Below are positions 1 through 64,000 of a stretch of DNA of 64,000 nucleotides, piece after piece. The notes beneath the pieces were generated by a model. The model had not been told where the DNA came from, searched no databases, and saw nothing but the letters and a program-made list of their open reading frames with translations. Source of the DNA: Polytrichum commune (lineage: Eukaryota > Streptophyta > Polytrichopsida > Polytrichales > Polytrichaceae); contig OX485806.1 of NCBI GenBank assembly GCA_950295325.1, positions 30,752,001 to 30,816,000 of the forward strand, written 5' to 3'. Made by a program: the position numbers and the translations under genes. Every line of letters starts with the position of its first letter. Positions within the stretch are counted from its first letter, which is position 1.

Positions 1-3000
1 ACCTCATCTTTACATGTTTTATACAAATAGATAGTATATTGGTTGTAAAAATAAGGTAAAAATAAGGTAAAAATAAAAATAAAAATAGGCATTGCATATA
101 AGTGTAGCCCAAAATTGACCATCAAATCTTGTAGATGTAATGTTTAAATTTAAAATATCATTTTTGGGTCAAAATGTAGGGGTTGTTATTTGAGTAAAAA
201 AAATTTGGTTATTTGAAGACTTTAATGTTTGATCATTTATATTAGTTTTGAAGTATGCAACTACTCATCTGGAGTAATAATGAATTCCAAAACTTAGGCG
301 TACCTACCTTAGATCCACCAAGAGTACAAAATACAACATATTAGTATATGTCAATAATAAAAATGTTTATACTAAAAGTAGGAACTTTTAATTTCTTATT
401 TATGTGTAAACTTTTAACCTTTTGATCTTTAAATATATTATTTGGTATGTAGAAACTTCAAATACAAGCATTCATTGGATCTTTTGTTTTGTGCCTCTTT
501 ATAAATTGGCAAAATTTTCCACATAGAGCTCGAAATAATGATCAAGACACCCAAAAGATTGTTGCAGATTCACAAGAAAGACCAAAGGACAAATCTTCAT
601 TAAGATTTATGCATTTTTGGTTGAATCTCATAAAATTAATTTCATTTCATGTGTGGGTGTTTCAAATCAAATCTATATCAGCTACTCTAAGATTCAAGGC
701 CATACATATTCTCCTTGTACATTATCTATGTCCACCACATCCAATAATATCTCAAGATATAGCCAACAATGCATGAATCCAAATGATGCATTGTCTTTTC
801 ATCTTTCTTGTGTATCTACAACAATCTTTTGGCATCTTCAAGCAATTTTTTAGTTTTTTTTGTTGAATATCCTCTCCAGATTTGTCTAGTTCTTTAAGCC
901 CTTCAATGTTCACATAAAAACCGAGGTGTGCACTACAATCTCTATGTACAAGCGTACATCTTATCGAAAGAAAATTAGGAGTCTTCTTGTAGTTGTTGAC
1001 GTTCATTGTGTTAAGATGATCATTCATTGTATGCAAAACTATGCTTGTTGCCTAATTGATACAATGTGATCTTGCAATATATGCACATAAAAAATTGACA
1101 ACTACAAATTCTCACATGGGGCAACATTTTTTATTTGTTTATTGTTTATAGAAGACTTCTATGTACTTCCACTAGTATTCAATGCAAATGTCATTGTAAA
1201 GATGTTTTAAGTGTTAGAAATTTACTCGAAGCCATTAGCTTGAAAAAATAAGGAACCAACCCATATTGTACCCAAACTTACGAGGGTTATGTTCGATTTA
1301 AATACAAAAATAAATTAGAGAACTTGACAATATATATATGTCTTTAGGACCTACATGTCTCAGTTGATTTATGAAAAGGTGGTGAGATTTGGTGGGGGAA
1401 TGCATGATGACTAGCCCATGGTTTTAGACATGCATATGCATCCTAAATGCATAGTTTTTTTCCTAAATGGATGTAAAAGCCTAAAGCAAGCCCGACAACT
1501 CTGCCTAGTTGTTGGGCAAGAAATCATTAACAATTACAAGTGGCGTGTGAGCCGGCCTTGGGGCCTAAAGCCCTCACCCAACAATAGTTGGCATAAGTGG
1601 ACATGACAGCCACTCTTGGAAGACTAACCCTAGGCCGGAAGCTAGTTCAAGCTTGAATATGAGCGTTGCCCAAGCAACATGATGCCTTGCCCAAGATAGA
1701 TATCCTCTCCACTTGTTATTTATGGTGCACTAACGTATTTTGACTCTCTTGTGCGCAAATTTCTTCCCTGCCCTTATTGGGCACGCTCACCTACACTGAA
1801 GTGAGACCAATGGACATTGGCAACATAAATGCAAGAAAGAAGAAAAAGACATGCCACTTAAGAGCTTTTTGGTAAGGCAAAGCTTGAAATTTCCCCATCT
1901 GCCCTAACCTTTTTGATAGTGCTAGACCTTGGTGGACTTATAAGGATATCAATACCACCTCTTACAAAAGTGGGATCATGACATCGCCCAACAAATTGGC
2001 ATTGAGGTTGAGCATGCTCTTATGCACGTACATGAACATTGGGATTGGCCCCATAGCTTATACAATCGTGACAAAGGTTAGTAGGGATTCATGCAAATCA
2101 TGTTAGTGTTAAAACTATTACAAAGTAAATATATGTATTCTTGCAGCCTTTTCAATTGCATGGCTAATTCAAACTTGGCCCTCATAGCTTGGCTATTGTT
2201 ATAGAGAGGTTATGGGGTTCATCCTCCATTGTTCTCATCCATAGTTCATAGAGCCCGTTTGTGTGATGTACTTGAAGGCATTGCAACACTCATTTATGAT
2301 ACTTAAGCTTGCGCCATAATTAACTTAACCTACCTCCCCTCTCCTTGTGCATTTCTGTCCTCCATTATGACGAGGGGATTCTAGCATTGCCTTGAATCAT
2401 GTAAGGCCCAACATTAAGAGTGAGTTAATACATTGATGTCAACTTTCCCACTTTGACTTAACACATTTGGTTGAGATACATCCACATAGGGTCGTTATAG
2501 ACACATGACCAAGGGCCGTGAGAAAAAGAGTGATTTGGCGTTTCTCGTGGTCACGGTCGGAGGTTTGAAGACCATGACCAATGGAAATCCACATCACTTT
2601 TCAAAAGTCGTGGTCATGGGATATAATGTTTTTAACGATAATAGAATAGTGTATGTTAGAATTAAAGTAGTTAAAGCGTGCTTTATTGAAAGCATACTTT
2701 TCTTTTAAAGATATACTTACTTAAAGGATTTTTTTTTGGATTGGTTGCTTAATTTCTAGTTGAGACAACATGTTTGGGTTCTCTCGCCGCAAAATCCAAG
2801 TGACCGCCAAGCACTGTCCGTTTATGGACATGTAGGATTTCATGTCACTTCTACATCACTTCAACATTTAGTTTTTGACATGCTCACCCATGGTCACTTC
2901 AAGTTTTGGTGAACTTGTGTAAAACAAAGTGGGATTGCCCCTCATTTCTCAACCAATGAGAGATGTTAGAAAGTGGTGGTCATGGTCAATGATTATTGCA

Positions 3001-3229
3001 CGCATTATCCCATTAAGTGACAGTTGGTTTATAGCGTGTGTGGGAAATAAGTGAAGGTGATACTAAATGTCTTTACACTATGAGATCAGTGCCACCGAAA
3101 GATCTATGTTTTTGGGCTAGAAAATCATGCTCAAAGTGTTTTCGCCATTGTTCTAGCCATTGTATTGATGAGTAGCAACGCAACCATACCATTTTACAAC
3201 GCATGAAGTGGTTATTGTTGTTTCACCAT
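1..3229. other. AT-rich DNA without recognisable gene
   Basis: No reading frame resembles a known protein, and no paired terminal repeats were seen. The stretch near 1,480-2,430 is less AT-rich and has TE-like texture (for example repeated 'gcccaac'/'gttgggc' words), but no domain could be read. Probably old, fully decayed repeat DNA. Confidence 0.5.
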
Positions 3230-3440
3230 CAAGAATGATCCTCAAAGTTGTGACTTCAAACTCCAAAGCATCTTAGAGCATGCATTCATTTTCTTGAAAT
3301 GTATGGTAAACGAGCATGTATTCATGAAATTAATATCACTCAATAATTTTGAGATTTGGCACAATAGTGTGTGTTTTTGAATTAGTACCACACACACTAA
3401 ATGGGATAATCAATGTGGTGTAAACCGGCCTAGAGTGTTC
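3230..3440 (+). repeat. Dispersed repeat, inverted copy at 47.29-47.48 kb
   Basis: The segment containing the words 'accacacacactaaatggg' and 'gataatcaatg' recurs in inverse orientation near 47,290-47,480, where 'cattgattatcccatg' and 'gtgtgtgtggtactaatt' are found in matching order. Flanking words ('catgcattcat', 'aatatcactcaat') also match. It is a diverged interspersed repeat of unknown class. No coding domain was seen. Confidence 0.6.
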
Positions 3441-3479
3441 AGAGTAATTTTACTGCAATGCTTTGATGAGATTCAAGTA

Positions 3480-3900
3480 TGTGGCCCTATGTGAAAATTT
3501 CTAACTCCTTGAACAATTATAGCCACTAGTTGTCAATGGTGCATGTCACAAAGATTGCCATTTCAAGTTTCAAAACTAAAGTTGTCTTCATAAAAAGGTG
3601 AGAGGGAATTATCGTATTTGAGTGTACTTCTCATTCTCCAACATAAAAAATCATGAAATAATACGAGTTCTAAAAGTTTTTTTAGGTCAATTTGACAACA
3701 AAGTTAGCTTTAAAGACCCTCAAATAATGTAGTCCAAATCGTTTGAGATGAATTGCCCACAAACTTATAGGGGATCAAGTTTTCAAATCATGAGGTGTAC
3801 GCTCATATGCAATAAATCATGCTTGCCCTACAACAAGTATAGGAACCCAAAGTGAAGATTATCTTTCTCGTTAAGTGATCTCATATGCCCTTCCTAGTGG
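3480..3900 (+). repeat. Dispersed repeat related to 59.78-60.24 kb
   Basis: Shared diverged words in the same order and orientation include 'ccaacataaaa', 'gaattg(c/a)ccacaaac' and 'gggg(a/c)tcaagttttcaa'. I infer an old repeat family present twice in the window. Class unknown. Confidence 0.45.
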
Positions 3901-4190
3901 TTAATGTTGTCCACTACTGGACCACATGGCAATTATAATTCAAGCATACTTGCCCAATGTCATTCTAACACATGCAATTTTAGGTGCTCATTCCTAACTA
4001 CAAGCCTCCCCAATATACAACTCCGATATAAGTGTCCAATTAAGAAGAATGACCACGTAGAGCCCAAACACGTTCAAGTAAACATGTCTAATTCGGTTAG
4101 CTATTTGAAAAGAAAAGAAAAGGAAAAATAACGCTAGTCTTGTTATACCGGCATGATTTTTATTTTTTATTTTTTAGAGAGATTTAATGA

Positions 4191-4215
4191 TTTTTTTTTT
4201 GGGGGGGGGGGGGGG
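4191..4215. repeat. T10-G15 homopolymer pair
   Basis: Ten T are followed directly by fifteen G. It is followed by 'ttgtatacaactcttcccac'. Similar long G or C runs recur at 11.9, 31.3, 46.2, 54.2 and 62.65 kb. Confidence 0.9.
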
Positions 4216-4369
4216 TTGTATACAACTCTTCCCACTAGGTAAGGCTCACAAGGCACACTTTTTAGCATCTACATGATGTAATGAATTTTGCGAAGCAAGT
4301 CCGCCCTTTGTGTGCCTTGATCATATCATAACTCATGAGACTTAGCTATTTGAATTAGACACACGATTT

Positions 4370-5550
4370 TGTGTGGTTTGTGGTTAGGTGTGGCTCCAAG
4401 AACGAATGCCAAAAAGACACGTGCTCAAAAGAGACTGAACTACATGACCAAAAGATATTGAAGTACATGCTCAAAATAGAATGATCATTCTAGGTTCAGT
4501 AGTCAACATATTTAGAAGAATCTATACGACCATTTACTGGGCACAAAAGTCTTCACTTGACAATGAATAGCTTATTTGTATAACTCCGAAAATTGTGAGG
4601 AAGCTACGGCCTCCATTTGGTATTGCTACCCACCTTATCCTAGGAGAAGTGAGCTAGTTGGAAAAACACAACTATTAAAGACCCCACCTTCCTTAGCGGT
4701 GACCAAGTTGCTCCGAAACAATCCAACTCTATTGGTGAGAGCCCGCACAATGAGGAGTGGCAAGCATCACATGGTACCTTAAAAACCACCATTAATTGCA
4801 AATTCCACTCAAAGTCATGGCATGTCACTCAAGCATTGTAAATGGCACAACCATGCTTGCAATGCAAGGGCACTCAGGTTTACCTCAATTTATGAGGCAC
4901 GCAGGCCTTTCATGGTCACTTTTTCTTATGGTATCCGAAAACTTTATTTCATTGGTGTGGGGTGAGGTGTCAATCTAAGAACAAACACCGAAAAAATATG
5001 TGTGTTAAAAGTGATCGGACTACATGTTCAATTTTTACTTTTTTTAATTTAGAAAAGTTCTAGGTTCAATAGTCAACGTAGTTTGGAGGGGATAACTGAC
5101 CATTTAATGAGCTCAAGAATCTTCACTTTGATAAAGAATAAGATATTCATCTAAGTTTTGACAATCATGAGGAAAATGGTTATGAACATTTTAGATTTGG
5201 ACTTGGATAAGAATGCTTAATTCGGTGACTTATCTTGATCTGACACATATATTGAGTGGTGTGTGGTTCTAAGAATGTGTACCAAAAAAGCACATACTCA
5301 AATTTTGTGAACCATTCTAGACTCAATAATGAATATCATTGGGGGTGGTGTGGGAAGGCCTATAGGATCATTTAATGAGAAAAAATAATCTTTGCTCTAA
5401 GAGTAAATGAGATATTCATAATAGCTCCAGAAGTCACAAGGATAAAGGCTACAACCTCAATTTGGATTTACTAATCATCTCACACAAATTGCATGTTTCG
5501 TATCTTTGGAGAAGTGGGTGAAGAGTTGAAAGTGTACATTTAAGACCCAC
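4370..5550 (+). repeat. Three diverged direct repeat units
   Basis: Units begin near 4,386, 4,964 and 5,258. Each runs through the same ordered words: '(g)gtgtggctccaagaac'-like start, 'ttctaggttcaatagtcaac', 'gaccatttaatgag', 'aatcttcactttga', 'gagatattcat', 'gctcc.gaa..tca.aaggaa' and 'caacctcaatttgg'. The last spacing is about 290 bp and the first about twice that, so a unit may be lost or unreadable between them. A fourth relative lies at 53.4-53.9 kb. No protein domain recognised. Confidence 0.6.
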
Positions 5551-7090
5551 TTCACTTAATCGTCTCACTAGTTGCATGTTTCATATCCTACAAGAAGCGG
5601 TTACATACTTAATAGCCAGTGACAAGTGGTTTCAGTGACAAGCTAATAGCCAGTGAACCTACTCATCCAAAACCTGTTCCAAACAAGTTGTCCACAGTCT
5701 GCCAGTTGAACCTCCAAGTCTGAAGGAATCTACATATCCCATCTGTTGGAGGGAAAACAGCTATGGAATAATCATCTTTGTGTTGCTTCAGGAATCGGAA
5801 CATACGACAATCCGGTCATGTTGGGAGGAAAAATTTATAACGAGCGATAAAGCTTCCCAAGAATTTTCCATAGAATATGCTCTTACTAATCCCATTTATA
5901 TACATATAATATTGTGTACATCTATGTAAAGCTTGGATAATATAAGTTTACAAGATCATAGAAGACAATTCTGTAACCGATCCCCTCCTAGAAGCAAACA
6001 AAATCCTCACTTCTTCTGAAATTGCTGCCCTGCATGTCTCAGTTTAAGTTCAATCGATCAATGACAGATGCCAAGACTTCAGCAATACATTAAACCTCAC
6101 AACATTGTAGTCAACACCCGCACACGTCAGTAACAGGCTGGACCTGTCCACTGCTTCAATGATTAATAAGCACATAAAACAAGACGATGTTTCACCCCAG
6201 CTTCACAGCAATGAACATTTAAAACCAGAACCAATACAAAGAGAAAATCTCTTGCTTGAGAACATCTTAAAAAACCTGCAAACAATAACCAGGTCTTCAA
6301 ACAGCCATTGAGTAGCTCTGTCAAGCCCCAAAATTCAATGCCATTCACAATATCAGGCATTGATTCAAAGCAGAGACAGCAGCCTATGACTTCACACTAA
6401 TCTTCATTTTAACATTGTCGGTTGTCAGCAGACATTTGTGAGGTTTCCAGTCCAACATTGCAGTACATTGCCCACTGTGAAAATTCAATAAGATCTACCA
6501 TTAGTTCAGCAACTGGAGGAACAGAACAGTGAAGATACTATATTTACTTAGCCTGATATAACGATAAAAGATGCATTAAAAGGTAATAAAATAACCACCT
6601 TATATCCCAGTTTTCTCTCTATCTGCAGAAAGTGCACTCTCTCAGTATGGCAACTAGACTATGCAATCAGCCTTACCTCATTAAGTTTACAGAAACCACC
6701 TAACAAACGAAAAAATGAGAAAATCTTATACTAAGGTCAGAGGGTTAGAGTGGAATTAGATTCTTTGGCACAAAAAAACAGTGGTCGTGTTCAACATATC
6801 TCACAGCAGCTTACCTGAGTTCAGTTGATTTAAAAGATCAAATTTTCACTCAAACATCTTTTTTCAAATGCTTTCCACATGGGGGTTACAGGCCCAAAGG
6901 GTAAAGAATAACAGCTATCTGTTGACACCAGAAATGCCTCCTTTATAATATTGCCTAACTAATGAGCGTCACTCCAACTGATGATCTAAACAGAGAGACA
7001 AGTTCAAACTGACAATGCTATGTCACCTAGTTGTGTCAACAAACAATAGAAGTCTTTAAAAAAAAAAAGGTGACCCAGAGTTACAATGCT
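5551..7090. other. Region downstream of the F-box gene
   Basis: This stretch lies 3' of the minus-strand F-box gene. It is less repetitive than the surroundings and may contain its 3' untranslated region. I could not fix a polyadenylation site and saw no other gene. Confidence 0.4.
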
Positions 7091-8843
7091 TCACGAGCCA
7101 TTTGAAGCAGACCACCGAAGGACAGTACATGCAACAAGACTTATTGCAAGTCTTGCCCTGGCCAAAGGTCTTCGATAATGTGGGCGAAAGTTTTCAGGAA
7201 CAGTATTTACTTGCCCATGAGCATTCTGCACAACATCATCATAGTCAGCATTTGTGGCTCCTCTTAACCTTGTTAAACTTAAGGTGGAAATATGACCTAA
7301 ACATGACTGAAATTTATTCACGTCGTACCAAAATCTACAACTGAATGGTTGATAACCTCGCAGAACAAACCCACACACATGATGAATATAATGTCAGCAA
7401 GTGAAACAAAACAAGAATGCATGGAAATGCTTTCCATAGAAGTTATAACCTCACCTGAGCAGTAATTGGAGAGACAGAAGGGGCATCAAGAGTGACCACA
7501 AGAGCTACACGGCTGGTATGAAGCCAATCAACGCTAGCTGGAGTAACAGCTCTACACTTCTTGACCTTCATTTTCACAAGACTAGGGCATCCAGCAACAA
7601 GTGCTTCCATGCCCCTGTCTGAAATAGGACAACTCTTAATGCAGAGCTTTTTCAATGCTAAGCACTTATTGGCTATGCAAGAAAGTTCCAGATCTCCAAA
7701 TGTTTCACTTGTGCAGATGGCTAATCGCTCAAGACCTGAGCATTCAGAAGCCAACAGGCTCAAGCTCGTCGTTGTCGCATTTAGACCGATAATGACGAGT
7801 TCTTGCAGACATTTACACCTTCTTGCAACCGTGAGAAGCCCTTCATCTCCAACACGACTGTTCTTGAGAACATCCACATGTAATTTTCGAAGAAGATGGC
7901 ACCCATTTGCTATTGCTGAAAGTCCATTATTCGTGCACTCCGTGGGCTTCACGAGGTGCAAAACCTGAAGATTAGTCCATCTCGCCACGGCTTTCAGCCC
8001 TCTGTCGGAGACGCACACTTTCTCCATATGAAACTCGACAAGGCTTGTCATATGCTCGGTTATAAATTCCAGAAGAACATCCCAATTTCCGGGCACCCTT
8101 GAAAGAATGAGTGTGTGCAAGCTCTTCGAGCCAGCAATAAGGGGTCCAAGGAGCTGTGCATTAGGTAACTCCTTCACACATAGTCTCAAGATGTTACACG
8201 ACCCAGGGAGCACGGGTTCCAAAGGAATACAAACGAAACCCCTAAGCCGCTTCACAGTAAGATCCTCCAGGAGCATGCAATGCTCCAACACGGAGTTCAA
8301 AGCCTGTGGACCAATTTGACATGACCCACAAGAGAATTTCCTCAGAGAGCTACTCAGCCTTGCGAATTGCTCGATTCCGCTGTTCGTAATTCCTTTACAC
8401 GCCTTCAGCTTCAGTTTCTGTAACTGCTGGCACTGCTTCCCCACGAGACACAGGGCATCGTCGTCTATGCTCGTCACCTTCCGGTCGCATTTCAGCACCA
8501 GCTTCGTGATATGCTGGAACCTCTCCAGTAATCCCGGTAAAGCCGCACCCAGGTCCGCCGTCGCTTGTAGAGTCAACCTCTGCCTCCCCTGCCCCTCTAC
8601 TCTCAGCCATCTCTTGCACACCAACGCACAGTTATTCCTGTCCACCGCTCCCAGCTTCCGAAACACCGATGCCACACACTCGTCCGGTGCATATGCAGTC
8701 CAGTCATGCCCAACCTCACCCTCCTTACGCTTACCAACAAACACTCCCTCGCTTTCCTCCTCCCACTCTTCCAAATCCCCGTCCCCCTCCACTCGCATGG
8801 GGTTTACCGCACATGATGCCACACTCGAACTTCCCTGTCCCAT
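7091..8843 (-). CDS. SKIP2/VFB-like: F-box/leucine-rich-repeat protein, SKIP2/VFB type (two exons)
   Basis: Predicted substrate-recognition subunit of an SCF ubiquitin ligase. Exon 1 is 8843..7455 and exon 2 is 7225..7091, with a 229-bp intron; together they encode 507 residues, close to the usual ~500-530 of this family. The protein starts MGQGSS, which fits the MGQ start of SKIP2 and an N-myristoylation-like motif, so I chose this Met. An acidic stretch (about residues 18-35) precedes the F-box (about 50-90: 'APDECVASVFRKLG', 'CALVCKRWL', 'EGQGRQRL'). Leucine-rich repeats follow from ~100 to ~440 ('LKLKACKGITNSGI', 'LTVKRLRGF'). Read unspliced, the frame ends at 7443, but CAG|GTGAGG sits just before that stop. 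Splicing to TGCAG|AATGCT keeps phase and adds a basic tail containing 'LVACTVLRWS', which resembles the family C-terminus. Family known; tail and intron inferred. No frame damage seen. Confidence 0.88.
7226..7454 (-). other. Predicted phase-0 intron in the F-box gene
   Basis: Donor CAG|GTGAGG (exon ends at 7455) and acceptor GTGCAG|AAT (exon 2 starts at 7225). Splicing restores a family-like C-terminus and a family-like length. The polypyrimidine tract before the acceptor is weak, so nearby AGs remain possible. Confidence 0.65.
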
Positions 8844-8856
8844 TCTGCCACCTGCG

Positions 8857-8887
<31 letters not shown>

Positions 8888-9650
8888 ACCTAGGACATAT
8901 CCTTCCCATCCCCATCCCTATCCCTTCCCATACCTCCATCGCCGCGAAACCCTCGCCACAAACTCCTACCCCCAAACCCTCGCCATCAAACCCTCATCTC
9001 CTTCGCATCCCTGTTCCTTCCCACACCTCCATCGCCGCGCCAAAAGTGCCACTCCTACATCAAACCCTCACCGTCATCCTGCTCCCAACCAAACCCCAAC
9101 GCTCCCGAAACCCCCAATCCCTGCCGCGAAACTTCAACTCCAAGTCTGCTATTGGTGGTGGCGGTGGCGGTGATGATGATGATGATCCGTCCGTGAGCTG
9201 ATGCTTCATGTCGAGGTTCTTGTCGGCGGATACACAGAAGGCGGAGGCCACGTTGCGAATGGTGGCGACACAAGAGCGCGCGCATTGCAGTTGCAGCAGG
9301 AGCATTAAGCGCGGCGGAGGAGGACGCCATAGCAACAGCTCCAATCAAACCCCCGATTCATGTTGATGAATGGCCACATCAATCAATCAAACCAACCCAC
9401 AAACAAACAAACCAACCCAACCCAACCCAACCCTGCTGCTGCCCGCAAGGACCCACGAAGACTTGCCTGTCGTCCAGCCTGGATGGATGCATGCGCAATA
9501 AGGCCAATCCCTTCCCCCGAGCCCGTCTCGCGTGTCGTCGGCGAAGCGGGCGAATGGGCACTCCGGCGCTTCTAATTTCTTCCCCCCTTCTCTCTCGCGA
9601 TTCGCAATCATCAGCCCCTTGCTACTGTTGCCTCGGCATCAATGTCGCAT
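8844..9650 (-). promoter_or_regulatory. CpG-rich upstream/5'UTR region of the F-box gene
   Basis: Immediately upstream of the start codon the plus strand has a (TC)n run at 8861-8887, that is a (GA)n tract in the presumed 5'UTR. The next ~700 bp are clearly richer in C, G and CpG than the surrounding DNA, as for an active, unmethylated plant promoter. Two overlapping minus-strand frames of 94-97 codons (9055-9348) lie here; they may be upstream ORFs, a lost exon, or chance in GC-rich DNA. No TATA box was assigned. Confidence 0.5.
8861..8887. repeat. (TC)n microsatellite
   Basis: An uninterrupted TC run directly upstream of the F-box start codon, read as GA on the coding strand. Confidence 0.95.
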
Positions 9651-10563
9651 CACTCCCCACATCTCTTTCATGTTTCTCTTGCATAGATCCTGGGATGCTA
9701 TCATCCCACAAGTTTCCGAAAGTTCTTAGTGCCCACGCTGCATAAGCTAAAGTTACATTGTCTCCTCGTTGCCTAATATAGTGTGCCTTGCTTAGGACCC
9801 TTTCTTTGGATTCATGGTCACACGATTGAAATATGAGTAACTTGGGATTTGTAAAATTACCACATTTACCACGGTGACATTAAACTCCCTATGATGATGC
9901 TAAATACAATATTTAGTGTAGGAATGACAACTTGAACCAACTTTAGTGTAGCACATAAGTTTTTTTCAATTATTGGCTCTGCCCAGTGGGAAGAGACTTA
10001 GTGATGGTATCTGAAATGAGTCAAAACTTCGACTGAATTTGCCACGTATGTGATGCGATGTGATGCAATGTGATGTGATTCGGAAGTGTTAGTGTTAGCA
10101 ACTCATTCTTCAAGTGGAGTTCCAGTTACAAGTGATTGTTGGTTTCAAGCGGTCTCTGGAATGAGCCAAAATTTGGGCTTGCTTGGACTGCCAACCATAA
10201 TTAGTTGTGTGTGTAGGATGATAGTAGGGGGGAAGCACTCTTGTAACTACCCGCATGTTTCTTTAGGAAGTCAAACTTTTTGTTGTTGGCTCTGTCTGTA
10301 GGACACAGACTATGCATCAACTTCTATGTTTCAAAAGCAAATTTCCTAACCACTTTGCATTCACACTTGGACATTACTTGTTCATGTTTTTTTTGGTCCA
10401 ATTTCTTTAATGTGGATGGTGAAAGCTTGCATACCTTGGACAACTAACCAGCTAATTCAACTAATAATTAACTAGTTGCCTTTCATAATTATAGTTGTTC
10501 ATGATGTGACTTGCCAAAAAATGTAGTCAACTATAGTTGTTCTAAAATCCAATTAACAATAGT

Positions 10564-10594
<31 letters not shown>

Positions 10595-13120
10595 CTTTAG
10601 TTGTTCCCTAAAATGTATTGAAAAAAATCTAATTGACCATAGTTGGTTATAGGTATAGTAAATAGTCATGGACTGGCATGAGCAAAGTGTATAACTATAA
10701 TTATAGTTTTTCATAAGAAAGGACAAAGCCTCATGGTTCTACCGTTTTCTTGTTCATTGTTTCATGAGAAACGATAATATTATATACAACCGTACCTCTT
10801 GTTCATTCAACATAAATGCCTTGAAATAGTTTGTAGCCCAAAGGTTACTTCTCTTAGTTGAACTGACACCGTAATTAGCTTCAAACACTCCAAATTAGTA
10901 TTGTTGAGGTCATTTGAGATGAGGGAAGCTAGCATGTGAGCGACAACATGTGAGTAGTGAGCAATAACATGAGATATATGTTCCCATTTTTAGATTGTGT
11001 TTCATGAAATTAAAATAATTTGGTTATGAATGGAATGCAAGGGGACATTCGACATTCAAAAAGTAAACCCTACTACCGTGGAATCTACATCTTGTCAAGG
11101 GGTTTATTACCATGTAATCAACTTGATATTTGTAGATCTAGAATAAGCCTTAATATATAATTGTAGCTTTGAATGTCAGTAAATGGAACTAGAAGATAGC
11201 TACATTTACCTACATATACTAAAAGTTCATAGAATTTATATATCAACAATGCACTGACATCACGTCCTAATTATATATTATTGATTGTAAGTGCTCAACA
11301 ATAGTTGCAACCCTATGTCATTCAGGTATGATGCACATGACCTTGTTGTAAGTTAAAGTTACAACTATACACATGAAGGTGTTTGGCATCATGTAGTCAA
11401 CCTTGCATGTAGATACATGAATACGTGATACACATGTGTTTTTAGCATAACCCATTGGCATTTCTTTCCCACCGTGGGATATGTTGTAAGTGTTTTACCC
11501 TCCCATTTGTTATTATGCTTTGTAGTATGTGCATTTGGATTATGCCAAGTTTTTGGAGTTGGAACCCAACATTATCTAGATTAAACATCTCATCTCAAGG
11601 TTCCCTTACAAATTAAATACCTCATCTCCACTTCACTTTCATTTTTAAATTTGAGAAAAGCTTTAAGATATTTTCATCCATATGATGTAGTTCATGAGAA
11701 TTTAACCATGCAACATGCGTCATTGAATCTAGGGAAGTGATAGAATCTAGATCTACCAACAGATAATCGTTTAAGTCATAAGGTAAGCAAAAGTATTATC
11801 ATTTTAAAATGACTTTAGGATGACGATTTATATGTCTACTTCTACTTTAATATTCTCAATAGCTATTTCATTTGTAGACAAAAACAAATTATAATAAACA
11901 ATACACCCCCCCCCCTTACATATCAATACCTCTGAAAATCCCATTTTATACACATGTTGTGTAATTTGTGGTGTCCAAAGAACATACTTATTTCTCCCAA
12001 AATAAAAATAAAAATAAAATCATAGCACCTTATTGATTGTACATAATTGGGTGGAGCAATACCCCTCCCATATTTTTGTGAGCCAAACTTTTTACTAAGA
12101 GCCTTAGCTACTAGATTGTAGATTTGTCATGTACGTACTTTGTATAGGTTTAGGTTGGATTGTTGGATGCAAGCACATATGTTCCAAAACAACAAAACTT
12201 GTTAGTCAAAACTAAAATTTGTGACGACTAAAGCGTGCTAAAGATTTACATCTCTTACATTGTCTTAGTAACGATAGGATCAATGAAATTGACCAAAAAT
12301 TGGTGTTATGTATAACAATTGAGTGCAATCAAATCAAGTTCATGCACTTTATACCCTCCCCACGTAAATGACCTCTTTAACGCACATGTATACCAAATAC
12401 ATATTATTTGCCCTCCCTAAGAACCTACCAAGAGCACGTGATCAATTCATTGTTTGTAATAAAAAAAAGCCATAATCTCAACTATTTTTAAAGATTGTAA
12501 AAGCCTTCATTTGTGACCGCACTAGAATACAACCATCAACATCCTCCATTGTATTGTATACATCTAACTCTTGCAAGGTTTTTGTATTGAAATTGCAACC
12601 ATGATTACATGTGTTGTTGGGTTGCAAATCACAACTCTCTTTGGATTGCATATCACAACTATCAAAAAATGTATTGTGCATTATTTGCTATTGCACCCAT
12701 GGCATGATATTGTGGTCTTATCCTTCAAATGTTGGCCATGGTCAAATCCTTCAAATGCTCAAACTTCAAACAAGAGTGACCGCTAAGGATCACAAATGAT
12801 CCATCGTTTTGATACTTATTATATTGAAATGATTGAATCCCTAAACATGTGAAGGTCAATGTCCAAAATTCAAGCATGAATATAATTTTGTTCTTTACTC
12901 GATGCCCAAAATTCCAACAAGATGTTTCCCCAAAAAATAGAAGTCAATTCTCTCATGCAAAATCTAAAAGTTAACATTTTAAGCATCTAAAAGTCAGTTT
13001 TCAATGTAAATTTTAAATACTTAATAGTGGATTACAAAACTTTCCAAAATAGAAGGAATGGATTTGAATGAAAAAAAATGGAAATTATTATTGGTAAGAA
13101 ATTCTTTTCTTTCTCCATTG
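9651..13120. other. AT-rich gene-free stretch
   Basis: No protein-like frame. It contains a (TA)n microsatellite at 10,564-10,587, a 'tgatgcgatgtgatg' imperfect repeat near 10,050 and a C10 run near 11,906. No terminal repeats found. Confidence 0.5.
10564..10587. repeat. (TA)n microsatellite
   Basis: About 12 uninterrupted TA units in AT-rich DNA. Confidence 0.95.
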
Positions 13121-14515
13121 CTTTCCAAAGCGCCCTCATAATGTTTCCCAAGGCCTTAAAAATGATTTTACAAATCTTCAAAAAACTAGAATTAGTCACC
13201 TCACTGCTGACATGCCTAATATCAACATTTGGGTACTCTTAAGTTCATATGAAAAAATCCTTTATTTTTCTCAAATTGTTTACAACTGGCCCTCGCAACA
13301 CTATCCAATGTTGTCAAATTGATTTTGAACACTCTTCAAAATTTTGATATCAGTCATCTCGGTGCCAAGATGAAAATCATCAACACTTGGGTACTCCTAA
13401 GTTTCTTTGGAAATTTCCTTTATTCTTATCATATTGTTAACAAATGGCCCAAGTAGTGCTTCCTAGGGCTTTCAAAATAAAATTTAAAATTCTCCAAAAA
13501 TTTGAAATTAGTTCACTCATTTTACAAATGGCATGTGTAGTGCTTTCCAAGGCTTTAAACACAATCTTAAGAACTCTCCAAAAATTTGAAATTAGGCACT
13601 TCGATGCCAAGGTGATGAATATCAAACTTTGGGTACTCTTAAGTTTCTCTGAAAATTTCCTTGGTTTTCTTAATTTTTTTACAAATGGCCATCATATTGC
13701 TTCCTAGGACTTTAAAGATAATTCTACAAATCTTCAAAACTTTGGTGCCAAGGTGACCAATATCAAAATTTGGATGTTCTTAAGTTTCTCTAGAAATCTC
13801 CTTTATTATGTTTGAATTGTTTATAAATGGACCTTGCAATGCTTCCTAGGGCTTTCAAAGTGATTTTGAAAACTCTTTAAACATTTTGAGGTAGTCATCT
13901 ATGTGCTAAGATGACCAATATCAATATTTGGTACTCCTACATTTCTTTGGGAATTTCCTTTATTTTTCTCAAATTATTCACAAATGGCCCTTGTAATGTT
14001 ACCCATGGGTTTTAAAGTGATTTTGAAACTCTCCAAATGGTTTTTGAATTAGTCATCTATGTGTGGAGATGACTAATTTCATTATTTTGGGACTCCTAAA
14101 TTTCTTTGGAATTATGCTTTTTTTCTTGAATTGTTTACAAATTGCCCTCGTAGTACTTCCCAAGGCTTTCAAAATGATTATGAAAACTCTCAAAAATTTG
14201 AAATTAGTGATTTGGCTCCAATGGCCTTGGAATCAATTCCTAGGGCTTTTGAAGTGACCTCGACATATCTCAAAGAAATTGAAATGAGGTGTCTAATAAC
14301 AACATTTTGTTAACTTTAAAGTCAGCACAAGAACCTCATTTATTTCTCTCAAATGCGCATCGCTTTCGAGGGCTTTCAAGGTGACCTTCAAAAATCTCCA
14401 AAAATTGACATTCCTATGCTTGGTACCAAGTTTACAAATATCAACATTTGGGTAACCTTGAGATGCCTCAAAATGTTTCTTATTTTCCTTCATTGCTTTG
14501 TAAATAATGTCACTC
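13121..14515 (+). repeat. Diverged ~158-bp tandem repeat array with half-units
   Basis: Copies of a unit carrying 'ttgtttacaaatggccctcg', 'cttcctagggctttcaaa', 'aactctccaaaaatttgaaa', 'gtgccaaggtgaccaatatc' and 'atttgggtactcttaagttt'. The 'acaaatggccc' word recurs near 13,270, 13,438, 13,521, 13,678, 13,823, 13,980, 14,138 and 14,218, with weaker copies at the ends. Spacings are about 157 bp, with two of about 80 bp that suggest half-units lost by unequal exchange. In some copies one frame stays open across the unit, but no known protein is recognisable. Confidence 0.8.
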
Positions 14516-15878
14516 TATAGGAGTTTTGTGTACCATGTGTGACTAAGGGTTGTGCTTTACCTTCATGGTGTGATTTAAAAGCCCCCTATAATTACTTAAT
14601 TCTCTAGAATGACATGTTTTCTTCCACCCTATTATTAGTTATATTGCCAATGTTGTTTCATTTTTTGGTAGTCTATATTCTTTATAGTTTTAAAAAATAA
14701 TTTAGAAGCGTACACATTGGATAAGTGGTGCAAAAAGCGCAGCAACAAAAAATGCATGATTCATACATACCATTGCATAACCATACAAGTGCAACACTTT
14801 AGAAAGACAGAATGTACAACTACAACAACATGAAGCAATCATTCCAAGATACAACATGGACGGATTATGCAACAAGAAAATCAAGCACAATTAAAAAACT
14901 ACTTACCAATATGGTATTTTAGGGTTTGAAATTACATTACCATCATGCATCACAAAACAAGGCTTAGGGTGGAAACACAACAAGAGGGAATGCGTGTTCA
15001 AGAATATATTACCCACTTTGTAGTCTAGCCCAAAGCCTCAATGCATTGTCAACCTATTAATTGCTCTCTGCTCCCCTTGTTTTGTAAACCGTAGAAAAAA
15101 AAAAGTCTTGACAAAATGGAATTGGAACCCTAGGTATTGGCAAATGGGAATACAAGAGTGCAAGATGAGGAAGGCGATCAATAACAAATGATAAGAATTT
15201 CCATCCTTTTTGGGCATACAATGTCACAATTTTCATCCTAATATCATGAATCATGCATGCAAAACTAAGCCTACTCGACATTTATCCAAATGTCCTTATC
15301 TTGAACCCCCTATATTCTTAATACAAAATTTGATTGGTCCATATTTAAAGTCTAACTACCTTACTTGTCATGGGATTATACACTTTTTACAGTCCCTAAA
15401 TTATGTGAAAGTCTTTCATAGATTTTATATCAAATGAACTTAATCCCCCCTATATATTAGGCCACACATCATTTTTAAAATGCACTAAGTGACCTACCCA
15501 AGTGATGTTGTCAACACTTCAAAACGGGCTCCTAGGGCTTTACTAAGTAATTAACCAAAGGTAGAATTCGTTTGTTTTTTAGGAGGTAACCACACCTATG
15601 AGCGAAGGGGAAGATTTATGAAGGATAAATATAAGAGCGGTGTTTGTAACCCTTAGGATGTAGCACAACCATGCAACTTCAAACTATTATTGTTGCCTTT
15701 GAAGATGTAACATTCTCACAAAAACAAACTTCTACAACACATAGACTTTTTTAACATCTTCAGTTGCACTAACCTTATCCAACTCTTTGTGATATTGAAA
15801 GCCCTTGCCTTTCCGATGAAAGCCATCCCTTTATTATTAAACATATTGTCAATTGAGCTTACTTTAGCATCGACACAC
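14516..15878. other. Gene-free stretch
   Basis: No convincing coding potential, terminal repeats or RNA gene were seen. Confidence 0.45.
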
Positions 15879-15881
15879 TAA

Positions 15882-16263
15882 GGGCGAGTTTCCATGTAGG
15901 CCGCTTGCCCACCAGATTCTAGCATGAACAAGGACAATCCTGCCCAAATGTAGAGGGAATATGGTGGGGTAAGGTTCGTATGTGCCAACTAGCAACTCTC
16001 ATCTTCTCAAACCCGGGCCCATCTACTAACCTCCTCCTCCTATTAAAAGCGGTCTTCAATCCTTTGGTGACTCGGCACTAGTAAGTTTAAGATTCTTTAG
16101 TGAGCGCATGAAAGTCTATTGACCCCATGTCTACAACCGCCCACATCCTAACAGACCGCTAGAATGTGGTTGGATGACGGCTTGTGCTTAACTACATGCA
16201 AACACCTCGAACCCACTATTTTCTAGAATCTAGTGGACGAGCGACCTACATGGAAACTCACCC
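15882..16263. mobile_element. Tourist-like (PIF/Harbinger) MITE, 382 bp
   Basis: Ends are GGGCGAGTTTCCATGTAGG on the left and its imperfect inverse at the right (CCTACATGGAAACTCACCC). The terminal inverted repeats extend about 41 bp with five mismatches, all C/T transitions. It is flanked by TAA at 15,879-15,881 and TAA at 16,264-16,266, the target duplication typical of PIF/Harbinger elements; Tourist-type ends commonly begin GGG. No coding capacity, so it must have been moved by a transposase encoded elsewhere. Confidence 0.88.
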
Positions 16264-16266
16264 TAA

Positions 16267-17439
16267 TCTTCATCCTAAGAGCACACCCTACGCCATTTCT
16301 CTCCATAAATTTTCAGAAATCCCTACTTATATTACATATGTTGTAATGCAAACTACTGCATGATAACTTTCACCATGGATATGCCATGTAGTGCATTTGC
16401 CAATCATTGGATTCGCTTCTCAAGCAACACCGTATACCAAAATCAACCAATCAATCTTACTCCTTTTTGGCGTTGGCTTTTTGGCCCTTTGTATCCAACA
16501 ATGTCTAATATTAGAAAACAAACGATTGAATGTCTCGACACACCATGTATGGAATTTCCCGTATCTTACCCAAATGCACCATTGTAGGTTCCACTTAACA
16601 AACCATATTTGCCTTTTGAAGCCCTAAAAATTACGCTTATCTCCAAGTCGAATACATAGGAGTCTTTGTCTCTACCTTGAACTGGACTTCCCATCCAACT
16701 ACCTACGATTTTTCCTTACAATAGAGTCATTTGTAAAATTGTGAATACAGGTAGAAACTGTGTGTTTGATCTTTCTTTGAGAAAACTTTCTATTAAGAAT
16801 TTGTTAGTTCATTGTGTATCAAAACATATTTTGAACGTTCAATGCAACGTTTAGGACTTCCTCTTTCCATCTCTCAAACTTTGAGAAAAATTAGGATCTA
16901 AAGTAGGTTTGTGCATGGGATCTGCTGACCTAAATCCCATATTAGCTTATGCAAGGTTAGTTTGGCCGATCCATCCTAGTAAGACAAGCTAGAAAACTAG
17001 TTTTTAATAACAAACACCACTCTTTGTGTAAGGCAATCTAAGCATTAAGAAAACTTGGGTGACTTTATGTTGTTCTAATAAACTTAGGGTTTGGGACTAA
17101 ACTTATGGTGTCATGCATGCTATGTTACATATAACTCTAATAATCTTCAAATAAAAACACCACTTTCAACCCATTTTTACAACACTTCAAAATAGAAACG
17201 TGAGGACAAAATAATCATCCAATACCGCAATTCAAAACTCACAAATTACATCCTTGAAATAAAACAATAAACAACGACAAGCCTTTAATGTGGGTGGGGT
17301 TCAAATGTCCACAAGTTTCTCAAACTTCGTGAGAAACAATTCATGTACTAATCAATCCGTTGATGTAATTGTAAAACTATGACCAGTAGTGGATTTGAAG
17401 AAAATGACATCTTCTTAGTAGATTGGGCAATTGCGGCAA
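16267..17439. other. Gene-free stretch
   Basis: No recognisable gene. Short open frames near 16,360-16,630 overlap in several frames and show no family similarity. Confidence 0.45.
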
Positions 17440-17900
17440 ACCAAGACCTCCCAAGGGTGTTTGGGTTTATACCAATGTTGGACCGATATATATTTGAATG
17501 CATGGATCAATAATCAACGTTAACAATAGTATCAAAGAACCCACCCGTGGGTATCAAAATTGTAATACAAGTCAAATATTGATATTTGGTGTGTATATCA
17601 AAGTTAGAGAATCTTTAGATACTTGAGTTATTATTCGGGTTGATACCATTCTAAACCATATTGATAAAAGGGTAATTTTACTTAAGTATGAAAGTTCTTA
17701 CATGGTATATAGACTTAGATGGTGTTGAAAACAAGAACACCGTCAAATTTGCATACCCATGCCCATCAAAAAATATGAAATATTCAATATAGATACCCGA
17801 ATGGTATCCAGAAAAAACAACAACATTGGTTTATACTTCAAGAGCTAATGATACTACCAAGCAAACATAGGTTGTAGGATTTTATACTAACAAAACTCAA
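17440..17900 (+). repeat. Dispersed repeat, inverted copy at 57.89-58.40 kb
   Basis: Matching ordered words with the inverse of 57,890-58,400: 'tatcaaagaaccc', 'gggtatcaaaattgtaa', 'atattgatatttggtg', 'accattctaaaccatattga', 'aggtatatagac' and 'catacccatgccc'. This is a non-coding interspersed repeat of at least ~450 bp, class unknown. It contains several near-palindromic 'gggtatc/gataccc' words, as in foldback DNA. Confidence 0.75.
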
Positions 17901-18049
17901 GATACGACATGCCATATGTGAGTTGGGTTTGAATTTCAAAGCCTACTACCAACCTTGAAAAGAACACAATTTTCTCACACTATCATCCATTGTTGTCCAA
18001 CAATTTATAATCCATTAAGCCGGCGGGGGAGGGATTTTGGCCACCTTTG

Positions 18050-18830
18050 TTATATGAAATTCTAGAAATGGCGACGAGCTTTGTGGACTTCCCTTCATTT
18101 AAAACCCCTCCACTATCACTAGAGTCATCACTAGTGTCCTCGTCTTAAACAACCTCGTCTCCACCGTCATTGATCGTAACCTCATATCCACCATCATTCT
18201 CACAAAATTTCGAGACATACATTTTGTGATCTTATCCCAAGCTCCCGGGCACTTCCACTCATTCACATCAACTTTTATATGTGCAAAAACACCAATGTGT
18301 TTAAACCCCTTAATGCATTCATCATCTAGGTATCTCTTGTAGAGCTAAATTACATCACTTTGGTCATTTTCTAGAACTACAAGGAGCAAATGGATGTCCA
18401 AACTTATGTTCTTTGCCGCTAGATTTCTAGCACAATACACAAACTCATCCACAAATACCTTTATCGCACTTATCTTCAATGATCAAAACACCTCTTTGGG
18501 ATAAGTTTTGGAATTGCATGGGAAACTTCACAACAAGACCCCCAAGTGTTGGATCCCTTCCACGATCACTTCATGGATAATACATTGATACTTCTTTAAA
18601 GAGGTCAAAATCATAAAGTCCTTGTCAGTGTCACCATGTGTATTGATAACATGCACATCACCGCAACAAGTGCAAACTTCTCACCCAACTTTTTGATGTT
18701 GGGGTAGGAACTTTGTGTAACTTGCATTCTCCGTAAACCTCTTTAAATTGTCGAAAAAAATACTAAGTAATATACTTATGCATCTTGTCATAAGTGTGTA
18801 ACATCTCATTCAAATCCTTCTCTAAAGCCT
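18050..18830 (-). pseudogene. Decayed coding remnant of unknown family, interrupted by a solo LTR
   Basis: Read on the minus strand, scattered stretches look protein-like: 'YKALEKDLNEMLHTYDKMH', 'QFKEVYGECKLHKVPTP', and an acidic tail 'EDTSDDSSDSGG' near 18,110-18,150. Stops and frameshifts are frequent. The solo LTR at 18,836 sits just upstream in this orientation, and the reading may resume at about 19,803 on the other side of it. I do not recognise the family; a transposase or other TE protein with an acidic C-terminus is possible. Confidence 0.35.
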
Positions 18831-18835
18831 TATAG
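18831..18835. repeat. Target site duplication TATAG (left)
   Basis: TATAG directly before the TGTCG terminus of the solo LTR. Its partner is at 19,798-19,802. Confidence 0.85.
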
Positions 18836-19797
18836 TGTCGCAACCCTTGCTAGCCCCTTTAACAATCTTGCCAATTTTCATTTCTAGCAAAGGTTACGAG
18901 CGCTAACCCTTCGCATTCCGCCATGCTAATGGTTAGCTCCTCCTACCCCGGACCTTCTAGTTCATAAGAGGGAACCAACCCTCCCACTTTGCTTTTGGGA
19001 CTCACCCCTTAATCGGTAACCAATTCCTAGATGTGGACTTCCATCCATGGAATTCCAATCCTTTGTTGATCATCGCGTTGCCGGAGCAACACTACAACAA
19101 CCCGAAGCATACTAGGCAACTATGGCCTCACATTGGGCCAATGCCCATGGAGGCCGTGCCGTTCGGCCTCGGGTGGGTGAGGCCACACCACCTCACCCAT
19201 ATAAGCCTCTAGGACTCTACGCAGGCCCCTATCCCACCGTCAAGAAACCTTTTGTCTCTCTACCAAGAGTTGGGGCCAAGTAGACATTTTCCTTTAGCCG
19301 ATGGGCCTAGAAGCCTCCAGCAGCTTCAGACCATCATATCTTCCTTGTATGATATCTGACGCTAACAAGCAACCACTCAATCTTCATCTACGCTTCACCT
19401 AGATGCCCATGGACTCCTCACTTGCCCCATTTGGGCAAGTATTGAGGAAGTTATGCTTGTTTAAACCTTGGCAGTCCCCGGGAGCCACTCCCAGGCCACT
19501 GCTGTACCAAGGCGACAACGCCCCGTTCAAATTGCCATAACTCCTAGCTCACACCTCCAATTGAGGTTTTCTTGAGCATTATGGAATCTACACGCCATAA
19601 GTTACACATAGCTCATGGCCTTACCCTCGTGCCTCCTAGTCTCCATGGGTGGGAGACGTTCCCAACGCCCGGGGCCTCACCCACACTAGGCTCACTTGGG
19701 CCCTCTCACCAACGGCGCCACAAGTCCCGGGTGTCACTATGGGGTCCCCCTTGTACACATGGTGTTTCGGGCACTCCTTATGGAGAGGTGCGCAACA
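18836..19797 (-). mobile_element. Solo LTR of a chromodomain Ty3/gypsy family
   Basis: This 962-bp sequence is the reverse complement, with moderate divergence, of the 971-974-bp LTRs at 36,491 and 42,288. In plus orientation it begins TGTCGCAACCCTTGCTAGCC and ends GGAGAGGTGCGCAACA. It is bounded by a perfect TATAG duplication on both sides, and no internal retrotransposon sequence is attached, so it is a solo LTR left by LTR-LTR recombination. The many differences from the other two copies show an older insertion. Confidence 0.92.
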
Positions 19798-19802
19798 TAT
19801 AG
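19798..19802. repeat. Target site duplication TATAG (right)
   Basis: TATAG directly after the CA terminus of the solo LTR. Confidence 0.85.
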
Positions 19803-22272
19803 TGTAATGGTACGATATTCACAAATGAGCCATAACACGAACTCTAATAACAAATACACACGTGTATGCAACTCAAGATTAAACATGCTAGGATTTCTTT
19901 ACTTCATTCAAACTATTGCTTAGTGCATGTACAAACACACATGTCAAGCATAGTGCTAGGAGCTTAGAGTCGAATCATACATTTAGGCTCTACAATGCCT
20001 TAACATGCTAAGAATGTCACGATTTTGACAAAAGATAGTATTGATGAAACAATGGCACGTGCATGGGATTGCAATGCATAGCTCCAAATATTTGAACTAA
20101 CTATAAATTCTCAAAAGACATAGTTGGTTCACATATTTCCAAGCTTGAGAAATATGTAGTTGAATTTCAACTTATTTTCAGGGTCTTTACCAAAGCTATT
20201 GAAGCGGAAGCCGATTTTATGCAAGATGATAATAGTCCACAAAGATTGAGAGCCTAGATTTACTAATGGGCCTCAAACCCATGCTTCCTATTACAAAATT
20301 GCAGACCTTGGGCAATTGACCAAGTAGCATCACCTAGCTGAATTTTCCGGGCCCCTATTTTGTCACTTAGCTTTAGCTAGCTAGGTTCACAGAGCTTAGG
20401 AGTCTTACTTAGCTTTAGCTAGCCAACTTTTTCGGAACTCTCATTTTCACTCAGCTTCGACTAGCTAAAAAGTTGTGTGACATGCATATTCATTCTAAAC
20501 ATGAGAGAAATCCATTCAAACGAAACCAAACAATATATATTTGGTTATATTGCTCTCAGTTGGCTTTGTATTTTCACGTTGTTGCACAAGGAAATTGAAA
20601 GGCTTTAAATCAACACGTATAGTAGGTTTCCTCACTTTCAACTAGCATTGATGATAGATCATCATCTTCATCATCATCATCACTATCATCATCATTTTCA
20701 TTATCATTGGAATCGTCAATGCCATATGGCAATTCAAGATGAGATGGAATCAAGGAGATTCCGTGACATCCGCTAGATTATTAGGAATTAGGCTCAATGT
20801 TCAGTTTTAAAAACATTGTTGCTTCAACGAGTATGGGTTTGAGAGATGACCGTTTGGGTGCAATGACATCATTCATTCCACCGAGACTGCATTCAAATTC
20901 TAGCTAGCTATTTGGCTAACTTTCCTCACCCGGAATATGGCACTTAGTTTTAGCTAGCTATTATTTTGAGGCATCGAATTCATGCATAGCTTTAGCTAGT
21001 TGGAGCTTTTAGCAAACTAAATAGTTGCCCACTTAGTTCGTTGTCTAAGATTTGCAAGATTGAAATCGGTTTTCTTGAGGTTGCTCATGTCCGGGGACCC
21101 TCATATGATAAATCTCCACAACCATCACCAACAATTGTTGGGGATGGCACCACCAGAGACACAATATGAGAACATGATAGAACTTCATAGATACGTTACA
21201 AAATAAAATACATTTTTTCCAACCCATAGCTTACCTTTACCTAGATGATGTCTTGAACCTTGCCTCAAAGTTCATCAAACAAATAACAATGATCTAGACT
21301 AGCCACATTGGAAAGGCCACTTGCATTTATATATTTTATAATTATTTTTTACAAATTGAAACTTATATTTATAATTCAAAGTCATAATTCATAGGTGTTT
21401 GGAGGCCCATTTCAGGAAGTTGGTACAACAATAAGACAACCATGCCAACAAGCCACTCCCACACCCATTGCATCTAATGAGCACATAAATGATAACCTCC
21501 CTAACCAAGCCAACTTGGAACCCCTACCTCAAACACACCCATGCCTTCCATCTCAAAATGTTTGTTGTGTCCATGTGCTTATTGTGCTCAAAGTGTTGGT
21601 ATACGTGGTTTCTTTTCTTCATCTCAAGTGGAGACACATTTACTGTTGCACGGGTCCACAACAATGAATGTAATAAATTTATTTTTTATTTTTACCAATG
21701 TTAGTCCTTCTCTCTGCCTAAAACTTAATATGCCTTTCACAAGATTTAACTACACTCAAACAATTCCTCTCCTCTAGTAACCCTTGGTGCTTCTTTGACT
21801 CTCTCTACCACAAGGTTATTCTTCCTCTCGATCAATAGTGGTTCCTTCCTTCATGATTTATCTAACTTGTTTGTGCCTACTATAGGGTTCATTCACTCAA
21901 AGTCTTTCTCTTGAAGTGTTGGCAGACTATGGTGCGATAACGCCAACCTCAGCTAATAGTTGTACGCGTGCTCTCAAATTTCAACAGTTCATATAACCCA
22001 TGCTCAAAGATCACCATAAGCTTTATCACAAAGTTGCAATCCCACAATCCCCAACAATTGTTAATTGGTTCACATCAATTAATTTAATTATCCTCATTGC
22101 ACAATCTCTATGTTGAGGGAGACAAATTAGCTAAGTAGAACAAGATGCTCAAGCAACCTAAACAAAATGCATGCATACATGGGCTTGCCTTGCCTCTTTA
22201 TTTGAGGCGGGAAACATGTCACTATAACCAACTACGAGCTTTTGAACTTGTAAGTATAATTCTAATCGCTTT
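19803..22272. other. Gene-free stretch
   Basis: No gene recognised. A (ATC)n-rich run lies at about 20,658-20,710; its inverse would encode an Asp-rich tract. Repeated 'ttagctttagctagc' words occur at 20.35-21.0 kb. Both may be traces of old coding or tandem repeats. Confidence 0.4.
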
Positions 22273-22377
22273 GTCATGTAAATAGCGAAGGTGTGTTACT
22301 GCAACTCGAGTACCAACCACCACTAATAAATACAACTAAAACATGGCAAAGACACACATAAACAAAACACCTCCACA
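22273..22377 (-). mobile_element. Truncated 3' LTR of the methyltransferase element
   Basis: The minus-strand sequence from 22,377 starts TGTGGAGGTGTTTTG right after a purine tract (ctaaggggggg). It matches the start of the 5' LTR at 30,096 (TGTGGAGATGTGTTG) for about 105 bp, down to 'tatttacatga', where similarity stops. The remainder of the LTR is absent or replaced. Confidence 0.65.
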
Positions 22378-22457
22378 TGCCCCCCCTTAGCTAACTACGG
22401 AGTCCTGCCAAGCAGCTAGGACCAATGCCAATCGAAAGGGCATGGATAATGAAGAAT
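22378..22457 (-). repeat. 3' internal end with polypurine tract
   Basis: Minus-strand sequence 'attcttcattatccatgccc', 'cctagctgcttggcag' and then a G-rich purine tract before the TG of the LTR. The same block occurs at 30,097-30,179, directly upstream of the 5' LTR, where a normal single element would have host DNA. Confidence 0.65.
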
Positions 22458-22812
22458 TGCTCCGCAACCAACAAGTGTGGTGTATGTCATTCCAAGAAAT
22501 TGTAAGCTAGGTGCAGTGTGAGCCCCATCCTTAATCGCCTCTGATGTTTGGCCATCAAATTCCAAAGAATTAAATATGTCGTTTCACGTTTGATTGCGTC
22601 TCTAAACTATAACTCATCATTTTCCATTTAGGCATGCATAACACGGTGAAAGCCACATATGATCATTGAATATGACTGGTGGAAGCACTAGGTACCGAAA
22701 GATCCTCAACAGAGAGGACAACTTCACTGTCCAGATCGGAGAGAAGTCAAGGGTGGTCTCAAGCATGCCATGAGCCAACCACGTTGACACTGATCACACA
22801 AGAGCATAGTAG

Positions 22813-24020
22813 CTATTCATTTTTTCTCCCCACATATAAAATATGGAAAATACTCTGGCACGATGGCCAGTTCAGGATGAATTGTACCCTCAATGGGGCA
22901 CAATTTTTGGAATGCTCACAACATTTCCTGCCATCCTTGTCTTCCAACAACAACAAACCACTCGACAACACCTCCTTCACTTGAACGATAGTGCACCCCG
23001 CCCTGGCATCCAATGTCGTGGACGCCTCACGTTGGAGATAGACATAATCCCCTTGCCGGAATCTCCGCAACTGAGGTCGGTAAACACCACTGCGAATGCG
23101 TGCATAACGCAATGTGTCACGGTGTTGAGCAATGGACGAATTTTCCATGGCCATAGGCATGGCCCTTTGGAAGAATTGAGCCCATTCCTGCAAACACTCT
23201 GCCCAAATGTTTGGGTCAACCAAATCCACAACAGAAGCTAGTTTTTCCCGAATAGAACTCGGGAGTATAGGCTTACGTCCATACAACAACTGATACGGGT
23301 TGTAAGACGCCAATGAGGCTTGCCTACTAAATAAATAGCCCATAGCAATCTAAGGCAACATAAGGTTCCAATCCTGGTGGCTTCGCCAGAGTAATTCATA
23401 CTTCCTCAAGCCAAACTTGGTTGTCTGAACAACCTGATCAACCAAGCCATCCACCTCTAGATGATCTCACGAGGTGGTACGGTGATCTATAAGGGCCTTA
23501 GTGCACAATTCCTCAAAAACACCGAGGAACTCCCTCCTTTGGTCTGTCAATTCCTCAGCCAGTGCTCCAAAACATGCCAACACACAATCTAAAAAGGTTG
23601 CCGCAGCAAAATCTACAGAGTTTTGGGGTACAACGACAAACTCAATTCACTTTCTAAAATCCTCCACCATCACCACCGTGTACTGTGATGCATGTGGTGT
23701 GACAACCAATGGCCCTGCAAAGTCTAATAACTAACGGTAGCCCAGTCCCATGATAAGTAAGGGTTGTAATTGAGGTGACAAGGTGTTGAAGCTAGACATG
23801 ACCCGATCACAAACTTCACACCTCCTGACATAAGAAACTACCTGCTGATACATGCCAGTCCACCAATATTGGCCGTCCAACATTGAATGTGTTTTACGTA
23901 TGCCAAATTGGTCAGGTTCCTCGCGTACTTGTCACACCAAGGAGGCCCTCCAATCTAGTCTAGGGACAATACGCCTTGTCCCATTTGACCACAATCAAAA
24001 TAACAAACCATTCTCCCAAC
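22813..24020 (-). pseudogene. Integrase region of the methyltransferase element
   Basis: Retroviral-type integrase. Readable stretches are 'WIEFVVVPQNSVDFAAATFL', 'ELTDQRREFLGVFEELCTK' (second catalytic Asp region), a 'DGLVDQVVQTTKFGLRK' segment and, in an open frame of 176 codons (22,813-23,343), the core end plus C-terminal domain ('NPYQLLYGRKP', 'RFRQGDYVYLQRE'). In the third catalytic region the expected Glu is Asp. Several stops lie between the stretches. This is the last pol domain before the polypurine tract, in the expected order. Confidence 0.75.
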
Positions 24021-24369
24021 CGAATCTTATTATTTGATGTCCAATCCGATCCATTTCCATCACCGAGATAGACAAGGGAAAGGTTCTATGCTGAAGCTTA
24101 TGCAATACGGGCATATCCTCCCATATATACACAATAACTTGAGGTCGATCAGTCTCATCATCCGAGCCCTGTATCGGAACCTCAAGAGCAGTGCCAGAAA
24201 ACAAAGTGAGGTAAGCAGCCGCATGCCAACCTGGAACCGCCTCTCGATCACAATTCCCATGCCAACTAGTCCCGGTCAAATCCTCATCCAAAGGACTTGG
24301 ATTGCGTGAAAGTCCATCTACATCCAAGTTGGTAATTCCGGCATGGTGTATCACCTCAAAGTCGTACTC

Positions 24370-25661
24370 CTAGAGTAATTAAGCCCACATGGCGAACTTG
24401 CCAGAGAACTTATTTGACTCCATGAGCCAACGTCAAGGTTGATGGTTAGTTACCAAAGTAAAGCGCTGACCATAGAGGTATGGCCGGAAATGGGCAATAG
24501 CCCACACCGCCGCCAAAACTTTTCCTTCATAGGATGAATAATTAGCCTCCGTAGTGTTGTTGCTTCGCGAAGTATAAGCAACAACATACTTCTGGCCATA
24601 GTCATTCTTCTGAGTGAGAACTACTCCCAAAGCCAATGAACTCCAGTTCGTATGCAATTGGAAGAATTTGGAGACATCTGGATGTTGAAGCATTGGAACC
24701 GCATCTAGTCTATGCTTCAATGTCTCAAATGCTTGTTGTTGCTCACGACCCCAAGTCCAAGGTTGGTCTTTGCTCGTGAGAATGATAAGAGGCTTGGCAA
24801 TCAAGCTAAAGTTCTTGATGAATCGACGGTAGTAATTCGCCAAGCCCAACAAAGCACGAAGTCTCGGAACATTGAACGGTGCTAAAATCTTCTACAAAGC
24901 GTCCACCTTAGTTTGTTACACCCCAATACCTCATGGAAAAATCATATGACCTACATATGCTAAGCGCAATTTCCACCGCCACAACTGTTAAAAAACGGCT
25001 TGCAGATGCCCCACATGCTCTTGTGTTGTCTTGCTGAAGATGATCACTTCATCAATGTAACATTGAGCAAAGGGCAAGCCAGAGAGGACTTGGTCCAATA
25101 CTCTCTGAAATTCAACAGGTGCATTTTTTAGGCCAAATGGCAGAAATTTCCAATGGTAAAATTGATCTTTTCCATTCTGATCAACTCCTCAGTATGCAGT
25201 TTTTACCCGATCTCCCGCAAGTAATGGGAGATGGTGATAGCCGGATCTCAAGTCCAAGGTGCTAAAGACTCAAGAAAATCCGATGGCATCGAACAACTCC
25301 TCTGGAATTGGCATGGGATACAAATCCGACTTGGTCTTGCGGTTAACTAGACGGTAGTCCCCGCAGATCCGCTCTTCCGTCCAATTGCCAAAGATATTTT
25401 TCTTTGATGGCATAACTGTAGCACACGCATATTCCATGTTGGAGAGTTTAATAAGCCTTGTTGCCAAGAGCTTTTGGCAACGAGCTTGGACACCAATTCT
25501 CTCAAGAACACTAAGTCTGGAAGGTCTCCAAAAAATAGGATGGTCGTCCTTCCGCTGAATGTGGATGGGTTTTCCTTTATAGCCTTCAACATTTTAAAAG
25601 CTAAAAGCAAAACACCCACGGTATGAGCGAATGAACACTCGTACCTTCCGTGCCTCGGCAC
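24370..25661 (-). pseudogene. Reverse transcriptase and RNase H of the methyltransferase element
   Basis: RT motifs in order: 'VMPSKKNIFGNWTEERICGD' (25,270-25,467), 'FSTLDLRSGYHHLPL'-like, 'PFGLKNAPVEFQRV', then YIDE at about 25,048-25,059 where active Ty3 enzymes have YIDD. The connection and RNase H follow in a 139-codon open frame (24,433-24,852): 'ANYYRRFIKNFSLIAKPL', 'QLHTNWSSLALG', 'AYTSRSNNTTEANYSSYE', 'FTLVTNHQP'. The RNase H positions usually Asp in 'HTDWS' and 'VTDHQ' are both Asn. Enzymatically inactive as it stands. Motifs seen; inactivity follows from the lost residues and stops. Confidence 0.85.
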
Positions 25662-25810
25662 TAGTGAGATGAAGGCCTAATTCTACTGGCCAATCATTAA
25701 ACTTTGTGGTCTCCCTCTCTACCAAAGGGAAACCACTTGGTGCTGGCACATACTCTAACTACTACTAAGAGGAGGGGGCATTAATCATGCCCCCAACCTC
25801 AGTGCCCCCC

Positions 25811-26870
25811 TTACCAAAGTTCTCTGCCCCCCAGAAACAACAATTGATCACCATGATGCCGTTGTAATGTAAGGCATAAACCAATAGTCCACACCATGGT
25901 ATTAAGATCTATGGTTTGGCCCCACACGAAGTGTCGTTGGCCCTTAGACATGCGAAGAGTTGATGTGGTGCTCGTGCAAAATCCCATGGCATGTTCTCGT
26001 TCGTCAGCCAATGATTCGGTATGGCTTTTGGTATGATCATCCCACACCATGTCCAACCCCCGATCACGGAATGCGAATGATTGTGGGAAGGTCATAAAGG
26101 TGGAAAAAATCCTCTATGGTGCCCCCACTTTGGTGACCAATGCCAATGGGGGTAAATCATCTCGAACAACTGGCAAAGAAGTCCGGTGTGGGTCCAAGAT
26201 GCCATCCATCTTTTTATCAATTGGTGGAGGCACTGTAGAAAATGTTGCGGGTAAAATGGATGAAGATGCGAGGTTGGTCCATAGCCACAGAAGCCAGTGG
26301 GAATAAGAACCAAGGCCTGCGGCATCCACAACAATGGGATCATCAAGGTGTTGACAAACATAATGCTTGCCTTCTAACACCTTGTCCCGAGAATCTCCCA
26401 ATAGATGTACATTCTCGAATATATACCCTAGGGGTAAGATTGGTGGGCATACCACCACTGCATGAGGCGGATGAGGTCCCAAAATATACTAGATCTGGGA
26501 TCGTCCAACCCTTGGCATGCTTTAGCATGTGAGTGGCCCTGGCAGGGCCATCCCGCTATCACCAAATTCACGGGACCCAACCTTCGTAAGTCTGCATCGT
26601 TGATAAGTGTAACAGTACAAAGGAGATGTGCAAAATACCCATGAATGGTAGTTGGATCCAACTGTTGTGGGTACAACAACATCAACTGGTGGATATGGTG
26701 ATGAGCCATACGAGTGGCCGCTTGACTGTCATCCACATAAACATACTGGCAAACCGTGAGACCAACCTCTAATACAACCGCCAATCCTATACCAATGCCC
26801 TAAAATAATTCCACCAAAGTAATCCTCTCGTCTAGCGGACACCATGAAATGGTATGTGCCAACACCTATT
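25811..26870 (-). pseudogene. C5 cytosine-DNA methyltransferase domain inside a Ty3/gypsy pol
   Basis: Family reaction: transfer of a methyl group from S-adenosylmethionine to C5 of cytosine. Motifs read in the normal, unpermuted order. Motif I: 'ITLVELF' + stop (26,800-26,802) + 'GIGIGLAVVLEVGL'. Motif IV: 'LVIAGWPCQGHS' with the catalytic Cys at about 26,542, then 'GLDDPRSSIFWDLIRL'. Motif VI: 'GYIFENV'. Motif VIII: 'DAAGLGSYSHWLLWLWTNL', with Trp where an Arg is expected. Then a target-recognition-like segment, motif IX 'ADEREHAMGF' and motif X 'GQTIDLNTMVWTIGLCL'. The span is about 330 codons, a normal catalytic-domain size. One frameshift separates motif IV from VI and an in-frame stop lies between VIII and IX. 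The unpermuted order excludes plant DRM. It lies between protease and RT, so it was part of the polyprotein. Confidence 0.9.
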
Positions 26871-27176
26871 AGGTATTACGTATGACTGGTGTTGTAGAAC
26901 CGAGAGAGAGGACAACCTCCTCACACCTTCGGAATAGGTTGGCGGAATCGCACCAGGCATGTAGCAATGTATCCGCAATAGCACTGCATCCAAAATCCAT
27001 GGATAATGATGCTATGGTCGTAGCCACCGCGAATGCCACATGAATAAGTTCCCTAAGGCCGTCTCCAGCCGACCAATCTGGTTGGATCCAAGCCTCCTTA
27101 GTCTAGTTGTTCAAACAAAAACCAAAGGGGTAGAGTGGTTGCTAACCAACGAAAATATTGTAGTTGGTTGCATCTA

Positions 27177-27440
27177 TCACTGCACACCTGAGAAGAAGAG
27201 ATGCGGTGGATCTCCAGGGTTCACGCGGAAACTAAGCTGCAATGACTCCCAAATGTAACCAGTGGCCCGCTCCACGTGGCCAATAGAGGTGACGATGGTA
27301 AATAAGCAAGCAACCAAGTCGTCGGGCGTCAAGCGTAATTCGTGGGCAAGTCTTTTGCCGATCATAACTAGTTGTGCCCCCGAATCCATCATCACACACT
27401 GGGGTGCAACCCGAATAGGATTGGCCCCAACCTAATTGAC
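27177..27440 (-). pseudogene. Aspartic protease of the methyltransferase element
   Basis: The active-site motif reads 'CVMMDSGAQLVMIGKRLAHE' (D-S-G), followed by 'FTIVTSIGHVERATGY' as expected of a retropepsin flap region. It lies between gag and the methyltransferase, the usual place for the protease of a Ty3 element. The DSG-containing frame stays open from 27,395 to 27,177, but the joins on both sides are frameshifted. Confidence 0.7.
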
Positions 27441-28349
27441 CACCAAAATATTGGTTCATTCACCACATACACGACGCCGGGTCGAATGTTGCGGAGCTCG
27501 CGAGCAAGATGAGCAGCTGCATCACACAAATAAGTTGCTCCCGCGGATTCCGGTGAGTCATAAGATGTAGTTTGGTCCTTGCCATTTGAGGTGTGTGTGT
27601 CAAAACACGCAATGGCCTCCGTTGCAAGCCTTGCTCGTTGTTTGGCCGTTTCCTCGGGATCCTCAGTAACCAAGAGGTCTGCGGTGGTTTAAGTCACAGT
27701 GAGAAAAAACAAGAATGCATTGTCTTCTAAAATCCTACTTGCTAGGTGGAAAACCTTAGCCGGTTAGATGTCAGGTGATAACCACTCCATGGCTATAAAC
27801 AAAGGTGTGAACAATATCTTGGATGCCAATGTGTGCACCATGTCGGTTGCCAGATTCAAAGCCTTCATGCTCGAATTTTGACCAATGATAGCTTGGATAT
27901 CATCTACCAATCCAAAAGGCAATGGCAGACGTGCCTAACCAATCTGATCCACACGAACATAGTGTCGAGCTCGTAAGGTCTCTACAGGCTCCATTGTGGT
28001 CGAAGGTGTGGCTTGTGACACAGATTGAGCACGTGTCATAACTACCAGACTCACCACCTCCCCCAAAACCCCGAACATATAATAATTTGGAGTGAACAAA
28101 CCAGCCTTAGCTTCGAATGAAGCCAGTGATCCCAATATTTGGCCAGATGATGGCAAAGTCTTGAACCTCTCCTCTAAGCTTTGCGTCTAATGTTTTTTCT
28201 CGTTCGAATGAAGGGTTTTTCTATGGATGGAAGGCGAAGAAATTTTCCACCAAGTAATTGTTCCGCCCAAAGTGGGCATATTTCATCTGCTTCGATAGAT
28301 ATTTATCACCCTCATTTGTTGAATTGTTAGCGGAAACAATTGGCTTTTG

Positions 28350-29516
28350 TTTCGCATGATTCGCGGTGTGGACTTATCTTTGTTTCAAATGCCAATCATT
28401 CTTAGCGTGCCCCAACTGTCCAAAAGACCAACAATGTAAGGGATTGTCCCCCTTTGCTTCTACCAATCATGCAGTCACAACTGGAATCTTCCGAGATTTG
28501 CTAGAATCCACTAGTACAGATAGCAAGTCAGTGACATCGTGCTGACACAAAACACGATTACACTGCTCCCCAATGGCGAATGCCTCTACAAATGTTGTCA
28601 GCCACCGTAATCCATGATGATCATAGACAACGCTAAGTCAATGAGACGTTTGTCAATCTTTGATAAAAATACCTTCATCAACTGGTTCCCCGCGAAAACA
28701 CCTCCATATTCCTTGGTAAATATCGTCAACCTCGTAAATATGGTACGAGGTGTGTCGTTTTCCCTCCCGCATGAAGTCTAGGACCCGCTACATTTGATCT
28801 CGACGAAAACCTCCATATTCCTCTTCCAGAATTTTTGCAGAGGATCAAAATCTGGCAAAGGCCTATAGAAATTAATATCGTCTGCGTAACCTAGCCATAA
28901 CGGGAGAGTGGAAAGACCATGTTAGACGTACTTGTGGATGTAGAAGCTAGAACCTTCTCTTTAGATTCACTAGGGAAACGCCCCTCTACATTCACCACAA
29001 AGATGTCCTCTGCTAGGTTCGTCTTAATCATAGGAGCGGCCAATGAACTAGAAGTCGCGCCTTCCTTGAATGCGGACACGAACTCCACCAACATCTCCGC
29101 ATACCGCTTCACTTGGTGAAGCTCCATCCAATGAGCATCTCGCCACTGTTCATATGTATGGAGCCCTTCGTATTCTAGAAATTGGGGCAAAAGCTCGAAC
29201 ACATATCAACCATTAAAACTAGTATTGCGTTGTCGTTTCTCCCTCATCCATGTCCTAAACTAAATTTTCGAATCTTGTAGAAAAATGGACTCTGCTCGAC
29301 CGAAAATCCGGTTTTAGATTCCTCATTGCGCATCCTCTTCCATGTCGTCAAATGTGCCTACCCAAAGAACATGAGACTGAATGATAGTCTTTCATGCCGA
29401 AGTAGGTTAAAAAACTCGTCGAATGCTACCACTGATTCAACGTCTGAGAGGTTAGAGGATCGATCTTCCGATGCCTCTGAAAATGGAGAACGATAATATT
29501 GGTTCCGAGTTGTAAC
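28350..29516 (-). pseudogene. gag region of the methyltransferase element
   Basis: A likely start ATG lies at about 29,516 ('MVTTRNQYYRSPFSE'), just after the decayed primer site. A 103-codon open stretch (28,891-29,202) contains 'EYEGLHTYEQWRDAHWMELH', typical of the helical gag core. Near 28,400-28,450 a degraded CCHC knuckle reads 'HCWSFGQLGHAKNDWHLK', where the second and last Cys have become Phe and Trp. Stops interrupt the frame. Role in the intact element: capsid and nucleocapsid. Confidence 0.65.
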
Positions 29517-29551
29517 CATAAACCCACAATGGATTCGATCACTATAACCAA

Positions 29552-30096
29552 TAATCTAAATTAATGTAATATTAAAATAAAAGATCAAAATGTAGAAGAT
29601 AACTTGCAGTTCCAACCACCACCAATCTTATAATATGTTGGTCTGCTAGTCAATCAGAAGGAAAAGAATCAAACCCTTACAAGAGCTCTAATTTTCTCTT
29701 CAAATGTACATAATAAGTCAAGTTATCTCTCACTCCATCACATGAGAATCCAAGAGTATTAGTAAAGGAATAATAACTCAAGATTTATTACAATAACATA
29801 CAATCTTCACCTCATTCAAATTTTCTCCACACACTCACTCACAGAGCTTAACTTGGCAAGAATGCCAAGCCGAGGAGGAGGCTCCTCATTTAGGAGCATC
29901 TCTCCAACTTCTAAGATTCATCCATCCAAATCTACATGAATGAACTCTCACGGATAAGGTGCGGCCGACAAGACCGCATACCATGACAATTATCATGTAA
30001 ATAGCGATCGTGTGTCACTCCAGCTTGAATACCAAACACCACTAACCAATACAACTAGAACATGATAAAAACACACATAAACAACACATCTCCACA
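29552..30096 (-). mobile_element. 5' LTR of the methyltransferase element
   Basis: It begins TGTGGAGATG on the minus strand right after a purine tract (aagagggggggta), and ends close to a sequence resembling a mutated 'tggtatcagagc' primer site (ttggttatagtgatcgaatcc) shortly before the gag ATG. Length is about 545 bp. The 3' end of the LTR is approximate because the terminal CA has decayed. Confidence 0.6.
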
Positions 30097-30306
30097 TACC
30101 CCCCCTCTTAGCTGACTATGAAGTCTTCTGCCAAGCAGCTAGGACCAATGCCAATCTAAAGGGCATGGATAATGAAGAATGTCAAGCCAAGGAGGAGGCT
30201 CCTCACTTAGGAGCATCTCTCCAACTTCTAAGATTCATCCATCCAAATCTAAATGAATGAAATCCCACGGATAAGGTGCCGCCAATGACGCCGCATACCG
30301 TGACAA
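29861..30306 (-). repeat. 129-bp LTR segment repeated directly around the 5' LTR start
   Basis: The segment 29,861-29,989 (inside the 5' LTR) recurs at 30,178-30,306, with shared words such as 'gaggaggaggctcctca' and 'aggagcatctctccaacttc'. Between the copies lies the 3' internal end plus polypurine tract (30,097-30,179). In element orientation the order is LTR middle, 3' internal end, LTR, gag. This suggests two copies in tandem sharing one LTR, with the upstream copy almost entirely deleted. Confidence 0.65.
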
Positions 30307-31929
30307 CTTAAGTCTATCCATAGTCCATTTCTTTCGTCCATCTAACACTCTGTTGCAACAAAATGTCATTAAAACATTGTTAGTGAAACTATTGACCTCA
30401 AATTTTGGCTCACACCCCTCCACCAACATTGGCAAGTGAATTTCTAAGAGGTCAAGATAACATACCCATATTGAATGGCTCCACAATTGCATTCTTAAAG
30501 TATTGGTTCTCCTACGTCAATAGCAAGCTAACTTCAACATTTTCAATATGGATATCACAACTCCCATGACAATGATTTCAATCTTTTTTTTGCCTCAAAA
30601 TCTTTGTCATGTGTTTTGTAAAACCCATCCTTGTTAAAGAAATTCAAGAAGGCTATTGGACTTGTATACCATCATATTTGTTGTTGTCCAAAAAATTATA
30701 CTTCTTTTTTATGGTAATACAAGGATGCCAATGCTTGTCATGTGTGCAAGACCCCTTGATTTTGATATGATATTGTGGGAGACCAAATATCCAATAAAGT
30801 ATGTTTAATTTCACTATTGTTTTAAAAAAAAATTTAATACCAACCTTGCATATTGTCACTCTGACAATTCTTCAAAAATTTTAATTGATTTCACATTGTT
30901 GCTCTGAATTTCTAAGCGCTTTATTCATTTCATCTTAAGTTTATTCCACTGTATAATAAAGGGTAATAGAAGAATATTGTGATTTGTGATGGTATTTATT
31001 ATGTTCTATCAACTTAAACATTAAAATAATAATACATTATCCATTGATCCCCAAAATTGCAAGCTATTTTTTGTATCTATGCTCTATCCAAGTTAGTGGT
31101 TCGGCATGCAATCGACAAAGCAAAGAATGCACTATGAATGGGTCCCACTATGGAAAGGCTTGGAGGTTTGTGGATAATGAATGGAGGAGTTTTAGTCAAT
31201 CTTCAAGAAATGTGCGTATGGGTTTGGCCATGGACAATGTTAATATGTTCAGGCAACACGAAAACATCCCACTCAACATGACCGTTAATCATCGTCTTTT
31301 ATAGCCCACACATCATGTTTTTTTTGGGGGGGAGGGGGGGACCACTGATTTCGTTGGCCAATGTGCACATAATCAACTAAATTGTCATACATTGCTAGGC
31401 TTCATGCTCCCTCACCCTTTCTAAATTTAAATAGATGCCATGGGACCACCCTGCCACAACACTAAAACTCATGCAATCAATTATATAGATAACAACATGT
31501 TTATTCCCGACCTTTGGCCATATTATTGTCTTGCCCAAGGCAAGGTAACATTAACCATTGTGTATGTTTGCAAGTTTTTCACTTTTGACATGTATAAAAT
31601 TTGTACAAAAAAGAATTGCACATCAATTGACACACACAATTTAGAAGTTAACACGTGCTGTGACTTGTGAAGAAAAAAACCACACGTCAATTGACACGCT
31701 AGAAATTGAAATGACACGTACTACTAGGCACCTTAAGTAACATAAACTGCAACTCGGGTATCTAGAATACATAACGCATAACAGTAGGAGAATCTCCTAC
31801 ACTCTCTTACAGAAAGCAAGAAAAAATAACACCCATAACAAGGTACCGGCGTGAATGTGAGCATGTTAGCCTAATGTTGATCATGGATGTCCGTGATGCA
31901 GCATAGGTGTTATGCCTCCTAAGAGGTGG
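30307..31929. other. Gene-free stretch between two elements
   Basis: No gene. A T-run plus G-rich run (gggggggaggggggg) sits near 31,320. Short direct repeats of 'acacg..aattgacac' type occur at about 31,615-31,715. Confidence 0.45.
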
Positions 31930-34900
31930 GCTCGGGATTTATAATATTATATGGGTGGGAGGGGGATGGGTGTTTGTTTGTTTTCAAGTTTCCTTTTGTT
32001 TAGGATGAGATATGTGAGGTATTTGATGGCATTTTGGTGTATGATTTTCATGAGGGTTTTAATGGTTGGTTTGGGGACTTTTAAATTGGTGACTTTACTA
32101 ATGGAATGTTCGTATATGGCTCCTCTAACTCCTCTTGTGATGGTAATAAGTGGGTTGGTTTGCCATCCATTGTGTTCGTAGGGTGTTGATTAGGGGGTCG
32201 TATTTGTTGTGTTTGTGTGTGAGGGCTTGGTCGGGAATCTATCATGGCAATATGTGAATTCAATGAGTTGGATAGAAATTGCGGAGGTGGGTGCTAATGG
32301 GGTTGAGTGGAGTTCGGGGCGCCAATAATGCAAAGAAAGTATGGTCGTAGTTTGGCTTGGCATGTACATTTGAGAAGCCAATCTGGGATTGTTTGTTCGG
32401 TGGGTTTGCTATGAAGGTTTTCCGGCAGTGGTTAATGTGAAGAAATGGGTGTCTTTGTTGAGATGCAATGTTTGGGTTATGAGGTGTACCACTTTACTGT
32501 GTCTTGTTATTCTTAGGTTTTTTATGTGTGGGTGTTCACATATGGATAAGAGGTGGTGCCACGTGTCTTTGTCATTGTGGTGGCAGAGTTTGCAATTGGG
32601 GTTTTGGTGTGTGAGTGGCCAAAATATGTTTTTCTAGTGATTACCCATGTATTGTGCGAATCTGAATTATAATGTTTGGGTGATTTGGGCGTTGGTTACG
32701 TTGTCATTTTTCCAAAAATGATTGGAGAGTTTTTGGTTTATTTGAGTAATTGATAGTCATTTATCCACATATGGGAATTTGGCTTTGGCTATTACAGTTT
32801 CTCGAGTTTTGTGTTCTTTTGTTATGAATGTGTGGAGGTTGCGGATGGCTCCATTGTGTGTGGTTGTTGGGCAGTTGACTAGCCAATATGGAGTGGTGTG
32901 GGCTGTGTGGATATGTGGAGTGGTGGTTGGTTTTTCTTTAAGTGTTCCTTCGTTGGCTAGAGTGTCAGCCATTTCATTTCCGGTAATTCTTGAGTGTGCA
33001 CGGACTTTATGGATGTGTATCATGTGTGGGGTCATGTTTATTTGGTGTATGATCTCTGCTATTAGTAGTTTGTCGGGGTGGTGATATTGTGATGTTGGGT
33101 GTCGGACGTGGTTGTTTATTAAGAATATAATATTTAGGCTATAACAAGCACGGTAAAGTGGACAACTCCTGATCCCTACCTAGTGTTAAGTGAAAGTGAT
33201 TCAATTTTATGTACTAACTTTGAATTTTGTGAAGAAATAAACCATAGACATTTAAAAAACATCTTGATCTACAAAGCCAAGCAATTTATGATGACAAAAA
33301 GAATTCCAATAAAAGTCTACCTATTTTAGAAGATGGTGCAAGTGGCGTGCAAGTAGGTGATATTGAATAAGTGACTGTCTAAAATTTGTTTAAAATATGA
33401 TAAAATCACATTAAATTGATGGTTTTTTACAAAGTTTTGTGGTGATGCCCTCAAGTAGATAATGAATTCAAGGAACATAAAAAAATTTCTAACTTCAAAA
33501 TAGTTAAGGTCATGAAATCTACATCCAAAACCAAACTCGACCATTTGTTTTTGAGCATCACTTTTGATGCTAAGTATTGAAGACCTCAACTTGATATTCT
33601 ACATTTGAGTATTTAACACAACAATAGAGGTCATCATAAAAAAAAATCCAATTTAAATAACTCTTTGCTACTACTTTTAGGCCTTTGACCAAAAACATTA
33701 TGGTTTTAGTATACCAGAGCACTTTTTTGGTCCACTTTACCATGCTTGCACCCATTTGTAAATATGTGCATATCTAGTTGGATGGTTTGTGTAAGTTTTA
33801 TGCCGATGAGTATTGCATTACGTTTTTCTCTTAGGATGTTTTGGTATCCTGGTAGTCTCTCAACTATTTGTGTGTTGTTGTTGGGGCTATATACTCATGA
33901 TCCGGATGTATTGCTTTCTATGTGACCTTCATAGTTTTTGGTGGGTGGGATAAATGAGCCATCTGTGTATATGCATTTTAGTGGGTGATATTTGAGGGGA
34001 TGGATATGGTTATATTTTTCTGGTAGGGGTGTCGTGGGGGTGTTTGTTGGGGTGGTGGTATTTATTTTGGGGGCGTCTTTCCATGTTTTGAAATTTTTTA
34101 TTGTGGTAGTGGAGGGGGGTGGGTCTAATGGGATGTGTGTCAATGTGTATGTTTATTGTATTTCTAAGTGTTTGTTGTAATTCATTTGGTGTTTGTAGGT
34201 TTGGTGTGAAATCAGTTTGGTTATGTATGCAAATGTTAGAGATGGCTCTGTGCGTGTGTAGTATTTTGGCCACTTTGGTGTGGGATCGTAGTGTATGGCA
34301 TAGGGTGGGATGGTGGCTAGGATGTGTATGTCAACTTTATTGATGATTGATAGTTGTTGTGGTGTCCAATCATTGTGGTTGACTATTAGGATGGTAACTA
34401 TGTGGGCGTCTTCTTTGGCCGCCATCCTAGGCCAATGAATGGTTTCTAGGGTCGTGGTGTGGTCTTTGGGGTATGCTTGGCTTATTCCTTCCCATTTGGA
34501 GGATTTCGCGTGGCCTAGGGAGCCGAATATTATGTCACAATTGTGAGGTGAGTTGTATTGTGTGAGTTGGATGGGGCGAGTGAGTGAGGAGGAGTAGTAT
34601 GAGTGTGTGATTTTGAAGGAGTTTATTAGTAATTTGGTGATTTATGTGTGTAGTGTTTGATGGTTGTTGTTGGGTTGTATTTGTTTTGGTTTTTTCTTGG
34701 GGAGTATAGTTATGTATCTTTGTATCAGCTAAAGTAGTTCGGTTTCGAAGTCTTGTGGTGGAGGTTGTAGGAAGTTGGTTAGGTGTGGGAGGTTGTTGTG
34801 GGAGTAGCAGTGCCATAGCCAGTGGAGTCTTTCGGTAGTAATGGTGGCCATGTATTTTCCGTTTTGGTCGTATATGTGGGATTCTGCATCTTGTATTTGT

Positions 34901-35385
34901 AGGGTTGGTTTGTTCACGAGGATGTCCTTATCCGGGTTGCATTCTTGTGTGGATAGTTTAAGGTTAGTGACTTTTAGGGGTGGGGGGTGGATGAATTTGT
35001 TATCCTTGGTTTGTGTGTTGTTTAGGTATGTGGTATAAGTTTGGGTGGTTTTTTTTTGTTTTAGGGACACTTGGTGGTATTGTGTGATGAGTAGGAGGTT
35101 GTGATCTAGTAGTACGTTGTCTGGGTGCACGAGGTCTTCCTCGGTGCGCCATTGTTGCGTAGATCCGCTCAAGGTGTTCCATTGACATATGTATGTTCTT
35201 TTAAAGGTTAATGCCCCCCAATTGTCTTTTATGGTTTTGACATTTTCATTAATTATGGAGTGTATTGTTTGTCCTAGTATGGGTTGTGGTGAGGGGGTGG
35301 TTTGGGTCCGCTGTTTGTGGGTATTTATTGTGGCCTTGGTGGGTGGTGTTGGTGGAGGGGTATGAGCACAAATTGTGTGCTCACA
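31930..35385 (-). pseudogene. LINE, 3' half: RNase H and zinc knuckle (decayed)
   Basis: Minus-strand coding stretches include 'CIYTDGSFIPPTKNYEGH' (first RNase H motif, ~33,960), then the later RNase H motif 'HKVRAHSRITGNEMADTLAN' at about 32,960-33,010. A zinc-binding tail follows, 'NCKLCHHNDKDTWHHLLS' plus 'CEH' (~32,545-32,605), as found at the end of plant L1-type ORF2. The upstream part (34,535-35,172) is Thr/Asn/Pro/His-rich linker. A 604-bp TIR element interrupts RNase H at 33,145. The sense strand is strongly A/C-rich, as in the LINE half at 43.65-46.88 kb, which supports their being one copy. Stops are frequent. Confidence 0.75.
33145..33748. mobile_element. Small TIR element inside the LINE RNase H region
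   Basis: Left end CAAGCACGGTAAAGTGGAC and right end GGTCCACTTTACCATGCTTG are inverse of each other with one mismatch over ~19 bp. The inner DNA is AT-rich and unlike the T/G-rich LINE on both sides, so this is an insertion. The RNase H frame appears to resume across it (Ile-Phe-Thr before, Leu-Asn after). No transposase is encoded, so it is non-autonomous. No clear target duplication, so the superfamily stays open. Confidence 0.7.
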
Positions 35386-36485
35386 TGTGTTGTTATCCTT
35401 AAAAATTGTTAGACTTTAGGCTTTGAATTTTTATCACTTACTAAAAAACATAAACAAAGTGCCAGCCAGGCGTTGAGTTAGAATTAAGCTTAAGTTTTAA
35501 ATGATGGTATTTGATTGTTGCAATTAGACTCAACTGGGTTAGAATTCATTTAGTGGGTGGGAATTTAGAGCTTAGGGTCACGAAGGTGAAGGTGGGCTAG
35601 CCGGATTGGTTTAGCTTACTGTCCGTTTTGGGCTCAAGGCCCTGCTCACCCTAGGAATTTCCGGGGTTGCGGATCGGGAGCGGTTAGCCACTGGGCTGCC
35701 TCACTTCTCTCTCTCTCTCTGCAACATGGTGGGTTGACTACGGCTGGTGGAAGGAGCAGCCTCGCAGCTGCGAAGTGGCTGAGGGCTCAGCTGCAATTGA
35801 GAACCCTTATGGGATTGAAATGGAGAACCAAGAGTGGCGCGGAAGTCACACCAAGGCCGGTGGTCAGCGGGCGGCTACGAAGGCAGTGGCCAGGACATCG
35901 AAACAGGGGAGAGGCCAGAAAGGCCAAGCTCTCTGAGGCACAACCTGAATCAACCAAGGCGTTCCTACCAATTTTGAGCGCCTCCGAAGGATGGTTGGGC
36001 AAAAGGAGCATGATTGCCCAATGCGATTGGGCCAAGGAGTTGGCTCGGCTAGCAAAGGTGAAGGCAGGAGGACTCTGCATGACTACCCACATGCTCAGCC
36101 AGTTGCGGCATTGCCGAAAGTATTGAGGAATAAACAGGGATTGAAGACTAGTTAGGGTGGATCTCAGACTGCCGCATGAAGCAGTGGAATCAGATTGGGG
36201 AAAGGGGGTGAGGATTCGGAGAGAATGCACTAAGTTGGGAATTCAACACCACATTCAGTTCAGTCGCATTGGGTTGAATGATAGACAATCTTGTTGGGCT
36301 CTGAGCTTGGCCAAGGGAGGAGACAAGGTGGAATTTCGATGGCTGGCAGGCTAATGGCTTCTGTTGGGAGGCGAGAATAGATCTGCTAGGTGGCAGGCTG
36401 GCGAAGGGAGCGACTGGGAAGCAGTTGGGAAAAATCAGCAGCCCTGAGGGCAAGGTTGCAGTCCTATGGTTGCTGGGCAAGCTCT

Positions 36486-36490
36486 GTAAC
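36486..36490. repeat. Target site duplication GTAAC (left)
   Basis: GTAAC directly precedes the TGTCG terminus of the 5' LTR. The same five bases follow the 3' LTR at 43,259-43,263. Confidence 0.95.
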
Positions 36491-37464
36491 TGTCGTGCAC
36501 CTCTCCATGAGGAGTGGCCGAAACACCATGGGCACAAGGGGGACCCCGGAGTGACACCCGGGACTTGTGGCGCCGTTGGTGAGAGGGCCCAAGTGATCCT
36601 AGTGTGGGTGAGGGCCCCGGGCGTTGGGAACGCCTCCCACCCACGGAGACTAGGATGCACAAGGGTAAGGCCATAAGCTATGCGTAGCTCATGGCGTGGT
36701 GATTCTAGAATGCTCAAGATCACCTCAATCGGAGGTGTGAGCTAGGAGTTATGGCCATTTGAGTGGGGTGCTGTCCCGGGACAGCGCCCTGGTACAGCAG
36801 TACCTGGGAGTGATTCCCGGGACTGCCAAGGTTCAAACAGGCATAACTTCCTCAAGACTTGCTCAAATGGAGCAAGTGAGGAGTCCATCGGCATCTACGT
36901 GAAGCGTAGATGAAGATGGAGTGGTTGGTTGTTATGATCAGACATCATACAAGGAAGTTATGATGGTCTGAAGCTGCTGGGGGGGTTCTAGGCCCAGCAG
37001 CTAAAGGAAAATGTCCAGTTGGCCCCAACTCTTGGTAGAGAGACAAGAGGTTGGTTGACGGTGGGGTAGGGGCCCCGCGTGAAGTCCTAGAGGCTTATAT
37101 GGGTGAGGTGGTGTGGCCTCACCCACCCGAGGCCGAACGGCACGGCCTCCATGGGCTTTGGCCCATTGTGAGGCCATAGTTGCCTAGTATGGTTCGGGTT
37201 GTTGTAGTGTTGCTCCGGCAACGCGATGATCAGCATGGGATTGGACTTCCATGGATGGAAGTCCACATCTAGGAATGGGTTACCGATTAAGGGGTGAGTC
37301 CCGAAAGCAAAGTAGGAGGGTTGGTTCCCCTCCTTTGAAATATATGGTCCGGGGTAAGAGGAGCTAACCATTAGCATGGCGGTATGCGAAGGGTTAGCGC
37401 TCGTAACCTTTGCTAGAATGGAAAATTGGCAACATTGTCAAGGGGGCTAGCAAGGGTTGCGACA
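36491..37464 (+). mobile_element. 5' LTR
   Basis: Begins TGTCGTGCACCTCTCC and ends GGGTTGCGACA. It contains several perfect inverted stems: CTGTCCCGGGACAG, CATCTACG/CGTAGATG, AGCTGCTGGG/CCCAGCAGCT and GGACTTCCA/TGGAAGTCC. Two bases separate its end from the primer site. Confidence 0.95.
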
Positions 37465-37466
37465 CT

Positions 37467-37482
37467 TGGTATCAGAGCAGGG
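37467..37482 (+). other. Primer binding site (tRNA-Met type)
   Basis: TGGTATCAGAGCAGGG, two bases after the 5' LTR. TGGTATCAGAGC is complementary to the 3' end of plant initiator tRNA-Met and is the common primer site of plant Ty3 and Ty1 elements. Confidence 0.92.
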
Positions 37483-38128
37483 TTCCAAGTTTTGAGCTCG
37501 CATTTTGAGGGAAACATGGCTATCATAAATGCGGGTTATGATGGTGAGCCCGGGGTTTCCAAAAGGTTGTGAGGCTCAAATTGGAACAAGGATCATGTGC
37601 AAGTGGATTTTGACCATACCATTGGTTCAAATGACAATGGTGGGCATGAGGGTGGATTTGGTAAGGAAAATGGAGGAGTGCTTTGAAGAGGGCTCCCGCA
37701 AACCTCAAAATACATTTGGGGCCTAGAATACCGAAAGCACCCAAAACCTTGGAGGGCATTAATGTTGGATTGAAATTCCAATTCGAAATGCTTGGAAGGT
37801 ATTGATGTTGGAATGAATTTGGTGCTAATGAGGCACCCGGGGCCTCTTAAGGCCTATGTGCGCTATTCAAATGCACAAATAAAGGATACACCTAAAACGG
37901 ACGAGCTTTCTAAGAAATGCATCCTTTTAGGTGGGGTTTTAAAAGCGGGTGGTGGATGCCTTGCTTAAGTCCCCAAGGCTTCTTGAGGACATGGTGGGGA
38001 CCATCAAGTTTGCAAGAGCATTGAAGCCGATGGTCCCAAAGAGAAGTTCGGCGGCGCATCACCACAAGTGGCTTTAGCCAAAGTAGGTCCCAAAGAAATG
38101 AGTGCAAATTGTTTGGTCCATTTTAGTT
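37483..38128 (+). pseudogene. Decayed gag region of the young Ty3 element
   Basis: The position after the primer site is where gag belongs. No open frame longer than about 70 codons exists and no zinc knuckle could be read, so the assignment is positional. Confidence 0.4.
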
Positions 38129-38129
38129 A

Positions 38130-38400
38130 GGCAAAACATGTTGGTGCCGCGGACGGAATGTTGGGAGGTGGGTTTGTCCTACCAAGGCAATTCATGTTCG
38201 TGCCGCGGACGGAGTGTGAGAAGGTGGCTTTGTGCTACCAAGGCAAAACATGTTTGTTTTGCGGACAAATGATTAGAAATTGGTTTTGTGGCACCAAACC
38301 AATTTGTCCCGCGGACGAAATGTTTAAAGTTGGCTTTGCGGACCAAGCCAAGCCAAGTTGCCGAGGACCAAATGTTGGACGATGGCTTTGTGGCCAAGGC
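38130..38400 (+). repeat. ~56-bp tandem repeat inside the young Ty3 element
   Basis: Five units start near 38,130, 38,186, 38,242, 38,298 and 38,346. Each carries 'ggcaa..catgt', 'gccgcggacgga.tg' and 'ggctttgtg..accaa'. Similarity falls off along the array. It lies between gag and protease, so the intact ancestor may have had a repetitive linker. Confidence 0.8.
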
Positions 38401-38528
38401 TAGTAGCCTTAAGCCGAGGCCAAGTATTTTATACCTTGAGGCTCAAATGAATGGGAGGCTTGTCTCATGGGTTGACAAAGAGTTAAGGCATTCTTTCATG
38501 ACCCCAAAGCTCACAAGGGAGTTGGGGT

Positions 38529-39015
38529 TTGCCGATTGGTAGAGTGGTGAAGCCCACCAAGGTGCGGTTTGGAAAGGGCGAACCGCATGAGACAAAGGAG
38601 GCCGCGATGAATGTAACCTTTCAATGTGGGACATTGGAATTTTGTCAAAATTTCACACCATGTGAAATAGATGAAATGCATGTCATTGTGAAGGCCGCCT
38701 TCTTTGAAACTCACATGATAGATGTGAGGTGCAAGCCGGTGTGCTTGCGGTGCATTATGATGTGTCATAATGGCAAAGAATTGAAGTTCAAATTGACAAG
38801 GACTCCTATGGTAGGAGGATCTAAGTTGAATTTGGTCTTAATGGACCAAATGAAAAATAGAAAGCATAATGGTCGTGGTTCAATTGGAGCAACTCCAAGG
38901 AACGTATGGGGAGGCTAGGAAAGATGGGCCTTCCCCAAACAACATTGATGTGATGTTGGTGAGATACAAGGATGTATTCACCAATGTGTTGCCCAAAAAG
39001 TTACCGCCAAGGAGT
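38529..39015 (+). pseudogene. Protease remnant of the young Ty3 element
   Basis: A 129-codon open stretch contains 'CEIDEMHVIVKAAFFETHMI' and 'KLTRTPMVGGSKLNLV', which fit the C-terminal half of a chromovirus retropepsin and the linker before RT. After a frameshift, 'VRYKDVFTNVLPKKLPPR' at about 38,957-39,013 is the segment that normally opens the RT domain. The active-site Asp motif could not be found. Confidence 0.55.
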
Positions 39016-39985
39016 GAAAAATAACTGTGCTCAACGAGAGATTGAGTTCTTAAGGTATGTGGTGACAAAGGAAGTTGGTGGACGAACATGAAGAATGTCA
39101 AGGCAATCCAAAAGGATAATTGGCCCTTCATTCAAAAATGGCTTAGGTCATTTGTTGGCCTAGCCAACTACTACCACCACTTCATTCGAGAGTTTTCTAA
39201 GGTTGCTAGGACCTTATTCAACTTATTGAGGAAAATGGCTATCCCAAGAGTGGGATGAGCCTTGTCACCAAGCCTTTGGGGAGCTTAAAAACAAGTTCTC
39301 TTCGCCGCCCGTGCTTAAGTTCGCGAACTTTGACAAACCTTTTGAGGTGCATACGGGGGCGAGTGACTTTACCATTGGCGGATGGTGATCCATGATGGAT
39401 GACCATTGCTTATGGGAGCATTAAGCTCCATGGTTGCCGAACCTTATGCGACTTGTGAAAGAAATGGCTATCCCAAGAGTGGGTTGAGCCGTGTCTCCAA
39501 GTCTTTGGGGAGCCTAAGACCAAGTTCTCGTCGCCGCCCGTACTCAAGTTTGCGAAATTTGTCAAACCTTTTGAGGTGCATACGGGGGCGAGTGACTTTG
39601 CCAATGGCGGATTGTTGATGTAAGATGGATGGCCATTGCATATGGGAGCATGAAGCTCGATGGTTGTCAAAGAAGACAACCAACTCATGCCAAACAACTT
39701 TTTGGCGTAGTGCATTGTTGAAGATGTGGCGATACTATTTGGGGTCGCACAAAACAAAGGTCTATATGGACAATGTGTCCTAAAAGAATTTTGACATTCA
39801 AGCGCAAGTGAGCGCCAAGTCATTGTGGTGGCATGATAGTTTGGCGCTTATGAAGGTGGATTTGATCCACAAACCGGACCATGGAAATGTGGTGCCGGAT
39901 GCGCGAAATAGACTGGAAGAGTTCCAAGCAATGAGAACCATCCAAACCTTGTGGCTAATGTGTGCCGGCGAAGGAAACTTGTGAT
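39016..39985 (+). pseudogene. RT C-terminal edge and RNase H with a palm deletion and tandem duplication
   Basis: Straight after the RT opening the sequence jumps to 'REIEFLRYVVTKE', which normally lies after the YxDD box, so most of the RT fingers and palm is deleted near 39,015-39,040. The connection 'FVGLANYYHHFIREFSKVA' (39,140-39,205) and RNase H start ('FEVHTGASDFT') follow. About 220 bp (39,228-39,447) are repeated directly at 39,460-39,680, with 'atggctatcccaagagtggg', 'aacaagttctcttcgccgcc' and 'tgcatacgggggcgagtgac' in both. The two copies carry different mutations. Confidence 0.75.
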
Positions 39986-40009
39986 GCAAGATACGGGAGG
40001 GGTAAATTA

Positions 40010-41190
40010 ACTACCCCGAGGCACAAAAGCTTTTAGGTGAGCTTCGCAAGAGCAAGGTGCTCAAAGAGGTTAAGTTGGTGGACGGATTGTTCAAGTGTAA
40101 GCAAAGTCGGGTGTATGTGCCTCAAGGCAAGTTGAGGCTATCGGTTTTGAAGGAAAAATGTGATAGTCCTATTGCCGGCCATAGAGGAGAAAGAAAAAAC
40201 CGCCATAGAATGGTGTCATGGAGGTACCATTGGCGGTGCATAAAGGAGGATATAACCCATTTTGTGAAGGCGTGAATAAAGTGCCAAGTGAACTGAGCCT
40301 CTTACCAAAAGCAAGGCAGTCTCTTGCAACCTTTGCCTATCCCGTCGGCGCCATGGCATAGTATGTGCATGGACTTGATCACAAGTTTGCCGGAGTCACA
40401 TGGGTATGATGCCATCTTGTTGATGGTAGAGCGGTTTGCCAAGTTGGCACACATGGTGCCGATTGTGGGAACCGCCACCGCGTTGGAGACCGCATAGCCT
40501 TTTCTCAAAGGATGGTTGAGGCACCACGGGTTGCCAAGAGTGATTGTGTGGGATCAAGATCCAAAGTTCACAAGTGCATTTTCAATGCATTTATCTAAGG
40601 AGGTCGGAATGAAACTAAGGTTTAGCACGGCCTTGCATTCCCAAATGAATGGGAAAGCGGAGCATGTGAATGGAGTCTTGAAGCAATACTTGAGGAACTT
40701 GGTGGGGGCGGACCAAGGAGATTAGGCGGACTATGTGGGTCGAGCGGAGTGTAATTGCAATGTAGCCACGCACTTGGCTACCAAGGGGTGGTCTTTCGTG
40801 GTGGCTTATGGAGTGAATGCGCTCCAACCTATTAACCTAGCTCTCGAGGGGGCACATTCAACACTAGAGTTCAACCAAGATGGTGAGGACTTGGCCAAGG
40901 ATGGTAAACAAGTCTTGGAGATGACCAAGTTGTTGGTGGAGAAAGCCCGAAGGTGCTACGGAGTGCAAATCAATGCCGGAAGACGCGAAGTGGAGTATGA
41001 GGTGGGCCAATAAGGTGTTGTTGAATGTGGACAACTTCACCTTGCCCAAAGGCCTTACTCCAAAAGTTCATGTCCAAAATTGGAACTTCGTTTTCCATTG
41101 TGGAACAAGTGTTCAAGGACATGTATAAGTTGGAATTACCGCCGGAGATCAAAGTGCATCCGACATTTCATGTCTCATTACGAAAGTCAT
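40010..41190 (+). pseudogene. Integrase of the young Ty3 element
   Basis: Integrase with readable HHCC region ('GHRGERKNRH', 'KCQ'), core motifs 'CMDLITSLPESHGYDAIL' (first Asp), 'VIVWDQDPKFTSAF' (second Asp) and 'QMNGKAEHVNGVLKQYLRNL' (Glu), so the DDE triad is present. A C-terminal stretch 'FEVEYEV'-like end lies near 41,000. Stops at about 40,275, 40,497 and 40,723 and a frameshift near 41,010 break the frame. Clearly better preserved than RT. Confidence 0.82.
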
Positions 41191-41269
41191 TTTAGGACGA
41201 CACCTTGTGGCCCGATCACAAGCAAGTGATTAGGCCACGTCCCGACCTTGTGGAGGTCACTTGGAACAT

Positions 41270-41450
41270 GAGGTAGGAGGGCATCCTCAAGTGTAGGAAG
41301 CCCAAGTGAAAATGAAAGAAAATGTACAAAGGAATACTTGGTGAAATGGTGAGGATACCATGAGAAAGAAACCGCTTGGGTGGCGGCAAGAGACATGGTG
41401 AACACCAATGAATTGGTGAAGCACTTTGAAGAAACTAAGGCTAGACATTC
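41270..41450 (+). pseudogene. Chromodomain at the integrase C-terminus
   Basis: Across several frames the sequence reads 'EGILKCRKPK', then 'EYLVKW.GYHEKETAWVAAR' and 'NTNELVKHFEET'. This matches the chromodomain pattern I-L-x-x-R ... Y-L-V-K-W-x-G-Y ... W-x-x-x-x-x-L ... F. Chromodomains direct integration of chromoviruses towards heterochromatin. Frameshifted, not functional here. Confidence 0.7.
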
Positions 41451-42275
41451 CAATAAAATGAAGCGTAGGCATTGATGAGGACATCAATCTCCTTTAGTGG
41501 GGGAGAGACGCTAGTAGCACACTTACCTTCGAGGTTAATTATGCCACAACATGAACTTGTTCTTTGGCTTGAGGGAATAAAGTCCAAACTTTAGTGGTGC
41601 AAAGAGAAAAGTATGAGATGAGGTCCTAGTCTTGTACTTGTGCTTGGTTAATGGAAGAGGGGGAATAGATATGGCAAACTAGGTTGGGTAAGCCGAGTAA
41701 TTGGGGGCCATGGCTTGGAGGGGCCTTGGATAAAACCAAGAAACTTCTTAGTTGTGGGCTTGTCCGGGCGGGGACAAGGTGATGGCGCGTGCTCATAAAA
41801 GTGCTACCCGCGAGCTAACGAGAGTTGGCGCATGGGAGTCATGAACCCATGTCTCGAAAGAGCAAAGTGGGAACCGAGTCGGGCGGGACTTGGCATCACC
41901 CCCGTGCGATCGAGGCGTGGCTTAACAATGGAAGGCCATCTCGGAGTTGCAACCGAGACAACTTAGTGGAAGCGTTGAGGTCTCGCCTAGATGTGTCACG
42001 TTAGGCTAATGGAGCCTAACGGGGGAGGCCCCAAAGGAGGGGCAACCCATGTGAGTCCCGAAGTAGGTGGGTCTAGTATAGGTTAGGTCCTTGGAGGAGT
42101 TCCAAGGTCGCTAACGGACCACCTAGTAACGACACCTTTGGGACTATGCCAAATTTGAAGATGCATTGTGGGGGTCGCGCCCTAAGGTAAACACAATGCC
42201 GCACCATAGAGGATGGCAACTTGAGAATTGGTGTGCCGACTACGAGTATAGTCGATGAGGGCATCGACTCCGTTT
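41451..42275 (+). other. 3' untranslated part of the young Ty3 element
   Basis: Non-coding sequence between the chromodomain remnant and the 3' LTR, rich in CpG. It contains 'tttagtgggggagag' near 41,494, a second polypurine-like tract. Confidence 0.5.
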
Positions 42276-42287
42276 GGTGGGGGTGAG
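42276..42287 (+). other. Polypurine tract
   Basis: TGGTGGGGGTGAG-like purine-rich sequence directly before the TG of the 3' LTR, where plus-strand synthesis would be primed. Confidence 0.7.
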
Positions 42288-43258
42288 TGTCGCGCACCTC
42301 TCCATGAGGAGTGGCCGAAACACCATGGGCACAAGGGGGACCCCGGAGTGACACCCGGGACTTGTGGCGCCGTTGGTGAGAGGGCCCAAGTGATCCTAGT
42401 GTGGGTGAGGGCCCCGGGCGTTGGGAACGCCTCCCACCCACGGAGACTAGGATGCACAAGGGTAAGGCCATAAGCTATGCGTAGCTCATGGCGTGGTGAT
42501 TCTAGAATGCTCAAGATCACCTCAATCGGAGGTGTGAGCTAGGAGTTATGGCCATTTGAGTGGGGTGCTGTCCCGGGACAGCGCCCTGGTACAGCAGTAC
42601 CTGGGAGTGATTCCCGGGACTGCCAAGGTTCAAACAGGCATAACTTCCTCAAGACTTGCTCAAATGGAGCAAGTGAGGAGTCCATCGGCATCTACGTGAA
42701 GCGTAGATGAAGATGGAGTGGTTGGTTGTTATGATCAGACATCATACAAGGAAGTTATGATGGTCTGAAGCTGCTGGGGGGGTTCTAGGCCCAGCAGCTA
42801 AAGGAAAATGTCCAGTTGGCCCCAACTCTTGGTAGAGAGACAAGAGGTTGGTTGACGGTGGGGTAGGGGCCCCGCGTGAAGTCCTAGAGGCTTATATGGG
42901 TGAGGTGGTGTGGCCTCACCCACCCGAGGCCGAACGGCACGGCCTCCATGGGCTTTGGCCCATTGTGAGGCCATAGTTGCCTAGTATGGTTCGGGTTGTT
43001 GTAGTGTTGCTCCGGCAACGCGATGATCAGCATGGGATTGGACTTCCATGGATGGAAGTCCACATCTAGGAATGGGTTACCGATTAAGGGGTGAGTCCCG
43101 AAAGCAAAGTAGGAGGGTTGGTTCCCCTCCTTTGAAATATATGGTCCGGGGTAAGAGGAGCTAACCATTAGCATGGCGGTATGCGAATTAGCGCTCGTAA
43201 CCTTTGCTAGAATGGAAAATTGGCAACATTGTCAAGGGGGCTAGCAAGGGTTGCGACA
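42288..43258 (+). mobile_element. 3' LTR
   Basis: A copy of the 5' LTR over its whole length, with C instead of T at position 6 and a 3-bp loss (gaagggtta to gaatta) near 43,187. It ends CGACA and is followed by GTAAC. Confidence 0.95.
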
Positions 43259-43263
43259 GTAAC
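43259..43263. repeat. Target site duplication GTAAC (right)
   Basis: Partner of 36,486-36,490. Confidence 0.95.
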
Positions 43264-43650
43264 TAGTAGTGGTGGGTGACCAGAAGGGTTCTGGAATTCC
43301 TACAGTGTGAGAGAACCGGAGTGCCAAGGGGGGGGTTTGCATAATTAGTGGGTTAGAAGGGTAGAATTAAAGAGTAGGGTTTTTAAGGGCATTTTAGTGA
43401 GTAACTAGGGCTAAGGCAGAAGTGAAGGTGTTGTTAGTGATAGTGTGGAGTGTTGATGACAAGGAGGAGGAGGGAGTATTTCTCAATACTTAAACCCTTC
43501 CGAATTAAATAAAGATGTGTGTTTTTATGGCTACATTGTAAAGCACTGAAGGCTGAATTACATGTGCTAAGGGAAGGTAATTGGTCACATGTGAACCTGA
43601 GACTATCACCCGGACTTGGACGCTTAAGGGTGGAAGTTTTAGGCCTCACA

Positions 43651-46600
43651 AGGGGGGAAATAGTGAATGAGCTTGGTTTAGTGCCTCTTTGATGATTTTA
43701 GGCGCATGTTTGTATGAGTTTCGGAATTCTTCTAGGGTTAGTATGACAATAGTTTCATAGTTTTGTATTTGTATTAGGTTGTAATACCATATGTATATAA
43801 TTTATCTAGGTATTTATGAGATTTTTCTTTTGCATTATTTGTGAGGTGTGTGTATTTCGGGTTAGATTGCCATGCTTGTTCTAGTGGGGTCCTTTTGATT
43901 GGAAATGTACGGTTTGTAGTAGTGGTGTGTATTTCAAATTCTCTTTCTAGTAGAAACAATGTTATGGCTATGAGCGATCTTGTGTAGGCCTGTTGTTTGA
44001 GTTTGGGGAGGTGTAATGATCCTCCATATTTGGTTAGGCCTTAGTAAACAGTGCCTAATTATCATGGGTCGTTAAGGCCTTGTATTAGTTGTTGGCCTAT
44101 GCAATTTATGTAGTCAAAGAGGAGTGAGGTCATGTTTATGCCAAAGTCTTTGTGTGGGAGGTCTGTAAGGATGTTTGCCGTATTTTTGGGTATGTTGCAT
44201 ATATCTTTATTCAATTTGCTAATTATTTTGTCTAGCTTTTTAATGTCGGGTTTGGAGAATAGGACGGCGTAGTAGGTGTATGCGATGCGGAATTTAATGA
44301 TTGTGTTTAAGATTTTGAATTTTTTGTTTGAGGCTGGTGGGGGCTAAGGTTAGTAGTTTGCTTTGATGTTTGGTTTTTTGGATTGGTTTCTTTTTGTAGG
44401 TTTTATTTAAGTTATGGCATTAGGTGGATACCTAGGTATGTGTATGGTTCATTTTGTGTGAGGGTGGGGAAGTTTTTGGATTTGTATGTGATGTTTTGTG
44501 ATTGAATATAGGCTTCAAATGTATTTGGTTTGAGCTTGGATTTGTTGGGGCATCATGTGATGGCGCATTTTGATAGGTTGAGGTCCATGTATGACCATTC
44601 CCTAAACTTTTGAAGTTTGGATATTTGTGGTTGGATGTGTTGTATGTTGTTAGTGATTATTGCTAGGTCATCTATATATGTTGTGGTGGTACATGTAGCA
44701 AAGGAAGTGTTGAAGTGGTAGCCCATGTTGTCTTGTTCCAACTATCTTAGAAGGGTTATAAAAACATGATAAATAAACATGGACCAAGGGTATCTCCTTG
44801 TAAGGTTCCACGGCTAATTTTTATTGGGGATGTTGTTCTGAAGTGGTTGCTGGTGAAAGAGGTAGTAGAGTTTTTGTGTATGTTGCCAATGATTTCAACT
44901 ATGTCTAGAGGGAAGCGTAGGTATTTTCACGAGGGTTAGTAGTCTTGCGTGGTCAATGGAGCCAAAGGTATTTTTGAAGTCGATGTATGTGAGGTACATG
45001 TCTTTGTTTGTGAGTTGCGCGTTTTCGAGGGTTGTTATAATCATTCGTATTTGTCTAGAGGTATTACATTGTGGTCAGAGACCTTCTTGGCTAAGTGTAG
45101 TAGTCTGTGTTGTTCTCTGTAGCTTGCGAGAAGGGCAGTTATGGTGTTGGTGTATAGTTTATATATTGCAATTGCTCGCGCAACTGGCTTGTAGTTGGTG
45201 AGATGTATTGGGTCGTCTTTTTTATGTAGTAGAATGGTTTTACTATATTTCCAGTAGGTTGGGTATTCACATTGTTTGTAGCAGTGTTGGAAAAATAAGA
45301 ATAACATGTTGTGGCATTGGGGTGGTAGTGTTTTGATTATATTGTTGGGAATGTTGTTAGGTCTAGGAGTTTTTCCTCTAGTCAATCATTTGAGGCAGTT
45401 GTCATAAACTTCTAAAGTGAATTGGGTGTGTATTTGTGTGTATTGTGGGCCTATTTTATCTAGGATGAAGTCATTATGTGTGTGCCAGGGGTATTTACGT
45501 ACTGCACACATGCATGTGCTTGGATGGTTTGTGGGGTCATCACATATGAGTGTTTTTCTTTGAAACGATGTTTGTTGGGTGTGATTTATTTCATTGGCTA
45601 TATCCAGGGGTTGTGTTAGGATGTGGCCTTGTAAGTTTTGTAGGTAGTCAAGTGAGTTGTAGGTTGTTGGATGGAATATTTTTCTGGATGGTTTTGGGTT
45701 TAGTGTTTAATAATGCTCTATACTTGGTGATGGCTATTTTGCAATTTGTTGCAGTTTATCTAGTTATGATTTTGTGGGATTTTTTTTTAGCGTTTTTGCC
45801 TATGTTGGCTAGGTCTTCAATCCATTGTTTATGCTCTGTAAGGTTTGTGGGGAGGGGTGGGATGGTGACATTTTTAATGAGTTGTAAAGCACTTATATTT
45901 GGGTTGTTGTGGAGATTTGTGTGGGAATTTTGGCATACAACTCGGATTGCTTTGCGAGTGGTGTGGTGTGTTGCTATTTGAAGTTTCCATAGTTTTTGTT
46001 GTTTTACGGGTAGGAATCCTTCTCTCAGGTTTTTGCTCTATTGGGTAGCGGGGGTGGGGGTTTTGTCATGCAAGTTTGTTCGATGTATTTACTGAGAGAC
46101 TTGATGATTTCTTGGAATTTACATTGAGCGTCTTCCCATTATGTGGGGGTAAGTTGATCATTTTGTAGCATTTTTGTAAGGCATGTTATATTTAGGCTTT
46201 GTGTCTCTAGGAAGATTGTTTGGAGTTTTTGAAGGTTGGTGGGGGGGGGGGGGGTATGGGGTATGTGATCCGTGGGGCACTCCGGGAAATTTTTGCTCCT
46301 TTGGTGATTATGCTATTGGGGGCTAGTTGTAGTTGAATTGGGTAGTGGCATGAGTTTTGGTTCAAATTGGTTATTATGTGACATTGCAAGTTGTTGTGGG
46401 GGGTATTAGTATAGAAACCATCTATGAGGCTTGTTGAGGTGTACTTGTGGCCACCTTGTCTTGTGAAGTTTTCTTGATTATTAATCGTGTTGAGGCCTAA
46501 ATTATTTGTGAATTGGGCCCAATCATAATTATTGTGGTTAGGGGGGGATAGTATGCCATTGGATGATCTGCCTTTGAATAATATGTCCCGGTTAAAGTCT

Positions 46601-46880
46601 CCTGCTAGAATGGTTTGATGTTTGGGGTGTTGATTTATAGTGTTTGGATTTGTTTTTGGATTTCTAGTACGAGGTGCACGTTCTGAGGGTGGGTTGGCAT
46701 ATACATGTTTAAGATGAGTATGGGTGTTATGGGTTTGTTGTTGATTATAATGGCTTGGAGGTATGGTGATATTATGTCGGGGGTTGGAATTTTGGTAATG
46801 TTTTCATTGGTGGGTATGGATTTAGGTATCATTGTTAATATGCCTCCTTTGGCAGAGGTGGTGTTCACAAGTCCTTAAAG
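43651..46880 (-). pseudogene. LINE, 5' half: endonuclease and reverse transcriptase (decayed)
   Basis: In minus-strand order: APE-type endonuclease pieces 'ILILNMYMPTHPQNVH' (46,635-46,868) and 'AGDFNRDILFKG' (~46,570-46,605), then 'SLIDGFY'. RT follows with 'PRPNNIPNNIIKTLPPQCHN' (45,041-45,385), 'TILLHKKDDPIHLTNYKPVA' and the active-site box 'TYIDDLAIIT' (~44,670). A thumb-like region extends to 43,774. The endonuclease N-terminus is absent, so the copy is 5'-truncated at about 46,880, common for LINEs. Stops and frameshifts are many. The 3' half lies at 31.93-35.39 kb beyond the nested insert. Confidence 0.8.
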
Positions 46881-47289
46881 TTTGTCACGTACTCTAGGCC
46901 AAAGGTAGATAATCCACTCTCACCAGTGGCACCGCCTACATTTGTGATAGATACTTTGGGATGGTCAATTCCTAAGTCACTTGATTTGAAATTTCAAAAA
47001 ATGGGAGGAGATCTAGAGTGCTTTGTTTGATTAAAAATTGGGGAAAGTAGCCATCTCAACTCATAATGATTTGCATTTTGAGGTCTTGCATAGGGCAGAG
47101 ATCCCCTTCAATTGAGTTTAATATACAATGTGAAATTCTCATTGATTCAATGCAATGCTTGAGTTGATGTTAGATTGGAATCAATAGTGTTGTTGAGTTT
47201 GTGAGTGGAATGCTATTAGTGTTCACAACGCCCTGAATTCATCTCCTAAGTTTGTCCCAATATCTTATCCTCTACACATGTGGTAGATA
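46881..47289. other. Gene-free stretch
   Basis: Nothing recognised. Words such as 'gtttgtccca' and 'tttgtgatagatactttg' occur twice (about 46,940 and 47,255), so it may be part of a repeat. Confidence 0.4.
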
Positions 47290-47480
47290 CTTTGTTTGGT
47301 CAATGCCCAACTACATTGATTATCCCATGTAGTGTGTGTGGTACTAATTCCCAAAACATGCATTATTTTGCCAAATTTAAAAATTAGTTTGGGGTGAACA
47401 TCTTACTGAGTGATATTGAATTCATAAATACATGCATTTCAAGATAATTAGTGTGTGCTCTAAGGTGTTTGTAGAGTGCA
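47290..47480 (-). repeat. Inverted copy of the 3.23-3.44 kb repeat
   Basis: See the matching words described for the copy at 3,230-3,440; here in the reverse orientation. Confidence 0.55.
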
Positions 47481-47639
47481 ATGCAACCAAAAATTTTAGC
47501 TTTCATAATTATCCAAGCGATGATAGTGACCGAATCACATATACCAAATTGTGGCTCAAAAGGATATTGTTGAAGATTCAATACATTGAAGAAGAAAGTG
47601 ACATGTGTAAGGGAGAACTCCTAGAATTTTACAGAAACA

Positions 47640-47945
47640 CTTCAACATGAGTGTGAGAACAAAATTATATTTGAGGCTCGGCACATATGTGGTAGCAATT
47701 TGGAATGGCACACAAATTGGCCTAAACTTGTGCAACTTTGGTAGAAAATTATACTCATTCCATGAAGTATAGCTATTTGTGAAAGATGATTTTCCAAACA
47801 AAATGCAATCAAAAGCCACTTGTGCAGTAGGTTGAACTTGAAGACCCTTGATGCTCTTATGCGCGGGTCTCTCTTTGTGGGCTTGAAGTGGATGCAATGG
47901 ATTGGGCTACCATCTTCAACATTTGGGAGAAACATGTGAGACCAA
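47640..47945 (+). repeat. Repeat related to 55.98-56.27 kb
   Basis: Ordered similar words: 'gacccttgatgctcttatgcg' here and 'gaaacattggatgcattgatgcg' there; then '(g)gatgcaatggattgggcta' against 'gaaattatggattgggcta', 'ttcaacatttggga' against 'tttgacacttgga'. One frame reads Leu-Asp-Ala-Leu-Met-Arg and later Asp-Trp-Ala in both, so they may be remnants of one transposon protein, possibly hAT-like. Not certain. Confidence 0.45.
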
Positions 47946-50838
47946 AGAATACTTATGCTCGATTGATAGCTTTTTTGTAATGAATCAAGATCGTATTTTG
48001 ATTATTCAAAATATTGGTTTAAAAAAAATTGTAACCCCAAATTGAGGTGACATTTTAGAATAAAATGTACATGTCAATTGAAATTCACGTGACACTTTAA
48101 ATGGGAAGTTGAATGTCAAATGATATTTGTCAAACATACACAGTGACATAAAACTCATCAATATTAGAAGGATCAAAGTCTAATATCAACCAACCAATAT
48201 AGGACAAAGGGACCACATAAGGCATACACACCTCAATGCTTAACTAGTTGACCTAAGAGGTGATTTTACATACAGATCAAGGGCCGCCGTGACCACTCAA
48301 ACCCAAGGTCCTCAATAAACATTCAAAGACTCTACCATGGGAAATAGAAGTCCAATTTTACGATTGTTGGGCTTTCAAGCTTAGTGTAAAGTGAAAGTGG
48401 ACCATGTTGAGGGACCGCTACATATATTTGGGTTCAAGTCTCCCTCACAACAATACATTACTTCTAAGAGCCTTGGGGGGGGTCACTGGCGAAAATCGTA
48501 GAAACAACATGTGATAAAAAAAATAGGGTCTAATAAATTCTTTGTAGATAAATTTTGCAAAAAACGTGCCATATAATATAGGGGATTTGAAAAAAATGAA
48601 ACATGTTTACATGTAAAATACCATCACATATAATGGCATCTTTTATCTAGTCAATACATGTAAAATAACGTGGAAACAATTACTAGGGGTAGTGGGTCTA
48701 GGGTAGGGTTTGTGCTAGTGGATGAAAAAAGGTAATTTTTTGTTTAAAAAGCTTGGATAAATGACTTCGCAAGCTAGTTGGCTTGAACGTTACTATACCA
48801 ACATATCCAATGTGGAGCTAATGTTCTCTACCTACGTGCCGGGAGGGAAAATTTCAGTGCGTTGTTTGAATTGCAATCTTCTTTCCAACTTTCTTTGGCA
48901 ATATAAGTAAAATAGGGTATTTTCAAATGATTCCCCCCAAAGTTATAATTATTGATAAGGTGTATTAAAATACAAGCATTTACCTTTATTTTGAAAAATA
49001 TCATACCTTATAATCTTTTATGCAAGGAAAATAGCCCCCCCCTCCCCCGATAAGTAAATCCTAAGCGCACGTGTATGCATTAATACAATAGGGAGTGACC
49101 CTCCCCCCCCGCGCTTCCAAGCTAATGACAATCTCATAAGCTAGTAACAAGCTTGGAAGCGGGTCATTGACCCGTCAGACGCCAATGACAATCTCATTGA
49201 TTCCCATAGTCCCTGATTTTACATTAGATTCACCCCTTTTTGATGGGCTTACCACAATATATGGTAAACCATGATAATATCCACTTGTTGCCATGTAGGA
49301 CGCCATGTAGATTTCATTAATTATTGAAACTCCCATGGTCCCTCGTGCGTTACCGTAGAGTGTACAAGTGAATTTAAGTCGGCTCCGGTCCTTCAACGAA
49401 TCACATAATTTGCATCTGACGGGTCAAGGGCCCTCAAGCGCTCGCGTAAAGTGGGCCGAAATGGGACATGAGTGAGGTTGATGTGGGGGTGATGTACGTT
49501 CCCAACATCAATATGTAAGGTACAAAGTCCGTCGCATGCAAGATATTAGAGGGTGTCATATTTAAGGAATGTGCCACTTTTTAGGTGTGCTTTGCATTAC
49601 ACTGTGCAGTGTGGTCCATGTGTTGCATCAACTTCACCCCATTCTTTATTTCTAAACTTTAATTTTTTGGCTTTCTAAAGGTTGGAACCGAGACAACGAT
49701 GTATGCTTTTAAGCTAGTATGACACCAAGTACTCGCATGTGATGCCCATCTGACAAGGTCCCAAGTGGGACATCTCTTACCTAGGGTCCCGACCCAAAGG
49801 AATTCGAAAATCAAAGCAATCTTATTGGCCTAGAGCAAAATTTGGACCCAAGGTTTTCACGTGAGAATCATCCAAAAGCCCATACCGTGGGAAATAGAAA
49901 CCTAGTTTTGCAGTTGATGGATTCACAAGCTTCGTGTAAAGCGACAACGGACAATGTTGAGGGACCACAACATATATCTGGGATTCGGTCCCCACCATGA
50001 CAATGTAATATTGTTTAGGAGCCAATGACATGGTGGTTGATTGATTGTCCTTGATTTTGCACTATCTACATGTAGTGATACAAGAGGCTGAGAGTGCAAG
50101 CATGGGGGCACATGAGGGTTGGGGCGAATCAACCCGTACACTGGTTCCTTGGAGGCAAGGGTTGAGGCTGCGTCGAAAAAAAGAGGTTGCGTCAAAGAAA
50201 AGGTGTAAGGGGGGAATGAGGAAGACGAAGTTCCCCTTGGGGATAGCACTAGGAATGCCACGGGGAACAACAATGAAGAGTTGCCATGTAGATTTCCACT
50301 CAGGCTGCACTAACTTGCCCATGTTGGTTGTATTTTGGGTTCCCTTGCAATTGAATCTCTCAATTTGTGCCAAAAAAAAAGAGGAGTTGCCATGTAGTAG
50401 TCAGAAAATCTAAGGCCATGGGAAACAAAGATAGAAACGAAGACATGAACAAAGAATCAAGGTGGGGAGAATGAAGACAAATGCTTTAAATGAAGACCCC
50501 GCCATATGAAGACTTAAGAAGTGATTAGGGGAAACCACCTAACTGTCGCATGTCGATGGAAAGTAGATATTGGGATATGGTTAGACTCTAATATTGAATA
50601 AATATGTTATGGGTACTAAATGTATATTATAGAAACATATCATAGATATTTAGTAAATCCAAGCATGAGAGACATTTATGTTAAATGTAGATTTGACACA
50701 CTATGTAAAGGGGGACTTACGCGGCCCTAAGACACTTCATTTGGCCCCACAAGATCACACGTGAATGTCCCCTTGATCCAAAGCTCTCGAGGACTTTACT
50801 TGTAACTTGGATTGTTATCTTGGTACCTTGAATGAGGT
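47946..50838. other. Gene-free stretch
   Basis: No gene recognised. A 'cccgtcagac' word occurs inverted near 49,170 and 49,418 (acgggtcaaggg), and similar 'gggaccac(a)acatatat' segments occur at about 48,410 and 49,965, which point to an old repeat of roughly 130 bp in both places. Confidence 0.4.
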
Positions 50839-51050
50839 GCTTGAAGAACTTGATTACTCAAGACTTCTTTGCAGAAATTGAAGAACTTGGTTACTCGTGA
50901 CTCTTGAGGAAATTTGAAAAACTTGGGTACTCGATGCTTTTGAAGAAAAACTTGAAGAACTTGGATACTTGAAATTTTTACTTTGGAATTGAAGAAATTG
51001 AAGAACTTGGAGACTTGGAATTTTGATTTAGAAATCAAAGACAAATGACG
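50839..51050 (+). repeat. ~37-bp tandem repeat (five units)
   Basis: Units start near 50,839, 50,879, 50,915, 50,952 and 50,990. The core is 'ttgaagaacttggntactcg' followed by 'acttttgaggaaa'-like sequence. Divergence is moderate. No coding meaning is apparent. Confidence 0.75.
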
Positions 51051-51256
51051 AATTTGAGAAATTGGTAATTCAAATTTACTGTAAGAATTGGGATACGTAC
51101 GAAGTTGAGAATTGAGACACCTGGAAATTTGAGAGCTTGGGTACATGAAGAAAATTGACAATGAAAAGTACATTGCGACTTTAGAAAGTGTGCCACCCGG
51201 GAGACTTGAAGATGAAAGTGAAATACTTGCAGCAATTAAGGATCCATTACATCCGG

Positions 51257-51272
51257 ATAGAGAATAAGATTT
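51257..51272. repeat. SINE target site duplication (left copy)
   Basis: ATAGAGAATAAGATTT. Its partner ATAGAGACTAAGATTT is at 51,469-51,484, one mismatch in 16. Confidence 0.88.
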
Positions 51273-51468
51273 TATTTATTTATTTATTTATTTTTGAGAC
51301 AGAAGGCCGACAGGCCAACGCCAAAGCCCAGGAGGCAGTTGACCACCTGGCAAGTTTTCCGTCAAGTAGAGAGGAGATTTTATAGCCGGGATTCGAACCG
51401 CCAACCTCTTCCTTGAGATTTGGGTATCTCTCCACCATCATCCGGTAGTTTAAGGTCATCTCGGACCA
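51273..51468 (-). mobile_element. tRNA-derived SINE, 196 bp
   Basis: On the minus strand the element starts after the right target duplication and contains the RNA polymerase III B box GGTTCGAATCC at about 51,391-51,401, with an A-box-like 'ggatgatggtgg' some 50 bp upstream. The 3' end is a (TAAA)n tail (plus-strand 'tttatttatttattt', 51,273-51,295). It is flanked by 16-bp target duplications, as made by LINE-driven insertion. The A box is degenerate. Not a tRNA gene: no cloverleaf and a repeat tail. Confidence 0.88.
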
Positions 51469-51484
51469 ATAGAGACTAAGATTT

Positions 51485-53390
51485 GAAAACCATGTAATAA
51501 CTAAAAAAAATTAAGATCTTTTTTATAATATTTATAAAAAGAAGAAAAGAAGGTTGTTATGTCCGTCGTGCATGTAGAAGAGGAGATCGACCGGAAAGAT
51601 ACTTGAAGAAGAATCAATGAACCGGATCAATTCAAAGAGGGAATTTCTTGAAGAACTAATTAACCGGATCAATTAAGGTGAAGAGAAGCTTCTCATTTCA
51701 ATTCAACAATCACGAGATGCGATCCAAAACGTAGGCTTCTAAATTCAAGCCTTGAAGACCGGATTCACTTGGGATTTGAAGTCATAAGATTCGGATGCCG
51801 TAGTCAATTACCAGGGTATGTAGTGCCTCCATATATAACATCAAAAAGTTATAGTTAGATTAATCACCAAAATTCAAGAGTATACGCGGTCGATTTAGCA
51901 TGGCAAAGATCATTGCGTGAAAGAATGATGAATGATAAATCATGTAAAAATTTGTCGAGTAGGTAAATAATTTGTCACATCCCACTCAAGGCTTCTTATC
52001 AAAGATCTCACCTCAATCATGAAAATGATCGCGATTAATTGATAGGGGAACATAACCTTGGAATACTTGAGCACATAACTTCATAAGGTTTTTAAGAAAG
52101 TTTACAAATGATAAAGTTTGAACCACATTAAGGTTCTATAAACTTAATAATAGGATATATACACACGTGATCATGGAATATTTTAAGGAAATTCAAAGTC
52201 TATCCAGAAGATATCATTTGTGGTGCTAATTTTTTTTGTTTTTCTTAGTCCAAATAGAAATAAAGCTGAAGTAGAAATTAAAATGGACTATAAAAGTTCC
52301 ATTGAGTAAGTATGAATAGGCCTTAGACTTGAGATATCATGAAGTAGTGAGTGGAAGGACTATAGTTTGGCTAAAAGAGTTATGAATGTTGAAAAACCAT
52401 ATGTGCTTATCGATAAATATTTAGGCTAGAAGTTTAGTCTCTCTCTCTCTCTCTAAACTTTGATTACATTCTTGACTTTTAAAAGCACCTTAACTTCTTG
52501 AAAGAACAATTAGACTATTGGTCTAAAGCAATAAATGTGTGGTTCTTATATGACGAAACAATTGTTTGATGCTTTGGATAATTGAGAGCTATCCGTGGTG
52601 TTTGTGCTAGATTGTTAGCTTTCCTGTGCATTTTAAGTGAGATCTATACTTTTAATCCACCAACCGCTACCCCAAACACTAGACCCCCCATAGTTAAAAC
52701 TAAACAAATATTAAAACCAAAGCTACTTCATTCAAATAATCAATAATGAACTAGGGACCCGGTGACCAAACTCATATTAATGATACCTAAAACACTAACC
52801 ATTTTGGTCCTTGTTACTGGTTACTTGTGACTATAGTGTCTACTCTCGAAAGAGGGGAGTAGATCTTTACTTCCATACCTTTGTCCTGTGGGCATCGGAT
52901 TGGGGGTGGATCGAACAGACACTTAATTCACGTCGGTGTCCTCTGGAGACCGAAGTTTTTCTCTTTTTTTTTTCTCTCTCTCTATACTTTTAAGCCAAAT
53001 TTGAGATACTATCAAGGAGTGATTCCTCGGTCATATAAGTCATGTTTCACACCACTTGGCATCACTTTTGGGTGCCATTGACTTAACTGTTTTGTGCACA
53101 TTCGCATGCAAAGTAGGATATTTTGATGCTCAAATTAGGGAGACTCTACTATACAAGTATGGGGTTTGACTTAACTTGCCCCTTTGAAAAAACCGTAACT
53201 AATTATTTACATGGAATACTATTACGAAACAACTTGCATTCTTCATCGTTTCCTCTACCCCATTTTATTTTTTATTTTTTATAATTTTCTTAAAGATTTT
53301 AAAGCACAAATTTGAAGCCATTCTTTTTTTGGGTGAATCGGCATATTTTCACTATTTTTTTTTGGTGGTTCTACCATGCTTAGAAACGGA
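51485..53390. other. Gene-free stretch
   Basis: No gene. A (TC)n run lies near 52,440-52,454. At about 52,840-53,000 a sequence ending in a T- and TC-rich run ('tttttctctctctcta') resembles a SINE or retroposon tail but lacks flanking duplications that I could see. Confidence 0.4.
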
Positions 53391-53399
53391 TAACACAAA

Positions 53400-53960
53400 G
53401 ACATGTGTTTCATAGAGATAGAACATAACGTCGCTCAAAGCTTATTACCCATTCTAGGTTAAATAGCCAACTTGATAATGTGAACAACTTCACACCAAGT
53501 CTCTTATTTCCAAAACTATAAACAATTAGTAGGCCACATAAGGAGAGGTGGGGCCATGGTCAACATTTCCCATCGAGAGAGCAAAGTCTATATTTGGTCT
53601 CAATCTAATTATAAGGAGTCTCTAAGAGGAACCCAATAAGAATAGTCCCTTGCGGATACATGGCCCTATGGTACCCCACAACCATGACTGTTGATTGATG
53701 CCATGATAGTTTGGGGGACCTATATAAACATTATCGAGTAAGATAATACTTACTAGGATGATGAATAAGTTACTCATATGGGCTCCAAAAGTCATAAGGA
53801 AAATGGCTACATGCATGATTTGGAGCATCTTGTGGTCATGTTGTATTGTGCATCATACAAGAAGTGAGTGCAGACCTTCTTACCTCAATGTAAGTGGCCA
53901 CATATCAATATACATCTTGAAATGTAGCATCATAACATTATTCATATCTATAACAATGTT
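53400..53960 (+). repeat. Dispersed relative of the 4.4-5.5 kb direct repeat
   Basis: Shares 'cattctaggtt.aatagcca', 'gaataagttactcatatggg' (against 'gaataagatattcatcta') and 'ctccaaaagtcataaggaaa' (against 'ctccagaagtcacaaggata') in the same order. Confidence 0.5.
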
Positions 53961-55970
53961 TTGTGGGAGTGATAGTATTCCACAAAATATTCTTGGATAT
54001 TTTCCACATTTAGTCTGAGTAACAATTATGATAGCATTTCAAGTCAAGAGATTTTTCTCTCTTTCTTTCCCTCGAGAGAATCTTATTTCTTTCCCTTGAC
54101 AAAATCTGACTTGTTTCCCTCAAGCGAATCTTACTTGGTCACTCCCTTGTATTTAGTGGGAACACGTGTGAACACATGTTGTTTTTAAAGGGGGGGGGGT
54201 AACTACATTGGAGAAGGTAAATATTGTGGACCTACTATTATGTAATTTCTTAACATTTGTTATTTTTGAGGACCCTATGGGTAGGTTAATTGAGTATTTA
54301 TTCTTCTTTTACATGGGCTTATAATAGTTATAAATTGTAATATTTGTTAATGCCATGGAAAATCTAACATTTGCACATACAAGACCATAATTCACACATC
54401 TACACAACATGCACACAACTTAGGTTCCTAGTATGCACTCTATTCATCCAAAACATACACATATGGAAATGCTTTCAAAACTTGTGTTTAAAAACACAAT
54501 TGCATACATACATGTGGCATTAGAACACAATTAACCAACACTAGTCACAAAGTTTGCTTAGGGTTTACACATTCAAATATGAAGCAATTTTTATCATTGT
54601 TCAAGTTCAAGTGATTAAAACCACTCAATACACAACATCCAACTTTATGTGGTCAAGATAGAAAGTCCAAGCCCTAACTCCAATGCCAACACTCCAAACT
54701 ATACAATATGTCAAAAGTATTGCCACGACCGTTACCTAAAATCCTACGCAAAACAATTCAATAAGCACTTGGAGGTTTGTACTCTTGCATTTCCTCAGAC
54801 CGTACGAATTTGCAATTCACCTCTACATCATAGTAAGAATTACATAGGGCATTCATGAGAACCTTCAACTCAATGATACTGATTTGAGCTCATACAACTT
54901 GATACACTTGATGATACCTTCAACTCAATGATACACTTGTTGTTACTTGATGTGCCCCTCGGTTGTATGCCAAATCCCCAACATGACATGACATCCTTCA
55001 ATTCACTATCCCCAACGAGAGCAAAAGGTTTTTCCTCATTGACATAAATTTCATATATTGCACTCATTATTTGAATACCTTCAGCTCTAGTGCTTGATGG
55101 TCAGATGTTATCAAGGCAAAAGGCTTCCCTTTCGAGGTTTGTGATTAGAGATGATCATTAAATTGGACTCCCTTTCTTTGGCACCAATTTCGAATATGTA
55201 TGTTAGACATGAGATGACTTCTTAAAAATTAGAAAAGAGGTTGTGGATTGTGTTATTGGAATGATCTCCACCGGTGGTTTGAAACTTTTTAGAACACAAC
55301 ACGCCTTCACTACATTCATTGACTTATGCTCCGAATACCTCAATTGTCATTGGTGCCATATATTTACACTCTTATAGAACTTATTCATTCGTCCCATCAT
55401 CATGGTTTTATTTATTTATTTAATTAATTTCTATCCCTACTAGCTACTTCAACTTGGAAACTTCAACTTTGCAACAGTTTGGATCTTCTTATATTTTGTT
55501 AGAAAAACAAAAAAATAATCTTCCTTGATTCTTAGTATGGAGTTGGTTTCGAAATACAAGTGGGTGATCATAAGTTTAAAATGATCCTTTGATGATATTG
55601 GGTTGAATTGGCCTTGACATCAAAGAGCAATATGAAAAGTCTAAGTTCACTAGAATGCACCTTCTGCCAATAAAGGGTTAGCATCCTTGCTACTTCACTT
55701 TGACCACTTTGTGAACATGTTTAGTTTTATAAAGGATATGCTATAAAAGTTAATGCTCACAGTTAGTGTTCAATATTGAATTCTTCAACACCAGTCAAAT
55801 GCCATTTTAGCCATCATTTTTTTTTTTTTTTGATTTTTGTTTTGTTTTGTTTTGGGGCACTTCACAAAAATGTGCTCTGCAAAGTTTCCACCCTTCATAG
55901 TGAAGGCCTCTCCAAAAACCACCTATCACAAAATATAGTGGCTACAATTTGCAAATAGAAACAAAGGTGG
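53961..55970. other. Gene-free stretch
   Basis: No gene or defined element. Short direct repeats of 'ccttcaactcaatgatac' lie at 54,860-54,930, and a poly-T/'gttttgttttgtttt' run at about 55,820. Confidence 0.4.
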
Positions 55971-55975
55971 ACTCC

Positions 55976-56270
55976 AATCGTGGCACTCTCGCACACACTT
56001 CCAAATTCCAATAACTTTTGCAATTTCAACTCGGCATTGACTGTAACTTCGGCTTGGCAACCACAACTATATGTGAATGTATATTTTCCAAAAAACAGGT
56101 GAAGAGTGATCCCAAAAGTTGATTGAAACCTGAAACATTGGATGCATTGATGCGAGTGTCATTATGTAGTCTTCCGATGGAAATTATGGATTGGGCTAGA
56201 ATTTTTGACACTTGGAAATCAACCAAAAACCGGAGGGCTCTGCCTTTGGAGTTGGATGATGATTAAGTGC
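55976..56270 (+). repeat. Repeat related to 47.64-47.95 kb
   Basis: Same ordered words as described at 47,640. The plus-strand reading ends with a stretch like 'STKNRR...ELDDD', reminiscent of the C-terminus of some plant transposases, but stops precede it. Confidence 0.4.
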
Positions 56271-57380
56271 ATTATGTAGGGAATCTAAATAATTTTAGTG
56301 CATCATTTTATTGCATATACTTCTTCAAAATAGTGAGACATCATATTATTTTCATATTCAATACAAAAGGGCCAATATCAAGTTTTTTTGTGAAGTGTTA
56401 CAAAAAAGTTTGAAAGTTTGAGTGAAGTGTGATTATTTTGAAGCCCTTCACATCGAAATGCATACATGTGCACACTTCAAACTTGAACAATATCCAAAAA
56501 TATAATCATTTGGAAGGGGAAGACTTTTGTGCAAACACCCTAAAGTAAGCTAAGGCATGTGGGTGTTATTTGGTTCATTTTGCACGTTGTCCAACTTCTA
56601 CCAATTCTATTTACACAACAAAACTTGTGTTGCCTTAGCAAATCTACAATGAAGCTTTTTCAAAAAAACGGATTGAAAATCATACTTCCCTTGATTTAGT
56701 TATGGTTATCGAAGTGCATGTTTTGTGGAATTCTTAACTAAATATATAGGTCCTCCCAATTGTGTTCATTATTGAGTATAGACATAACTTTTAAACATGT
56801 GTTTTTACGCTGCTTGCTCTTTGGATGTCACCGAACCACATACCCATCAAATTCAGGGGTCTGATTAAAAAAACGAGACACTTCAGACCCATCTACGTTC
56901 CTAACTTAAGGTGTTGCCCACTACATCTTACCAAATTGGGCTTTTATAATTCTTAGAAACCATGAGTAGGGAGAAACCGACTGCTACTTATAGATGAAAC
57001 GGTTGAGTTTGAGAAATAATTGGTTCACATTCAAGACTTCAAGAAAATTACCGATCCATTTAGAGGAATTTATAGAAATTTTCCTTCCCTACTTCAACAC
57101 AAACCGAAAGATGTCAACATGTATCCGGTTGGTCTTTGAAACATTAGGATCTCAACCAATTATGCCCAAAAATCTCCCCTGACACTGCTTAGAAACTGCA
57201 AAAGGTCAGCACTTTGCTTGCAAAAGCAGAGATTTGTTTTTGTTTTTGGGTACCGATATCATGAGGGTTGAATGAGACTTAAGGTTGTTGAAGACTTTCC
57301 AACCAGAGTTGGTGGTGGTTTCATGAAGGACGTCACTACACTGATTATCCCAAGTAGAGCGTCTTACTATGTGGCATAAC
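56271..57380. other. Gene-free stretch
   Basis: No supported feature. Confidence 0.4.
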
Positions 57381-57503
57381 GCAGTGCAATAACGTCTTAC
57401 TCGAGAGTCCAAATTTTACTAACGAAAGTCCAACGATATTATAGAATATAAATGACTTTGCTTGATGAAATCTTATATTCTCATTGAATAGTTATTGCAC
57501 TGC
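57381..57503. repeat. Short foldback element with 13-bp inverted arms
   Basis: GCAGTGCAATAAC at 57,381-57,393 is the exact inverse of GTTATTGCACTGC at 57,491-57,503, with 97 bp of AT-rich DNA between them. 'ataa' occurs close to both outer ends. It may be a very small MITE. Confidence 0.55.
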
Positions 57504-57889
57504 ATAAATTTGAATGGTACACACATTAATCGGGACAATAGGTGTACCACCATATGAGTCCTTGGCGATTGTCCTACATTAGTGGAGAAACAATGCGAAT
57601 CTATCACAGTGGTAGATTCATAGATTTTCGAGCAACATAGGACAATTTCTAGGTGACGTAGGTTATTTGTCCAAGGCTCATATGCTTATAGTGGAGACAC
57701 AGTGGCACGTTGCAAATACAAAGGGTTACATTCCATGCATGATATAATTGAGGTGAAGGCAATATAATTTATTTCCCACGAGGTCAGAAGAGTTCCACTA
57801 AACAGCAAGACGGACATGCTTGATAGCAACAAATGTGATATTTATTTACATATTTTGTGGAATTGGGATCTGAACACCAGTGCAAAATG

Positions 57890-58400
57890 GGGCAGATATG
57901 TGGTAAGGTGACATGTGGCATATTTTGTCCAAAATCCAATTACTCTATGCCAAACTTCATAGGAATTCCATGCTCTACATACATAAAAGTGTTGGACTAG
58001 TATCATTTTAATTCTTTTACACTATTCGGGTGTCAATAATGAGGGTTTCATATTTTCTTGATAGTAATAGGGCATGGGTATCTGGAGGTATTTTCGTTCT
58101 CAATACCATCATTTGGATCTATATACCTTGCAAGGACCTTCAAAACCAAGTAAGATTGTCCTAGTATCAATATGATTTAGAATGCTATTGAACCAAGAAA
58201 TAACTTAGATACATACAAAGCTTGTCTCACCTTGACATACCCACCAAATATCAATATCCGATTCTCGTTACAATTTTGATACCCTCGAGTAGGTTCTTTG
58301 AGACCATTATTGTTACCATGAAATCACATATATGGTAGTCCAACATCAGTATGCACCATAGAGATCCATCTTGTTCAACACTTTGAGTGCCAAACGTAAT
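57890..58400 (-). repeat. Inverted copy of the 17.44-17.90 kb repeat
   Basis: See the matching words given for the copy at 17,440-17,900. Both copies cover at least 450 bp. Confidence 0.75.
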
Positions 58401-59779
58401 TTCTACAAGGCAATGTGTTGGTCAACTAATGCGATAGTGTCATGTGACAAATTGATTTTCTTTCAGAATCCAATTACGTAATGTTGAACTAAATAGGCAA
58501 CTGCAGGGAATATGTAGAGTTGGTGCCCTCCGAGAGGTTGCAAAAGTGTTAAGCAGATGGAAAAAGTTGGGGGTAAGGATTTGAAGTGGGTGCTAATGCA
58601 TAATAAACTTCTTGAAGCGCATCAGTTGAATTTGAGTTTGTTGGATTCCTTCGCAGAGAGAAACTTGTCAACAGCCAAGAGAAGTCCCTCGGCACTTGCA
58701 GAGGCGTGCTCAGCTGGGCCACCTATGAGAGGCTCCTGTATAGGAATATAACAGGGTTTGGCAACCTATTAAACCATTTTCTACAAAATAACATTGTCAG
58801 TGGTTTAATGAGAGTCCTTACAAACGAGAAGTTGTTAAGCACCATCATACAATCTCATGCATATGAAATCTTCAAAAAAGAGAGACAAAGAACACTTATT
58901 TCTGGGCCTCCTGCATTGGATGTAGAAGTGACAAATTTGAAAACTCATGATAATCACAAATCTCATTGTTTTCATGAGAAACTTGATTCGATGTATATAT
59001 AGATACGTTCGAGGAAAGGCATAGGCCTAAATTGATCTTAAAGTGATCAAACTAACAAAATGTCTCTAGACATGTGAGCCCTTCATAAGGTAGCCGAGAT
59101 AACCATGCATGCACTGTACATTATCAAGCTATTGGAGCTGATAGAGGATTTCATTAGCTACTACAAGTGAGGATTTTCTTTGGCGAAGAATAACTAGTTT
59201 TGGAGCAAGATTCGAGAGACAATTGGGGTTGTCACCCAAAACATCAACTCTAGGGGTTGATTCCATGAATCAGTAGCATATTGAGAGAGGTGGCCTTGAT
59301 TGTTGTGCAATCAAATAACGCCCATCTAGTATAAAGTAGGTCGTACATCCTGTTATGTAACATGGAATATCCTTTAACAACATGGTAGGGTAGGGCAAAA
59401 GGGCTTTTCTTCATGTTAGTGGAAATGTGCCCATGTTACTTTATCGTCCTTTTTTTTAGTTTCTTTTTTGGTGCCATCAAATATGGTTTTCGGGGCATGG
59501 AATTAATCGGGGCTAAGGTTTGGGAAGATGGTAAAGGTCAGGTTCGCACCGAACTGGCCAGTTGTTGTGGATGGAAGGGCTGATTCATGTTGCCATGACT
59601 TCTCCTTGAGGTTCCTGCACTGCTTCGGGAGTCGGACATTCCAGTACACCTGAGCGGCATTACTCACGCACATGACTCAATTTCCATTGCAAACCAAGTA
59701 TTAGAATATATTCTCCACGTGTCATATGATTCAATTGTTCAAGCATGAATGGCAACCAGTAGGATTCATCCTCTTTTAG
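58401..59779. other. No confident gene
   Basis: Plus-strand frames at 58,557-59,002 (64 and 98 codons, overlapping) have fairly protein-like composition, but the frames do not join and no family is recognised. They could be a decayed exon or chance. Confidence 0.35.
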
Positions 59780-60240
59780 AACCTGGTTTGAAACTTGGCT
59801 TAGAATGCCTTCAAGTCTACCTATGCACTCATGCTATTTGGGAAGCGTCATCATATTAGGTATAAAACATTAATCAAGCCTACAACTTTTGAGAAATTCT
59901 AAACCATTTTGAAAAGACTTTCTTAGAATTGAATACGAAATCCAAGTATCTCCAACATAAAAGCCCTAAAATAGTATGCAGTCTGATGGGTACAATTTTA
60001 ATCTGATTTGACACCAGAATTACCTTCGAGGACCCCGAATTAGTTTAAGTCCAAGTCATTTCAGGTGAATTGACCACAAACCTCGAGGGGCTCAAGTTTT
60101 CAAGATTTCAGCACAATAGATTATCTAATTCAAACACAGATGGGTGCAATGGATTCCTCTTAATTCCCTGTTTCCAAGCACGCTGCTCCATTGAGTGATA
60201 TTAGAAGTGATCGTCCATTCATTCGAAGCATCATCAGATT
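59780..60240 (+). repeat. Dispersed repeat related to 3.48-3.90 kb
   Basis: Same ordered words as the copy at 3,480-3,900, strongest near 60,060-60,105. Confidence 0.45.
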
Positions 60241-60333
60241 TGATTTAGTAACAGTTGATATTATAATGCCTTGGGAGAGTGGCCACTGCCCCGGGACTAG
60301 GGATCAAAGAATGGATTATTGTTTCAGGAGGAC

Positions 60334-61010
60334 TCACATGCTGGCCATCTTGTGCTGATCGCGAGCCCGCACAAATTGGTGTGGACAACAGCTACACCCA
60401 CAGACCTGTAGAATAAAATTCTCTTCTAGAAATATTAACCCATGAAACTCCTAGTTGCAGTCCAAAATGCTGCGAATATTAAACTCTATTAAAAACTGCT
60501 CAACATTCTTCGATGACATATATCATCAGGACTTCCAGCAATCGCGCGCGCGCGCACACACACACACAGAGTATAATATACCTTCATCAAGTTGGCACAC
60601 AGCTTCTCGTCCTTGAGATCCTGAAACTGCACTACCCAAACAACAACTCTAGGTTAATTCTCCGAGCTTCACGCAATCGTGTCATGCATCATCATCATCG
60701 TGTTTAAACCAATCCAACAACCTATTCAACAATCTCCCACATCCGACAAACCTTTAACCCGTGTCAATGACGGGTTTAGGTATGGATACGAGCCCAGTCT
60801 ATGCCCAAGGGTGCAGCATCTCTCTCTCTCTCTCTAAGAGACAATAATTTCTTGCAAAAAATTTGCAAGACACAGAAAATAAATTTACCCGTTGCCTTGC
60901 TTCTAAAAGTTTGTGCTCCAGATCGGAGAGGTGTTCCCTGTCACTTCGGAAGTTGGGGTCGCGAGGAGGGTAGAAGTGAGGGGGCAGCTGCATTAACATT
61001 CCCTGATGAC
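60334..61010 (-). CDS. Three exons of an unassigned gene or gene fragment (3' end)
   Basis: Minus strand. Exon A 61,010-60,889 (122 nt; acceptor TTAGCAG|GTCAT, donor CGG|GTAAAT), exon B 60,626-60,582 (45 nt; GTGCAG|TTTCAG, AAG|GTATAT) and exon C 60,405-60,334 (72 nt with stop; TTCTACAG|GTCTG). Phases agree, giving 79 full codons plus stop. Exon A begins with two bases of a split codon, so at least one upstream exon is needed. The peptide contains 'LPPHFYPPRDPNFRSDREHL', 'SDLEHKLLEARQR' and 'FQDLKDEKLCANLMK', a helical, probably coiled-coil stretch. The P-R-D-P...E-A..R...K spacing recalls the K-like region of MIKC* MADS-box proteins, but no MADS domain was found, so that is a weak guess. It may be a gene end or a captured fragment. 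Confidence 0.5.
60543..60568. repeat. (CG)n-(CA)n compound microsatellite
   Basis: An alternating CG run passes directly into a CA run, within the presumed intron between exons B and C. Such alternating purine-pyrimidine DNA can adopt Z-form. Confidence 0.9.
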
Positions 61011-61138
61011 CTGCTAATAATTGGGGGCGTGGGATTGAGTCCATATGTAATCTTGGAACAGGTCTGGAGATGATCACCTCGACCTTTTTCTTAGTACATG
61101 ATTCTAACGAAGTTATACTTCTCTGCATGCACCTGCAG

Positions 61139-62140
61139 GTGGCCAATCGTCCTAACCCTGGCAACCTAACCTCAGCGATTTCTTGGTATGGCTTCCTTCT
61201 TCGGACCCACCCATGCCTCCTCTCCTTCCCTCTCCCTTATCACCTTCTTGTATATGTATCTCTCGCAGTCATACCTCTGCAAGTCATATCCTTTGGACTG
61301 AAGACAGGCGACTGAGGTATCTCTTAGACATCCTCAAAACTTTTCGTACATGCTTCCTACGACATTAGAAGGATGGATCTCGTACTTTCACTGCACGCAG
61401 GTGGTTGATTGCCCTAGCCCCAACCTACCATCGGAGCTCTCTCATTGGTATGTCTTCTTTGACCATCGGACCCACACACAAACCGATACATACCTCCTCT
61501 TCTCTCTCCCTTCTTGTATATGTATCTCCACCCGCCATACCTCAAGTATTATGCGCAGGACTGATTTAGGCAGGGACACTGACCTACCCAACAAAGTGTG
61601 CGGATAGATCCCCAAAGAATCTAGCTGTCTATCTCCTAGACATTCTCAATCCTTTTCTTACATCCTTCCTCCGACTTTGTAATTCTTGTTTAACCTAACC
61701 CCCAACCTTATTATTCTTGGACCTTCCTCCTTCGAACCCATCCACACCTCCTCGCCTCTCCCTTGATTACCTTCCTGTAAGTCAGGACACAGAAAGAATC
61801 TAGCTATGCATCTCCTAGACAATCTCAACTCTTTTTCTTACACGTTTCCTACGACGTTGTAAATTCTCTGCTTGTAGACGGCCGATTAACCTAGCCCCCG
61901 AACTGATTAACCTCGCACCTTCACTGGTACAGCTTCCTTGCTCGGACCCACCGCATACCTCCTCTCCTCTCCTCTCCTCCCTTATAAATGATCACCTTGT
62001 AAGATCCATGTGATTCCACCAGTACCCATACCTCACTGAATTTGGCAGGGAGACTGACCGACCCAACTCCAAGGAATTGGGCAGAAAGAACCTCAGCTAG
62101 CCAGTCATCTCCCTAGACATTCCGTTACCTTGTGATGCAT
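61139..62140. repeat. Four diverged tandem units (~190-290 bp)
   Basis: Units begin near 61,139, 61,399, 61,689 and 61,879. Each has '(c)taacctagccc(c)aac', 'ggtatggcttccttcttcgg', 'acccac...catacctcctct', a CT-rich stretch, 'tcttgtatatgtatctc' and 'tctcctagacattctcaa' followed by 'ttcttacat.cttcctacga'. The array lies upstream of exon A of the possible minus-strand gene and might be intronic. Confidence 0.7.
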
Positions 62141-64000
62141 GCAGGCGTCCGGTGCACTATGTTACGAAACGGTTGCGCTAGGTGAGGGATTCAGTAGTAT
62201 CATATTCCACACAACCTCCACGCCGCCCTCCTTGGCTGCATTCCTTGCTTTGATAGATGCATGCATGCATGCATCCTACCGCCAGTCTTTGCATAGAAAT
62301 TAGCACAGCTACACTACTGCCCCCTTCCCACCTGACTTCGGCAGAACCTCACTCATACTTTCCGTCCAGTTCCAACCATGAAATTGCTGGGGATTATGTT
62401 CAAATGTACATGTTGGCCCACCACTTTTCACACTATTACATCATGAGATGCTCACGGATGGTGTTTGAACTAGTTGGTGTGATCAACCCTCAGCTTTACA
62501 AGTTCGTTTCAAAAACATGGTTTCCACACCATCGTTTGTTATTTAATCGCGTAGTTGGCAAAGGACATGGCATGGCTTAAAAACGGGGGTTTTAAGCCTC
62601 ATAGAGCTGCCACAACGGGGGATCTAGCCAGGGCCCAGCTAGCTTGGTTGGTGCCCCCCCCCCCCCGGATCACACTCCGGCCATCCAGGCGAAAGCCTGG
62701 GGCACTAGGAACACTGTCCCAAAGGCCCCCGTCTGGCTGGATGCAGAGCGCAGACCGGTCTGGTAGCTCTATCAAGCACCGACCCTCGCAATGGTCCCTA
62801 GAGATGAGGCAAGAATGGAGGACCTTCAAAAGTGTCGTTGTCGGCTCTTGTGATCAGTTTCTTCTAATTTTGGCAATGAGGGCACGAGGAGCTTCATGAA
62901 CAAAAACCGATGGTAAGGTAGATGAATGGTAAGGCAATTGGCCTTGCTTCGAAAAGTATCTAATATATCATTGCTTGGTAGATAAAATAATGGACATGTG
63001 TGAAAGCTACTAAACTTAAACCTACTTGAAAATCTATGGGGTGCCTTTGGGCATCACCAAAAGAGCTTTATTACCCGGTTTTTACAAAAGACTTTGGTTA
63101 TATGGTGAAGCCAAGTGGGGATGGCCCTTAAATAAGGTATATGGGTTTCAAATGGTTACTTTGTCCAACTAGCACACTTCTCCGTGGATATGATATGAAC
63201 ATAGAATTGGTACGAGATGGTAAGCAAATCTAAGTCAAGGCCACAACCACTTACCTCATGATTTTTGGAGTTCGTATGAATATCATATTCAATATCGAAG
63301 CGAAGCTTCTTCTGTTCTTTAAGTTGTCATATACTCTTATAGGTCCCAACTCCCAATTATGCTGACGATTGAGCCTTAAATAATTATCAAATTTTGACCA
63401 TATAGTCCAATCTTTTTTAAACACATGTGTCTTTAAATTTCATTTTTGGAATCACACCTAATCATATACCAATCAAATATAGGCGTCCGATTAAGATAAG
63501 TAATTGAATTAGGCTTATTATTGTGGGTCACAATGATTTTTTGGAGCCCACACTAATTCTCTAATTGCTCAAGAAACGTATTGGAAACTAGAACTAAAAA
63601 AAACCATTTCGACAAATGTGCACATCCACAATTCTTCTCATAGTGAGCATTAATGTGGCCACATTTATTATCAACCCACGCTAATTCTCTCGCCAAAATT
63701 ACTTGCAAGAGAATTTGTTGTTTCTAAAAAAAACAATGTGAGTGATTATTATACTTTGTGCTACTTTTGTCTTGTAAGTTATATTCGATGTGTTGGTCAA
63801 AAGTCTTCATGAAAACTTATGGGAGATCCGGGGTCTTGGACCCACATCAATTTCACCTTGTCTAGTAACTTAGTGTGCCCCATGCTAGAAAAAATCACAC
63901 TAATTCTCCACCCACACTAATCGGACTATTTAGTGTAGCTAGTGAAAGCTAGCACACAGTTCGACATTGTCTTCATGAGATCATGCCACAGTAGAGGAAT
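62141..64000. other. Right edge, no confident gene
   Basis: Contains an (ATGC)n microsatellite (62,257-62,274). A GC-richer block at 62,560-62,890 has a plus-strand frame of 114 codons and a C13 run at 62,654-62,666; its composition suggests an insertion, but no family is recognised. The remainder is AT-rich. Short repeated words 'cacactaattctc' occur at 63.55-63.9 kb. Confidence 0.4.
62257..62274. repeat. (ATGC)n microsatellite
   Basis: Four to five uninterrupted ATGC units. Confidence 0.9.

Follow-up and report, generated by a model that had tools for sequence, protein, structure and literature searches.

A moss Ty3/gypsy-type retrotransposon family that carries its own C5 DNA methyltransferase, recognized from a decayed copy

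Introduction

The window analyzed here, a stretch of 64,000 nucleotides from the Polytrichum commune assembly, contains a dead, old and broken relic of a Ty3/gypsy-type retrotransposon in which a C5 cytosine DNA methyltransferase (DNMT) domain sits between a retroviral protease (PR) and the reverse transcriptase (RT), all on the minus strand. We regard the identity of the element as a DNMT-carrying Ty3/gypsy-type retrotransposon as practically certain. Judged from its other genomic copies, the family is large, high in copy number and recently active in this moss. With moderate confidence, we favor the explanation that the element captured a DNMT3-related enzyme, which would be made together with Gag and PR and would methylate the element's own cDNA before insertion.

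Methylation is the mark plants use for silencing jumping genes, and a DNMT carried by such an element matters for this reason. Some mosses are amenable to genetics, and among the liverworts Marchantia serves as a model; it is therefore testable why an element carries the silencing mark of its host. The family extends DNMT-bearing LTR retrotransposons from the published algal cases to mosses and, by database matches, to liverworts, at a very high copy number.

Results

A decayed copy in the window

The initial annotation, made from the letters alone, had placed a Ty3/gypsy element with its own C5 methyltransferase at 25811..26870. Domains and genomic copies support this assignment, and the interval is nearly exact when compared with the DNMT domain mapped by alignment to an open genomic copy (1027 of 1029 bases; Table 1). 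The proposed check with the Pfam DNA_methylase profile (PF00145) returned a significant match for the ORF piece 26428-26799 on the minus strand (E=6.4e-7, 29.5 bits against a cut-off of 22), while the ORF pieces 26114-26488 and 25811-26113 of the DNMT region, each tested alone, gave no Pfam match. Three-frame translation of the minus strand places the motif I region and motif IV (AGWPCQGHS) in one frame, and motifs VI (FENV), VIII and IX (ADEREHAMGF) with an X-like stretch in another. The motifs thus stand in the unpermuted order that had been read between PR and RT on one strand, here spread across two frames with stops. Upstream of the DNMT, the protease piece 27177-27431 matches Asp_protease_2 at E=9e-4, under the Pfam cut-off; downstream, the RNase H ORF piece 24433-24891 matches at E=1.9e-31, and the RT was located by mapping from the open copy.

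We call the window copy dead on three grounds. Of its 35 gaps relative to the open copy, 33 are not multiples of three and shift the frame; motif I contains a stop; and motif VIII reads YSHWLLWLW, compared with YAHRPRWIW in 27 of 37 other copies. Transitions across 22272-30305, with polarity set without a control element by a single young copy (L035) standing in for the ancestor, amount to 25.8% at CG, 25.2% at CHG, 13.5% at CHH and 7.3% at A/T sites. CG and CHG transitions are therefore about equal and about twice those at CHH, the footprint expected of CG plus CHG methylation. This excess fits ordinary host methylation and is uninformative on self-methylation.

Elsewhere in the window, positions 7446-8840 (minus strand) hold an intronless F-box/LRR host gene that is 99% identical to a JGI protein. 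Its identity is 76% to Physcomitrium and 74% to Ceratodon, compared with 60–65% to liverworts, and by this similarity the host, which the initial annotation had taken for a land plant, is a moss. Direct repeats of 300 bases at 36486-36785 and 42283-42582, 99% identical and 5.8 kb apart, are likely the ends of another LTR element. ORF pieces at 32757-33179, 34153-34641 and 46207-46803 (minus strand) resemble, by eye, relics of non-LTR retrotransposons (RNase H-like, endonuclease-like). An Rfam search of the window gave no matches.

Table 1. Features of the window element, in window coordinates.
Feature	Position	Strand	Basis and remarks
Whole retrotransposon copy, terminus to terminus, decayed	22272..30305	-	5' end 30305, 3' end 22272; alignment to open copy and end inspection
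Candidate 4-bp target duplications AAGT / AAGC	flanking 22272..30305		one mismatch in four letters
Partial repeat A (initial ~131 of its 333 bases)	30175..30305	-	
~75 bases of internal 3' end, followed by repeats B and A in that order; rearranged, at the element's 5' side	29656..30176	-	match to copy positions 12023-12538
ORF1 relic: gag, CCHC zinc knuckle, protease, DNMT	25765..29519	-	open-copy feature mapping
CCHC zinc knuckle	28436-28385	-	open-copy feature mapping
Retropepsin-like protease core (MMDSGAQ)	27308..27395	-	Pfam match, translation, mapping
DNMT3-related C5 cytosine methyltransferase domain with broken frame; motif order I-X unpermuted	25838..26865	-	PF00145 E=6.4e-7; mapping; motifs
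Site of the conserved in-frame UAG between DNMT and RT	25762..25764	-	two further TAG flank; CARYYA context lost
Reverse transcriptase (RVT_1) relic	24940..25380	-	mapping, 441/477 bases
RNase H	24454..24753	-	PF17919 E=1.9e-31; mapping
Integrase zinc-binding domain (H2C2) relic	23794..23958	-	mapping
Integrase core (rve, DDE type) relic	23458..23739	-	mapping
PHD-finger relic, C-terminal end of integrase ORF	22709..22837	-	PF00628 E=6.2e-11 in open copy L035; mapping
Polypurine tract	22378..22393	-	
Repeat B (106-107 bases), element's 3' end	22272..22377	-	usual following A2-B2 absent here

The family in the host genome

The host assembly comprises 407.8 Mb, of which the seven largest contigs together hold ∼406.1 Mb; this number of large contigs would be in keeping with a moss of n=7. 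We searched it with the DNMT domain of copy L003 (best 118 places of 596 first-look candidates) and with that of L041, from a divergent subfamily (best 118 of 591 candidates, five of them shared with the L003 set). Together, these queries define at least 231 distinct DNMT places, and by row count a frame of more than 1,300 codons is undisturbed in at least two dozen of them.

Taken alone, the window could be read as holding a host methyltransferase fragment that landed by chance between the PR and RT of one relic, since its reading frames are disrupted and the domain scores only in part. Among the best 150 of 1413 candidate places for the RT query, 122 have a DNMT on the same strand no more than 2.6 kb upstream. 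Nine of the remaining 28 were fetched: eight have a whole or partial DNMT directly upstream, and in L123 the DNMT is displaced ∼3 kb further upstream of the RT. DNMT sequence thus lies upstream in 131 of 131 resolved matches, with 19 of the 150 outside this count, and none of the 131 joins PR directly to RT, the arrangement that the initial annotation had named as evidence for a chance neighbor. The PR-DNMT-RT order recurs in these copies in one open frame and is also found in other bryophytes and in algae, while the host search yielded only two genes with a cellular-looking DNMT3-type motif I–IV block, both of them DRMs whose motif IV is SPCNN. The chance reading is refuted by the genomic copies, and we give it practically no weight.

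Selection was measured as Nei-Gojobori omega over pairs with dS > 0.05 from 30–32 copies. Median omega is 0.24 for the DNMT (32 copies, 398 pairs), 0.16 for RT, 0.32 for PR and 0.25 for the gag end; between subfamilies, the DNMT value is 0.11 at saturated dS (2.5). The DNMT domain is thus under purifying selection. These figures include neutral decay after insertion, and constraint on active copies should therefore be stronger than they indicate. That omega is higher for the DNMT than for the RT counts against methylation of the element's own cDNA as the explanation for the domain.

A DNMT3-related domain

The DNMT of L003 matches PF00145 at E=9.9e-14. Against solved structures its best match is DNMT3A (7.5e-12), followed by DRM (5e-8) and HhaI (1e-4), and a profile of 20 relatives gives the same order against the PDB (DNMT3A 4e-25, DRM 1e-10, HhaI 2e-8, DNMT2 3e-7). 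No DNMT1 or CMT chains are among the matches listed in the structure searches. For fold comparison, we used an AlphaFold model of P0029, a metagenomic relative whose domain shares 50% identity with that of L003. The model has a mean pLDDT of 75.7, with most of the core blocks >85, and its best 50 Foldseek matches are all DNMT3. PCQ is conserved in 36 of 37 moss copies and ENV in 34 of 37. Motif IV is PCQG in the element as opposed to PCN in DNMT3 and in the two host DRM genes, a difference that counts against the favored explanation. Based on the structure and profile matches, and on PCQ versus the SPCNN of the host genes, the domain is DNMT3-related and distinct from host DRM.

We also considered whether a host DNMT3 exon had been misread as the element domain. 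A search with a fish DNMT3B domain returned element copies and two DRM-like places, with no clear cellular DNMT3, although exon splitting could hide one, and this candidate was rejected.

Named relatives of the element protein come from Marchantia, Calypogeia, Closterium, Sphagnum troendelagicum, S. fallax and Riccia sorocarpa. A tree of 24 domains joins the host copies to two environmental sequences (support 97/97) and the liverworts to Sphagnum (100/100), and sets Closterium apart (86/85); its deep branching is not resolved. Motif IV is ECQ instead of PCQ in the Closterium protein P0043, and a crude pattern count over the retrieved proteins found WECQG 10 times. A scan of viral contigs with the DNMT profile gave 66 loci, with best segment identities of 22–49%.

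A second architecture is found in P0117 and P0062, in which the DNMT follows RT-RNase H and precedes the integrase (in P0117: RT 119-244, RNase H 310-440, DNMT 631-965, H2C2 1090, rve 1165, PHD 1468). P0049, P0052, P0054 and P0061 were assigned to it by integrase position. The second architecture indicates that the DNMT either moved within pol or was captured twice.

A conserved UAG after the methyltransferase

Open copies encode, in one frame, ORF1 (∼1,364–1,386 codons), a stop and ORF2 (∼1,047 codons), in the order Gag with CCHC, protease, DNMT, UAG, RT, RNase H, DDE integrase and PHD finger. Each of the 50 distinct copies examined has UAG as the stop directly after the DNMT (36 from 42 rows that include six repeat views, and 14 further). 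The six bases that follow are CAAUUA in 36 copies, CAAUCA in 10 and CAGUUA in 2, so that 48 of 50 copies have CARYYA; the two exceptions are both UAAUUA and share the same single C-to-T change. No other stop position occurs in more than 2 of ∼36 copies. Tobacco mosaic virus and other plant viruses require this CARYYA context for readthrough (PMC4132726). Additionally, codons 1–115 of ORF2, between the UAG and the usual first AUG, are under purifying selection (median omega 0.25), which points to translation beyond the stop.

The UAG is, with high probability, a readthrough site. A methionine at ORF2 codon 117, just before the RT domain, is present in 27 of 31 copies and would suit a separate start, with the RT made by reinitiation, by splicing or from a separate mRNA. 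We consider this very unlikely, since it leaves unexplained both the constraint on the 115 codons before that methionine and a CARYYA context kept in three spellings and lost only through one identical change.

Because the UAG lies after the DNMT, the enzyme falls on the Gag side, in a predicted Gag-PR-DNMT product. The best 20 database relatives end 62–140 residues past the DNMT and contain no RT, some possibly cut by a contig end. In at least 11 other database relatives the DNMT runs into the RT in one protein, and the stop is therefore not universal.

Split repeats with a DDE integrase

PR, RT, RNase H and integrase follow one another on one strand as in Ty3/gypsy, with PR matches that are weak and under the Pfam cut-off. 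The C-terminus of the integrase and the ends of the element depart from that type. Where Ty3/gypsy chromoviruses have a chromodomain, the integrase ORF ends in a PHD finger (PF00628) in both copies scanned (L035, E=6.2e-11; L041, E=3e-11), and a PHD finger is also present in the relatives P0052 and P0117. Instead of two equal outer terminal repeats, there is A alone at the 5' end and B1-A2-B2 at the 3' end: the two copies examined in full run from one target duplication through A1 (333 bases), the internal region, the polypurine tract, B1 (107 bases), A2 and B2 to the other target duplication. In each of these two copies A1 is identical to A2, over 333 bases in one and 334 in the other, and both copies therefore inserted recently. 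All 40 scored genome matches (best 40 of 1064 candidates) have B1-A2-B2 as one contiguous block, and the B/A junction, GACAGCTGTC, is a perfect palindrome in both subfamilies.

Perfect 4-bp target duplications flank four of six copies (TACA, GATG, GAAT and TGTC), and in the other two, one of them the window copy, the duplications match in three of four letters. Together with the rve integrase, these duplications set the element apart from DIRS/PAT elements, which have a tyrosine recombinase and no target duplication; no tyrosine recombinase domain is among the Pfam matches.

If the replicative LTR is B-A, the structure would equal a two-LTR circle opened at the B/A junction and not at the outer ends. 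The window copy, with the order A (131 bases), 75 bases of internal end, B, A, internal region, B, may derive from an imprecisely closed circle opened at the other B/A junction, or from a local rearrangement. Two solo A-internal-B copies with target duplications (L036 and L046) look like one-LTR circles; recombination between B1 and B2 would yield the same form, so they are no proof of a circular intermediate.

Discussion

We propose the following sequence of events for the favored explanation. Most ribosomes would stop at the UAG and release Gag-PR-DNMT, while a minority would read through UAG-CARYYA and add RT and integrase. Given the position of the stop, the methyltransferase is expected in the particle at Gag-like amounts, that is, as a stoichiometric particle component. 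There, or on a nuclear circular form, it would add de novo cytosine methylation to new double-stranded cDNA, and the new copy would arrive pre-marked like resident silent DNA. The PHD finger, predicted to be a chromatin reader carried by the element itself, would direct the integrase toward chromatin in a particular histone state. From the pairing of split repeats with a DDE integrase, we predict that the substrate for integration is unusual. The idea that cDNA is the main substrate of the DNMT is the more tentative part, to which we give slightly less than even weight. De novo CG methylation by retrotransposon DNMTs is reported in related systems (PMC5890265), which is consistent with a putative activity here. 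The DNMT of SymbioLINE-Dnmt, as tested in yeast in the same account, gave no DNA methylation, and activity of the moss enzyme therefore cannot be assumed.

The initial annotation had proposed camouflage of the cDNA, control of copy number and marking of insertion sites, which are candidate roles. Two other functions were weighed against methylation of the element's own cDNA. The enzyme could act in trans, methylating sibling copies or the host genome and so reducing copy number or damage to the host. In favor of this are the size of the family with its many decayed copies, the potential abundance of an enzyme made at Gag level, and the suggestion by de Mendoza et al. that transposition might be slowed (PMC5890265); such self-limitation would, however, need selection on the element while young copies keep inserting, and we consider it unlikely. 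Alternatively, the domain may be kept for nucleic-acid binding, RNA methylation or particle structure. Its place in the Gag-side product would suit this reading, as would the failure of the LINE-borne DNMT to methylate DNA in yeast (PMC5890265) and the replacement of PCQ by ECQ in some relatives, such as P0043 of Closterium. However, the moss copies conserve PCQ, ENV and motifs VIII–X, which are what catalysis needs, and the nearest solved structures are DNA and not RNA methyltransferases; a function other than DNA methylation thus seems quite unlikely.

A fuller version of our proposal, possible but doubtful, is that the element carries a complete epigenetic kit, with a DNMT3-like writer made at Gag level before a readthrough stop and a PHD reader on its integrase. 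The DDE integrase would insert a circularly permuted form, circular DNA cut inside the repeat at the palindromic B/A junction (GACAGCTGTC). Before inserting, the element would methylate its cDNA, whether circular or linear, and it would select chromatin to match. The lineage would be an ancient one among streptophytes, its sublineages differing in which of two places in pol holds the DNMT.

Compared with cellular DNMT3A and DNMT3B, the element domain shares the fold, the motif order and the best sequence match, and differs in having PCQG where those enzymes have SPCN. It is embedded between PR and RT, with no ADD or PWWP domain seen adjoining.

DNMT-bearing Gypsy-type elements are an already known kind, as described for Klebsormidium nitens (de Mendoza et al. 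2018, PMC5890265), and the initial annotation was correct in recalling methyltransferases captured by retrotransposons of dinoflagellates and charophyte algae. DNMT3 in retrotransposons "in streptophytes and dinoflagellates" is also mentioned in PMC12344493. In the open-access literature searched, we found no description of such an element in a land plant; nor did we find described there such a high copy number, a readthrough stop that follows the DNMT, an integrase ending in a PHD finger, or the combination of split direct repeats with a DDE integrase and 4-bp target duplications.

The closest known system is KnitGypsy-Dnmt3 of K. nitens, a Gypsy-type element with a DNMT3, DIRS-like repeats, Ka/Ks <0.2 and conserved key residues (PMC5890265). 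The comparison is by description, K. nitens being absent from the named protein matches. In both elements, the polyprotein joins LTR Gypsy-type domains to a DNMT3-related domain that is unpermuted, and both have a DIRS-like repeat arrangement alongside Gypsy domains (Fig. 4 legend of PMC5890265). The DNMT is under purifying selection in each, the moss value of 0.24 within the main subfamily being slightly above the <0.2 of the alga. They differ in abundance, with "fewer copies" stated for K. nitens and at least 231 DNMT places in the moss, a land plant. The parts of PMC5890265 drawn on here make no mention of a UAG-CARYYA stop, a PHD finger or 4-bp target duplications.

SymbioDIRS-Dnmt3 of dinoflagellates, for which de novo CG methylation was shown, and SymbioLINE-Dnmt likewise place C5 DNMTs on retrotransposons (PMC5890265). 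These are DIRS and LINE elements, whereas the moss element has a DDE integrase and a retropepsin. Lastly, split direct repeats are a feature of the PAT/Ngaro-type tyrosine-recombinase retrotransposons. The moss element differs from them in its DDE integrase (rve) and target duplications, with no tyrosine recombinase among its Pfam matches, and resembles them in its split direct repeats, arranged as A1-internal-B1-A2-B2.
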